From positions 19,230,372 to 19,294,371 of the forward strand of contig JAJEKV010000017.1 in NCBI GenBank assembly GCA_021234155.1: a DNA stretch of 64,000 nucleotides. The letters run 5' to 3'. The DNA is from Isoetes taiwanensis (Eukaryota; Streptophyta; Lycopodiopsida; Isoetales; Isoetaceae). This document shows positions 1 through 64,000 of the stretch, piece by piece. How positions within the stretch are numbered: position 1 is the stretch's first letter; each line of letters starts with the position of its first letter. Made by a program: the position numbers and the translations under genes. A model generated the notes under the pieces. The model was not told the DNA's origin, made no database searches, and saw only the letters and a list, made by a program, of their open reading frames with translations.

Positions 1-236
1 TTCCATTGGAAAAGAACATCTTTTCATAGTAACAAATATAGATCTGAAGCTAAACGAGCAAAATTCTGAACAAACTTCCTATAATAATTGCATATAAGCG
101 CAAAAAGGAATGCAATGCAGCAACTGAAGCAGGTACTGGCCAATCCACAATTGCTTGTACCTTACTAGGATCCACTTTAAGACCCTCAACGCAAACAATA
201 TGGCTCAAATATTCAATTTCCGATTGGAAAAATACA
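1..236 (-). pseudogene. Ty3/gypsy reverse transcriptase fragment
   Basis: Read on the minus strand, this scrap gives typical Ty3/gypsy RT connection residues: EIEYLSHIV, then VDPSKVQAIVDWPVP, then, after a frame change, YYRKFVQNFARLAS. In intact elements these segments lie just after the YxDD catalytic box and before RNase H. Here the frame is broken and the fragment stops at a TAGAA microsatellite, where a different repeat begins. It is a dead fragment whose remainder lies outside the window or is lost. Confidence 0.75.
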
Positions 237-251
237 TTTTCCTTAGGATTA

Positions 252-271
252 AGAATAGAATAGAATAGAAT
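252..271. repeat. (TAGAA)n microsatellite at repeat junction
   Basis: Three to four TAGAA units lie exactly between the gypsy RT scrap and the 3' tail of the dispersed repeat that follows. The same arrangement (tail plus short microsatellite) occurs at other copies of the tail, with a different repeat unit each time. Confidence 0.8.
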
Positions 272-273
272 AT

Positions 274-1000
274 GATTTTATCGTCCACGGAGACCAACTG
301 GCGTATGGGACCCAAGTACAAAGAGAGAGCAAAGAAAGCGATTACTACCGTGATTAAAAACCCCTTTGAAGAAGGGTTTCGAGGGAAAACCTTAGTAGCA
401 ATAAGGATGTCGACATACCGCACTGATTATATACATAATCACAAGTACAAGTGAGGTTAATGCCGGACGGGGGCATAAGCGAGTCCGCGTATCCATTACC
501 TCCCCGAGATGCATGATCCCAACAAGCCCTACAGAGGCCGTGCTTTCGTGCTTCGTGCAAAGGCGATGGGGGCACAACTAATCGAGCATATCGAGCCCGG
601 ATATGCTCGTCGACGACGGACCGGGAAGGGCGTGACTTTCATCGTCAATGGGCTGGTGGCTGACAAAGGCGGACTTCTGCCCTCACGCGGCTCCCGAATC
701 CATCTCCCCGTCTCAATGCGGAGGTGATGTGCACTGTGCGAATGGAAGCAATCACCTGCGCTTTTTTCATGGGTAGATGGGTGCGAGGTAGTGGTGTGGG
801 CCCCTCGTGAGCATGGGATTAACTGGCATGGTCGATAATTTGCCACCTTGACATGTGACGGGCCTCAGCATCCCAAAGCTTGGCCATGAAGCAAGCATCC
901 AAATATCAAGGCTTCAAGGCGTAGCGTTCCTTCGGTGTATGCACTTTGGTCCACATCTGTGCTTGCACATTCCATAGCGAGAACCACTGGGCTTGCTTGT
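274..1000 (-). mobile_element. Dispersed non-LTR-type repeat carrying the shared 3' tail
   Basis: In minus orientation this repeat ends with a tail containing GGGTCCCAT, GGTCTCCGTGGACGATAAAA and a fold-back AACCC/GGGTT stem (346-400). The tail matches those at 14915-15028, 35590-35684 and 62840-62975. Beyond the tail, the body around 718-1000 aligns with 63725-64000: the shared landmarks are GATGTGCAC, CTTTTTTCA, AAGCAAGCAT and CACATTCCATA. The body seen here has no recognisable protein. It may be a non-autonomous partner of a LINE, or the non-coding part of a truncated one. The far boundary (~1000-1200) is uncertain. Confidence 0.7.
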
Positions 1001-1199
1001 CTTTCCAGCATGCTTTGAGTCACTGCGGGCCCATCGCCACTGCCAAAGCAAGGTTGGGCAGCCGGGCTTCATCCATAGCCACCACCTTCTGGAAGTAAAT
1101 AATGTGACGTTCCAGCGCAGCCCAGTAATAGACTCCTCCCTTAACTGACGAAAAACCTCCCACAAATGCAAGTAATGGTCCTCCTCGGACTTACTAAAA

Positions 1200-2890
1200 A
1201 CTAATGTGTCATCAAAGAAAACGACAATGTAAGCGCCATGTTCATCTTCAAATATTCGCCATCTTGACGTAGGACGCTATTTCGCCACCCCAACCACGAG
1301 CCCTCAGCCAAGACGCAGTTGCTCCTGAGTTCTCCCCCGAGCAACTATATAGCATGCACGCCCCTTTGGTCCTCCTTTGGACCAAACCCTCTTTTGGATA
1401 AAGGCCCAAAGGTCCAAAGGCCCACATCGCCCAAAAAGGCCCAAGGCCTTCTGCCACGACCTTGGCCTATATCAGGTGGCGTTGAGCGGCGGAATAGCGA
1501 GTGCGGGGCACGATCAATCCCATATGCGGAGCACGATCAATCTACAAAAACTAGCATGTGGCCCCCCGGCATGAGTGGCATCTCCCCAACAGATGGAGTA
1601 CGAAATCAGGCAGCCGCCATGCTCGGACGACCAGCGCCACACATTCATAACACAAAGGTAAACAAAAATGGAAAAAAAAAAAAAAAACCCTGCTATTTTT
1701 CGGCTGAACCATTCACAAAATCGTACTGCCAGAAAATTTGTCAACCTTCTTGTTCTTGTTTTTTTGCATATTTTATTTAAATGGATCTATTTGCATCTTT
1801 CAGTTGGAGCCGTTGATGTAAGGCATATTCCACATCATATGCCATATCAAACATTGAATTTTTAGCAAAGAATTTGCGCGCATTTGCCAATGCTGCCAAT
1901 GCGCGTAATAGACGCCAGACCATGATTACTATATTTTTAGGGTAAAATTATAGCCCATAACTCTTCCACCATTTCCATCCACTCACCCACCCACCTGAGA
2001 TGCCCATCCTAGTTGGTGAGAGGAACCCTAAATTGTCCAATTAAAACCTTCACATTGCTCAATAGACAGTATCTAGGCAATCTGGTAAAGCCATAGAAAG
2101 AAAGACTGTATTGGAAATTGCCCTGGTTTGACAAGCCAGTTACTACATTTAAGTACATATGCTTAAGGCACATGAAATCCACCTAGAGATGCATAAAGCA
2201 AAAAAGCATAAAGAACCAAAAATAATAATATAGCTTAACAGATTTTGATTTTTTTTCCCAGTTGTTGCTGCTGCAAAATTATAAGTAGTGCCTCTCGCAT
2301 TTCTTCTTTACGGCTATCATCCCTTAAGATTACTCCGCTGCAAAGCTGTATATTATCTCCTGAATGTAGTCGATGTCAAGGGGGATTCCAGCACCACCAG
2401 ACAATTTAGAAGTTGGTAGAAAGAGAATTCAGGCTGAGCAGTCAAACAAATATCAGAAACAAAATCTGCATAGGCCTTGAAACATCAAAATTGGCATCAT
2501 TAATGAGTCCCTAAGAAGTCACAAGGAGCACTTGCAGAATTCTCCAAACCAGTGCAAAACATTATCCTTGCTTCTGGCTTCTGCTGCACTTGGTTCAAAA
2601 ACACGCTGCTCTGATGCTGCACATAACCAAACCTGAGCTGAAATTGGTGCCCATTTTTATAGATGCAAAGAGCATGAAATAAAGACTTGCCAGAAGTATA
2701 TTTAATGCTTTATAAAAAAGGTGTGAACTAAATGGATCCGGGTGCTGACGTCTCATAACCTTAAAATTTAATATTGTACCTCCTATCAAAACCTTTAGCT
2801 TTATTGGGCAAAGTCTTTTTTATACTTATAACAATATCTAAGACTGTTGGAGCTCTAGAGAAATATTGAGCAACAAAATTTTGTAGTTTC
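1200..2890. other. No gene recognised
   Basis: AT-rich sequence with short, unsupported reading frames. A run of 15 A near 1673-1687 and a patch of repeated GGCCCAAAGG/CCCAAAGGCC words near 1400-1450 are the only visible structure. No exon, repeat boundary or RNA gene could be supported. Confidence 0.5.
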
Positions 2891-2892
2891 CC

Positions 2893-2911
2893 TTTTTTTT
2901 TTTTTTTTTTT
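2893..2911 (-). repeat. LINE-A poly(A) tail
   Basis: A run of 19 T on the plus strand follows CCC and lies about 700 bp beyond the last LINE-A coding residue. It sits in the position and orientation expected for the poly(A) tail of a minus-strand L1-type element. Confidence 0.7.
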
Positions 2912-3594
2912 AAGAGTAAGAGTAGATTTTTCCATTAATCAAGAAAACGATCTGCTAAGAACAGCAGAGATCATTGAAGCAAAATGTCTCTAACTTTAAC
3001 TATCCATAAATGGAGGTGAAGATAGAGTCAAGACAAATAGAAGAATAAGTCAAGTCTGAGGAGTGCAAAATTGACCCTTCAGACAAATTGTCAGATTTTA
3101 TGTATCAGTCTTCAAATGAGAGAAGAGCAACCACGACCCCAACCAAAATTGGACTTTGCCACCACCTATATAAAAAGCAACCAAAACCCAAGCCAGATTA
3201 GGAAGTAAAGTTGAGCAATTGATAGCCAGGCAGGTGAGGGGATGAACCGTGGAGTTCAGATGTAAAACCAGACAAGCTGTCAGTTTAATGGCACAGGGAG
3301 TCAAGTTTGGTGTTAAAGTAGGAATAGAAAGGGGCAGCAGATCCAAAGGTATAAAGGTCATCAATCTTCATAGCAGCTTCATCTAAGCAAGAGAGTTCAG
3401 TCTCACTTAAGCAGAGCAAGGAGCCATATAAGTCTGCCTGTAATCTATGAATGTAGTGTACCTTGAGAATTGTTCTCCTGACATATAGTAATGGTACATT
3501 GATAGGAAATCAAACATACAATACACCTGAACCACTTATCTGCTAGAATATTTCAGCTAAAGTTGGTTTCTTGCACAAATCTGACTCATTCATA

Positions 3595-4857
3595 TTAAGT
3601 CTGCTCAAGGACAGACTTAGTTCTTGGCCAGCATCCTTCTTTAGAAGATTGTCTCCCACCTCCCCCAAGCTTTCCTGACATAGGTTCAAGTAAGCTAGCA
3701 TCATCACAAAAAACAGAATTAGAATTTATGACACTTAAATTAGATGCAAATAAATCAAAAGACCCCCTGAAATTACCAATTGAATCCCATTTCCTGTTAT
3801 ACTTTTCAGCAAATTTCCTTTCATGTGCTGAAGCAGTAGATTCAATATCAAGTTGAAAATGCATCTTAATCGAGAAAATTGAGAGGTTCTTCTTACCGTA
3901 CACAACTCTTTTCCTTGCTTTCCAAATATTCCATAATGCAATGAACATAATAGTATTGGCAAAAGCACAATTGTTTTGAATATATGTTAATAAATTGCCC
4001 GTGACTTTCAAAGGGAAAAGAAAACCCAATTTATCATTAAACCATGACCAAAAAGGATTAAGCTTAGGGCAAAGGAAGATATGGTCAAGATTTTCTTCCA
4101 TTCTGCAACCAAGTTGGCATAGGGCAAAGATATCAACATTTCTACTAGAGATCATTTGGAGGTTTGGGATATTTTTATCGGCCAGAAGCTAAATAAAGAA
4201 GCTTACCTTGGGGAGGCAGTAAGAATTCCACACTTCATGAAAGAGAGCTTTACTATCTTCTTCAGAAATAGACCACTTAAATATTGCCTTGGAGGGGACA
4301 TCAGATCTATTAATAGCTGAGTAAATCTTACTAACCTTGTAATGACACTTACCATCAAGGCTCCAGTTAGTTGCTTTAGGAACTACATTATTCAACCAGA
4401 TCTGAGGAAGGATCGATTTAATATGAAGATAGATCTTTTTGTCACTTGAAGTTCTCTGCATGATACTCCTCAAGGATGTTCAAGAAATGAATTTATTGTT
4501 GATGTAGGGGTCGCTTAAAAATCTGAAGCCAAAGTCAGACCACTTTTTATAGATTTTTGGATGTCTCAGGGCCAAGACCTTACTTAGATGATTTTTAAGA
4601 GTAGGGTTCCAAAAAATTGTCATTTGCAGATTAAGATCCTGAGGGGCAGCATAGTCAAGACTTGATTGAACTTTATTCCAGGCCATAATTATGTTGCTCA
4701 TGAGAGGGGAAGTGTTAGATCCAGAATGAAGAACATTGAAATATGAATCAGGCATAATATGGCCAATAGAAGGGTGACCATCTGGATGAGAGCAGGAGAG
4801 CCAGAATTTAATACTGGGAAGAAGGACTAAAATTATTAATAAAGGATTTCCATACAT
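3595..4857 (-). pseudogene. LINE-A ORF2 C-terminal region (zf-RVT-like)
   Basis: Three minus-strand reading frames (4857-4480, 4473-4189, 4155-3595) together give the region downstream of RT in plant L1 ORF2. Diagnostic pieces are W..DGKCHYKVSKIY, then HEVWNSYCLPKVSFFI, then CQLGCRMEENLDHIFLCPKLNPFW, which carries the CxxxC...HxFxxC pattern typical of zf-RVT. ALWNIWKARKRVV follows, as in many plant copies. Breaks between the frames show decay. This domain is thought to bind RNA. Confidence 0.75.
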
Positions 4858-4944
4858 ATTTCCCAGCTAGGGCACAGGCCTGCAAATGAAGATTTTTGCA
4901 ACCTAAACCACCATATTTTTTTGGTTTTGTAATATATTTCCAAC

Positions 4945-6148
4945 TTATAAATGAGATCCCTTCCAAACAAATCTTCTAATTATTTTCTCTATCTCAGAAT
5001 CAACAGCCTTTGGAGCCACTAGAGCAGAGGAGAAATAAATATGTGAGCTAGCTAGGACTGAATTAGCAACTAGAGTCCTGCCTGCAAAAGATAAGCCACC
5101 CCTAAATTTATTTAACTTCTTCTTGATTCTGTCAATGATAGGCTGCCATAGACCCTTCAAGCAAGGATTTAGAGAGAGAGGCATTCCCAGCAAAGTAGAG
5201 GCTTGATTGCAACTGAGAACCTTGATATCAGCAAAGTTTGGTTGTATATTGTCCCCTATAATCACACATTTAGCCAAATTTAAGTAAACACCAGAGGCAG
5301 CCGAGAATTGCTTGATGATTTCAAGAAAAAATTCAATGTTAGAGATATCTGCATCCAGAAAAGCAAATGTATCATCAGCATATTGGGAGATGGTGAGAAA
5401 CTCCTCACTGTTTGGCATTTTGAGACCCTTAACTTTCCCAAGATCTTTAAAATGTAAGACAACCCTTGTTAGCATTTCAGCCACAATTAAGAAGAGATAG
5501 GGAGCAAGGGGGCAGTCTTGTCTAACATCACGAGCTAAAGGAAAGAAATGAGAAGGAGATCCATTTAGAATGATAGCAGAGTTTGAATTGACATTCAGAC
5601 CATGAATCAAAAGCTTGAGCTTAGGATGGAAACCAAATTTAGAGAGAGCAAGATCAAGGAAATTCCATCTAACAGTGTCAAAAGCTCTCTTGAAATCTAA
5701 TTTTAAAAGCACACAATTTTGATTGGAAATCTTATTCCAATGAAGACCTTCCATGGCAGTAATGTAATTGTCCAAAATAAATCGATTGGATAAGAAGGCA
5801 GCTTGATAGTGTGAAATATTTTTCTGCAGATATGCTTTGATTCTATTAGCAATGATTTTGGCACAAATTTTATAGGAGGTGTTGGTAAGAGAGATAGGCC
5901 TCCAATCAGAGAAAGCAGATATATTATCTACTTTAGGAATAAGGGCAATGAAGCCAGCTGAAATGGAAGGATGGAGATGACTAGCTTCCCAAAAGCCTCT
6001 AACCATAGAAATAATATCAGATTTTAGAATATCCCAAAAATGAATGTAAAATTCACTTGGAAGGCCATCAAGGCCTGGAGACTTGCATTTGCCAAAGGAT
6101 CTAAGAACACTAAGAATTTCTTCCTCACAAGGAGGGATAACAATAGAC
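4945..6148 (-). pseudogene. LINE-A ORF2 reverse transcriptase domain
   Basis: A long open stretch (6006-4945, 353 codons, opening further upstream to ~6148) has the L1-type RT blocks in order: FIALIPKV, DWRPISLTN, YKICAKIIANRIK, QAAFLSNRFILDN, LLKLDFKRAFDTVRW, SPSHFFPLARDVRQDCPLAPYLF, then the catalytic QYADDTFAFLD near 5370, and SLNPCLKGLWQPIIDR. The YADD box is intact, but the frame is cut by the copia insertion on its N-terminal side and by a stop at 4945. In the GVRQGDPLSP-type block the usual G-V-R-Q-G is D-V-R-Q-D. Confidence 0.88.
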
Positions 6149-6153
6149 TCCTC
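6149..6153. repeat. Copia target-site duplication, left copy (TCCTC)
   Basis: TCCTC directly precedes the left LTR and is repeated directly after the right LTR at 11951-11955. This 5-bp duplication proves insertion into LINE-A at this site. Confidence 0.92.
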
Positions 6154-6915
6154 TGTTAGGAAATAAATGTGTTTCCTAAGTTCACCTTATAATTGAAGTT
6201 ATCTGCAGAATGAAGTGGTTGACAAGTTTGCAGTTAATATTCGTGATAAATAGATAGATTGTTGTGGGGATATGCAAGCACAGAACTTGATCAGAACAAT
6301 GCTAGGTTCACAAATGTTCAGATAGAAGAAAGGAGCTTAAAGCTAAGTTGTTAACCTATATGGTTATAAAGGTTTGACGTTGAAGTAGAGATAGATAATA
6401 TTATGGTTAAACGTTTATGCTAAAGCTAGTTGATTTTCTTTAATGGTTAAAGGTTTAACCATTAGAAATTGCTGGAACATATATCGAAGACTTCGTCAAT
6501 GGTTTTTGAAGATAAGCTTATCCGGAGGGAAAATTGCCCGGATCAAATTTAGAAAGGAGAGGCGGTCGAATGGATTGACAGACCGGATCGGTAGTCTCCA
6601 TGACCGCCAGATCCCTGTACATAAAAATCTAAGAAGCATAGTTAGAATACTATTGAGATATTACGAGACAGACTGGTAATAGTGCATAAGGTATTGATTT
6701 GAATAATATGGCCTTGCAGTTGAAAATACACTATGTTTGTTGGTGTGTAGAAAATCGTTTGAACAAGAATATGCATTTTCCTTATGCTTGTGTAATTATG
6801 GATAATGTAATGAATACATGAGCAATATTGCTAATGGAAGTTGTCTAGTGATCATTGATCTAAGTTGTGGTTTGTCTTTGGATTTACTGAATAATAAAAT
6901 TAAATAATCCTAACA
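6154..6915 (+). repeat. Copia 5' LTR
   Basis: Begins TGTTAGGAAATAAATG and ends ATAATCCTAACA. It is nearly identical to 11192-11950. The first base of the PBS follows after one spacer base. Confidence 0.95.
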
Positions 6916-6916
6916 G

Positions 6917-6928
6917 TGGTATCAGAGC
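6917..6928 (+). promoter_or_regulatory. Copia primer binding site (tRNA-iMet)
   Basis: TGGTATCAGAGC is the classic 12-nt plant copia PBS, complementary to the 3' end of initiator tRNA-Met. It lies one base after the 5' LTR. Confidence 0.95.
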
Positions 6929-6946
6929 AGGTTATAAGCAGACAAA

Positions 6947-9220
6947 ATGTCAAGCAGGTTTGGAGCAGGGTTGCTAAATGCCATAGAAGTGTTTAAAGGA
7001 GATTCTGGTTTTCAAGTTTGGAAGGAAAAGGTTAAGCATGTCTTGGAAGTAGAAGATCTTTGGGATCTAATAGAACCAGCTGAAGATGAAGTGAGTTTAA
7101 GGAGGAGAGTTGTGACTTAAGGCAGCTCGAGCAGTGGAGGTAATGCAGAAGTGCAAGATGAAGAAGTAAGCGAGGTATCTGCAAGAGGAGGCTCAGGAGA
7201 GAAGGCTAGAATAAAGGAAGCCCAAGGAATCATTATGAGCAAGGTAAGTTCCAGCATTGTGCTGAAACTTAGAGGTATAACACCTAAGCAAATGTGGAAT
7301 TATTTGTTGATCAATTATGGGGAAAAGACATCCTCTCAGATTGATGTGTTGGAAAATGAGTTAAGAAGGCTTAAGTTTAATGAAGGTGATGATGTCAATG
7401 AGTTCTTGTAGAACTTTGACAATGTGATAGCAGATCTAGAAGGAGCTGGAGTACCTTATACTCAGCAACGGCAAGTTTTGGCCATGTCAAGAGCTTGCTC
7501 TGGTTTAGGTAATATATCTATCTTTATGAGAACCATTGCCAAAACTAAAATAGAAGCAGAAAGGATGCTGAAAACAGAGTTGGAGCAAAATAAGGTACTT
7601 GGAGAGAATGATACTGCCCAAATTCTTTTTGTTAAAGAGGAAACTCATGTTGGAGGTAGAGTTGGCCCTTGTTTTAATTGTAATAAATATGGGCATTTAA
7701 AGATTGATTGCCCTAATGTGACTAGGGAGATTACCTGCTATCACTGTGGTGGCAGAGGACACATTGCTTCAACATGTTCTACTCCTAAGGAAAATACTAA
7801 TGCAAGGGGAAGGGGCAGAGGTAGCAGAGGGTCTGGACTTAGAGGCAGGGAAAGAGGAAGAGCTGGAAAGTATAACTATGAAGCAAATGTAGCTGAAGAA
7901 GTGAAACTTGAAGAAGAAAGCCCTGAAGAAAATGATGAGGTAAGTAAAACTCAGATTTTTGCAATTTCTGATAAAGGAATTGATGATGACATGTTGATTA
8001 TAGATAGTGGAGCTGAAAAATCGATAACATGCTCTTCCAAACATTTGAAGGATTGCAATGGGAGCAAAATTGGTCACATTCAAGTAGGAGATGGTAGTTT
8101 GCAGAAAATAGAGGACGTTGGAGTACTTGAATTATTTGATTTGGATGGAAGGATTGTAAATTTAAAAAATGTGCTTTGTGTTCCTACATTAGTGAGGAAT
8201 CTCATATCAATATCCCAACTTGTAGACATGGGATTCAAGGTTGTTTTTGAACAACTTGAATGTAAAATTTATGAAGGGAATAAATTGAGGTTTCTTGGAA
8301 AAAGAGTTGGCAATTTATTTGGATTAAGTTCTCAATGTATGGGCAGTATAAATTTGACCACTGTTGCAAATTTTCAAACCTGGCATGAAAGGATGGGACA
8401 TGCTGGCACAAAGTATATTGAAACAATGGTTAAGAAGGATTGGATTAAATGCAAAATTAATGGAAACAATGTGGAAACATGTATGGGCTGTATGTTAGGC
8501 AAACACAGCAGATTACCTTTTTCAAAAGCCAAGAAAAGAGCTAAAGCTCCACTGGAATTAGTACATACAGATCTATGTGGCCCACTAAATGTCACTGGAA
8601 TTACTGGAAAAAAATATTTCATTACTTTTGTTGATGATTTTAGCAGAAAAACACAGGTTTACTGTCTAAGGAGCAAAGATCTTGTCTTTGATGCTTTTAA
8701 GAAGGATCAAATGTGCTCTACTGGAAGAAGGATCAAGTGTGTTTGATCAGACAGAGGAGGTGAGTACATGTCTTTTAAGTTTATAAAGTTTTGCATTGAA
8801 AGAGGAATTAGAAGACAGTTTACTTGTAGCTACACACCTCAACAAAATGGTGTGGCTGAGAGAAAGAATAAGACAATTCTCAATGCAGTTAGATCGATGC
8901 TAAAGCATAGTGGATTGCCCAATTTCTTGTGGGAAGAGACTGTGCTAATTCAAAATGGTTTGCCCTCAGTAAGCATTAATAATCATTGTCCAGAGGAACT
9001 TTGGTCTGGCAGCATTCCTAACTATGAAAGATATAAAGCCTATGGATGTCTAAATTATGTACACGTGCCAGAAGAGTTAAGATCCAAGCTTGATGATAGG
9101 TCCACAATAGGATACCTAGTGGGATACGATGAGAATTCAAAAGCTTATAGGATATATAATCCAGCAAATAGGAAGATAATCATAAGCAGAGATGTCACCT
9201 TTGTAGAAAACAAATTGTAA
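6947..9220 (+). pseudogene. Copia gag-protease-integrase coding region
   Basis: Starting at ATG 6947 (MSSRFGAGLLNA), one frame gives in order: a copia gag domain (MWNYLLINYGEK...), two CCHC zinc knuckles (CFNCNKYGHLKIDC and CYHCGGRGHIASTC, ~7669-7780), an RG-rich stretch, the protease DSGA motif near 8003, the GAG-pre-integrase HxxxH/CxxC finger (HERMGHAG...CMGCMLGKH), and an integrase core with D (TDLCGPL), D (SDRGGEY) and E (QNGVAERKN). In-frame stops at 7118, 7409, 8744 and 9218 break it. The 8744 stop lies directly before the second catalytic Asp. All three catalytic integrase residues are still encoded. Confidence 0.92.
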
Positions 9221-9436
9221 AAGCCTACATTAAACAAAGAAGGGTCTGAGAAGGTTGATCAGGGTACTGAAGAAATCCAGGGTGATACAAAGGAATATGA
9301 TTCTGATGAAGATGATCTGAATAATCAAAATGACGATTCCAGTGAAAATCCTGATCAAAAAGAAAAGGGGACAAACATAATAACATCTAAGGAGATTAAG
9401 AGAAGGAGAAATGAAGGAGAAAAGCTCAAAGAAGGA

Positions 9437-11114
9437 ATGCTGGATGATCAGAAAATGTATGGCAGAATGCCAGATGGCAGAAGCATTAGAATACAATCAC
9501 AAAAGGAAAATATGGCACAAGCATCAATGGTGCTTGAGACTGGTATACCAGAATGCTTTGATGAAGCAATTAAAGGTCTAGATGGCAGCAAATGGAAACA
9601 AGCAATGAATGATGAAATTGACTCATTCAACAGAACAGATACTTATGAGGTTGTGGAAAGACCAAAAAATAAGAATGTTGTAGGAAATAAATGGGTGTAT
9701 AAACTGAAGGTAGGAGCTGATGGCAGTCCAAAGCATAAAGCACGCCTTGTGGCTCAGGGATTTACTCAAAGAAAAGGAGTTGATTATGATGAGACCTATT
9801 CTCCAGTTGTGAAGATGAATAGAATCAGAATGATAATTGCTATTGCTAATGCACTTGACTATGAGCTGCAACATATGGATGTAAATACAGCCTTCTTAAA
9901 TGCAAAGCTGGAAGAAGAAATATGTATGGAACAACCACCTGGATACGAGCAAGGAAAAAATAAAGTATGGAAGCTGAACAGAGCAGTGTATGGTCTCAAA
10001 CAATCTCCCAGAGAATGGTACAAATGCATGGATACTTTTTTAATGACACAAGGTTTCAGAAAACTAGACAATGATGGCAATGTCTATTTGTTTGAAGAAA
10101 AGAGTGATCATTGTATAATAGGTCTCTATGTTGATGATTGCATCATGGCTGGAAAAACCATGGAGATTTTGAATAAATGCAAGAATGTTTTAAGTAGCAG
10201 ATTTATGATGACAGATCTTGGTGAACTTAAGAAGGTTTTTTGGTATTGAGGTGACACGTGACAGAAAGAGTAAAAGAATAAACTTGTCACAGAGAAAATA
10301 CATAGAAACAGTGCTAGCAAAATTCAATATGGAAGAATGCAATGAAGTTAAGGCTCCAATTATGCCTGGTTGTAAGATATCAAAGGAAATGTGTCCTCAA
10401 AGTGAGCAGGAAGAAAAATATATGGCAGAAATTCCATTTAGACCATTGATTGGAAGTCTGCTATACATCTCAAATAATACTAGGCCAGATATAAGTTATA
10501 TTGTGAATGTTCTAAGCAGATATAATCATAATCCAGGGAGGCAACATTGGCTTGCAGCTAAAAAGGTGTTAAGATACTTGAAGGGAACAAGAGATATAGG
10601 AATTGAATACTGCACTGATGATTTAAACATGATATGATACTGTGATGCTGACTGGTGTGGAGATCCAGATGAAAGAAGATCACCTTCTGGATATTTACTT
10701 ATGCTAGGAGGAGGGCCAATAAGCTGGAGAAGTAAGAAACAATCTTCTATAGCGCTTTCTACAGCAGAAGCAGAGTACACTTCATCAACCTTGGCAGCCA
10801 AAGAAATTGTATGGACTAGGAGAATGCTGGAGGAATTGGGAATAAAACAGAATGGAAAAACAGTCCTATATAGTGACAGTAAAAGTTGCATTTCCATGTC
10901 TAAAAATCCTGTCATGCATGAGAGGACAAAACGCATTGAGATGAAGATGCACTTTATTAGGGATATGGTTAATAAAAATGTCATTCAGTTGGAGCATATA
11001 AAATCTGAAGAACAATTAGCAGATATTCTTACAAAAGTTTTGAGTACCAACAGGTTTAATATGCTGACAGAAAAAATAAGTTGCAGGGAAAGATACAGAG
11101 AAATTGTAAAATGA
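9437..11114 (+). pseudogene. Copia reverse transcriptase and RNase H
   Basis: The RT runs from TYEVVERPKNKNVVGNKWVYK through KARLVAQGFTQ, DYDETYSPVVKMNRIR, DVNTAFLNAKLEEEI, AVYGLKQSPREWY to the catalytic LYVDDCIMAGK (~10123). A frameshift near 10235 (run of T in GGTTTTTTGG) moves the rest to another frame. That part gives the LIGSLLYISNNTRPDI block and, after an in-frame TGA at 10635, RNase H (SWRSKKQSSIALSTAEAEY, LYSDSKSCISMSKNP, IKSEEQLADILTK). YVDD and the RNase H acidic residues are present. The order IN before RT confirms copia. Confidence 0.92.
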
Positions 11115-11175
11115 TTGATGGCAGAAAACATACACAGAACTGAAGAAGAATCAGCTGAAAGCACAATAAGAATTA

Positions 11176-11191
11176 TAAGGTGAAAGGGGAA
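11176..11191 (+). promoter_or_regulatory. Copia polypurine tract
   Basis: The purine-rich stretch TAAGGTGAAAGGGGAA ends directly before the 3' LTR (TGTCAGG...), where plus-strand DNA synthesis would be primed. Confidence 0.85.
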
Positions 11192-11950
11192 TGTCAGGAA
11201 ATAAATGTGTTTCCTAAGTTCACCTTATAATTGAAGTTATCTGCAAAATGAAGTGGTTGACAAGTTTGCAGTTAATATTCGTGATAAACAGATAGATTGT
11301 TGTGGGGATATGCAAGCACAGAACTTGATCAGAACAATGCTGGGTTCACGAATGTTCAGATAGAAGAAAGGAGCTTAAAGCTAAGTTGTTAACCTATATG
11401 GTTATAAAGGTTTGACGTTGAAGTAGAGATAGATAATATTATGGTTAAACCTTTATGCTAAAGCTAGTTGATTTTCTTTAATGATTAAGGGTTTAACCAT
11501 TAGAAATTGCTGAAACATATATCGAAGACTTCGTCAATGGTTTTTGAAGATAAGCTTATCCGGAGGGAAAATTGCCCGGATCAAATTTAGAAAGGAGGCG
11601 GTCGAATGGATTGACAGACCGGATCGGTAGTCTCCATGACCGCCGGATCCCTGTACATAAAAATCTAAGAAGCATAGTTAGAATACTATTGAGATATTAC
11701 GAGACAGACTGGTAATAGTGCATAAGATATTGATTTGAATATATGGCCTTGCAGTTGAAAATACACTATGTTTGTTGGTGTGTAGAAAATTGTTTGAACA
11801 AGAATATGCATTTTCCTTATGCTTGTGTAACTATGGATAATGTAATGAATACATGAGCAATATTGCTAATGGAAGTTGTCTAGTGATCATTGATCTAAGT
11901 TGTGGTTTGTCTTTGGATTTACTGAATAATAAAATTAAATAGTCCTAACA
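11192..11950 (+). repeat. Copia 3' LTR
   Basis: Starts TGTCAGGAAATAAATG and ends ATAGTCCTAACA. Against the 5' LTR I count about 14 substitutions, a 2-bp deletion in GGAGAGGCGG and a 1-bp deletion. Confidence 0.95.
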
Positions 11951-11955
11951 TCCTC

Positions 11956-12378
11956 CATAGAATCAATGGAAGGGGGGATCATATTATCCATCAGATCAAG
12001 GAATTTCTTCTCTCTGGTAGAGTCAATTTGCTGAGCAGAAACTTTGGAGAAAAGAGAGGCATAGTTATCTTGAAAAAAGGACCCGATAAGCTTAGGATCA
12101 TCTAAAGATAAGCATGTATCAGTTCTGACTTGAGTGATCGAATTCCTTAGAAGCCTAACTTTAGCCACTTTGAAAAAGAATCTGGAGCTACCCCAATCCA
12201 TTTCTTTATTAAATTTGACTTTGCACTTAATTGTTGAGCATCTGGCTTCAACTTCCTCAATGCTTTTAAGATGATTCTCAACCAATTCTTCACCAATCTG
12301 CAGACTAAGATTGTGAGGATCTTCTTGCAGGAGGGATCCAATGTCTCTCATTTGGGACAACAAGTTCTCTTTCTCCTT
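11956..12378 (-). pseudogene. LINE-A ORF2 linker between endonuclease and RT
   Basis: The minus frame beginning around KEKENLLSQMRDIG and ending SIDSMED is the segment that joins endonuclease and RT in plant L1 elements (pattern W..DGDRNTKFFH replaced here by WGSSRFFFKVAKVRLLRNSI, followed by SLDDPKLIGSFFQDNYASLFS). It continues LINE-A coding from 15055 across LINE-B, and is cut at its other end by the copia TSD. Confidence 0.8.
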
Positions 12379-12589
12379 CCATCCTCAGTTGCGACTAGAT
12401 TATGAGCAGGCAGAGGACTACGCCGAGATGCTCATGGACGCCCTGCCATCAATTCTGCGGACCCCCACACTAGAGCGTGACGGACCCGGTTGACTTCGCT
12501 ATTACGGGATCGCGGCGGGCGGGTGCTTTTTGAGACCCTCCCTCCCCACGCCGCCGCTCGTGGTCAGCAACATTTCCGCGTAACCGATG

Positions 12590-14100
12590 GTTTGATGCAG
12601 AGTGTAAAGAACGCAAGCGCCAGCTCCATCACATTCTGGATCCACGCACCTTGCGAGCCACCACCCTGCACCTGGCGCCCATCCGAAGGAGACAAAGGCG
12701 GTACCTTGCCGGCATCGGGGGAGATGTTGGCCTCTTTGGACACATCCTCGAACCTTTTGGTGCGCAGAGTGCTTCAAGGCCAGCCAGACCCTTCGGGGGA
12801 CATCACACCCGGGCCGGGGAACAAAGATTTACTAAAAGTAGCTCTATGACCCACGAGGGGACCCAGCGTCGCCCATACCCCCACCGGGATGGCCCCCATT
12901 GGTTCTCGCGAGGAGGATGTTGTGGAGGGCCACGCAACGTACCGGCTAATGGGAAGGCGGTGACCTCGATGGTATGCGTGCCGAAGTTACTCAAATGGGC
13001 AGGCAGCCGGTGCCGATCCTCACTACCCTCGCTCAACGAGCATTGCGGGAAGGTTTCCCGACAATAGACCACAAGCTGGGTTGTCCCCATTCACAAGGCT
13101 GGGCGACCCACACCGTCAGGCCAATTACGGACGATCATGGTCGATTCAAGTATTTGCCAAACCGCTATCGGCATTCTCGAAAGGAAAGCAGTTGACCGGC
13201 GGAGAGGCGGTTAGATGTGCGAGCCCTCACACAAGCGGGCTTTAGACCCCGCCACTCAACGATTGACCATATCTTTACACCTGCGGGCATCGATTGAAGA
13301 CGGTAGGAACCATCGGCTAGGACTTGTATTGCTACTTTGTGGACTTCTGCGAAGGCTTTTGATACGGTCCCGGGGGAAAAGCTATGGGCTAGATCGTCAA
13401 GCCCCGGGGCTGCCGCTGCAGTGTGCGAGAATGCCATATACAGCTGTATGATGAGAGTTGTTTTGGCGGGGATGCACCGGACGGGCCAAGCATTCACAAG
13501 AGTATCGGGTCCGGCGGGGCTGCCCCTCTCACCAACACTTTTGGCCTCTACATTGATCGCTTAGAGCCCCGCTTATCGAGCATGGGGGATGGCATACGCC
13601 TTTTGCACCAGGTCATCCGCCCACCATCTATGGGACGATGTTGACCTTTCTCGCCCACACCTCGAAGCTATGCAAATCTCATTTGGATGCCCTAGACACA
13701 TTACTCGGCCGCTACGACATCTTGGCGTAGAATCGGCCAAGACCGGGGTGGTTCTCATATCCTCTTCACGCCACCCCCGCCTCTTGCACTCACATATCGA
13801 GGGGACAGCACTGTAGAGGTCACACCCACCTACAAGTACCTAAGGGTGGAGTTCCCCTCCTCGCTCTGTTGGGAGGCATCCATCCGCTGCTTGGGTGACA
13901 AGCAGGCCGGGAAGCGCTTTTATGCCATCGAGAACAACACCCACCGTGCGAGCTCTATGATTGGGGCCATGGTCACATCTGCTTTGAGCATTGGTCGAGC
14001 CGTCCGCCCCTTCAGACGGGGTCGAGGTTTGGGGCCCGGCCGTCTCTTTGGCGACACTGGAATGACTTGGGAGGGTGCGTAGGAATTTTTGGCACGGCAC
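12590..14100 (+). pseudogene. LINE-B reverse transcriptase remnant
   Basis: Frame-hopping translation gives AGFRPRHSTIDHIFTLRASIE (near 13236), then YCYFVDF, KAFDTVPGEKLWARSSS, CENAIYS, and PLSP/NTFGLYIDRLEP (near 13520-13570). These are RT blocks of the LINE family with GFR.RHST and VDF.KAFDTVP. The expected YADD box lies near 13600-13625, where the sequence reads LLHQVIRPPS-like in all frames, so the catalytic box appears destroyed by indels. Further downstream, YLGV/YKYL-like and RQAG/TSALSIG traces continue. It is non-functional. Confidence 0.75.
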
Positions 14101-14914
14101 TTGGGGTAAAACCTTCAGTCCCTTATCGATTTCTTTGCAGAAACCGGATTCTTGCCGCTTAGCTGGCAGCCCTTGATAGACACATCGCCTATTTTCAGAA
14201 AGTGGTTAATATGGGTGATGCTTTCGGCTCCACCCGGCTTACGCTATGGCAATGGGCCCGCAGTGGCTCGTGGCCTGCTGGAGGGGTAAGAGAGATGGTG
14301 GTTCGCCCAGATGGAACGCGGAGAGACCTGTGTGCGTGCAGTGGACACAGAGGCCGCATCGTGGATACTGTGGGAGTACTGGACGCTTGCTTCCTTGGCA
14401 AGCTCGGGACCCCGCTCTAGAGCAGGTCAAAACGGCCTATTACAAGGAGCACATCAACCCCTCGTTAGCCGGGGCCCGCAGCTCTACCGCGTTCCCAGCC
14501 TGCCCGAAAAAGCAATGCACTCATTGCCTCCATTCGCGGGTGCCCACCATCTTTGAATCGAGATGGGCGCGTGATGGATTGGGGAGCCCCCGCCAGCGGG
14601 CTCTGTCGGTCTTTGCCAAACGGGTGCCATTGAGGATGAGTCTCACACTTTCCGAGTTGCCCAAAGATTGGTCGGATCCGGGCCGACACGCTCCCTTAGT
14701 GCGGCGGACTTGCCCCTACAATTGCTGATGAACACACCGCCAAGACGTGCTCGGGGTCGCATATTGAAGGTACTAGATCTGCGGAGCTCACCTTTGCCCC
14801 CGCCCGGTTGCCTTGTCCGGGGCACTAAGTCTGCGGTGCATGAATGTATATATTTGTGTGTTTCTGCATTTTGTATATTGGAACAGTTTGTCAGCTGGCT
14901 GAATGCTGCCACGG

Positions 14915-15028
14915 TTTTTCCCTCGAAAACCCTTCGGGGCAGGGGTTTTTTAATCCGGGTAGTAATCCGCTTGCTGCGCTTTTGTATTGGGTCCCATAGA
15001 CCGATTGGTCTCCGTGGACGATAAAAAT
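14915..15028 (+). repeat. Shared 3' tail module, LINE-B copy
   Basis: Order of words on the plus strand: TTTTTCCCTCGAAAACCC, a TTCGGGGC loop, GGGGTTTTTTAATCC, GGTAGTAATCC, then TTGGGTCCCATAG, ACCGATTGGTCTCCGTGGAC and GATAAAAATAC. The AAAACCC...GGGGTTTT arms can pair as a hairpin. The same module occurs at 274-400, 62840-62975, 63290-63425 and, diverged or partial, at 35590-35684 and 54024-54095. Confidence 0.85.
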
Positions 15029-15029
15029 A

Positions 15030-15057
15030 CCTTCCTTCCTTCCTTCCTTCCTTCCTT
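15030..15057. repeat. (CTTC)7 microsatellite tail of LINE-B
   Basis: Seven CTTC units follow GATAAAAATAC directly and are followed by TTAGCC of LINE-A. The LINE-A target word CTCCTT at the other end of the insertion shares the CCTT unit. Confidence 0.9.
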
Positions 15058-15978
15058 AGCCTTGACAAGATGCCTGCTTTTTGACCACTCCTTAATCCAG
15101 TTTTTAATGCTCTTTATCTTACCATAGAAGTTCTTCATAGACTGCTGATTACAATCTTCAGGGATGTGCTGATAGAAATTTCTGAAATCTCTCACAAAGG
15201 ATTCATTCTCAAGAAGAGCACAGTTGAATTTGTAAGAAATATTACCATCCCTTGGAATTTGAGTCAACTGTCTAGTGCATAAAAATTGAGGTTGGCGATC
15301 AGAAACAATGTTCCCTTCATCACTAGTGACATAACAGTTATCCCAAAGAGAGGAGTTGGGACTACACACATAAAAGCTGTCTAGGGCACAGTAGACTCTT
15401 TTATCTCTTTTCTGCTTATTTGACCAAGTAAAAGAAGTAGTAGATGAAGGGACATAAACAACGGAAGAATCAGAAATAAAGGTATCCCAATTATATCTCT
15501 CAAGAGTGGACATGTTGATATTATTACCAAGCTTCATATTCCAAGAAGGGGTGTTGTTGAAGTCACCACCAACAATCCAGTCTGAGTTAGGATTATTGTG
15601 CATCCATGAGTTAATTTCTGTCCAAAGCAACTCCCTATCTTTTGGGCTAGTGGAGGCATAGATATTAATAATTCCAAAAACAGAGTCTTGGTACTTGAAG
15701 GTAACAGCTTGCCACATTTTGGATGGGGAATTGAAGAAGAAAAGATACTTAAGATTTTTCCAAATCATAATAATGCCACTACTTCTACCAGTGGCCTCAA
15801 TCCAAGTGGAGGAGGCTTCAGGGTAAATCCAATCCCCAAGATTGGAGATTTCAAATTTGGGAAGCTTAACTTCTTGAAGAAGAATGACATCAGCATTGTA
15901 GTTCGTGATTCGGGAGATAGCTCTTCTCCTTTTAATAGGGCCTTTGATACCCCTAACATTCCAGGAAAAAATCTTCAT
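15055..15978 (-). pseudogene. LINE-A ORF2 apurinic endonuclease domain
   Basis: The minus-strand frame starting at ATG 15978 (MKIFSWNVRGIKG) encodes an APE-type endonuclease: the N motif FSWNVRGI, E in ILLQEVKL, GIIMIWKN, INIYAS, the DWIVGGDFNNTP motif, SFTWSNKQKRDKRVYCALDSFYV and the terminal SDRQPQF (normally SDHxP, so the catalytic His is changed to Arg). The domain nicks target DNA in target-primed reverse transcription. The frame is open for about 300 codons and then runs into LINE-B at RHLVKAK. The SDH-to-SDR change suggests lost activity. Confidence 0.88.
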
Positions 15979-16027
15979 TAGAAAAATGAAGAGAATGACC
16001 AGGTAAGAAAGGGACAGACCAAAGAAG

Positions 16028-17323
16028 TTAGAGTCTGATAAGTTTCTTTTTTCCCCTTCCCTTTTTGTTTTTACTTCTAGTATTGGCAGCTGGAGTATTT
16101 TGCAGATTAGTGAGCTCAGCAAGGGCTGAGTCACCCTTTTTGGACTTAGTCAAAGTTTTGGCTCGAGAAGGTTTTGGTTTGGTAAATAACTCAACAGTGG
16201 AGCAATCAGCAAGAAATTTATCACCTTCCCAATTTTCCTTGTCAGGCTCTTCTTCACTATCATTCGAAGTCCCCCCAGGGATAAATTCAAACATTTTATT
16301 TTTATAAGGGGAAGACTCAATTATATTTATAGATCTATCATTAATAATAGAGCAAATAGGAAGAGAAGAAACATGACCTGTAATATCAGCATCCACAGTT
16401 TGAACATCCTGCATAGCAGCAACCTTTGCTTGACTGGAGTCCTTTGAAATAACCACATCCTTCTCAAAAGTATCCTGGCCATAGTCAATCTTTGGAGAAG
16501 CCAATTCCCTTTCTGGAGTGTCTTGAACAATTTTCTCATCCATGAGATTCCAATGGCAAGCCTGCTGAGTTTGAGAGTTGAGACCCTCTTGCAAAGAAGC
16601 TAACTGCTCAGCAATATCAGATGCAATAATGGAGGGTGGAGAAGGGTGAGGATCAGAGGCTGGAGAGAGGTCAATAATAGGAGATTGACAAAGGTTCTTT
16701 TTGCCATCAAATGAGTTGCTCAACAATACTTCCAAATGAAGTTCAGAATTAAGGTTAGCTAATACCTGAAATTGGTTTGAATTACCAATTATTTAGTTGG
16801 TGCAATTCAGCAATTCTTCTTGAGGAGGAGTACTTGAGGCAGAAATCTTTTTTGCAGGAATGATTTGATTATTGTCCACTGCCTTATCTGAAATAGGAGC
16901 AGGAACAGCTTCCACCAAAGTATCTATGGGATCTATCTCAACACAAAACTGTTGCTCATTGTCCAAACTGACTTGTTTCAATATCTTACCATGTTTGTTT
17001 TTCTTGTTTAGTGGACCACTCTTACTCATATAAGAATTGAAAGTATCTAGATTCTCCTTATTCTTTCCTAAACCCTTGGCATCCATAATAATTCTATTCA
17101 AGGTGTCATGTAGATTGTTGACCTTTTCCATACTTTTTGCTGAGGTTTCATGATTTTGTAACACCTTGATTTGCTGAGATGATGCTTTTCCAGTATTAGG
17201 AATCTTCCCATAATCAACTTGAGTTTTTGTATGAAGTGCTTCAACTTTCTGAACCTGGACTTCGCTTAAAATTTTTCTCCTCTGAATTCTTTTGTAGCAC
17301 CCCCCGTGTGAATATGCACCCAA
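16028..17323 (-). pseudogene. LINE-A ORF1 (C-terminal portion)
   Basis: Two adjacent minus-strand frames (17323-16793 and 16735-16028) lie just upstream of the LINE-A endonuclease, with a 49-bp gap before ATG 15978. They are low-complexity, Lys/Ser-rich and end in a strongly basic tail (TRSKNKKGRGKKKLIRL), as the C-terminal part of plant L1 ORF1 does. The usual N-terminal DUF4283-like domain and the CCHC knuckle are absent, so the LINE copy seems 5' truncated. Assignment rests on position and composition. Confidence 0.6.
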
Positions 17324-17375
17324 ACAAAAGGGGGTTTAAGGGGGAATTTAATTTTAAACATGTTTAATGTAATTG

Positions 17376-17436
17376 TTTGTGTTAATTAATGTTAATTGTA
17401 GTTATGCTTTGTGTTAATTAATGTTAATTGTAGTTG
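17376..17436. repeat. Tandem duplication, 28-bp unit x2
   Basis: TTTGTGTTAATTAATGTTAA followed by TTGTAGTT occurs twice with a 5-bp spacer, in AT-rich sequence between LINE-A and the PPR fragment. Confidence 0.85.
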
Positions 17437-17599
17437 TTGGTTGTTATATTAGAAAAAATTTTCAAAGTACAAAATGGATGATGTGTTATTGCAAACCATA
17501 TATTTTAAATTGCATAATTTATAGGCTCCAAATTTAGACTTTGAGCGTGAGACTCCGAATTCTTACTTTGATTAATGGAGGTACAAAAAATCCTGCTAA

Positions 17600-17833
17600 T
17601 CAATGCTTTTCCTCCAAAGGGCCAGCATGACTACACCCAGAAATGATGCTATAAAGTGTAACCTCATCAAGCATCACGCCCTCTGCTTGCATCGCGCAAA
17701 TGGCATCTTTTCCATATCCATGTTGCCCATATGCTGTAATTAATGAATTCCATGAGACCACATTGTGCCATTCGTATTGATAAGTGCATTGAACCCATTT
17801 TCCACGAGAGACAAAGCTATAGTGTTTGAACAT
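17600..17833 (-). pseudogene. PPR (PLS-type) protein fragment
   Basis: On the minus strand the frame gives HNVVSWNSLITAYGQHGYGKDAI, then MQAEGVMLDEVTLYSIISGC and SHAGPLEE. This is the core of one plant-type PPR repeat pair as found in PLS-class organelle RNA-binding proteins (VVSWNSLI..Y.QHG...A; GV.PDEVT..S.L..CSHAGL.EE). Only about one repeat and a half is present, with no start, no transit peptide and no further repeats, so it is a gene scrap. PPR genes act in RNA editing and processing in chloroplasts and mitochondria. Confidence 0.8.
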
Positions 17834-18106
17834 GCATCAAGAATTCAAATGAAGGTTACATGGTTGGGCTGCATACTTTGCATTTGCATTTCAGTAAAGA
17901 ATTGCAAAACTTCATCCAATTGTCATACCAAAAAATAATACAATTCCAACAATGCTTGCATAAGGAGGTAAGATCTAATTCCTTTGGCAAATTATGAAGC
18001 ATATATGTGAGAAGGATTTAAACAATACCATATTCTATGATGTATAAGCAAAGTGGAGAAAGAAGTGAAAATAGAGACGTTTAAAGAATACCAGGAATCT
18101 CCAGCA

Positions 18107-18201
18107 CAAATCAGGAATCTCCAGCACAAATCGTATAACAAGGACGAAATCTCCAGCTGAGTTGAATGCCTGTATTTTAGCTGAGTTGAATGCCTGTGTT
18201 T
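18107..18201. repeat. Two adjacent short tandem duplications
   Basis: CAGGAATCTCCAGCACAAAT occurs twice in tandem (from ~18107), and about 25 bp later AGCTGAGTTGAATGCCTGT plus ATTTT/GTTTT occurs twice. Both lie just downstream of the PP2C exon, inside its presumed first intron. Confidence 0.8.
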
Positions 18202-18239
18202 TGTGCAGAGCTCCAATAACCAAACATGGCAGACCAACA

Positions 18240-18462
18240 TGGCATCTTGATTTACACCTTTGCGCCCTTGTTGAGAGAAAAGACAAGCTGCAGTGCTGGC
18301 CCTATTGGCATACATTTGTCTAGGGAAACAAGCAAGCTGTTCATCATTTTTTGCTTCTGCAGCAAGCACATCTTTGGCTTCCCGTTTCATGTTCCGTTTA
18401 AACTTGGTCCCATGATTATGGGAGGCATGAACCGCCTTGTTTGTCGACATACAGGACCCCAT
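18240..18462 (-). CDS. PP2C-type protein phosphatase, first exon only
   Basis: Minus-strand ATG at 18462 gives MGSCMSTNKAVHASHNHG..., a basic stretch (KFKRNMKREAKDV), then ACLFSQQGRKGVNQDAMLV. The N-terminus MGSCMS is a classic N-myristoylation signal of plant clade-E-type PP2Cs, and (F/V)xQQGRKGxNQDAM is their first catalytic block. A GT at TTG|GTCTGC right after DAML fits a splice donor at the usual place. None of the following PP2C blocks (DGHG..., GD..) is visible on the minus strand below this point, so either a very long intron leaves the window or this is an orphan exon. I favour a gene fragment. Confidence 0.72.
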
Positions 18463-19255
18463 TGATCATGCCAAGGACAACAAACCGGACTTTTCTTGTA
18501 TGTAAGGCAGAGCCCCGACACAATACTTCAAACTATTTCTACCCAACAAGCAATTTCTAATGCTGCATCCCAATGCCAAAATAATGCATTCCGTAGCTGG
18601 GGAAAGGTTCATCAGTTTCAAACTAAAGTCATTACTGTGCCCCTGAATAAATTAGAGCATCAAAGTTTTTTTTCTTGAACTGATTGATCCCATGTATCGT
18701 TTCCTGGAACATGCATTTATTTTGAAACCAAAAAATGTGATCCTTGGCCCATGTAAACCCAAGCCCTGTATTACATACTACATCGCCCAACACATGGATT
18801 CTCGTGATAAATCACGCATGCATGAACCAGCAGACAGGCTATGGAAAGCTTCAGTTCAATGTCTTGTATCCCAAATCTAGTACAGCAATATATTGTTATA
18901 CTACACTTTTCAAGCTCTTTCTCTGCAACCAGAGCAACAAAAGGACTTCCGGATTTGCCTCCTATCCTTAAGCTGGCAAATGCTGCATATCAAACAAAAA
19001 GAAAGCGATCAAAGAGGGGGGACTAATCTTGGACGAAAGACTGAGTTGCAAAGAAAACCCATCAATTCGTTTCAAGAGAAGGAAAGCTGAAGAAGGAGAA
19101 AGGATCCGATCTGGGGTCAAAATTGGTCGGAAAAACTCACCATTGACGAGCTAGTTTGTCTAGGTCCGCCGAACAAAGAGTGAGAACCTACAGGCGACCA
19201 GAGGCCTGCCCTTTGCGGCTCCTGCCCTACCTCTAGAGAAAACATAGAAGCAAAA
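18463..19255. other. No gene recognised; possible PP2C upstream region
   Basis: The sequence directly upstream (right side) of the PP2C start would hold its 5' leader and promoter if the gene is live. Short open frames here have no recognisable features. No clear TATA box could be fixed. Confidence 0.4.
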
Positions 19256-19331
19256 TCATGGACAATGGAAACCCTAAAATACCATGTTCGATGCATGGAC
19301 AATGGAAACCCTAAAATACCATGTTCGATGC
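19256..19331. repeat. Tandem duplication, 37-bp unit x2
   Basis: The unit starting ATGGACAATGGAAACCCTAA and ending CATGTTCGATGC is present twice head to tail without spacer and appears identical. Confidence 0.88.
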
Positions 19332-19517
19332 TTGCATGTTCGATTTAGAATAGTTTGTGAAATTATAGAGGTGTAACCATTGAAAAAGGCCACTAAAACT
19401 ATGCTGATAGTATGCGCACTCTAGATGTACCAATTAGTACATCTCATGGAATACCATCATCGAATCATATAAAAACCTTAGGGAAACAAGTACAAAAATA
19501 CAAAAGGAAACCCCCTG

Positions 19518-20914
19518 TTATTTTGCTACATATTTGACCTTGGTCCATTGAAATTTGTTGTCCTTAGAGATAATGCTTGGAGCATCAGGATCCTTGATAA
19601 TACTTGGTGAAACACGGTCAAAGACTGAGCCTTTTGAATTTTGCACCATCTGCTGGCTGTTGACTTCCTGGCTGTGGTTGACCTGCTGATTGACCTGTTG
19701 GTTGACTTGACAATTATCAGACAAATTTGCAGGGATGCTCACATTCTGACCAGGAATAGCTGTTATCTCCTTACAAGATTCATACCAAAAGTGTCTGACC
19801 TTACAATTTTGGCAATGAGGTGGCAGTCCCGACCATCTTAAAGATAGAAAGGCTTTTTGGCCAAAGACATCTTGAAAAGGGATTCGAAGAGGGATGTCTT
19901 TCGAGATGTCAAGTTGGACAATGGATCGAGGTGGCCTATATGGGAAATATTCCGTACAGATGTAAGATCCAATTGAGTCAAAGAGCAATTTTAGACAATC
20001 CTCATTCCGTAGATTGGATTTAGGCCATGAAGAGTGGTAGAGGCCAGGGAAAATTTTAAGGGACCTAAAATTTTGTATAAGTATAATGAATTGGCCATTC
20101 CTTGTAAAATATGCCCCGAAAAGTGTAGCCTGTAAGGCATTATATAATTTGGCCAAGTGGCCTAAATGGCCATTCCATAAGCATATCCAGTTCTCACTTG
20201 GGACTAAATTGGCCTCAAAGCCGATACCGCTCCAATTAGCAAATATCTAATTGGCCATTCTAATGTCCTAGTAGGCAATAAAGTGCCACGAAATGGCGAA
20301 TCTGCAGGTAGTCCGTAGATAAGGCATCCTACTCAAGCCGGCCGTCGCATTTTGCCTGAACCTGTAATTTGTAGCCAAATGGCCCGCCGGGGCCACTAAA
20401 AGTTTCGCTGGTAGAGGCCACACAGAGGTTGTCTAAATTTGCTACTTCGAATTTAGGGTCCCATTTGTTGAGAAAGGTAAGCTGAAAGGATTCAAAAGCT
20501 AGGGGACCATGATTGAGCAAAAAAATGGCAGATCTTTTGCTTCCACATTCAATCATAATGTAGGGTGACTGAAGCCAATAGACAGCATTGATCATAATTC
20601 CTTTGTGAAGGTTCAAACAAAAGGACCAGAGTTTATCTAGTTTGATTCCATGCTTGCAGTAGAATCATGAAAGGAATTCAATTTCGCATGAACAGAGGGG
20701 AGATCCAAAGAAATACCATTGAAGGCATCGATCTTTTTGGCACTGAATGGAGGCTTGAAGGGGCAAATTTTTCCAAGGGCCTTATCAAGAGACTCATTAG
20801 AATGTTTCTGTTGATCCGGTCTCTTTTCACCATAAGCAATAGGTATTTGAAGAACGGGGTCCATGCTTGGCAATTAGCCTCTGTAGTCTGGATCTTTAGA
20901 CAAATTTCCAGCAA
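19518..20914 (-). pseudogene. LINE ORF1 relic (DUF4283 / zinc knuckle type)
   Basis: Read on the minus strand, several frames (20914-20678, 20873-20637, 20616-20329, 20156-19518) join into a plant L1 ORF1: FLNKWDPKFEVANLDN near 20450, then SIVQLDISKDIPLRIPF, SLRWSGLPPHCQNCKVRHFWYESC (the C-x2-C...H...C knuckle typical of zf-CCHC_4) and a Q/N-rich tail ending TKVKYVAK. Frameshifts separate the blocks. This N-terminal half is what LINE-A lacks, but the two are 2.2 kb apart and their junction does not look continuous. It is probably a separate old LINE copy. Confidence 0.6.
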
Positions 20915-20959
20915 GGAACTTTGTATGACAGAGAATCCATTGAGGACTGTCCATTGAAA

Positions 20960-22940
20960 GAGTTAGCAAAGTCACCAAAGAAAATGAAATTTTTTGGGTT
21001 TTCACGGAAAGATCTTAACTGCTTGAGACAGAGGGCGCGAAATCAGCAAAGGCGTAAAGAATGGAAAGAAATTTAGGGTAATTTTTGCCGTTAAGTTCCA
21101 TCCGGAAAGAACCAGGGGAAAACTACAAAAGTAGAAGGAAAATGTGTGAAATTGCAAGAGGGGAAATCAAGGGGCAGAAAAAACAGGGAAAGGAGCCAAT
21201 CTAAAATTAAGAAGATGGAGAGCCAAAATCAACACCAAATTGAAAAGAATCAAACGCCAAGGTAGAATCATTGTTTAGAGTACACCTTTACCACAATTTT
21301 GGAGTCAATCCAGTCACAATGCACATGAAAGATGTCCGATGATGAGGTCTCTTTTATGCCAATGAATTCTTGGAGCCAAGATTCAACAATTTTGACTTCA
21401 AATTCAACCGAGCTCGGCACGAATGAGTATTCCGGGATGAACAATTCTTTAGGGAAATGTTGCTCATAAATCAGAGAATTCTATAGATTCGAAGGAGATC
21501 CTTTTAGAAAATCACAGGTCAATCTTGAATTATATTTGATAATTGTGAAGATTTTAGTATCCATCGGTAGCTTATGGTGAGGGGAATCATGGGAAATGCA
21601 AGCCCCTACAAGGCTGGCAGGCTTGATCCTTCAAATTGCCTCAGAACCTTTCTGAATTAGCACAACAGATCAAGAAATTGGTTTGAATCAGCAAGGACAA
21701 AGAATTCAAGAAAGAAGGCGCTCATTGCTGATGTGTCCTCCTTCTGACTAAACACATTTTTGACAACTTGTTGCAGCTTCATTTCTTTGCATGTACACAA
21801 CACCTTTAAGGCTAGCTGTTGTGCCACAATTGTACATCAGACAAATATGTTGCAGCACATGCAATTCTCAATAGCTTCACATCAGTGCCTGCTTCATAAA
21901 TGTCACATGGACATTTCATGCATCTAACAACAAGAGCAAGCTCCCTTTGATAAGACCTTTGAATGAAAGGATGCAAGCTAAGTGCTTCAGAAGCAATATG
22001 AAACAGTCATTTGTCCACAAATACAACTTACCCCTGAAGTGGCTTAAGCAAACTGCTACATCGTGTGCATTAAAAAACTTAAATACTACTTGTGTACTAA
22101 AATGAGTCAAGGTAGCAGCTTCACAGAGCTGAACTTGAGAAAATGAGTGAAGGAACATGCATTTTTCATCTGTACACTATACTTTGGAATCTAAATAAAA
22201 TAAGCATCGCCCTCTGTGTCAACCCAACCAATGGTCATTGTCGATAAAACCAAGGAAAACATTTTATAAATTTACGTCGTTGTGAGCAGTGATCTTGATG
22301 AAGATAGTGAGGAAAGAAAGAAGATACAAGATACAAGCACAAGCTAACCAAAGATATAGAGTGAACTACGTCTAATGAGGCGTGACTATGGCTTACATAG
22401 TCATCCCATATCAGCAACAGGTAGATGACTCAGGATGCACAGTCATCAACACACATGGAGTATGATATAACATCTCCGTGCTGACATGCATGGCTGAGAA
22501 GCGAAACAAACAAACAACATTGAGATGCCGACTAGATACTAACATCTCCTTGAAATCAAACATTGCTCATGAGATAGCGCAAACTTAGCACAACATAAGC
22601 TATGACTGCCAAATCATAATCTTGAACCATATATTTGTCTCTGACCATTCAAGTTTCTTATCAATAAAGGTCACTTATCAGCATAAAGTTCATTTATAAT
22701 CAAATTCTGGCTGACAAACAGCAGATAGAAGTCAACCTTAGCTTTAGTTAAGGTTGATTTAGTTAAGGTCAAGTAGAATTATCATCATGAACTTGATGAA
22801 CTGGAAAAGTTAAAACACTACTCACAATGCAGAGATGTACACTTACTTTTAGGGTCAAGATAAACAAGAATTACAAGCATCAATTACGCAGCAGATAACA
22901 GACTCATGAACATTGGGCCCCTAAGCTGTCCTTGCAACCT
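20960..22940. other. No gene recognised
   Basis: AT-rich sequence without a supported exon. Minus-strand frames at 21916-22158 and 22235-22417 are short and without recognisable motifs. A small direct repeat of TTAGTTAAGGTTGA/TTAGTTAAGGTCAA lies near 22744-22770. Confidence 0.45.
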
Positions 22941-23039
22941 GCAAATATGGAGGAGAATTTTTACTGAACAATAGAGTGTTTACTCTGAAATGAAATAGAG
23001 GATAAACAAATAGAAAACATATCCTTTGCCAAACAAAAG

Positions 23040-24462
23040 TCAGTCTTGCTTGTCTAGAGGAAGGTCATGAATGTTCAACATAAATGTCTCAAGAAGTACA
23101 TGGATCCTGTCCTTCATGAATATAGAAAGATGATATGCATAGAAAAGTATTTTAACTGGGTCTTTAAATTGAAAGTTGAAATTCTTACAATCTTTTATAG
23201 TTGCCCATTGTGTAGCAATATATTTTACATCATTTTCGAGTTGAACTGACAAGTTAGGAAGATTGTCAATCCTCTTCTCCCACATCTGCCAATAAGCCTA
23301 AGGAGGTCAACCAAAAGAAGATTAACAAAACAGGCCAAACGATATTAGTAGCTACCAATAACACGCCAATTTCCTTTCCCAACTTTCTCATTTGACTGTT
23401 AAACTGCATTTTTCTCATCTGAGCATTCAGCTTCACTCTGTCTTTTTTCCTACTATCCAGCATCAATCAAGAACAAATTATTCTATTTTAGAAGCTACAA
23501 TGGTTTGTATAAGCATTTGGTAGTACCTGCAACTTTTGAGACAATGTTGAAAAGTCTTATTCTTTTTACTCAAGGACATGACAAAATAACCCTGAAAGTC
23601 AAATGCACCTTACCCTTCCCATGGGATGCAAAAAATGGTATGTTGACTTTCGTAAGTTGTTTAGTTGAATCTTGAGTTTAATACAAAGATGTCTTGCTTC
23701 CTTTATCCTCAGATAAGGCATCAGACACCTTGTGAAATTCAAAAAAATCATTTTCAGTGATCAAAGGAGATGTATTGAGCTTATCCCTATAAGTCAAACC
23801 TTCCGATTTTGTCTCCATTTGTACCCTTTTGGATATATGCATAGTCGTTGAACCATCCTGTAATAACCTAATACTCTGATCTACACTGTCATTGTGGGAC
23901 TATCTGGCAAAGTACATGAATAAGTTATTTGCAATTTAGCTTGCAAATCCTTTGACACACCAGTAGATTCCATTGAAATAGACTTTATATCTTCTCCCAC
24001 CATTTTATATTTAGGATCTATCTGCATAGGCTTGCCACACAACGTTTCTAAAGTCTTGTCACATTTTGCAAGCTTTATGGTTTCAGTAGCAAAAGTTGCA
24101 TCATCATTTATTTTGTCCACTTGCCTTTCCTGTCCACACTCAACGTTTAACAATTTGCTAGGACTAAGATTGAAGTGAGTTGGGAATCAGTACAGAATCC
24201 AGATGGGCCAATATCAGCCTTTGAAAGGGAGTTATCTGTTGCATTAGTTGAGCCCTCTTTCATAGGACAAACAGATTGAATTACCTTTATCAAAGTGGAT
24301 GTCTTCTTTTCCAGCGACTGAACATTACCTTGGTCATTAGATTTGTTTAAATTGATACCTGCATCACTTTTTCCTTGGCCTGCTGACTGCAAGGGGGAAT
24401 TGGAAACGGAAAGATCTTTCAAAGTTGACCATCCTTTCCGTTTTCATTTTCTAACAGTTCTC
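23040..24462 (-). pseudogene. Unrecognised multi-exon coding trace, cut by gypsy insertion
   Basis: Minus-strand pieces look exonic. From right: KRKGWSTLKDLSVSNSPLQS... (24460-24150), a frame change, NVECGQERQVDKINDDATFA... to LPDSPTMTV (24147-23881), RDKLNTSPLITENDFFEFHK... (~23800-23690), RKKDRVKLNAQMRKMQFNSQ (~23455-23400), and, after an acceptor-like TTATTGGCAG, MWEKRIDNLPNLSVQLENDV... ending DKQD-stop (23285-23040). The composition is Lys/Ser-rich with a possible helical segment. I do not recognise the family. The gypsy element starts at 24463, directly at the 5' side, so any gene would be truncated there. Confidence 0.4.
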
Positions 24463-25038
24463 TGTTTGGGGTCTGGGTTCGGGAACTCCGGCAAGACAGC
24501 CCTCTGTGAGGACCCTTGGATCTAACAGGAGAATCTGGAGTTATGTCACGCGGGATTTGCAAAAAGAACAAGGAAAAAGAGAAAAGAAAGCAAAAGAGAA
24601 CAATGAGATCACAATAATGAGAACAACTTCCTTGATGTCAATGAAGATACATGAGCTCTCGCAATCGAGAGAAAATTGAAGTGAGACAAGACTCAAAACT
24701 CATCTAAAACTCATGTGCTAGCTCTACTCATATATATAGTACAATGGCCTTTGGCCCAATATAGACACTCTGGTGCCGACTCCTGAAAGGAGGCCTGATT
24801 TGCAGGAATGCTGGCGGTGCCTCTTGAAATGCCTGAAATCACGCTGACGCTGATGCTGGCGGTGACGGGCTGTCACTTATCTGAACGCCTCCTCTTGGTA
24901 GCAGACGCGGCCTTTGACTGTGTGGTCTGCTGCTTGGTCTTCTGCGGGGCCTTTGACGACTAAGCAATTGGGTCCTTGGCCTTGACTTGGTCCGTCGTAT
25001 GCATGAATAGTCCTGTACCAGGACGTACAGGACTAACA
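24463..25038 (-). repeat. Gypsy 3' LTR
   Basis: On the plus strand it begins TGTTTGGGGTCTGG and ends CAGGACTAACA. It lacks a stretch (CTGACTGATTTC region) present in the other LTR. Confidence 0.93.
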
Positions 25039-28031
25039 CTCCCCCCCACCAAACGACACTCAGAGTGAAGAAAAGGAGGAAGTGTTTCTGATGGCGGGAA
25101 CCCAGCAGTTTGAGAGTGATCCTCATGGGAATGAGGACGGGCACCATTGTGGTAATTGCCAATGAGATCCTGACGTATTTGAAGAGCTTCTGGAGTGTTA
25201 AGCCCAAGTGCAGGATGAGCGTCAAAGAGAAATCCTGAGCATACCATGTCTTCAAGGGCAGCATGCGCCTCAGAGGGAACGAACTGGCACTCCATCAGAA
25301 GGCAGGTCTGGAGGCCGAAGGCACTGACGCTGGCATTCGGGTTGCAATAAAAAATAGGACGCTGCCGATTTAGCGAGCTTACAAGGAGGCACTTGAGAGC
25401 AGCACAGAAGTCGGCTTGACGGTGAACAGAAGGGTCCAGTGAGGTGGCAGCATTCTGTAAGAAGGCATCAAGGCCATGAACAGCATCAGCGGGCTTTTGC
25501 CAACTACGCTCATTGGCAATATAGATCCAATTGTCGGTGTGGTCCAAGGTGGCACCATCCTCCCAATTGGAGCGTCGGACAAAACGTGGATCCCACCGGA
25601 GATCCGTCGAGATCTGAGGGGAGTCCACCCAGCATGGCCTTCCGGTATTTTTGTCCAAAACGGAAGACGCCAGTCAGAGGTGAGAAACCATAGGCGTGGA
25701 GGGACTCCCAAGGAAGCATATGGAGAGTGAGCCATTCCCGTGGGCGTGGGCTGCTGCGCTTGCTCCCTGAATTCACGAACAAGGTCTGGATCAAGAGCAC
25801 GGCACCACTGGTCCCATTCTGAAGCAGAGAGCTGAGTATAGACAGGAGGATTAACCCAACCCGTGGGTATGGTCTTGCTTTCCAGAAGGTCACGCAGTTG
25901 ATTGTAGCCTCCCAAGTGCTGCATATAAATTTGGGCAAACTGAAGATCATCAGGATGCGCTAAATTTCTCCGTACCTGTTCCAGTGTTTCAGCCTGCCAC
26001 AGAGGTAAGTGATGAGTACTCCTGTCCAAAAGTGTGAAACTGATCATTATCCTTTAAATACCGGTTGGTGTCCAATAACAACCAAGCAGCATGGGAGTTG
26101 CCTCGAAAAACACGATGGGCCTCATCTTGGAATTTATCATGTATATCAGCCAGATAGAAGTCATGAAAAACATAGGCCATTGGCTGAACAACTCGGAAGA
26201 TGACCAAATCCGGATCTTCACAGTTGATCTGATCAAAAACCAAGAGGGCACAAAGTAAACCTTTGTCTTCGACAGAAAGATCCGGCCAGATCCTTAGAAA
26301 ATCTGCACTGCGGAGGGGCTGTTGATTAATCTGGCCGTCTGCCGCGTACCACTTCAGAAGGAAAAGGTGGCGTCGGGCAACCACATAGTCCAGATAACTG
26401 GAAGGAGTAGAGAAATCCACAGGGATGTGGGTAGCAATATCAATATAGCCCTCCTATTTATTCTGCGCCTCTTCGGCAGATTGAACAGCTTGCTGGAGCT
26501 GATGTTCGAGGTCGCGGATCCGGTTCTCCTTTTCTAGCAGAAGACGGGACTGATCACGGACCCGTTTATGAGAGAGCGTGCCATGTGAAGAGGATTGCCC
26601 AGGAGTATGGAGTCGAAGCGTGGCAATCTCTGCGTCATCAATGATCTTCTGTTTCTTAGCCTCCGTAAGTTGATCCTGGAGGGGCGTGAGCTGACTGGTC
26701 AGCGTGGAAAGCTAATCTTCTAAGGAGGTTATTCGAGCATCTCGTGCTGTAAGGTCATGGACTTGAGTGCTGTAACTTTGAGAAAGCTCTGTATACAGGG
26801 TGTTACGTTTGGCAAGGTCTTTATCCTTGTCGCCCAGGAGGTTATCCTTGGCTTTGACGTGCTCCAGCAATTCCTGAATGGTGGATTGCAACTGAGCCTA
26901 TTGATCAGCAAGCAGGCTGTTCTGATCTTGTGCAGTCTTGAGATCCTCACGGGCCTGTAAGAGAGCCTCGTGCTTTTCCTGAAGTTTGGCTTCCAGGGAT
27001 TGAACTTGCGTGTTGACAACTTGAAGATCCTTGTGAACAGCTTCCGATGCCTCCAGGGATGCTTGAACTCCATTCATGAGAACTTCTTGGGATTTTTGTA
27101 ACTTGAGGACAACAGCTTGAACATCCTGCTGGTATTGATACAGGAGCTGGCGAGGATGTGGAGGTGCAGGGTCCTGGGGTTGCCGTGTTTGTGACGTCTG
27201 AGAGACATGATGAGAAGTGGAGGGCATGGATTCTGTGGAGGAAGAGGAGACAGTGACATGCGTGGCGTTGTGTTGAACATGACCAGGAGAAGAGGGGCGT
27301 GAAGTTTCAGCCTGTTGGTTTGGAGGAAGGGAATGAAAAGATTGACGAGTGGATGTATGAGAATTGGAAGGGGACCCAGGAAGAAGAGGGTAATGACGGA
27401 TGAGGGCCTGAAGATGGGCACCCACTGAGGCTTCAAAGACAGAGGAGGGGGCAGCCCTAATGCGATCCACTTCATGAAGGAGTCTGAAGAACAGCATTTG
27501 TGGCCAATCAATATGGTGAGTGGAGCGGATGGCCGTGATAACAACATTGTAGAACTGTTTATTGATGTGGGTGTTCTTGATAGAATACCCAAGCAATTTT
27601 CGCCACAGAAACTTTACAAAAGTGTCGTGGGCCTTGGCAATATTGGTGAGGCGATGCATGTTGGCTTGATAAGGAACATCGCCAAACTGAGTGACATCCA
27701 GGTCCTGTAAGGCAGCCCAAGATAAAGAAGGTCTTTTAAGAGGAATGTGGAATACCTCAGAAATCAGAGCCTGCGTAAGCAAAATGGTGGTGCCATCGAC
27801 CGTGGTTGCGTATCCTTCTGGGCTGTTGACTATATGAGCGACGAACTGCTTCAATTGCTCCGGATTTGGTGCAGGGAGGTCCATTTGTGAGCTGGCGTTC
27901 CGCCACTTCACGACTCGGACCAACTAGGGTCTCGCGAAAGGTGGGTATCGAGAAGGTCACGGACTCAAAAAGAGCCGGATCCCGTGGAGCCGAAGCTTGA
28001 AGTTGAGGAAATTTGGGTGAAGCATCCATGG
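24960..28031 (-). pseudogene. Gypsy extra ORF downstream of integrase (ORF3)
   Basis: From ATG 28031 (MDASPKFPQL...), minus-strand frames run almost to the PPT. First is a globular domain (FVAHIVNSPEGYATTVDGTT, ISEVFHIPLKRPSL, AKAHDTFVKFLWRKLLGYSI, NVVITAIRSTHHIDWPQMLF; 27923-27430), similar in pattern to the plant transposon-associated domain found in Athila-type extra ORFs. A Pro/Ser/Thr-rich linker follows, then about 200 residues of coiled coil (27120-26470), then a second globular region (LDYVVARRHLFLLKWYAADG to LLDTNRYLKDNDQFHTFGQE; 26420-25990) and a tail to ~25040. In-frame stops and shifts interrupt it at least at ~27925, 26898, 26713, 26455 and 25690. The protein's role is unknown. 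Confidence 0.65.
25039..25053 (-). promoter_or_regulatory. Gypsy polypurine tract
   Basis: On the minus strand TTTGGTGGGGGGGAG directly precedes the 3' LTR start (TGTTAGTCC). Confidence 0.88.
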
Positions 28032-28532
28032 CAAAGAGCGTCGGAGAGGAACAAGAAGAACTGTGTGGAGAAGCCGGAGGGCGGAGAGCGGAGACGAAAA
28101 CGAAAATGGACGAAAAGGTTTTTAGGGCGCACAAGTGTTTTGCGAAGGGGCATGATGAGAATGAAGCGGCGACCGTTGATGATGCCAGGTGGCAAGAGAT
28201 GCGAAGGAGTCGATTGAGAGGCAAAAATTTGGCTAAGTCCCCAATCTGTTAAGGGAGAAGCAATGAACGGTGGAGATGAGACATAAATGAACGCTCAGAT
28301 GTGACAGATGGCGAAGGTACACATATTAATGTTCGACGGGCGTGAAAAGAAGGAATGTCATTTAATGCTGGCAACTCGAAGTGAGATATCATAAAGAAGA
28401 ATGTGTGAGACAGGACCTGGGCTAGATATGCGGCGGGAGAAAAGATTCCCAAATTAGAAACAGTCTTGCATTGCATCCACGTCCGCGATGTTTCTGATTG
28501 GTCCACGTCGACAGGTGTCCCGTCGGTTGGGC

Positions 28533-28821
28533 TATATAAGACGAGCAGTGGGCGAGGCTGAGACACCCTTGGCGACGATGAGTATGGCAGCGGCCGGTTT
28601 GAACGAGAACTGCACTATGCCTAGCAACTGCCAGGAATGGATCACCTGCAAGATGAACTGCCTGGATCTCTGGAAATGCCACAACCGTGGCATCCCTATG
28701 GATGGCTGAGCATCCCGACCCTCTGACCAACCCGATGGAAGTGGTGGTGCATCTGCGCTGGGATCCGGAGCAGAACTATTACCACATCCTCCGCATCACC
28801 TCTGCTCCAAACCCGGAGTAG
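28533..28821 (+). other. Antisense TATA box with two small ORFs inside gypsy element
   Basis: On the plus strand, opposite to the element, TATATAAG (28533-28540) lies 38 bp before an ATG that opens a 43-codon ORF with five Cys (28578-28709; MSMAAAGLNENCTMP...). Its stop overlaps the region of the next ATG (28702), which opens a 39-codon ORF (MAEHPDPLTNP...; ends 28821). The unit sits in the ~900-bp gap between integrase and ORF3. Antisense ORFs are known in some Tat-lineage elements. Whether this one is expressed cannot be told here. Confidence 0.4.
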
Positions 28822-28947
28822 AGGGGTTTTTAACTTAGGATTTTGTATATAGGGCGCTGCCCATAAATAGAGCTCTGCTCATAGCGGAAGTAAGTGAGCA
28901 ATGCTCACATTTTGTAATTTGCCTCTAGTAATATAAATATGCCGCTT

Positions 28948-30156
28948 TTAGTCACTATCTGTTGTGTCAGAACGTTGTGGTGCATCTTGTGTGGAATTGT
29001 CTGTAGCTTCTGTATGAAATTGTTTAAGGCGAAAGCCATTAACCAGAGTAGGTAATGGAGTGCCATCCAACTCGGCCAGCTTGAAAACACTGGGTTGAAC
29101 AACTTGAATAATTTGATAAGGACCAAGCCATCTGAACTTTAACTTGCCCGGAAAATTTTTGTAACGAGAATCATAAAGAAGAACCAAATCACCTTCTTTG
29201 AATGTTTTTGTCTTAAGACGTTTGTCATGTAACGATTTCTGCAACTGTTGTCCATGAAGAACACGAATGTAAGCATCTCGCCTAAGTTTATCCAACTGTT
29301 CCAATTGATAAACCCGTTCCTTGAGTGCAGCAGGTGGATTATGTGTTGTAGCAAGTTGGAAACGGAGAGTCGGAAGAATATATTCAAAAGGCATGAGAGC
29401 TTCTTGACCATAAACAAGTTTGAAAGGAGTGTGGTCAGTAGCAATTTTGAAACTGGTGTTGTAGGCCCAAAGAACAGTAGGCAGCTTGTCTTGCCAATCG
29501 GTGCGTGAAGCATCACAAGTTTTCTTGAGAACAGTGACGAGTGTTTTGTTGGTACTTTCAGCCAAGCCATTCCCTTGAGGATAGTAAGGTGTACTCTTCC
29601 TGTGTTGAATGTGAAGATAGTCCGTCAGCTCCTTGATGGTATGATTGACAAAATGCACGCTACGATCACTAACAAGTTCTGTGGGACAACCAAAACGCGT
29701 GATGATGTGCGTGTAGAGAACCTTGGCTGTGCTGGCAGCAGTGTTGTCTAGAAGTGCACAAGCTTCCGCCCATTTGGTAGCATAATCCGTGATGACCAGA
29801 ATATAGCGGGCACGGGTGTGCCGCGCCGGTGGGTCCATGGGCCCCACAAAGTCCATTCCCCATTTGCTGAAGGGAAGTGGCATGGCTATCGGCGTCAAGG
29901 GAAGAGCGTCACGGGCCGTGGGCTTTCCCACACGCTGACAGACGTCACACGTGCGAGCATAAGCGTGGGCATCTTTGAAGAGCGTGGGCCAGAAATATCC
30001 TGCCAGAAGAATTTTACGTGTCGTGGCGTCACCACTAAAATGACCACCACCAAGCCCGTCATGGGCTTGTCGAACAATGTCAGGCACCTCATGAGGGAGG
30101 ACACAACGACGGAGGACCATGTCTTTACCGCGTTTATACAGATGGCCTGCAACCAT
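28948..30156 (-). CDS. Gypsy integrase
   Basis: An uninterrupted 402-codon frame continuing from RNase H: the zinc-binding HHCC domain (HDGLGGGHFSGDATTRKI... CDVCQRVG), then the DDE core with D in KWGMDFVGPM, D in ELVSDRSVHFVN and E in YPQGNGLAESTNKTL, then LWAYNTS, GQEALMPFEYI, and a C-terminal part with GDLVLLYDSR, FPGKLKFRWLGPYQI and LADEL-like LAELDGTPLP. All three catalytic residues are present. The usual SDRG is SDRS here. The stop at 28948 ends the pol polyprotein. Confidence 0.92.
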   Translation of the reverse strand: MVAGHLYKRGKDMVLRRCVLPHEVPDIVRQAHDGLGGGHFSGDATTRKILLAGYFWPTLFKDAHAYARTCDVCQRVGKPTARDALPLTPIAMPLPFSKWGMDFVGPMDPPARHTRARYILVITDYATKWAEACALLDNTAASTAKVLYTHIITRFGCPTELVSDRSVHFVNHTIKELTDYLHIQHRKSTPYYPQGNGLAESTNKTLVTVLKKTCDASRTDWQDKLPTVLWAYNTSFKIATDHTPFKLVYGQEALMPFEYILPTLRFQLATTHNPPAALKERVYQLEQLDKLRRDAYIRVLHGQQLQKSLHDKRLKTKTFKEGDLVLLYDSRYKNFPGKLKFRWLGPYQIIQVVQPSVFKLAELDGTPLPTLVNGFRLKQFHTEATDNSTQDAPQRSDTTDSD

Positions 30157-30171
30157 GGTGTAGTCACGGAC

Positions 30172-31620
30172 CTATCTGAGAAACTGACGGCGGCGGGAGC
30201 GAAGCTTGTCTGGAGAGAGCGTCGAATCTTCGGGAGGAAGAGCACCAATGAGAAGATATTGCTGAAAGTTGTGAAACCAATGGGGCGTGGCCATGACCAG
30301 GAACAATTGAGCGTCTGAAAAGGCGTCAGAAACACCCGTGGAGGGATCATCCGTGTGGATGCGTGAAAGATAATCAGGCACCACATGTGACTTGCCTGCC
30401 TTATGAACAATTTCGAAGGGAGCGAATTCTTGTAGAAGAAGGACCCAACGAGCAATTCTGCCCGTGGGCGTGGCTTTGTTGATTAAATAAAGAAGAGCTT
30501 GATGATCAACAAAGAACTTGATCTGGCTGCCCAACAAATAATGACAGAAATGTTGGACACAGAAAACTAAGCCCAAAGCTTCTCGTTCCGTGGCAGAGTA
30601 ATTGCGCTCAGCAGGATTTAGTTTCCGGCTGGCATAGCGGATTGGCTTATCCGTGTGCGCATCATAGGCCTGAGAAAGAACAGCACCAATGGCAAAAGCA
30701 GAGACATCAACATGAACGTGGAAGGGCTTGTCCCATTGAGGAGGAACAAGTATCGGGGCCTGAGTAAGTAACAGCTTCAACTTCTGAAAAGTAGCTTCCG
30801 CTTGGGGATTCCAAGCCCAAGTGGATTCATCACCCGTAAGTTTATGAATGGGATCAGCTATAGCTGCAAGTCCAGGAATGAAGGTGGAATAGTAATTAAC
30901 CTTACCCAGGAAGGAACGTGTCTCCTTGATATTAGACGGGGCTTGAGCCTTCAGTACACAACTGATTTTAGCGGGATCCGTGGTGATGCCGTCTTTACTG
31001 ACCACATGACCCAACAGAACGCCTGAGGTGACGCAGAAAGTACACTTCTTAGGATTGAGACTAATGCCAGATTCATCACATTTTTGAAAGACAAGCTCCA
31101 ACTTGTCCAAGTGATCATCCATGGAGCTGTAGGCTGAAAAATCATCTTGAAAGATCTGAAGAAAAGGTTTATCCTTCATAAAGTCTTGAAAGACGGAAAG
31201 CATGATACGCTGAAAGGTTGAAGGAGAGTTTGATAAACCAAAAGGTACCACCTTATAGGCAAAAGTGCCCCACGGGGTGGTGAAGGTAGTTTTGAGTTGA
31301 TCTTCCTTCTTGATAGAAATTTGATTGTACCCAGAGAAACCATCCATGGAAGAGTACATCTCATGACCAGCAACTTCTTCAAGGACCTGGTCAGTAAAGA
31401 GGAGCGGAAAGTGATCACGCTCCGTAGCTTGATTGAGTTTTCTGTAGTCCACGCAAACGCGGATTTTGCCATTGTGCTTGAGAGCAATGACGATGGGGCT
31501 CACCCATTCAGAATGTTTGACCTCATAAATTAGGCCAGCAGCTAAGAGTTTGTCAATTTCGGCCTTGACGCGGTCACGGTAATTTGGGTTGAGCCGGTAC
31601 TGTCGTTGCTAGATGGGCGT
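30172..31620 (-). pseudogene. Gypsy reverse transcriptase and RNase H
   Basis: The frame starting at ~31503 gives SPIVIALKHNGKIRVCVDYRKLNQAT, DHFPLLFTDQVLEEVAGHE, the catalytic-Asp block SSMDGFSGYNQI, FAYKVVPFGLSNSPSTFQR, the FQDDFSAYSS box (YxDD equivalent), LGHVVSKDGI, KETRSFLGKVNYY, then RNase H-type blocks (HVHVDVSAFAIGAVLSQ, RNYSATEREALGLVF, FVDHQALLYL). A frame break near 31605, where a stop precedes the QRQYRLNP-like segment, separates it from the upstream linker frame. The catalytic Asp pair is intact. Confidence 0.9.
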
Positions 31621-32234
31621 GCATCAGGTTTGGTAGGAATGGTGAGTTCCCCCAACTCTTTTTTGATACCTCGAAGGTCTTTATAGCTCCAAGCAAAAAT
31701 ATGTTTGAACTTCTTGAACAGCCTCACGGCGTGTGCTTTATAGGTAGATGGAAGTTTAGCAGCTAAGCGGACTGGTTGATTGTTACCAATGTCCACTATT
31801 TCCACCTCTGGAGTTTGAATATGTGGAACAACCTCCGTGTCCTGTACCTGATGAGCAGGAGGTTGAAGCATGACACGAGGAGCAGCATTGTGAGTGGTGA
31901 AGAAAAGAGACTGCTGAGTGTCATCAAGCAAAGGTTGCTTCATGACGGCATTGACATCAACAGTCTCCAAAGAAGGTGTTGCATCAGAGAAATGATCAAG
32001 TCGTTGAATGCAATTGCAGGAGGCCAGGTAAGGGTCCAAGAGAGCGGCCACAGCCTGGTCCTGATCCAGCGTCATCTCACCCCAAGGATCAGCATACTCC
32101 GGGTAGGATGAGAGAGGTAAACCTGCTGGTGGAGCTTGAACATGATAAATATTTTGGGCTTCTTCAGAGTCAGTGTCAGAGATGGAAGGTTCAGCATTTT
32201 CGACAGAGATCAATTTGCCAGTTTCCAGATCCAT
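31620..32234 (-). pseudogene. Gypsy protease-RT linker
   Basis: An acidic spacer ending in LFKKFKHIFAWSYKDLRGI and LGELTIPTKPDARP, which in plant gypsy polyproteins lies directly before the RT. The frame then breaks near 31610. Confidence 0.8.
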
Positions 32235-32239
32235 GGTGG

Positions 32240-32570
32240 CATTGAGATGTCAATCAGTAATAACAAGTTGGTCTGTGGCCCAGTAATGAATACTCTTAGC
32301 TTGGCGGAGAAAAGGTCGTCCAACCAGCATTTCATAATCACCAGGATCTTCTCCAGCTTTCCAAACCCCGAATTCCAAGGGGAATTTGAGATCACCAATG
32401 ATGATATGGAGAAGAGGAGTGACACCTTGGGGACGCGTGATATGGCCATTAGCCAACTTGATGTCATAGGGGGCACGGTATAATTGTTTGATGCCCAATT
32501 GCTTTCGGAGCTTATCAGTAATAAGATTGACAGCACTACCACCATCAATTTGGACATGATTGATGTGCTA
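32240..32570 (-). pseudogene. Gypsy aspartic protease
   Basis: On the minus strand HVQIDGGSAVNLIT (~32520-32562) has the retropepsin D-G-G-S active-site variant seen in plant gypsy. It is followed by LGIKQLYRAPYDIKLANGH, IIGDLKFPLEF and the GRPFLR motif (32300-32330). A stop near 32249 and another near 32570 isolate the domain from its neighbours. Confidence 0.75.
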
Positions 32571-32774
32571 ATTGGCCACCGTGGCGTGCACCGTGGGCGT
32601 GGAGGTCACAATAGCTCCAACCAGAACTGTGGGAAGAGGTAACTGGTCTTTGAGAGCCGGACAGAGTTTCAAAATTGTGGCCAGGCTCAAAGGAATCTTG
32701 ATCTTGGCAAGTTCTTCCTGAAGTTCCAAAGGAACATGAGAAAAGGGGTCCGCAGGATCCAGTGGAGCAGGAGT

Positions 32775-34833
32775 CTAGGGTAAAGAAGCAGAAACTTCTT
32801 TGAGAAGCTCTACCTCAGCAGCAATATTGGGATACGGCTGAGAGCGGGTGCTGGTGGATGATGACGGCGCTGCCTGACGCTGCTGAGCTCTAGTGGTGGC
32901 ATGAACATTTGCCAGGGTGCGACCTTCCGCAGCCTGCATGAGTTTAAGAATACTTTGTCTCACTTTAGGCATGACGTGAGGCATGAGTTTGTCAAGATCA
33001 GGTGCGAAATGAACTTTTTTATCATCTTCATGAGGGACTGTCTCCACAACAAAAGCTGCTTGCGGGTCATGAGGAATGATGGTTAAAGGGCGTGAAGCCC
33101 GTGTGTGGCATGAGACGAGACCAACCCAATTTGACTGCTGGACTGGAGGGTTCAGTGCCTGATAGATCTCCTCTTGAGCTTGTTGATCCATAGGATTGGA
33201 GGTAGATGCTGCTTGCTGAGGGCGCTGTTGTTGAGGCGGCCGAGGGAGCTTCCTCAAAACAGGACGGGGGCCTTGTTTACCGTTGGCCGTGAGGCGTACT
33301 GAAGCTGGCTGATTGGAACCTGGAAGTTGGACTTGAACTTGGGGAAGTTGAGGACACGCCGTGGTGGTGTGACCCCATTCATGACAATGATAACATTGAG
33401 CCTTTGAAGGATCAAAGGGAGGACGGTTGCCTTGTACCCGTGGCTGCGGAGATTGCTGCGTTTGTTGATACTGCTGCGATTGTTGAGTTTGATATTGCTG
33501 AGGCGGATATGACTGTTGTTGTTGAGGCGTGGTCTGGACTTGAAAAACCATTTTGTTCCTGAAAGGTGTAGGATGAGAACGAGTGCATTCCTCCGTGGCG
33601 TGATTGCACATATTGCACCTTTTATAGTGAGGAGGTCCATTGGAGGAGTTGCATTCATTTGCCAAATGGCCCTGATATTTACAAATATGACACCAGATCT
33701 GTGAGCGCTGTGGATTTGTTTGCTGAGGCTGAACATAATTCTGTGGAACCATGACGGGGGGCATGAAGGGGAGTTCCGTGAGAGCAACACCTCGAGAAGA
33801 AACATTGACTGAGTGATTGACCAATTCAATGGCTTGCTCCAGAGACTTGGACGCAGGTACTCCGTCATGAGTCGAATGGCAGGAGGAAGACCCTGCAGAA
33901 ACCAGACAAGAATCTGGCTTTGCGTGGGGTACTCCTGGAGTTTACTGACGAGAATGTGGAGACGATCCGCAAAATCCCTGGCTGACTCCGTGGGCTCTTG
34001 CTGAAGGTCATTGAGTTGCTTGAGAAGAAGTTGATCATCATCTGTGGTGCCATAATGAGAAAGGAATGCTGTTTTCATTTCATGCCAACTTTGTTTCCAG
34101 TGACTTTTGTTGGCCATTAACCACTGATGAGGGGCGCCTCTGAGCGTTGTCGAAAAGATGTGAAATTTGAGTTGTGGTTGCGCATGACCATTCAGAATGG
34201 CCAAGGCTTCAAATTCAGAATGGCCAAGGCTTGAGCACTCTGATCCAGAGGTTTGCCTTTAGTGTTGCCAAAAGTGGGATAAGTCAACTTCAAATTATGA
34301 GTGGGAGATGAAGGCGGAACTGGCGCATAGACAGGTGGATTCGGTGGAGGGTATGCAGAAGCATAGAAAGGTGGAACAGCCTGGGGCTGAGAGCATGGGG
34401 TTGGGACTGAAAAACCCGGTGGTCCAAAGAAAGTAGTATCAGGTGGGGAAGGATCGTGAGAGCCCTCCTCATTAGGCTTGAGATCAGTGGTTTGGTAAAC
34501 AGGAAGAGCGTGCTGAAAGGATGGAGAAGACTGAAATTCGTGAACGTGGGGAGGGCCAAAGGACACTTGATGGTAGCCCATCCCAGCAGGAGGGGAAGAA
34601 GATTGTGATGGCTGAGGGGTGTAGCCGGAAGGTATATGAATGTAGGTGCTGTCAGGAGTCTGGAAATAGTGAGGCGTGGGCTGAACAGGTGTATGTTGTG
34701 GAGATTGAGGTTGTGAACAATGGCGACACACATGGGGAGACCCTGGTCGAGAATGAGCACGAGGGGTAGGAGGTGCCGACTGAGCTCTGGAATGGACACG
34801 ACCTCCCTCAATGTCATAAGCAGTATCATACAT
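32775..34833 (-). pseudogene. Gypsy gag
   Basis: Three frames make up gag: a Pro/Gln/Ser-rich N-terminus (34833-34192), the retrotransposon gag domain (HIFSTTLRGAPHQWLMANKS, LSHYGTTDDDQLLLKQLNDL, ESARDFADRLHILVSKL; 34190-33850) and the nucleocapsid part (33824-32775) with two good CCHC knuckles (CHICKYQGHLANEC; CYHCHEWGHTTTAC) and a third imperfect Cys cluster between them. A 23-bp tandem duplication (34191-34236) shifts the frame between the first two parts. A second shift lies near 33850. Confidence 0.85.
34191..34236. repeat. 23-bp tandem duplication in gag
   Basis: ATTCAGAATGGCCAAGGCTT recurs after 23 bp, so the duplication is not a multiple of three and breaks the gag frame exactly where the two open frames swap. 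Confidence 0.88.
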
Positions 34834-34945
34834 ATTCCGAACAGCTTCGCGTCATTGATGGCGCTCCAGTCGAGCCGCCGTTTGGCAAATAAGTTCTTCA
34901 GGAGTGAAACCTCGAGCCGACATGATGGAAAGAAAAGAAAGATCA

Positions 34946-34964
34946 GACCCGGCAGCGGCGACAG
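34946..34964 (-). promoter_or_regulatory. Gypsy primer binding site (tRNA-Asp-like)
   Basis: Reading the minus strand from the inner edge of the 5' LTR gives CTGTCGCCGCTGCCGGGTC. It resembles the TGGCGCCGTTGCCGGGG-type PBS complementary to tRNA-Asp used by Athila/Tat-like elements, with a few mismatches. Confidence 0.65.
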
Positions 34965-35551
34965 TGTTTGGGGTCTGAGTTCGGGAACTCCTGCAAGACA
35001 GCCCTCTATGAGGACCCTTGGATCTAACAGGAGAATCCGGGAGCTATATCACGCGGGATTTGCAAAAAGAACAAGGAAAAAGAGAAAAGAAAGCAAAAGA
35101 GAACAATGAGATCACAATAATAAGAACAACTTCCTTGATGTCAATGAAGATACATGAGCTCTCGCAATCGAGAGAAAACTGAAGTGAGACAAGACTCAAA
35201 ACTCATCTAAAACTCATGTGCTAGCTCTACTCATATATATAGTACAATGGCCTTTGGCCCAATATAGACACTCTGACTGATTTCGGTGCCGACTCCTAAA
35301 AGGAGGCCTGATTTGCAGGAATGCTGGCGGTGCCTCTTGAAATGCCTGAAATCACGCTGACGCTGATGCTGGCGGTGACGGGCCGTCACTTATCTGAGTG
35401 CCTCCTCTTGGTAGCAGACGCGGCCTTTGACTGCGTGGTCTGCTGCTTGGTCTTCTGCGGGGCCTTTGACGACTGAGCAACTGGGTCCTTGGCCTTGACT
35501 TGGTCCGTCGTATGCATGAATAGTCCTGTACCAGGACGTACAGGACTAACA
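34965..35551 (-). repeat. Gypsy 5' LTR
   Basis: On the plus strand it begins TGTTTGGGGTCTGAG and ends CAGGACTAACA. It carries CTGACTGATTTC, missing from the other LTR. Confidence 0.93.
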
Positions 35552-35574
35552 TTCCCTTCATGATGTATATTTAT

Positions 35575-35701
35575 ATGCCCCTCCCCCAGGAGGGAGGGGA
35601 GGAGGTAATCCGGATAGTAATAAGCCTTGTTGTGTTCTTTTATTGGGTCCCATAGGCCAATTGGTCTCCATGGATGATAAAATCAATTCATTCATTCATT
35701 T
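35575..35701 (+). mobile_element. 3' tail fragment of the LINE-B-type repeat with (ATTC)n
   Basis: The plus strand reads GGTAATCCGGATAGTAATAAG, TTTATTGGGTCCCATAGGCC, AATTGGTCTCCATGGATGAT and AAAATC, then four ATTC units. The order matches the LINE-B tail at 14915-15028. The hairpin part is diverged (CCCTCCCCCAGGAGGGAGGGG). Only the tail is present, so it is a severely 5'-truncated copy, directly beside the gypsy right flank. Confidence 0.8.
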
Positions 35702-36251
35702 CAAGAAACATGTCTCAAACCATAGTCAAATTCACATTTTAAATGTCGACAAACATATATCAAAGAATTAGGGTGCAATGTTACAATTACTTGCACAAGC
35801 TATTGCTTTAAGGAACAACAGATTGTTGGGCAAACTACAAAATCAACCCTTCGATGCAATAGCATGATGATTAAAAAATGATATGGACATTGATCTAGAC
35901 TAGCGCCACTAAGACATGAACTTATAAATACTACTTGACATAATACATGATCAACCTATTCTCGTGTTTTGAATAGCAAAAGCTCAATACTTTGATAGAA
36001 GGTAGAATCTCAACCATCAATCATTCCAATAGTTTTCTGGACATTGAGTGAGATATTGTAAGCCTACATAATAGGTTCTTACATTGTGAGGCACATGTAA
36101 CAATGGGAATTTGTATCATGGTTGCAACATCCTACATATTAAGTGAACTGTAAGCATACCTAATGGGATCTTAAATTATGGAGCATACATGTAACAATAG
36201 GAATTTGTATCATGGTTGCAACATTATGTACTAAACAAGAATATCTTATGG
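35702..36251. other. No gene recognised
   Basis: AT-rich sequence. A degenerate direct repeat of the words TGTAACAATGGGAATTTGTA and TCATGGTTGCAACAT recurs at about 36097-36130 and 36190-36225, separated by about 90 bp. Confidence 0.5.
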
Positions 36252-36255
36252 AATG
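36252..36255. repeat. Transposon target-site duplication, left copy (AATG)
   Basis: AATG directly precedes the left TIR and is repeated directly after the right TIR at 45770-45773. Confidence 0.85.
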
Positions 36256-36277
36256 GGGTAAAAGCACGCTGTGGTGT
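36256..36277 (+). repeat. Left terminal inverted repeat
   Basis: GGGTAAAAGCACGCTGTGG plus TGT, a perfect inverted match to 45748-45769. The next bases diverge. Confidence 0.92.
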
Positions 36278-36484
36278 ATCAAAAACGCGCATTTTGACGC
36301 CACATTTTGGCACCACCTTTGTGGTAGAATCGGGTGGTTCATATCGAAGCAGAGATTGCGGGAGTGCGAATTAATGAGCGTCGGTTATTTTGAATTTTAT
36401 GCCACGTCATTGTCCCTCATTTTGAATTCAGAAATAATCACCTCTTCTTCTGTTTTTTTGCCGCTTCTTGTCGATTGAACCCTA

Positions 36485-39400
36485 ATGGAGTCAGAATTGA
36501 ATGCCACTGGTTACACGATGAAATCTCTCCTCAAACAAGAGATTATGCCCCATGAAGATCTAAAGAAGCTTTGGGGTGACAGAGTTCCAAATAAATCTGG
36601 CTACAGGTATTTTCCCCCAAATGTTTTTGTTCAAACTGAAAAATTAAAAATTAAGGCATCTGTTTTCTTGTACAGGTTGAAGAATCTGAGCAATGAACAA
36701 TACAAAGAGTTCATGCAAATTTACAAAAGAATTACAGGGAAGCCATATACATGGGGTGGAATGGCTCCTGGAACCTGGGCAGTGGCTTATTATCTACATA
36801 TAAAGGGGGAGGCTGTTAATTGGAAGAGCTTCTCGGATTTTTATAAAACTCCCGATGAGAAAGCAGAGGCCAGTTCTTCTAGACCCAAGAGAAAGCATAG
36901 GCAAATCCAACCTGACCAGGAGAAGAATAGTAAAAGTGACAGGGATGATGAAGATGATAGGGAAAAAACCAAATCAGGTTCCTCTAGACCACACATTCAA
37001 TCTGAACTCACAATCAAAACAGAAAAACAGAGAAATGTTCTTAGACCAAAACATGCCATTGCAGGTATGTTCAATTATTAGTTGTGTTACAATAGAAAAA
37101 AATCCGGTATGCCTACTACCATTTTGCATCATGTTGGCTGTATTATCATGTTGTGTCTCTATGATGCCATCTGTGGGGCATTTCGTGCAATGGATGCCAG
37201 AATGATAGATGAGGTATGTGTGGTCTGGTGAGTGGTGAGTTGTTGGCATCCACCATGTCCCACACCACACCCCACCATCTCCCAACACTACACTCTACCA
37301 TCTCCCACCGCCACACTCCACCATGTCCCACACCACACCCCTCCACCACACTCCACCACCACCACACTCCACCACCACCACACCACACCACACCCCACCA
37401 CCACACCCCCCCCCCCACCACACTCCACCATGTCCCACACCACACTCCACCACCACCACACTCCACCACCACCCCACCACCACCACCACCAAACCCCACC
37501 ACCACCACCACCACCACCACCACCACCACCACACTTCACCACCCTGCACAATGTCCCACCACTCCTTGCTACCACCACAGCGTGTTGTGTGTGTGTCTTG
37601 TCTTGTGCGATGTTGTGTGGTGTGTGGTATGTGGTGGTGTGTAGAGAGTACCTTGTGTTGTGTGGTGTGTGATTGTGGTTTTCCATCGATTACATGGCTT
37701 ACTATGTTGGGAGGGTGACATATACGTAGTGTTTTGTTTTGCGGACTATGGCGGACTTGTGAAGGAATGGTTGGCTGCAACATCAGCTAGGTTTGATAGA
37801 TGCAAGCAACGATTGCAAACAAACGAGGATAGGAAAAATGATATCAAAAGAAAGATTGAGTTGATGGAGCATAAAACATCGAAATTAGAGCTGATTTGCA
37901 ATGGATGGCAATCAATCATGACAAACAAATCGAAAGCAAAAGAGAGGGTGTTCGGGTTGTAAGCGAACTAAAGGATGAAGAGCTAAATGGTACAGTATTG
38001 CTTGGGCTGAATCAATTAAATAAGGAACTAGCAGAAACTGAAATTGAGCTAAAGGCATGTGAAGACTTACTGCTGGAGCTGCAACCTCGAATGCAAAGAT
38101 TTGAGATTTTTTCTGAGCGTAGTGGTCATGACACTCCTTTAGATCCTGCACTTCCAATGCTTCCTGAGGCAGAAGAAGAGGGTGATGAAGGTTGTCCATT
38201 TTGTGGACGTTGTCTGAAATGGGAGGGTAAAATGTTGCCAGTTGTGATAGCAGAATGCAGTCATCAGTATCACATTCCATATCTATCACACCATTTGAGA
38301 TAAATATTATCATCTCTAACCCTCGTCTAAATACTCTATTGATTTTGAATTTGTTTTGTAGATACTCTAGAACCTGCTGCAGCCCCAGTTGTGCCCACAT
38401 TATGATTGAGACATGGCTTTTGGCTTTTGGTGTTCGAGTGGTACCACAAGAACCAATAGACACAAGTAAGTGCCTTAACTAATGTTTATTGATGTTGTCC
38501 GCGGAGTCTCTTGACTTAGTGTTTTGCGAGTGCGTAAATTTGAGACCAAGGATATCCACTTGAGTTATCCGCCTCGATCAGTTATGAGACTGCAAGATAC
38601 CTCCCGGTTGTACCTAGAATTCCCATTTGATACTCCTAAGTCAATCCCAGCTGCTGACGGCGTGAAGACTCCAAAACGAAATTTGGATAGTGAACTGAAT
38701 GCAGTCATATCAAGTAAGTACCGATGCCACATACATGATTTATTTTTTTGTATTTTTCTGTGGTCTTCCTCATTTCAATTATGTTACAGAGATAAATGCT
38801 ACTGCAACTGGAAGCCATCACGAAGAGATTCCTAGTGCATCTGTTTTAGGGGGGGAAATTAATTCCCTTGAGATTCATTCTGCACGGGGTCCTTCACCAG
38901 AAAAAAGTTTTGGTGCTGAACATGAGCTAAATGCGGATGCAGGTGATGAAGTTGACAAAGAAACCCTGGATCTTGGACAAGATGCAGACTACTCAACGAG
39001 TCCAATATAACCTCAACCAAGAAAAACCAAGAGGTTAACTGAAATTCTCCTTGTTTTGGATTTTAATGGGGTTTTAGGCAAGTTTAATGACTTGAAAGAG
39101 AGGATCCCTGCATCGGCCGAGCCAGAAGTGACCCTCCAGAAATTGAACCTTCAAAAGGCAGCAGTTTCCAGGCCTGGATTACAGGAGTTCTTAGAATGGT
39201 GTTTTTCAAAATTTGAGATTGCATTGTGGTCCAGCATGGCTAAGAGTAATGTTGACTTGTTGATGAGAAAGTTGCTGCAGGAATATAAGGGCAGATTTCT
39301 TTTTATTTGGAATCAGGATGACTGCACCAACACAAATTTAAAAGTGGTTAATAAGCCAATTTTCCTTAAGGATCTGTCCAAAGTGTACCAGAAATTCTGG

Positions 39401-39670
39401 AAATACCAGGTGAAAAACACATTGTTGATAGATGACAACAGATATAAGGGTTCTGCCAACCAGCCGAACACAATGATATGTCTAAATAGTTTTGCTCCCG
39501 ACAGGTTGGATTCCAATTTCCTTTTGGAGCAACTCAAACCATGGATGGAGGGACTTCTGGCTGCAGAAAGTGTGCCAGCTTATGTGAAGGAACATCAAAT
39601 GTGGAACATGTGGGATACTGAAGAGTCGCGCAACTGCATGAAAATGCTCGATAAGTATTTTCATAAATGA
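36485..39670 (+). pseudogene. Transposon gene A: coiled-coil, RING-like and FCP1-like domains
   Basis: ATG 36485 opens 193 codons (exon 1 to ~37064, donor GCAG|GTATGT) of an unrecognised N-terminus with YTWGGMAPGTWAVAYYLHIKG and a charged, Ser/Lys-rich tail. Next comes DAICGAFRAMDARMIDE (donor GAG|GTATGT at 37214) and a 0.5 kb intron of CCACC repeats. Then a coiled coil (37745-38100), a zinc-finger block CPFCGRC...ECSHQYH... and, after an intron, CCSPSCAHIM (38195-38400). Last is an FCP1/NIF-like HAD phosphatase domain (39045-39670): LLVLDFNGVLG, WSSMAKSNVD, FIWNQDDC, LLIDDNRYKGS. The nucleophile motif is DFNG, with the second catalytic Asp replaced by Asn, as in a plant NIF-like subfamily. 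An in-frame TAA at 39008 splits the chain. Exon borders are partly guesses. Confidence 0.65.
37255..37675 (+). repeat. CCACC/CCACCA-rich array, then GTGTG-rich stretch
   Basis: About 300 bp almost without G on the plus strand ((CCACACC)n, (CCACCA)n) is followed by about 100 bp rich in GTGTG/TGTGG. It lies between a GTATGT donor (37214) and the next coding trace (~37728), so it is intronic in gene A. Proline/histidine-rich open frames across it are artefacts. Confidence 0.9.
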
Positions 39671-39753
39671 ATGTTGTAAAACTCTTTGAACGTCAATATA
39701 AGTAAAAAAATTTCTATGATATGTGTTGTACTTTTTCAATTTAAGATATTTGA

Positions 39754-40726
39754 ATGGATTGTGAGCAAATGTTCTCGTGTGTGTTTAGAACTAGAGATGA
39801 TAGAGCTTCGGCAGTCCTTGTCTATCTAAAGCCAAATACACATTTGAAAGTGGTGCTGATTAGAACTGAAACTGTCGTGATTAGCTCCACCCACATCAAA
39901 ATTTTGGAAGCTGATACGCAGTGGTTCAATGATCAATTGATCCTCCTCTTCTCAAGGTGATACTTTCATCTGATTTGTGATCATCAGGATTGTGCCATCA
40001 TATGCATATATTTGCAGATACATGGAATACTACTTGATGCTCCAAGGAATGAGCCATCCCTTTCATTTCTTTGACCCTCTTTTTCACTCGACATTGTCCA
40101 AGAACACAAATAGTTACAAAACAATAAGGAAACATGTGAATCTGGATAAGTGCCAGTACATGTTTTTGCCTACTTGTGATGGACCTCACTGGACCTGTTT
40201 TCTGATTGTAAGCCACGCGAGTCTCGCACAAAGATATAAACCAGGGATATATCACTTTGATAGCTCGGGCTTGCATGGCAGAAGCAGACATATTGAGAGG
40301 TTGGTGCTTGCTCATTGCATTTTGCTGTTGTGGCACAATGACAACAAACTTTGAATGCAGGTTCCTGGAATTGCTTGGACACACTAATTTCAGCTTTACA
40401 ACCTCAGATGTTGTGAAAATTTTCAGAACGCGTCTTCAAACCAATGGTCATTCATGTGGCCCTGCCATATGTTCGTTTATGCACAAATTTGTGAGGGGGT
40501 ACTTGAAAGGAGTGAATATATTGTTGCCTGATCTAGTAAGTCAACTCAAATGCAGCAGACAAACCAAACTCTGTTATTGACAAAGTGTGGTTAACTGCAG
40601 GTTGTGGACATTTCAGACCAGGATCTAGTTGATGTTAGAGTGTTCATGCTTGAAATTTTAAGATTAGAAGCAACAAAAGCTGGAACAGAGATGAACATAT
40701 GTATTGTGAAGTATGTAGGTGCATGA
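39754..40726 (+). CDS. Transposon gene C: Ulp1-like (C48) cysteine protease
   Basis: Four exons with clean splice sites: 39754-39956, 40018-40299, 40361-40535 and 40600-40726. The spliced frame is open to the TGA at 40724. Motifs in order are ILEADTQWFNDQLILLFSR (the W-L-x-D entry motif of Ulp1), LPTCDGPHWTCFLI with the catalytic His, IYHFDSSGL with the Asp, and RLQTNGHSCGPAICSFM with the oxyanion Gln and the Cys. Ulp1 enzymes cut SUMO or similar tags, and several plant DNA transposons carry relatives. No lesion is visible. The start codon is the first in frame, but it could instead be joined to gene A, whose stop is 83 bp upstream. Confidence 0.82.
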
Positions 40727-40943
40727 GTCACCTCGTACTTGAAATCACTGTATATCTTTCTTATGTACATAATTGTTATTGTAACCTCGATTCATTTGAA
40801 AGAAAATTCATATTCAATTCATCTCACAAACAAAGGAATCAAGTGTTCAGAAGAATTCAAATCTTCAAAAGAAATCAAGACAAACTCATTTTCACAGCTG
40901 AAGCACAAAACTTCACATGAGTTCTGAAAACTACATAATGGTT
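40727..40943. other. Convergent intergenic spacer of transposon
   Basis: Only 217 bp separate the two convergent stop codons. It is AT-rich and contains words such as AATTGTTATTGTAAC that may serve 3'-end formation on either strand. No exact poly(A) signal was fixed. Confidence 0.5.
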
Positions 40944-42557
40944 TTACATTTCAACTTCGGGTAAATTCTGTAAAATTTTCTCCTCATCTAAAGGATCCAG
41001 CCTATATACAGTCCTGTTTTGACGTTTAGTTGGTGGCATGTGAAGTCTGATTGCACAGATCTGTGTTGTGAATACTATGCCTAAGGCGTCTTTACTGCAA
41101 AGATCATAGCTGACGGTTGATCTTGCGCCCGTCTTGTAATACATACCTTCTATGACACTATCACCGGCGAGGTACCATGTTCCATTGAGTTGGAAGTCTT
41201 TCTCCACTATCCATTTTGGTTTTGTGCACATCAGACTCCAAAATTCAGAACGCTCATCATTCCTTTTCGGAGCAACGACAGCAAAATTATCACCAACTCT
41301 AAGTGCCTTTGCTAACATCGTGGGATTCGAGGAGAACAAGGACCTGCTGGATTTACAGTCCTCAATGTCAGCATGCACATTGGAGGATGGTACAATAGCT
41401 TGAAGTTTCCAATCATCAACATAGTGCTTGTTCACACAACTGTCCCACATGCCATCCAAGCAGTAGCTGCAGAAGCATGAAAGTTCCCTCGTGTGCAACT
41501 GCAATGGAGATTCAGGATTGAATGCATGTACACAATGGATCTGCCTAGTGTCCAAAATCCTTTCTGCACCCCATGCTTTCTTTCTATCTATATCCTCCAC
41601 CTTGACTTCCCAAAAGAACCTTTTTATATTCTTCCTCTTACTGGTTTCAGATGTGTTCATCCACTCAGATGTTCCACAAGTAAACATCTCTTCGGCAACT
41701 TCTACCACTTCATGAGCATTACCCAATTTTATGCTGCTGTATTTTAATTGCAGTTGTCTTTACCATCTCTTCAACTCAGCAGCTTTGCCATCGTGTTCAC
41801 ATTTCCCGTGGTTAGAACCAAAAAAATTCCACATCATATAGACATCAGTGTCGTTTGTGTACCTAGCCACAAAGTAAAATGGTCTAGAAGCCTGGAATTG
41901 AGATGTTGCACCATCTGAAAACACATAATGTCTCTTTGGCACCCTTCCTTTCTGCTCCAGATATTTGTGGTGCTTCATGAAGCAGTATTGCACGAACAAA
42001 GTATCGTGTTCCCTATCATCTGATACATAGTAATGCGTTTCCTTGATAATCTCATCTGCCACTGAGTCGTACTGATATGTTATTTGAACCAAAATGGTAA
42101 TCTGGTTATTGACCCAGTGCATCGACTGCACCTCCTCTTCTTCCTTGAATGTATAGTTCTCTGCAAAATCCACTACCGAAAGACATGCATCTGCTGGGAG
42201 ATTCTTCAGAAGCTCCTTAAATTGTTTTGCCTGCCATTGGTACCTGAAATTATGCAGTGGAAAGATTTTTAGACGCTCTTTCAGTTTATCCAGAAGCTCC
42301 TTGGGTTCTGTCTCATTGTACTGATGAGTCAATCTCCTACCAGAACTCGAGACGTTGTCTTTTTCATAGTCAATGTACTCCCATTTCACTTTCTTATTAC
42401 TACCACTTTCTTCCATGGGACAGGTCTGAAACTTCTTGATTCCACACAGCTCACAATCTCCAAGGATGCACGCCTTCTTGTGAAACTCATCTAATTCACT
42501 CTTTGGACACAATATAGATCTCCACAAGCTTCCTGTACTTGCAATTTTATGCTGGTG

Positions 42558-42840
42558 TGCCGGGTAAGAGCATGTTAGGGCCTACATGTTTTGGAAACTA
42601 CCTGGAAAATACTCTGGGTAGTCAAAGATGATGATATATTTGAGTTCTTAACATCTTCTTGACATCATAAGGTACCTTACAACATGTATGTACTACTACT
42701 CTTGAACATAACACAATTTCTTTTAGTCAATCTTGTAGTCTAGATACTTTAAAATACAATTATGTACTTGCACAAAAGTACACAGAAAAGTACCTTTTTG
42801 GTAATTTTTTATGTAGGCCCTAACATGCTTTCACCCTGCC
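42558..42840. mobile_element. 275-bp MITE inside transposase exon
   Basis: Positions 42562-42836 are bounded by inverted repeats GGGTAAGAGCATGTTAGGGC and GGGTGAAAGCATGTTAGGGC (26 bp in all, two mismatches) and flanked by TGCC on both sides (42558-42561 and 42837-42840). Leaving out the MITE and one TGCC copy, the transposase reading frame runs on without a break between GQCRA and HQHKIAS. So it entered an exon, not an intron. Its TIR start GGGTRARAGCA resembles the 9.5 kb element's GGGTAAAAGCA and the TSD length is the same, which suggests the same superfamily. Confidence 0.9.
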
Positions 42841-43252
42841 CTGCATTGACCAAGTTCATGTGATCTACAAACATCGCAGGTGCAAGTGCAATTCTTCGGA
42901 TGTTTGGTCCTCATTCCATTGAGTCCATCCACTAGCATTTGCATCCTCACGTGCTGAATGCAACAACAACTATTGAAGTCCTTCAATTTCACAACAAACC
43001 AGGGTTTTAGCTTCTCAAAAGCTCGAAGACGAATCTTAATTTCTGGATGTTGGTCCAGAAACCTCTTGAACAATAGCATCTGCATGAAATGAACACTAAA
43101 CTGTTAGGATGTGTATATCACACCAAACCATGCACCATACCATGCCCTACACTCATCATATTCACCAGAACAAGCACCTTAGTGCTGTATACATTACCAC
43201 ACACCACACCCCACCACACACCACACCATTCACCACACACCATACACCAAAT

Positions 43253-43705
43253 GGTGGAGTGTGGTGGTGGGGGGTGGTGGTGGAGTGGTGTGTGGTGGTG
43301 GTGGGGTGGGGTGGTGGGGGGTGGTGTGTGGTGGTGGTGGTGGTGTGGTGTGGTGTTGTGGATTGTGGTGTGATGTGGTGTGGTGGTGGTGGTGGAGTGT
43401 GGTGGAGGGGTGTGGTGTGGTACATGGTTGAGTGTGGTGGAGGGTTGTGGTGTGGGATATGGTGGAGTGTGGTGGAGCGTGGTGGTAATGGCAATGTGGT
43501 GCATGTGGTGGTAATGTGGTGGTCGCAAAGATGTGGTGGTAGTCTATGGTGGTGGGATAGATGATGGGGTGTGGTGGGGTGAGGGGGGAGAATAAATAAA
43601 ATTGAATCCACACATATCATGCATTCACATGACACCATGGACACCACACCACACCACACCACACCACACCACACCACACCACACCACACCACACCACACC
43701 ACACA
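43253..43705 (-). repeat. GGTGG-rich array and (ACACC)n in transposase intron
   Basis: From 43253 to ~43580 the plus strand is G/T-rich (GGTGGTGG, GTGTGGT), that is CCACC-rich on the sense strand of the transposase gene. A regular (ACACC)n run of about 12 units follows at 43642-43704. It lies in the 43074-44750 intron. The pattern mirrors the array in gene A. Confidence 0.9.
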
Positions 43706-43872
43706 TCACATCACATTACATCACTTTTATCCTATTTCGTCTGACATAAAAAATCTGCCTAGCCTGCTCTCATAAACATTTCTGAAATTCGTACACCCTG
43801 ATAATAATTACATTCCTCTTCTTATCATTAGAAAAGTATCTGGGTCCTAAATCCTGTTCCTGCGTCTGATTT

Positions 43873-44328
43873 TTGGCGTTTCATCGGCATATGTTAAATC
43901 GGCATATGTTAAATCGGGCTCGTGACCAATATCTGAAGGTGGCAATGCGTAAATCCACCTTCTTTGCTGATTTCGAATCCAACCTAAAAGCATATAACAG
44001 AGTGGATGTTGGGCCTTCAATGGCTATGCTTGGGGTCAGATTGACAGGAAGAGAGCTCTTAGACAAGGTCCATGACCTTATGTTATGCGCTACTGCAAAG
44101 GCAGCTGGTTTATTTGTTCTCTGTCACTTGTCCGCTCTGACTCTGCAACAACGGGAATTACTCATAGGGTTGCGTTCTTACCACCAGGGGATGCAGGAAG
44201 CACTGGCAAACCTCATCCTGTTAAATTCTGGGATGACTGCAGAAAGCTTAGATGCTTTGGTGCAGAACACAATAATTTTGGATGCACCAGTTGTCGAGCC
44301 AGTCATACCAGCATTTCCTGCTGCTTAG
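43873..44328 (+). CDS. Unrecognised 151-codon ORF in transposase intron
   Basis: An open frame on the strand opposite to the transposase, with natural-looking composition (HMLNRARDQYLKVAMRKSTF, FESNLKAYNRVDVGPSMAML, LRSYHQGMQEALANLILLNS) and predicted helices, ending FPAA-stop. A 15-bp tandem duplication (CATATGTTAAATCGG) lies at its start, so the first Met is uncertain. I do not recognise the family. It could be an exon of a passenger gene or a captured host fragment. Confidence 0.45.
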   Translation: MAFHRHMLNRHMLNRARDQYLKVAMRKSTFFADFESNLKAYNRVDVGPSMAMLGVRLTGRELLDKVHDLMLCATAKAAGLFVLCHLSALTLQQRELLIGLRSYHQGMQEALANLILLNSGMTAESLDALVQNTIILDAPVVEPVIPAFPAA

Positions 44329-45747
44329 GAAATGCATGTAAATTTAGTTCTCGGGTACAGAGCTTTCAATGGAAAGCCAAATTTTGTAAAGCCAAATTTT
44401 GTAAGAACTTTTTTTTTTAATATATTATACTTTCCAGCAGAGCTGTGCTTGAATCTGACAAAAAATTGTCTTTATTCAACAAAAATTTGTACTTCTTAGG
44501 ACCAGTTAGTTATCTATCATTCTCAAATATTTTTAGACTGTACACACACCCAGTAAAGGAGTAATCAATTCTGTCATGTTCTAATATTCCAAACATTAAA
44601 TATTGCATTTCAGACTAGAGTCAACTACACACAATTCACATGCTGCATACAGTATGCACCACAATCACTGTACAACACAATAACCACCACATGCACCACC
44701 ACACTAAGCACCATAACTAAGAAAACATGAATAACAGAAATAAACTAACCTGTAATTCCTCCAGATAGTGGGCAGCATGTTCTTCTCTTACATTTCTCTC
44801 CAATCTTCTAGTTCTAACATCCTTTGTGTTAGGAGACACTCTGGTGTTCTCAATCCAAAAATTTTGAATCTTTTCTATATGTTCATCTGAAATTGCATCG
44901 AATCTTTTAGCCCTCTTGTAAGAAACCTATTTCCCACCATTGTAATCGATCTCTTCCCTCTTTTTCTTTGCCTTTTGCAGGTTTCTTGGGTGAACACCTA
45001 ATACCTTTCCAAGATCTCATTTGGCTGATTTTGTCACTTGTTTGAGAAATCGCGCGTAGTATCTGATTATTGCAAAGGCTGACTATTCTTGGGCTGCTAG
45101 GCGGGTCATTGCTGGTAGAGAGTTTGACGATGCATGGAGTCCCGAGGCTCCTTATAGCGATGCTCTTGGCTTCCGAATCCTTTAATTCTTCACCTATGAA
45201 TTTTTCTAATGTTTTATCCCTCAAAAACTCAAGTAAAATTTCTTTCTTCATGCTATCCTCCACTTCTTTTTGGTACATTTTATGGAAAGATGTTAGCAAA
45301 TTAAGGACAATACGGCGTTTATTGCTTGCACTTCTTGAGGAACCGGATCATACGCCAATGGTCGCAAGCTCCATTTTTTCTTCTCTTCTTCTTTTCCTCT
45401 GGCGTCTTTTCTTCAATATTTCTTGTTCCTTGGTTCTTCTTCGTTTTCTCCTGTCTGAAATGCCGGTTTGTGGACAGATTACCTCATTGACATCCATATC
45501 CACAATGGATTGGAGTTTGCAGCAGGGAGGGAGCCAAAGAACATGACGTAGGCAAAGAACAGGAAGGAACCAAAGAATAGGAATTTGAATTTGAATTTTA
45601 GTTTTTGAAATTAGAATTTCCCCCACAAATTGGGACTCTATTCTTAAATAATGGCAGCTGAGCGGTGCCATACTTATACTTTCATACCACAAAAGTGGTG
45701 GATGCAATGCCACATTTTGGGGGGACAGGGGGGACAGCCGAATTGGA

Positions 45748-45769
45748 ACACCACAGCGTGCTTTTACCC
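45748..45769 (-). repeat. Right terminal inverted repeat
   Basis: The reverse complement begins GGGTAAAAGCACGCTGTGG and matches the left end perfectly for 22 bp. AATG follows. Confidence 0.92.
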
Positions 45770-45773
45770 AATG

Positions 45774-47570
45774 AAGATTGAAAACATGAAATATGTGGTC
45801 CTAAAAACTTGAAAGGTGAATATGTTTAGGAACAAAGAACATAGCTATAAGACATGAATGATCTTCCTTTTACGTTGACTGTTGGAAGCACTATATAATT
45901 GTAATGAAGAAATTACCATATAAGTTTTCCTTGTTATAAAATTACTATTAGAATTCTTACGCATGTAAAATGTTGAAAAATGTATTACCATTTTTTTAGC
46001 CAAAATAGACCTTTGTGATTGGATGTCTGGTTGGTTTTGTTTAATGGTAATGAGAATGTTAATTGGACTTTCTGCCAAACCACACACCATAAACCACATG
46101 CACCATGACATTCTCTAAAAGGCGTTAGCACAAAGCTGCTTATTATCTTTAATACACTACTTGTACTTTATATTCAAGATTTAAAGTAGGTCTTATTTTG
46201 TTATACAATATGTTCCAAGTTTGTGTAGTAACTTTGTAGTGACATTAGAAGTTCATCCACTAAGGCATGCAACTTGATCACAACTGTAGCACATGCTCTC
46301 CAATCCATCAAGATATCAGTGCATGCAATCTGATAGTTCCCACGAAATTCAGCGAACTTGATCTGGAAAGAAAATGCGAAAAAACATCTTTTTTTTGTTG
46401 CTATTATCTATGTCCCTCCAACTGGCATATTCTCTTCATATTCCTTCTTCCACACTAATCTATGCCTTGCATGCAGGATATTCAAAGCATATTCTGCAAA
46501 CATCACAACCTCGTCTACGGTTTGCCATTCGGGCAACCCATAAATCCGAGCAGAAAAAATATAATGTAAAATAAGTAATTAATATAAATGAATCCATTGT
46601 ATTGATTCAACAAAGCTAGCAAAGGCAAGAGACACACGGATCTATGAATGGACGGGATAGAGGAGGGAGTTCGGCGAAGCAAGCTTTTTCATGAATCAAA
46701 CGACATTCTTGTAAATCTGGAGTTGCGTGGGGCTAAAAATTAAAAACTTGCCTAGAAGAGGAGTTCCAGGAGTTCCAGATCATGAAGGAAATAACGGCAC
46801 GAAGGATAATTTCAAGGAAATCCTAATTTTCCCATCCGTATGATTCTAAATTATAAATTCCAAGGGTTAAAATAATGCCATGTCATTTTTTTTTTTATGA
46901 TGTGGCCACATGGATAGGCTAGAATTGCAAGAATTTTTGTTAGAGGAGTTAGGCAAGCCTGCTAAAAAGGAAAAGAAGAACACTTTTTTTTTTCGCCTTA
47001 AGGCCGCTGGATGATCTCGTCCAAGTCTCCAACACAGCAAAGATCCAACACCATGCATTCAAGAGCTCGTAAGGAACAAGCCCCTAACCTGTGTTTAGGC
47101 AAATTGTGGAACTTTCAAGACTGTGATATTGGGCAAATACCACAGTCAAAGTGGAAGAAGAAACAAAACGACGAGTTCGCTTGATGAGGGGACGATAATG
47201 AAACAAGCCAAAGGGACGAGAAATGGAAGGGAAAAGAACTTGGAACAGGTGCGCAAAGCTTTTTTAGCACGAGCACTGGGAGTGTTCTCTTCTCTCTCGC
47301 CACGTGACATGATTTGGTTAGTCCTTCAATTGCGTTGCGAAGGAGGACGGTCATGTTTGGGGGAAGATTTATCGAATGTAATATAGGTAAAAAATTTGTT
47401 GAATTGTCCTCCGCCTAACATTACATACGTACAACATAATTTTTATAAGGGCCATTACATGAGATAATGCTGAGGCGGTGCTTTCAGTTGAGGTGCGAAC
47501 CCTCTGTCAAAACTGATAACACCACCAAAGCATTTTGCCATGCAATGGCTTGAGGCATATAAATTATGGG
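45774..47570. other. No gene recognised
   Basis: AT-rich intergenic sequence. Short frames on both strands have no motifs. A GC-richer patch near 47110-47390 gives a 79-87-codon frame on each strand, neither recognisable. Confidence 0.45.
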
Positions 47571-47573
47571 TCA

Positions 47574-47681
47574 TAAATATCATTTTGCCTAAATTACATT
47601 CCAAATACTAGGTGGAGCAAAAAATTACCTCTTATAATATGTGTTGTAATTTGCACTAATTTAGGGCAAATGATATTTACG
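47574..47681. mobile_element. Small fold-back element (~108 bp)
   Basis: The arms TAAATATCATTTTGCCTAAA and TTTAGGGCAAATGATATTTA are inverted copies with one or two mismatches, separated by about 60 bp. It looks like a MITE remnant. No TSD could be fixed. Confidence 0.6.
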
Positions 47682-47703
47682 TTTTGATAAGTATGGGAAG
47701 CTA

Positions 47704-47815
47704 TGAAGGGGATAAACACCCCTGAGAGCCCATTACCTCACATAAAGGGGCGAGCCCGGAGGGGCGAGCCCGTTTATCTGAGGTAATGGGCGAGCAGGGT
47801 TGTTTATCCCCTTTA
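47704..47815. mobile_element. Second small fold-back element (~112 bp)
   Basis: Arms GAAGGGGATAAACACCCCTG...CCCATTACCTCA and TGAGGTAATGGGC...CAGGGTTGTTTATCCCCTTT pair over about 40 bp around a centre with a tandem AGGGGCGAGCCCG duplication. It lies 22 bp from the preceding fold-back. Confidence 0.65.
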
Positions 47816-48102
47816 ACCGGGCAGGCAAGCTGCCTTATCCATAGCTAGAATCTGAGCTTCCAGAGCTCGGTTATCACAGCTTCCAAGGGCCATAGATCAG
47901 TTATCAGAAGTCCAGAGCTCGATTATCAAGTCCTAGCCTAGATTATCAGCATCTGAGGCTGAATCCAGGGCAAAAAAATCCCTCCGAAGTTGAATGGAGG
48001 GCAAAGTTGCAATGCCGCTGCTCGTTTCAAAGGCCTTGATTTATTCTGAGAATAATATGCCATAGAATATTCTGTATAAGCGGTTGCAATCAGTTGGGCT
48101 TT

Positions 48103-48378
48103 TTAAGGGTTTTTGCGACGCCCAGTGACAGTTAGACGGCAACGATCCGTTTGGGATGTGCCTGATAGTAGAGATCGTTTCGGCTGATCCATGGCAGCGG
48201 AAGCAGAAGGGGAAGCACCGTTAGCATAGAGATGTATAAATTTTGCCTGCTGGGGAGGTTTATTGTTGAGGATTTCATACATTAAAACTTTGCCTGAGGA
48301 TGTCTGGAGCCAAAGCTTGAAACAATCTTCTGGATAGAGTGTTACAAGCAGATGCAAAGCCAGTGCAAGGTCTGTCAT
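48103..48378 (-). other. Unrecognised 91-codon ORF
   Basis: Minus-strand frame MTDLALALHLLVTLYPEDCF, then KLWLQTSSGKVLMYEIL... and a basic tail RCRLTVTGRRKNP-stop. Its composition is protein-like, but no family is recognised and no neighbouring exon is seen. It could be a small gene fragment or chance. Confidence 0.25.
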
Positions 48379-48818
48379 TCTTTAATTCCTATGAGGGGAC
48401 ATGGTAGAGTGATTTGCATCGTTTTTCAAACCAAAAAGACCATCGGAGTTTTACCTCAAGGAAGAAAGAAGGATTCTTGCCTTTGTTGAAAATAATAAAC
48501 TCAGTAGCCATTATGATGATGATTCCCAAATCCTGAATCATACTTCAACGTTCCCTTGAAGGACTTGTATCTATCCATTGTGTCTTTGTGGTCGTTTGAC
48601 TTGCAGATAAACTATCCAAGCAGCTACTTGAGCTTGAAAACTTTTCCTTCATAGAATTTTGTCATGCTTGAAGAGATAGATGCGCTTACAAAAGAAGTAG
48701 GACAAACGCGGGAAGGCAGTTTAGGTAAATTCGGCATTGAATTTTTTGTTTTCTAGTTTATAATTTCCTTCATGCTCCATTTCTTTCAATTAAACATATG
48801 CTTCATATTCCCTTGTTC

Positions 48819-48951
48819 GGTTTAGTAGCTAGTCCATTGGGTTAGCAAATAAGAGATCTTGTGTTCAAGTCTCTGGGGGTCCGTCATATGTCCTCATGGA
48901 CGCTGCCAATGTGGTATGACGTAAAAATACTATCTATCTATCTATCTATCC
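48819..48951 (+). mobile_element. tRNA-derived SINE with (TATC)n tail
   Basis: TTAGTAGCTAGTCCATTGGG (48823-48842) resembles an RNA polymerase III box A region. TGTTCAAGTCT (48861-48871) fits box B (GTTCRANNC) at the normal tRNA spacing. About 60 bp of body follows and ends TATGACGTAAAAATAC, then about five TATC units. The terminal GACGTAAAAATAC is close to the LINE-B end GACGATAAAAATAC, so the SINE may use the same LINE machinery. Confidence 0.7.
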
Positions 48952-48959
48952 TTCAGACT

Positions 48960-49690
48960 ATCTGAGTCTTTTATCATTTCACATCTCTTCACTTGCAAGC
49001 ATCAGAGATGCCTAACATGGCTAAATAGGCAATCCATATTAATGATCTGATCAAACCACTTGCCTTCTAGTTCTCATTTTCAGTTGTAGATCATATGAAT
49101 AATCTGCTCAAGTACTTCGCTTTCTAGTTTTCTTTTGTAGTAATGTTTGTGAGATGTTTGGTAACATGCAGACAAAGCCATCACAGAACATATTGTTTGA
49201 CTCTGGCACCTCTGGCAGGCAACATTTTTGTGGACAACGGAATTTCTGAGATTTATAGTTTACTGCGTTCTCAATGTACTATCTTGTTTGGGGACCAACC
49301 ATGGACCTGTCAAACTAGCAGGAAAGATTGGAAGATTTAGTGAATTTTTGGTACTATAGAGACCTGGTCACAAAAGTGATTACGACCATGATGGACTTCA
49401 TTTTTTAGGATATCACTGTTTTTAGAAACATCCGTAGCAGCAGAATCTGCAAAATATTCCACGTTTTTCTCAAGAAGGGATTATCAGGGGGAGATTCTGC
49501 AATGAAGATGTAGTACAAATGTGGGAATCAATATGTGCCCGTGGCAACTTTCAAGGTATATTGGACCATGATTATCATTTCTTGAACATATTTCTTCTCG
49601 GAGAATACAATATACAGTCATTGATTATGTGTCAACATGGTGTTGTATCATGGTGTTGAATCATGCACAAAATGCATGTATTCTAAGAAG
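48960..49690. other. No gene recognised
   Basis: AT-rich sequence with only short frames. No motif or repeat boundary is supported. Confidence 0.4.
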
Positions 49691-49716
49691 GCAAATAAGT
49701 GCATTACTACATTGGG

Positions 49717-49830
49717 TTGCAGTCACATGTCCTTCTCAACATATACAGCAAGTGTGGAAGTCTTGAGGAGCTTCAAGTGCTTCTGTCTGCACCAGGCTTT
49801 GGACAGAAGGTATTTCTTTTAAAATACACC
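49717..49830 (+). pseudogene. PPR protein fragment
   Basis: The plus frame reads LQSHVLLNIYSKCGSLEELQ, then VLLSAPGFGQKVFLL. VLLNIYSKCGSLEE is the S/L motif start of plant PLS-class PPR proteins (usually N.L..MYSKCGS.E.A). Flanking sequence gives no further intact repeats. It is a scrap unrelated in position to the one at 17.6 kb. Confidence 0.6.
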
Positions 49831-49859
49831 CTTGACCAAAATCACACCCATTACATTTT

Positions 49860-52570
49860 GTAAATGGCCACAAAGCTGAGATCTCAGAACTCTAATGGTA
49901 ATCATATGCCAAGCTTGTGAAACTCCCAAAGTTAGGCAGGCTGGTGACGCCCTGCTGCATGATCAGCATCTGAAGTTCCGTTGGTACAAAAGTGTCAAAT
50001 ATAAGCTGACACAGTGATGTATGGAACGTGATTTGGACAAATATGAAGAAGTTGTACATATAGTCCAGGGAGGCAATGACCTAACTGGCAACATATGCCA
50101 AAAAATACCAAAAGATGGCTAAGGACAATCTAGCCCTTAAGATAAGAACACTTGTTCATGAATTGACTATAAAATTAAAAAATATAGCATTTCTTTATTA
50201 TACCAATTCATTTGTTTTGCTAAATAGTGAATTTACTCCTTAGAGTTGCATTGGAAAGGCACTCCTGTGAGAGTCATTGGAGACCATGATTTAAACTACA
50301 GTTATACAAAAAGGGTGAAGATATTTGAATTGAATTAGTGTAATTGCCAATTCCATCATTTAATGTAATTAATGATCCTCCATTAAGTTCTTTTGGTAAA
50401 GTAGCTAGTTATGTCTATTTAATTCTCTTGATGTAGCGTAAATGTTTACCTGTGTTCTCTCATATGGGTCATTCATTTATACGGAACAGGTGCAATTTGC
50501 TTCAGGTGTTGAAGAGGCTGCAATTGTAAGGAAGGATGTTTAATGCACGTGAATGGAGTTGTGCCCAAAGGAGTGGTAAATATTTTCTCCATTGGCATTC
50601 ATGTAGAATGTTATGCTGAAAGTCAGAGATCAATTGGGGCACTGAATAGATATACAAATATAAAAGATAGAATTAGTTGGTTCTTCCAATCCCAGGCCTT
50701 TGCTCATCCTCACATATTAGTAGTGGCTCGAGGTGTGATGGATCAATATGGTTGTGGTTCTAATTGGGCAATACAGCATGGCCTCTGTTACAGACTGGAG
50801 GTGAGCTTTGGCACTGACTTGAAAGTTTATTACATTCTCTAACTCGTTCTGTTTACTGAAATGTTTTTCATACATTAAACAAAGGTTCGTCTATATCCCT
50901 AGGGATTCAATCCCAGTAGAGACACCTATTTGTGAATGTACAGGCTGCTTAACCAGTATAAGGATGCTGAATTTGAAAATCAGTATATTTTTTATTTGGA
51001 AACCATGCACAAAAATAGATGGTTGACACATATTCTTATTTTTCTTATTTTTGTGAAATACGCACGCAAGTGTTTGTTTGATCTAATATAAACAAAACAC
51101 TAAATCGAAATAAATTGCAAAAAGGTGGCTGCATTATTTAAAAGGTTGGCAGAATGAAATAGTAACCTTCGCCATTTTCTATCTTTTCTATTTTGCCTTC
51201 CGTTTTTTCTAGCGTAATCTCTAATTTGTACTAATTGGCTCAAGAAGCATGGCCTTTGTGATAGAAATTTGTTGCATATTCCAAAAACTGCAATGTTAAA
51301 TTTTGTTCCCAACAATTAGGATCTACATGCTGGGTCAATCATGCATATACATTATCACATAACTTTCATCTTCTTCATTGTGCATATTCAACAAACTTTT
51401 CAAGTTAATCTAACCATTCTCATCGTGCTTATTGAGCAATTTCTTTCATGTTCTTCTCCTCTTGTTTTACATCTCTTTATAAACACGTGTAATGTTATAT
51501 CTTTCCGGTGTCTCGTGTTATAATCATGTATGATGTTGTAGTCCGTGAGTGCAAGTTTAAGGATGCTTAGAAACTGTTTGTATCACTTTATAACACATAG
51601 AGCTGCAACATCAATAAAAGTTACAACAATACAAAAAAATATTTTGAACCCTAATGGTTCTGAAATGTCCAAAGTAATTGCGCATGCATCAATGGCTCCT
51701 CTAAAGGGCAACCCATTGATGCGTTAGCATCTTGTTTATTCGTAATAGGGGATTGAGAGGGGATAAAAACTATATGAGATGTTTTATGTTGACCATAACA
51801 AAGGAATATAAAAATACTTAATTTTTGGAAACAAATAAGATAGGATCATTTATGTTGTTCAATAGAGTTGAAGATGATTTTAAACTGGGTATTTTCTTTA
51901 CTAGAGATTTAGACTCCATTATGCAACATTGCAATTGCCTATTATTGAGAAACCTTGCTCTTATCCCTCCTTGACGCACTGGTTCTCAGGTTTACAGGCA
52001 AAGATCTAATCTCAGTCATTGATTAGAGTGTTGTTACCAGCTAGTAGCACTTCACAGGCCCAAATTTTATACTCTATCTAATAACATCCTAGGGTATCAA
52101 GCATATAATTGTTATAACATCCTAGAATAGTATGGACAATGTTTATCTCAAACAGCATTTATCCATAGCTGATGAACTCTACCGATTCTTGGGCAGCTCC
52201 AAACGGATTAAACCGTTATATAGTGCAAAGAGCTCATGACAATGATCAAGCAGAGGTGTCAAACTAGAGCATCCATATCCAACAGTACATCATCATATCA
52301 TTCAAAGTAACCTTGGCTTTGAGAATATTGTCATAAGGCTTGAAGGCGGATTCGAGATCCTGATCTGTGGTATCCCAAGAAAGACCTCGTACAAAACATC
52401 GAAATTCCTCCATTTATACTGCCACCATGGATCTGCCAAGTTAAAACATGAAAAAAAGAGGAAAAAAACATGTTGCCGTAGGGGAAAATTTTCAACGATA
52501 GGACTCTCAATAGACCCAATTAAAAAGAAAGCAAGGATAGCCATGCTTCAAATATCTGCCCTCTTCTCAA
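49860..52570. other. No gene supported
   Basis: AT-rich sequence. A 99-codon plus frame at 50543-50842 (MHVNGVVPKGVVNIFSIGIH...) looks only mildly protein-like and is not recognised. A short direct repeat ATAACATCCTAG recurs at ~52081 and ~52117. Confidence 0.4.
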
Positions 52571-52598
52571 AGATAGGACCAATGGGTGGATGGCTTAA

Positions 52599-52740
52599 CT
52601 TCCAAGATTAACCCTGCTTCCAAGATTAATACAACGCCCCTACTTCCAAGATTAATCTTCTGCCGCTGCTTCTAAGATTCGACATCCCTGCTTCTAAGAT
52701 TAACCCTTCTTCTAAGATCCTCTGCCCCTGCTTCCAGCTT
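52599..52740. repeat. Degenerate short tandem repeat (CTTCYAAGATTAA)n
   Basis: The word CTTCCAAGATTAA / CTTCTAAGATTAA / CTTCTAAGATTC occurs about seven times at 17-27-bp spacing, with CCCTGCTTC-type spacers. It is a decayed minisatellite. Confidence 0.8.
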
Positions 52741-52744
52741 TGGC

Positions 52745-53998
52745 GCAAACCCTTGAACTAGTGCGTTAAGGGCGATAATGCCTTGGCCCTCGGTGTTACT
52801 TCAAAAAGAATGGCGGGAAAATGGGTCAAGCGTGCGCTACGCACACACCGTCGCCATTTTGATGGCTCTCAAATTTTCTTTTCATAAATATCCTCGGATC
52901 AGGGTATTATCTACACATATATAGCTTTTTTTGCATTTTTTAAATTGCAAGCCTTGATTTGGCAAATATTCCTTGTTTTATGCCAGATCAAAGGCTAGTA
53001 AATTTTCTTATCAAAAATGTATGTGCAAGTTTCAATGGTACAAAAGTAGAGAACTAAAATACCCTCCCCCCCTCCCCCCTCTTTAGCACACCAGCACTAC
53101 CAGACCTACAACCTTTCTTGTAACTCTAGCCTATCCACAGTGTTGGACATGAACTACTTTGGTGCTTCTTGGAGAAGGGGTGGTCTTCTGCCCACGAAAC
53201 TTGCTCCCCGGGGTAAAGTCGACATTTTGAGTCCATTGGCAGAGTCAGTTCACAGTTCCGGAGTGGGAAACTTGCCCGTTCATGGCCAGGGTTCTTTGAG
53301 AGAGGATCTTTAGGGCGAACTGCCTCCGAAAGGTTTTAAAGGTCCATCTTCTGGCGTCAACACCCTCCCTCTACGTGATGACATTGTGCAAGATTTTGGT
53401 CGAATCTGACTAGGATATAGCCTCCGAAACGTAAACCCTGTGTGTTGCTAGGTTATTGAAGGGTTTACGTTATGGGGGTCGAGTTTTAGTCGGTTGCACT
53501 TGGGTCATGGTTGAGAAGCTGCAATTGAGAACATGAAGCAATAGGAACTGATGGAATGGAGTTTGGAGTTATCCTCCTCCCAGTGTGGCAATTAGAAGTC
53601 AAGAGCGCCTTTTGCAGTAGCAAAATTGTTTGGGATCATTCGGGATGGCCAAGCAAGATGGCTTTTTTTAATTTCGGTCTATACTAGAAAAAATAAATCC
53701 AACGGTCATAAGCACCGGCACATTTTTTTTGCGGAGGTGGAATGAGGTGGAGAATTGCAATAAGGTTTGTAGGCATGATACTGTCGATGTGATAAAAGTC
53801 CTTATCGGACTCTCTAGTGTAAAGGGAGAGTCCTTGTTTTTTGGTTATCATTATTGTTGTAGGCTGATAGATAGGCTTCTCATTCATCTCAGCAGATTTT
53901 CTACAATGGTGGATAGTGGGTAGCCGCACACATGCGAACTACCCACGAACAATAAAGGGAAAATCCAATTATATCATTTGGACCCCAAAAATACAATG
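52745..53998. other. No gene recognised; short ORF trace
   Basis: Near 53149 a plus ATG opens about 54 codons (MNYFGASWRRGGLLPTKLAP...) to a TAG at ~53311, and the same frame stays open for another 30 codons after it. This could be a retroelement or gene scrap, but no domain is recognised. A C-run (CCTCCCCCCCTCCCCCCTC) lies near 53065. Confidence 0.3.
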
Positions 53999-54023
53999 CT
54001 AACAGATGTTTGGTTGGTGTACC

Positions 54024-54095
54024 TGCCGAAAGCTTATCACCGGGATTAAAAAACCCCGCCCTTTCGGGTTTTCGAGGAAAAACCCTAGTGATAAA
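54024..54095 (-). repeat. Diverged copy of the 3'-tail hairpin module
   Basis: On the plus strand, CGGGATTAAAAAACCCC, GCCCTTTCGGGTTTTCGAGG and AAAAACCCTAG follow the order of 346-400 and 62915-62975. The AAAACCC...GGGTTTT stem is kept, but the terminal GGACC/GGTCTCC part is not recognisable. Confidence 0.6.
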
Positions 54096-54453
54096 CCTTC
54101 GGCAAGGGGCTTAGACAAACGCAAGGCAGAGAAATCGCTCCCAAAAACCCACGAATGGAGAAGTCGAAACAGATACCGCTCGCCAACCTGTACCTGCACA
54201 TCACCAACACCTAAAAAACAAAACAAAACAAACCTCCCAGAGTGGAGGGGCTGATTACGCGCGTGCCACGCGACAAACATAATAAACAAAGAAGGGGGGG
54301 AGGGTGGGTTCAAAGAGAAATAGGTACTGCTGAGAGAGAAGAGGAAGCGCCGATGAGACGTTGATGCAGAAACGCGCCTAAAATAGCGAACTCCCAACCA
54401 GAACGGGCATGCGCCGCCCGCATGCATGCAAAACATGCATGCTCGTCCCATTC

Positions 54454-54835
54454 TAGAATGGCGATCCGATGTCTCGGATCGATGGGATAACTATTTATCA
54501 GTACTGGAGGAGTACTGATTCAATACTATTTAAGCCATATATCGGTCTTCGCCTCGACCGATAACAAAAAATGCGTGACCTCTGTTGTACGTCCTCAGCC
54601 AGATATTTGGCACGTAAGGCTGAGGCCCGTCTTCAGCCCGGCCTTCGGCCCTAACGGGCCTCGGCGCACGTAAGGCCGAGGCCCATCCTCAGCCCGGCCT
54701 TCGGCCCTAACAGACCTCAGCCTTACGTGCCAAATATCTGGCCTCGGACATATAGCCTCGGTCAGGCTTTTTTTTTTTTTGTTATCGGCCTCGGCCAGAC
54801 CGATAACCTTACCAACACTATTAGAATGGCAATCC
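54454..54835. mobile_element. Nested palindromic element flanked by 14-bp direct repeat
   Basis: TAGAATGGCGATCC (54454-54467) and TAGAATGGCAATCC (54822-54835) flank a fold-back block. Its outer arms are CCGATAACAAAAAA (from ~54558) and TTTTTTGTTATCGG (to ~54788), and its inner arms, 54599-54625 and 54715-54741, pair perfectly for 27 bp. The centre holds two copies of CAGCCCGGCCTTCGGCCCTA. The direct repeats look like a target-site duplication, though 14 bp is long for a MITE. Confidence 0.6.
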
Positions 54836-54849
54836 AAAACCTTCCTCTG

Positions 54850-55353
54850 TTCTACGTGCTGGTTATTAAGTCAATGGACTTTTTTTTTACACGGCTCCTC
54901 GGCGCACACGTTTTCAGATCTCTGATATTCAGCTCAATCCATGGGTAACAGAACTGGATCTTTCTGATGGAGTATCCCTCTTTATCCACCTCTACTGGGT
55001 GCGTTCTTCTCATGCTTCTGGATCAGTGGGTATGTCAATACGAGAAACTCTTGTAGATAAGTGAACAGAGTAGTTTTTGTTTTACAAGGTTCAAAAACTG
55101 AGTCATATAGTTTCTGTGAGTTTACCCTACAATCGGTCCGATCCTTCCAGAGAGTTCAGAGCCAAGTTTAGACTGCAAAATTCAGAGGATTTTCCAACAT
55201 ACTTATAAGTTTTGGTCAATACTTGCATCTAAGCCTTGGAAAGAGGAATTCCAAAGGTTAGAGGTTTTATGTGAAAGTCTGATCATAAGAAATTCGTTTC
55301 CTTCAAACATTTATTTATTCTCCTGAAAGCGTCAATTACTATTTGCCTTCAAA
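54850..55353. other. Upstream region of MFS gene
   Basis: About 500 bp before the MFS start. It probably holds the promoter and leader. I see no clear TATA box, CpG-rich block or upstream exon. Confidence 0.4.
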
Positions 55354-56937
55354 ATGAAGGTATTATGGGGAATGTCGATCTCAGTTGTTTTAATCAATCT
55401 AGCTGCCATATTAGAAAGGGCTGATGAAACACTGATCCCTTCAGTGTACAAAGAAATCGGGCAGACTTTTAATGCTACACCTGCTGAACTAGGGACTCTC
55501 ACATTTATTCGCGCTGTTATACAAGCTCTCTTTTCCCCTTTAGCTGGTGTGCTGGCCTTGAAGTACCATAGGCCATCAGTTATTGGGCTTGGCACTTTGT
55601 TCTGGGCAGTTTCTACAGCTGCTGTAGGTCTCTCCCAGAGCTTCTTTCAATGCGCGCTGTCTAGAGCAACAAACGGAATTGGACTAGCTATTGTTATTCC
55701 AGCAATGCAGTCATATGTAGCTGACAGCAATTTAGAAGGAAGTCGCGGGGTTGCCTTTGGTTGGCTGAACTTTGTTGGATCAGTTGGTGGCATAGGGGGT
55801 AGTATGACAGCAACAGTCTTAGCAGGTTACACCATTGCTGGCTTACCCGGTTGGCGATTTACTTTTCTTTCAATGGCAATATTGAGCTCTTTGATAGGAA
55901 TACTTATCCATATGGTAGTGATGGACCCAAAGGACCATGGAACATCCCTATTTCCTACTAATGTAAATGCTGAAAAGTAAGTCTTTAAACCATAGCATGA
56001 TTCGCATTTTTTGTTCTCTCCTGAAGCTATAATGTTAAGATTAACATAGGTCAGCATTCTCATCCTCAAAGTCGCATTCACTTGCAGAAGACTTCATACA
56101 GGACAAATGGCAAAAGTTGTTGCAAATTTATGGAGAGAAACTTCAAAGGCAGTTAGGACTGTACTAAGAGTTCGAACATTCCAGATAATAGTTCTTCAAG
56201 GAATTGTTGGATCATTGCCATGGTCAGCAATGGTGTTCTTTACAATGTGGTTTGAGCTGATTGGCAAGTTTTTACAACCCTCATCCTGTATACTAATAGA
56301 TCTGTTGTTTTTATGTGCATATTCATGCCATACTTATCACCATAAATATCTTCCTCCAGGATTTGGCCATAATACAGCAGCATTATTGATAGGTTTTTTC
56401 ACAGTTGGTTGTGCTTTTGGTGCTCTTATGGGTGGCTGGCTGGGTGACAAAGCCGCAGTACAATTTCCCAAGACTGGGCGGGTAATGTGTGCCCAGTTTA
56501 GCTCATTTATGGGCATCCCATTTTCTTGGTTATTACTTCGTGGCCTTCCCCAAGATCCAGAGAAATGGGCCTATTTTGCCGTAACACTTTTGTTTATGGG
56601 CTTGACTATAAGTTGGTGCCAGGCATGTGCTAATAATCCTATGTTTGCAAGCGTCGTACCCCCAAAAGATAGAACAATGATTTATGCATTTGACAGGGCT
56701 TTTGAGGGCTCCTTTGCTGCTTTAGCAGCTCCACTTGTAGGTATTTTAGCAGAAAGATTGTATGGCTATAGAACACTGGTGACCATCTCAGATTCAGGAT
56801 CCTTACATGAAGCTGATGCGCTTTCTAAAGGTCTTCTTACAATGATGGCACTTCCGTTTGCACTCTGCTGTTTATGCTACACCCCACTTTATGTCACTTA
56901 CACTCAGGATTATAAAATAGCACAGCAATGGCACTAG
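55354..56937 (+). CDS. Major facilitator superfamily transporter (plant MFS)
   Basis: Exons 55354-55976, 56088-56263 and 56360-56937 give a protein of about 458 residues, membrane-embedded with roughly 12 hydrophobic segments. Motifs are NLAAILERADETLIPSVYKE near the N-terminus, the RATNGIGLAIVIPAMQSYVA segment, GVAFGWLNFVGSVGGIGG, and GALMGGWLGDKAA as the loop of the second half. It resembles a small plant MFS group that I recall as Arabidopsis At4g36790/At2g18590; substrate unknown. Intron 1 is GT-AG (GAAAA|GTAAGT...TTGCAG). Intron 2 must begin with GC (ATTG|GCAAGT...CCTCCAG, 96 bp) to restore WFELIGFGHNTAA. It contains no stop, so retention would add 32 residues. No lesion seen. This is the only intact-looking host gene here. 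Confidence 0.88.
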
Positions 56938-57970
56938 AGAGGTAAGCAAGTTAACAACTCAATATGACACCCTAAGAGGTATGTTGCTTTGATTTAAATT
57001 GGAAGGAAATGTTACTTCTGTGTCCAAGTCACTTTATCTCGCAATGTGCTTTTTGCACTCTACTGTGTCATGCTTCTTTCGTGAGCTGTTGATGCATTAT
57101 GACTAATGTATACGCTATAAAACGCACCTCGGATTTTGTAATGAAAGAATGGAAAGGTGCAAGGTTTTAAATCAACCTCTTGGTTATCAATGTTCCAAGG
57201 AAATAATGGGAAATGCAGACAGTAAGTTATTGATTATGTGATTGCTGCTTTATAAGCATTATACGACACTGGATTTGAGAAGGGACATTCCTGCTCATAA
57301 GACATGTTTCTCAAGTTCACTTCTTCAGTGGCCCTGAATTAACAGCCAAAGCTCTATGAGATTAATAACCTTGTCTGCAGAACTTCTTGATGTCTCCATG
57401 AGCATCAGTATATTGCAGTTCTGGCCCTGATGGAATGACTGGGCCTTTGAGGTCAGATTCATCACCGAACTTGGGCAAAGCTACTTCTCTAGCTTTTAAA
57501 AACAATGTTTGCCATGTTTAGCATCGATTTGGTCCAAGCTCCGGAAGAACTTAGCCCTACAGTGCCTGAAGGGATTGGGGTTCGTTCTGATTGGTATTTC
57601 TTTTTCTTGCTTCATTTTGATTCATTTATGATGTTTATGCTTGTAAGTGTGGTACAATGTAGTGATCTTTTCGAGCGGAAGAAAGACTAGGAAGTGGGTT
57701 GGGATTGCTTATTTGGAGGAAGCACCAGTATTATCCATGCAATCTTTACCCGAGTTCTCACTTAAAAGGCTTATTTTTTTCGTATCTTGTGGTGTGACTG
57801 GCATGCTTATCACAGCTAAGATTAGGTGAATATAGCGGTCAGTTATGCAACCTACTAATGTAATAGCATAAATGGGATCTTTTCTTTGTTGGCAGTCTTT
57901 GTTCGTTTCAGGTTAATAGAGAATCCAAGATTTGCTCTGCTCTTTTGAAGCTGTATGTCGCCCAAACAAG
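56938..57970. other. MFS 3' region and no further gene
   Basis: Probable 3' untranslated sequence followed by intergenic DNA. Frames at 57505-57690 and 57647-57829 are short and unrecognised. Confidence 0.4.
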
Positions 57971-57974
57971 ATCC

Positions 57975-58440
57975 TCAATAGGTGAAGACCAAAGGTTCTG
58001 AAATTGTGAAATTTAGAGGAGTATTAAGGAAAAAGTCTTGGGTAACAGAATCGATAGCACTTTCACTAGCCTCATCACTTCTGAGTATAACGTAAAATTT
58101 CTTTTGGATGCCTAACTCAGCCCCTGATGCCAAGTTAGGATTGTAAGTTGTTTGCATTCTACCGTCAGCTTGGTATAGCCACAGTGCGAAAGCACCTTGT
58201 TGTTGAAGAATCTAGCAGAGTGTTGCCTTGATGGTACGGCACCTCTCCTAGCTTATGCAGGAATTCATATTTCTATATAAATCGCATGGTGGACGAGATT
58301 GATATTACAAGCTGTATACAGCTGAATACCTCTAGATTGATACACCACAATTTTTGCGTTAGCTGCTGTTGCTCCATTTTGGTAAATCACGGCAGTGGAC
58401 GTGGCTGTGCCAAATTGCAGTACCGGAACAGAATGTGACC
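57975..58440 (-). pseudogene. Unrecognised minus-strand coding trace
   Basis: The minus strand reads ATVRSHSVPVLQFGTATSTA, then VIYQNGATAANAKIVVYQSR (58440-58300), and, after frame breaks, GAFALWLYQADGRMQTTYNP followed by GAELGIQKKFYVILRSDEAS... to EPLVFTY-stop (58185-57975). The beta-rich, Gly/Tyr-containing pattern suggests a secreted or lectin-like fold, but I cannot name a family. The two parts are separated by stops, so it is probably a broken gene. Confidence 0.35.
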
Positions 58441-58828
58441 TAACTGTGGCTAGTTTTTATATGAAATTTTCTTACATAAACCAATAAACACACTTCAAGA
58501 TAAAAACAAACCCTAGTAGTTAAGTAGCAAACCATAGGCCACCTTGTACACGGGTGCATGTGCCCAAATTGCAACAATATTTGCACATGCAAAAGTGAGA
58601 CTGCAATTCTGATTCCCAACTAGAAATTTTGTTTAGTTAGGAAGCATTTTATACCGCTCACACTATCTCCACCCGATTTGGGTTGGAAAACCTAGAAATA
58701 TGGAAACCCTTCCGGATTTTCACAAAACCCGGAAGGGTTTCCTGAGATGGAAACAGGGCTCCGCGCGGAGCCCTGTTGACATCTCAGAAATGTCAAGTAA
58801 ATTGATATTCATGTAACGTGGAAGACAG

Positions 58829-58995
58829 TTACGATCCATTCCGTCGCCAAGAATGTTGGGTAAAAATCCAGAATGTTGGGTAAAAACTCTGAATGTCAGG
58901 TAAATGCATCAAACTAAAATTTATTAACATTCCAGTATTTGAAACGCGCCACGTGGCAAGGCGCTACTGGTGGACGCGGCGGAATGGATCGTAAC
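58829..58995. repeat. Inverted repeat within left end of TIR element
   Basis: GTTACGATCCATTCCGTCGCC-type arm (58829-58849; shown to 20: GTTACGATCCATTCCGTCGC) and GGCGGAATGGATCGTAACTG (58977-58996) are inverted copies with one indel, about 130 bp apart. Three AATGTTGGGTAAAAA-like repeats lie between them (58852-58905). Confidence 0.7.
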
Positions 58996-59714
58996 TGTTT
59001 TTTACGAAGTCCGGAAGGGTTTCCGCTTGAAATAAAGTTTTTGGGTGGTCGAGATCCACCACTAATCAATAATAGCATTCAATTGGTGCGGCTGTTTCAT
59101 TTTACGAAGAAAATTTTCTGTTCATAGCTATTCATCCCGCGTTCTCCTACGATTCCGCTCCAAGCATGCAATCCACATGTGTTTCTTTGAATCAGACGGG
59201 TTTCTCATTCTCAAACAGGTAAATAATTGATGTTTCTCTTAGTTTTCTGGATTTTCTGATGGACTATGATGCCCCCTTTTCTGATTCATTCGTCTACTTT
59301 TGACGGTTATCTGCTTTTGGTTTTTTTTTAGGTCTCGATGGCATGGGTAAGCCGAGAGATATGATTTAGCCCCCTTATGCATTTTCTTATCGCGAAAGAA
59401 CCGATTGTTTATAGCCATGGTGAGGTTCTTCCGGTTTTGCATATCAATTCCTCGGATAAGCGTAAGAGTTTTTATTGATGACTTTGCAACTCCATGGCTC
59501 GCAGAAGTTTCTTTCATCGATTTCTTATTCTCGATAGCGAGAGAAACCATATAGATTGCATTGCAGAAATCGAAATGGGGCATTATAATCATAGAAGAAG
59601 CGATAAATCGGATGATTTTTGCGTTACCATCACCATGGGCGGGTTGGGAAATTTCTTTCTTTGATTGATTTTCTTTGCTTGAAGTTCGATTGATGATGAT
59701 GGTTATGGCGAGAG

Positions 59715-60224
59715 AACCGTCATGTTCTTGATGTGGCAAATTTGCTAAAACATTCTGATTATGAAATGCCAGAGGACAAATTCCTGTTTGCATGTTTCAA
59801 TCAGCTATACAAGATGCATCATGAGATACTTAATACAAGGTATGTGTTTCTGTTGCTCCCATGGAAGTTGTTTTTTGCTATATAAATGTAGGTACCACTT
59901 TGTAATGCACGTACCACTGGGACAGATGTTGGCTGGTTTGCTCATGGCTTGAGACAAAATCCTGCTGTATTGAAAGCTCTTAGGACAAAATTGTGGACTG
60001 GCCGCTTGACCAACACACCGTTTGATATAAAACGTTGGGTGTGTATGTCACTTGGTTCTTTGGTGTCTTCTTATTTTTATCTGATAGCATTCTTATTTTT
60101 AATTTTAATACGTTTGGAATTTGGACATTGCTTATTGCCAGATGTGGAACTTGCACGTGGCATTGCACTGGAACTAAGGCCATTTAAAGTAGTTGAGAAT
60201 GATGAGCTTCCTTTTAACAGGTGA
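59715..60224 (+). pseudogene. SEC: O-GlcNAc transferase (SECRET AGENT-like) C-terminal fragment
   Basis: Three plus-strand exon traces. About 59715-59839: HVLDVANLLKHSDYEMPEDK then FLFACFNQLYKMHHEILNTR, donor ACAAG|GTATGT. Then 59892-60038: VPLCNARTTGTDVGWFAHGL, then ALRTKLWTGRLTNTPFDIKR. Then 60142-60224: VELARGIALELRPFKVVEND then ELPFNR-stop. These match the order of the plant SEC glycosyltransferase domain: FACFNQLYK, CNAHTTGTD, RLTxPLFDTKRW and the FKVxEND tail. The stretch between the first two (the LLRFP block and UDP-binding region) is missing, so it is a deleted, non-functional copy. SEC adds O-GlcNAc to nuclear and cytosolic proteins. Confidence 0.75.
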
Positions 60225-61790
60225 CATTGCAGGAATATTGACATAACAGTTCTATTATTCAAGTGATTCATTGTTAATGCAAGTTTGGTAATATGGTGTT
60301 GATGGACTATGTGTAGAAGCTGGTGTTGATGGGCTTAGGAGCAGAGTTGTGATTCATTTGCAGATGCACAACATAAATTTCTTGGAATACCATGAGCCTA
60401 TGAGCAGACTGATGATCAAAATGCTTCCAATTTAAAATTTATTGGATTACATCCTTCAATGTTCCATGGCCTTCAGTTATCTACATTGGTAATTTGCACT
60501 ATAACAGTGGATGGAAAGATGGAAAACAAACTTCAATATACTGACCATTGGAAGAGTATCTCCAGCATTAGTTCTACTAACACAGACCATTGATATACCA
60601 GGTAGAGAACTGTGAAACATTGTGCTGCTAAAGATCCTTGTCCATATAAATGCACCAGATTGAAGTACAATGCAGATAGACAAGGGCATATTATTATTTG
60701 CTACCTGCTTGGCATATATAAGGGTCAGTGTTTTTGCATAGTTCTGCAATCCTTTCCAGGCAGCCTGCAAAATATATGCAATACAGGCGAGATTTTGACT
60801 TTCAAAACAAATTCATCCTTACATAGAGCTGCCGGAACAAGGTAGAGACATCTGTATGGATCCATTTTGTACCATTCTATGAGGTAATTATGGTTGTTCA
60901 ATGGCTATTATTTATAGTTCATCTCATGATGCTCATGGATTTACTCAATATCTGGCTTGCCAGACAGCTTGAAGGAACCACAAATACATGCTTTTGGAAG
61001 GCAATTTTTTGCTTTTTTTATTCTTTTGCATGGTGAGAATCATTGTGGAAAAGAATAAAAGAAGAAAAACATCATAGAGACCATCAATAATGTTTATTTT
61101 TGGAATTTGTAAGCATAACAGATGCCAGCAAGCCTTTGATAAAATTGTTGCCAAGAATTATGTTATTAATTTAAGGTACAATAGCAGTTGCACTGGAACA
61201 AGAGAAATGAATCCACACTAGTGCATCATTAAGGTCACATATGCAAAACCACTATGAATTTTTAGCTGGCTATCGTGATCATGTCTTTGTGATCGATGCT
61301 TTGTGACTTAAGTTTGTTCTTTCATGTTACATTTATCATTTACTTAAGTTTGTTTCTTTTTTTCTTTTGGTCTCTTGCATGTACGACGGAAGAATGTCTC
61401 TTGCATGTCCTGGTTATGCAATAGAGATTATGTAGAGCATAGTGCCATGATGCAACATAATAGAGTGCAACTTCACACGTACGCACTATCCTGGTCAAAC
61501 ATTGTACATGCATGGCAGTTTAATACACGAGATTCTAAAACTTCAATATGTTTGCACGCCTTCAATTCAATTCAATTTTAAGCTTTGATAACAAAATAAT
61601 TTGACCGAAAGAAGCATGATCTAAAACCAGGACTTCCCATAATTTGTACCTTGCAAGAAGTTCCATGTTATGTTGGGTGTTACGTGCCAGAATTTTTGAG
61701 ATCATGTTATATTGTGTGTTAAGTGCCAGAATTTTTGAGATTAAAGTTGGTCTCAATTCTTAGTTAATCTTACCCCATGGAGTTTCTAAC
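60225..61790. other. No gene recognised inside TIR element
   Basis: AT-rich filler between the SEC-like exons and the right subterminal repeats. A direct repeat GTGCCAGAATTTTTGAGAT recurs at ~61686 and ~61723. No transposase motif was found on either strand. Confidence 0.45.
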
Positions 61791-61793
61791 TGC

Positions 61794-61902
61794 ATGTGGA
61801 AACCTAACCTATTTTCCTCCTCATGTGGAAACCTAACTTGTTTTCCTCCTGCTGTGGAAACCCTTCCTATTTTCCTCCTCCTGTGGAAACCCTTCCCAAT
61901 TT
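61794..61902. repeat. Subterminal minisatellite, ~30-bp unit x4
   Basis: The unit GTGGAAACCY-TWCCTATTTTCCTCCT occurs about four times, merging into GGAAACCCTTCC hairpins further right. Confidence 0.75.
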
Positions 61903-62055
61903 CCACATGCAAGGAAATCGGGAAGGGTTTCCACTCAAAATTTGAATTTTGAGTGACGTGCGCTCGATGGACGTGCGCCTTAATGTCGGGCGTCCGTGTG
62001 GAAAGGCGTGAGCTATAAAGGCTCATGTGTATAAATATTTTGAAAAAAAATAATT

Positions 62056-62182
62056 TTGTGGAAACCCTTCCGGGTTTTAATGGAAACCCTTCCGGCTTTC
62101 CAATCCTTCCGTTCCGGGTTTTAGTGGAAACCCTTCCGGGTTTTCAAAAGGGTTTCCACTAAAACCCGGAAGGGTTTCCGTG
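62056..62182. repeat. Right subterminal hairpin cluster
   Basis: Five or more GGAAACCCTTCCGG-type words in alternating orientation. AGTGGAAACCCTTCCGGGTT and the inverted AACCCGGAAGGGTTTCC can form a long hairpin. Confidence 0.8.
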
Positions 62183-62202
62183 GGAGGCCAACCCAAATCG
62201 GG

Positions 62203-62830
62203 CGTACTTAGAACCATCGTGTTTTCTTTGGGGCATATTCATTTCAAAGGGGGGTAAGAGCATAAATCCTCCAAAAAACAAACTACTTGTGGAGCTGATA
62301 CATGTAATGAAACACAACCGCCTTCACCATTTTATGTACGCTGCAAATTATGTCAATGAACACCCTTTAAATGAGAGTGCAGGAAGTCTGGCACCACTCG
62401 ATCCTCCACTTTTTCCACATTTTGGGGGTCAAAATGCTTAACATGCTTTCAACTTCAAGCTTGCTTATCAGCCAGAGGTAAAAGTCCTCTACTAATTAAA
62501 GTGCTAAAGGACACATGGAAGAGTTTGAGACTCTACTCTTAGAGGTGCCCCTCATCAATGGCTTTTAGCCAATAAAAGCCGCTGACAAGGTGATTGGATA
62601 AATTGTGAAACAATCATTCTTGAATCATTATAGCTCATTGGCTGATGATCAATAACGTCTTCCCAACTTAATGAGATGATGCAGCAGTACAACGAGTCCC
62701 TATGTAAATCTGGTGAGCGTCCATTGCTTACAAACTCAAAGACCTCTCAAGGTCAAATCTTAGTTTGGTTCTTGCAAGGCCTTTCTGATATTGTTTGAGT
62801 TTATATGGAGCTTCAACACCCCACTACTTT
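62203..62830. other. No gene recognised
   Basis: Intergenic sequence between the TIR element and the tandem repeat. No supported exon. Confidence 0.4.
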
Positions 62831-63282
62831 AAAGAATTGATTCGATTTTTATCGCCTGCGAAGACCAATTGGCCTATGAGACCCAAACAAAGGTTAAAGC
62901 AAGAGTATTACTGCTAGGATTAAAAAACCACTGCCCCAAAGGATTTCGAGCGAAAAACCTTGGCAGTAATAGGTATCTTGAGAGACTGTACAATAATACA
63001 TTATGATACATTTTAACCTCAATGGCGTGTTTGAGGACATGACGGAGTGCTTGCTTCCATGATGTCTTGGATAAAAGACCCTAGCAAACCCTCTGAGGTT
63101 GCATGAAGCGGCTGGTTAGGCAGAATCAACTCAGTATAGCAGGCTGGATGCGATTGGATATTGGACATTGCTGTAATGTGGGGCATTCATCCTCAATGGC
63201 ACCAGGTGGTGGCAACACTGATAGAGTCTATCCTCGCATCACTTGAGCCCATCTGTCAGGCGAAGTGATAGATGTATATGCT
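62831..63282 (-). repeat. Tail-repeat tandem duplication, unit 1 (452 bp)
   Basis: Begins AAAGAATTGATTCG and contains the tail module (TTTTTATCGCCTGCGAAGAC, CAATTGGCCTATGAGACCC, AAAAAACCACTGCCCC, TTTCGAGCGAAAAACC). It lacks about 40 bp (GTGCACTCGTGCGAATTGAC...) that unit 2 and the copy at 718-770 have. Confidence 0.9.
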
Positions 63283-64000
63283 AAAGAATTGATTCGATTT
63301 TTATCGCCTGCGAAGACCAATTGGCCTATGAGACCCAAACAAAGGTTAAAGCAAGAGTATTACTGCTAGGATTAAAAAACCACTGCCCCAAAGGATTTCG
63401 AGGGAAAAACCTTGGCAGTAATAGGTATCTTGAGAGACTGTACAATAATACATTATGATACATTTTAACCTCAATGGCGTGTTTGAGGACATAACGGAGT
63501 GCTTGCATCCATGATGTCTTGGATAAAAGACCCTAGCAAACCCTCTGAGGTTGTGTCCAATAGTGCATGAAGCGGCTGGTTAGGCAGAATCAACTCAGTA
63601 TAGCAGGCTGGATGCGATTGGATATTGGACATTGCTGTAATGTGGGGCATTCATCCTCAATGGCACCAGGTGGTGGCAACACTGATAGAATCTATCCTCG
63701 CATCACTTGAGCCCATCTATCAGGCGATGTGCACTCGTGCGAATTGACGTTATCAACATGCACTTTTTCAGTGATAGATGTATATGCAGGTAATTATGTG
63801 GGTCCTGTATAAGCGTTGGGTTGACCTAAAGCTGGTAGTGTGATGTCTTAGCCTGTTTCAGGACACTAGCACCCAAAAGCTTACTGAAGAAGCAAGCATC
63901 GAGGTATTGTCGAAAGCTATGGTGGTCGTCTTCATTTTTCATCTATATGCACCTGTGCTCTTACACATTCCATAAGGAGAAGCACTGAACTAGCCTCTCC
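63283..64000 (-). mobile_element. Tail-repeat unit 2 and continuing body
   Basis: Repeats unit 1 nearly identically to about 63730, then includes the extra segment and ends its duplicated part at ~63788 (AGTGATAGATGTATATGC). It then continues with body sequence matching 770-1000 (AAGCAAGCATC, CTGTGCTCTTACACATTCCATA). It runs out of the window. Same family and orientation as the repeat at 274-1000. Confidence 0.85.

Follow-up and report, generated by a model that had tools for sequence, protein, structure and literature searches.

Within the window, by which we mean the whole 64,000-nucleotide stretch of Isoetes taiwanensis DNA that was analysed, positions 36256-45769 form a single TIR element of 9,514 bp. 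It belongs to a family of cut-and-paste DNA transposons that is repeated in the quillwort genome and is Sola-like in its marks. Two convergent multi-exon units lie inside it, an accessory unit on the plus strand and a transposase on the minus strand, and the plus-strand set of a novel domain, a coiled coil, a RING-H2-like finger, a NIF/FCP1-homology domain and a Ulp1 domain is part of the element. On balance, we lean towards a Sola-like transposon whose accessory gene acts against silencing or helps transposition.

Element boundaries and copies in the genome

The element is bounded by 22-bp TIRs, GGGTAAAAGCACGCTGTGGTGT, which are perfect to each other over their length and lie at 36256-36277 (plus strand) and 45748-45769 (minus strand), with the target-site duplication AATG on the left at 36252-36255 and on the right at 45770-45773. 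These ends, their duplications and the two convergent units had all been called in a first-pass annotation of the window, and each was found as called. A 19-mer of the TIR occurs twice in the window against none expected (100 shuffles). Across the genome searched (1,658,258,908 bases in 1,110 contigs) it was matched with at most two mismatches at 380 + 385 = 765 places, against 5 + 1 = 6 places for a reversed 19-mer control.

Main-family copies were chosen from about 100 TIR places listed, as 12 facing pairs spaced 9.4-11.3 kb apart; facing pairs 12 kb or more apart were left out of the set, and two copies with common flanks (C919a and C919b) were counted as one insertion. With the window copy included, 13/13 TIR-bounded copies share the same end points, carry matching 4-bp duplications (AATG, AAAA, TTAT, CATG twice, CAGT, AAAG, TTAA, ACGT, AAGA, TACT twice and TTCA) and match all 11 coding pieces. 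One additional copy, C35, lacks the last coding pieces because its sequence was taken from the left end only. The first-pass annotation had placed RING-like, NIF and Ulp1 genes with the transposase in one element and had proposed a genome check with the TIRs, and the outcome bears it out: the 12 further copies have 4-bp duplications and equal gene content, none ends at a different point, and the set, FCP1 and Ulp1 genes included, lies together inside the TIR pair rather than only beside it in every one of the 13.

These copies also decide against a chance arrangement, in which a transposon sits beside host FCP1/Ulp1 genes or several elements form a nest. Such an arrangement would draw on the presence of other mobile elements in the window, with one MITE nested inside the element itself; however, 13 copies with identical end points and gene content, each set between matching duplications, lead us to reject it as having practically no probability. 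By genome coordinates, a NIF or Ulp1 place stands at the fitting distance and on the fitting strand for at least 61 of 141 transposase places, and 80 of the 141 are without a NIF or Ulp1 partner among the matches listed, in lists of up to 150 each. Of the 150 Ulp1 places listed, at least 62 lie immediately downstream of a NIF place.

The minus-strand transposase

The minus-strand gene is predicted to encode a transposase of RNase H fold that bears a D-D-D triad. Its main exon, at 40947-42561, includes the RNase H-like catalytic core and has a cysteine-rich upstream end at 42837-43103. One or more N-terminal exons encoding a basic region lie at 44750-45500 (boundaries approximate), and low-complexity TGTGG/CCACA arrays at 43190-43720 are probably intronic. 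The window copy contains one internal stop (41760-41762) and is interrupted by a nested 275-bp MITE (42562-42836; 26-bp TIRs beginning GGGTRARAGCA, 4-bp duplication TGCC) that is absent at this site in 13/13 other aligned copies. The window also contains other mobile elements, and Gypsy pieces elsewhere in it match the Pfam family rve.

No Pfam family matched any transposase exon or the scanned relatives, and rve itself gave no match to the transposase exons at E 1; the missing Pfam match leaves room for a distant tie. The triad D138/D223/D264 is conserved. The predicted core is RNase H-like and its model aligns with integrase cores, the equivalence of the triad residues to those of integrases being inferred from the aligned ranges. 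Foldseek alone returned weak matches for the core (best E 7e-4, TM ~0.3), and in the structural comparison short Argonautes score as high as integrases. The DDE transposase of the first-pass annotation is thus upheld by predicted structure but not by any Pfam family. Named relatives of the transposase come from a moss, a liverwort and yew.

The accessory unit

All parts of the accessory unit lie on the plus strand. Its N-terminal domain, A1, was read from open reading frames and splice sites at 36486-37066 (exons ~36486-36606 and 36676-37066); it has no Pfam match and no known relatives. It is followed by low-complexity CCACA/TGTGG arrays at 37240-37690, probably intronic, by an exon at 37764-38299 that encodes a coiled coil and the first half of a RING-H2-like finger (CPFC...ECxHxYH), by the second half of the finger at 38362-38466, and by linker exons at 38541-39010 with approximate boundaries. 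The coiled-coil frame is broken near 37900 in the window copy, possibly through an assembly error. A RING-like protein had been proposed earlier, and a RING-H2-like finger is indeed seen, but its best zf-rbx1 scores are 12-22 bits against a cut-off of 31 and it falls below every curated cut-off. No relatives of the RING/coiled-coil exon were detected at E 1e-3 among 5.8 billion proteins with a three-row alignment as query. One copy gave a BRE1 coiled-coil match below cut-off (E 7e-6), which did not recur in a second and was dropped.

The NIF/FCP1-homology (HAD) domain occupies 39011-39654, with the motif DFNGVL at 39059, and matches PF03031 (E 5.2e-17), in agreement with the FCP1/NIF-like domain first proposed. 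Its nearest relatives are flowering-plant proteins annotated as FCP1 homology domain-containing protein C1271.03c-like, with 28-44% identity to the element domain; lengths among the 23 aligned relatives run from 175 to 293 aa, and in the matches listed Pfam recognises NIF at most. Other NIF groups in the genome are ~236, 259 and 276-288 aa long. When 61 of 139 NIF places were compared, five adjoined one of 78 RING places (from 150 among the matches listed) and one adjoined one of 30 diverged transposase places.

NIF/SCP-type phosphatases carry the catalytic motif DxDx(T/V). This motif is degenerate in the element, reading DFNGVL in the main family and FELDGVL in the diverged copies C1033 and C1066: the codon for the second Asp is an Asn codon in 13/13 main-family copies covering the motif, and Glu stands at the first Asp position in the two diverged copies. 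The plant relatives share the loss, as the second Asp is found in 0/22 relatives covering the motif and the first is kept in 5/22. Because the plant proteins among which the element domain falls have a degenerate active site, a pseudophosphatase is the probable reading, with a presumed role in docking. The phosphatase activity supposed in the first-pass annotation is not supported by these findings, so that the domain is unlikely to act catalytically on polymerase CTD marks. We consider an active phosphatase, of the CTD or of another protein, very improbable; the model of the domain is moderate only (pLDDT 70.5).

The Ulp1/C48 SUMO-protease-like domain lies at 39789-40726 (exons ~39789-39956, 40018-40299, 40361-40535 and 40601-40726). 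A single exon alone falls below the PF02902 cut-off; once spliced, the domain scores 31.6 bits against a cut-off of 20.7, as expected of the Ulp1 protease named at the outset, and it matches SENP5 in the PDB (1.1e-4). The stretches HW, HFDS and QTNGHSCG, which we take to be the His-Asp-Gln-Cys active-site motifs, are all present in the window copy. Across 14 copies HFDS and the Cys stretch are kept in 14/14; the His codon stretch retains the CACTGG of the window copy in 4/14 and is altered or shifted in 10/14.

The NIF frame runs into an in-frame stop at 39668-39670. A proposed plus-strand intron at 39655-39788, placed from its GT...AG sites, would join NIF to Ulp1 in one frame; its donor GT is present in 13/14 copies and its acceptor AG in 14/14. 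In a less favoured alternative, Ulp1 would be a gene of its own, with its start at 39754 and 83 bp past the NIF stop codon. We consider it rather likely that RING, NIF and Ulp1 form one protein.

Diverged copies, selection and sequence quality

Two diverged copies bear on the history of the gene set. C1033 (58% identity in the transposase) spans 9,771 bp between GGGTTAAAGCATGCAATAGCGTCTCAAT and GGGTCAAAGCACAATATAGTGTCTCAAA, a TIR pair found with mismatches allowed and not by an exact 14-mer; it is flanked by AAAA on both sides, AAAA in an A-rich place being weak by itself. It carries transposase, A1 and RING, together with a NIF start that was read by eye and is not significant by profile (E 0.22), and Ulp1 had no match in the expected place. 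C1066 (57% identity), for which part of the copy was examined, contains RING, A1 and NIF (E 2.5e-17); the 3 kb from NIF to the transposase showed no Ulp1. Around a third copy, C1064 (69%), no accessory piece was found within the 7 kb examined, and a NIF place lies 9.2 kb from the transposase; in a fourth, C996 (68%), the distance to a Ulp1 place is 2.2 kb. More broadly, 10/30 transposase places with less than 70% identity have one of 59 RING places on the opposite strand within 16 kb, seven of them within 8.5 kb.

The gene set described in the first-pass annotation is therefore constant in the main family, where RING-like finger, NIF and Ulp1 occur together in 13/13 copies, but Ulp1 was not found in C1033 and C1066. 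A1, the coiled coil, the RING-H2-like finger and NIF are shared by the main family with one diverged copy at least. Their presence in diverged copies makes RING and NIF look like old parts of the element lineage, and Ulp1 would have been gained in, or lost outside, one branch.

Between C1033 and C1066, dN/dS is 0.16 for A1, 0.28 for the RING exon and 0.22 for the C-terminal part of the transposase. In this one pair of diverged copies A1 and RING show purifying selection, and since their values are close to that of the transposase, the accessory gene appears to be kept by selection much like the transposase. Against the main family, RING has a dN/dS of 0.41 when C1066 is paired with C35, and the transposase one of 0.29 when C1033 is paired with the window copy; other comparisons are saturated. 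The NIF comparison between diverged copies covers 65 codons and is saturated (pS 0.82, pN 0.37); within the main family NIF has a dN/dS of 0.67 with few changes, and main-family substitutions have no codon-position bias.

These values weigh on the possibility that the accessory domains are functionless pieces of host genes captured passively by transduplication. The closeness of NIF to plant cellular proteins, the failure to find Ulp1 in C1033 and C1066, and the neutral decay of the main family by codon position all speak for capture. However, A1 and RING/coiled coil evolve under constraint like that on the transposase, many diverged RING places retain an open frame of ~200 aa, and the same modules recur in 13/13 copies. 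The purifying selection weakens the case for capture of A1 and RING, and we regard passive capture overall as improbable.

Coding differences between 13 aligned copies and the window are 2.5-fold enriched near C[AT]G, which accounts for a share of 0.426 of indels and 0.428 of mismatches against a background of 0.171; near CG the enrichment is about twofold (0.175 and 0.161 against 0.090). The Isoetes taiwanensis assembly was built on Nanopore reads, with both Nanopore and Illumina data used for polishing (PMC8566536, in extract). Errors that Nanopore sequencing makes at methylated sites would account for the indels, and decay of methylated sites could be the source of the mismatches. Frameshifts of any single copy call for cautious reading.

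Proposed role of the accessory gene

We expect the transposase to excise the element at the GGGTAAAAGCA ends and to reinsert it with a stagger of 4 bp, and we propose that the accessory protein would be an element-coded cofactor that loosens host silencing. The RING/coiled coil and NIF would serve as its targeting modules, and Ulp1 would strip SUMO from silencing proteins. This division of labour is plausible, though we hold it somewhat short of probable; more generally, the Ulp1-bearing accessory gene may help the element evade host silencing. The effect on host chromatin or silencing suggested in the first-pass annotation is likewise a possibility only, for which the KIU-carrying VANDAL elements offer a precedent.

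The main rival gives the accessory protein a direct part in transposition, such as shielding the transposase or removing SUMO from it, and none in silencing. It is consistent with purifying selection on the accessory parts that resembles that on the transposase, with the Ulp1 or OTU domain at the C-terminus of most Ginger1 transposases (PMC2836005, in extract), and with a weak OTU match in a distant transposase relative, P0076 (E 0.015, below cut-off). Nothing speaks against it directly. Separate convergent units, on the other hand, would be nearer to VANDAL-type accessory genes than to fused helpers, and we consider a direct role rather unlikely.

Comparison with known transposons

Sola elements have 4-bp duplications, a DDD transposase, TIRs within 11-1124 bp and lengths mostly of 2-9 kb, some above 15 kb; they occur in moss and are apparently not common in flowering plants (PMC10741241, in extract). 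Additional proteins, Fanzor1 among them, are known from Sola2 elements (PMC3627910, in extract). The quillwort element shares the 4-bp duplications (13/13 copies), the D138/D223/D264 triad on a predicted RNase H-like model, the size and a non-flowering-plant host, and it fits a Sola-like placement by duplications, triad and size in a comparison made by description only. The first-pass view that no described superfamily has exactly this set is narrowed to that extent, as these marks match the Sola description in the extract of PMC10741241; NIF and Ulp1 cargo is not mentioned for Sola in the extracts of either paper.

Ginger1 shares with the element an integrase-type core, a 4-bp duplication and Ulp1 or OTU partners, and its extracted description gives a CCGG/CCGT-specific target, TGTNR ends, 40-270-bp TIRs and a Gypsy-like integrase (PMC2836005). 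It was rejected as a placement: the element has duplications such as AATG, AAAA and TTAT and ends in GGGTA, and its transposase exons are without an rve match at E 1. Its TIRs are 22 bp long, and its Ulp1 lies in a separate convergent unit, whereas that of Ginger1 is fused to the transposase. MULE/VANDAL elements, with duplications of 7-12 bp (PMC10741241, in extract), were likewise set aside, as the duplications here are 4 bp in 13/13 copies.

The closest functional parallel nevertheless comes from VANDAL elements, whose silencing is counteracted by VANC (PMC10398659, in extract). KIU genes are VANC genes with an added Ulp1 and have been linked in a review to escape from silencing, the precise function of transposon Ulp1 being described there as unknown (PMC13317346, in extract); the main text of the primary paper for KIU elements (PMC5735166) mentions neither Ulp1 nor KIU. 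The KIU-carrying VANDAL of Arabidopsis, a non-TIR MULE, resembles the quillwort element in having several genes per element and a Ulp1 added to an accessory gene, and differs in transposase group, duplication and host; NIF or RING is not mentioned for it in the extract of the review. A limited look at the open-licence PMC literature turned up no element that combines a RING-like finger, NIF and Ulp1.

It is conceivable, if doubtful, that the element represents an integrase-fold DDD plant lineage with a second core gene, in which one protein uniting RING and a plant-derived HAD pseudophosphatase (with a SUMO protease in one branch) would be an anti-silencing switch that arose independently of the Ulp1-bearing VANDAL elements. 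Ulp1-carrying plant transposons are already known, and the present element is an unrelated lineage with Ulp1 beside an accessory gene that shows purifying selection on its RING and first domain. Its copies with and without Ulp1 therefore offer, in a lycophyte, a natural comparison of what a SUMO protease brings to a transposon.

Internal features and copies of the transposon

The transposase gene of the 9,514-bp element is interrupted by a 275-bp MITE (window 42562-42836), which is bounded by 26-bp TIRs and a TGCC duplication and whose ends begin with a sequence resembling the start of the host element's own ends. A second copy of this MITE (95%) was found at another place within C907a, a further genomic copy of the element. 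Between two parts of the transposase gene, the plus strand also carries a 152-aa open frame (window 43870-44325) with no likeness to any named piece of the element.

Differences among the element copies in the genome containing the window (G000) concentrate at CAG/CTG sites, and are likely Nanopore errors in the assembly at methylated CHG sites. Two copies lie approximately 30 kb apart at C919:7894453-7935263; because both flanks are common to the two, this pair probably represents one duplicated segment rather than two insertions.

Genomic surroundings and related domains

Elsewhere in the window, fragments belonging to other mobile elements were observed as an RVT_1 frame (4948-6006, minus strand), a Copia-type element (7424-10249, plus), an Exo_endo_phos frame (14953-16134, minus) and a Gypsy-type pol (28951-31503, minus). 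The MFS transporter-like frames at 55354-56937 (plus) are probably a host gene. Genome G000 also holds many additional intact NIF-domain frames of ~236, 259 and 276-288 aa, which may belong to further families of transposons or else make up one large family of host genes.

The transposase has a distant relative, P0076, whose C-terminus weakly matches an OTU-like domain (E 0.015), reminiscent of Ginger1 transposons with their OTU or Ulp1 tails.
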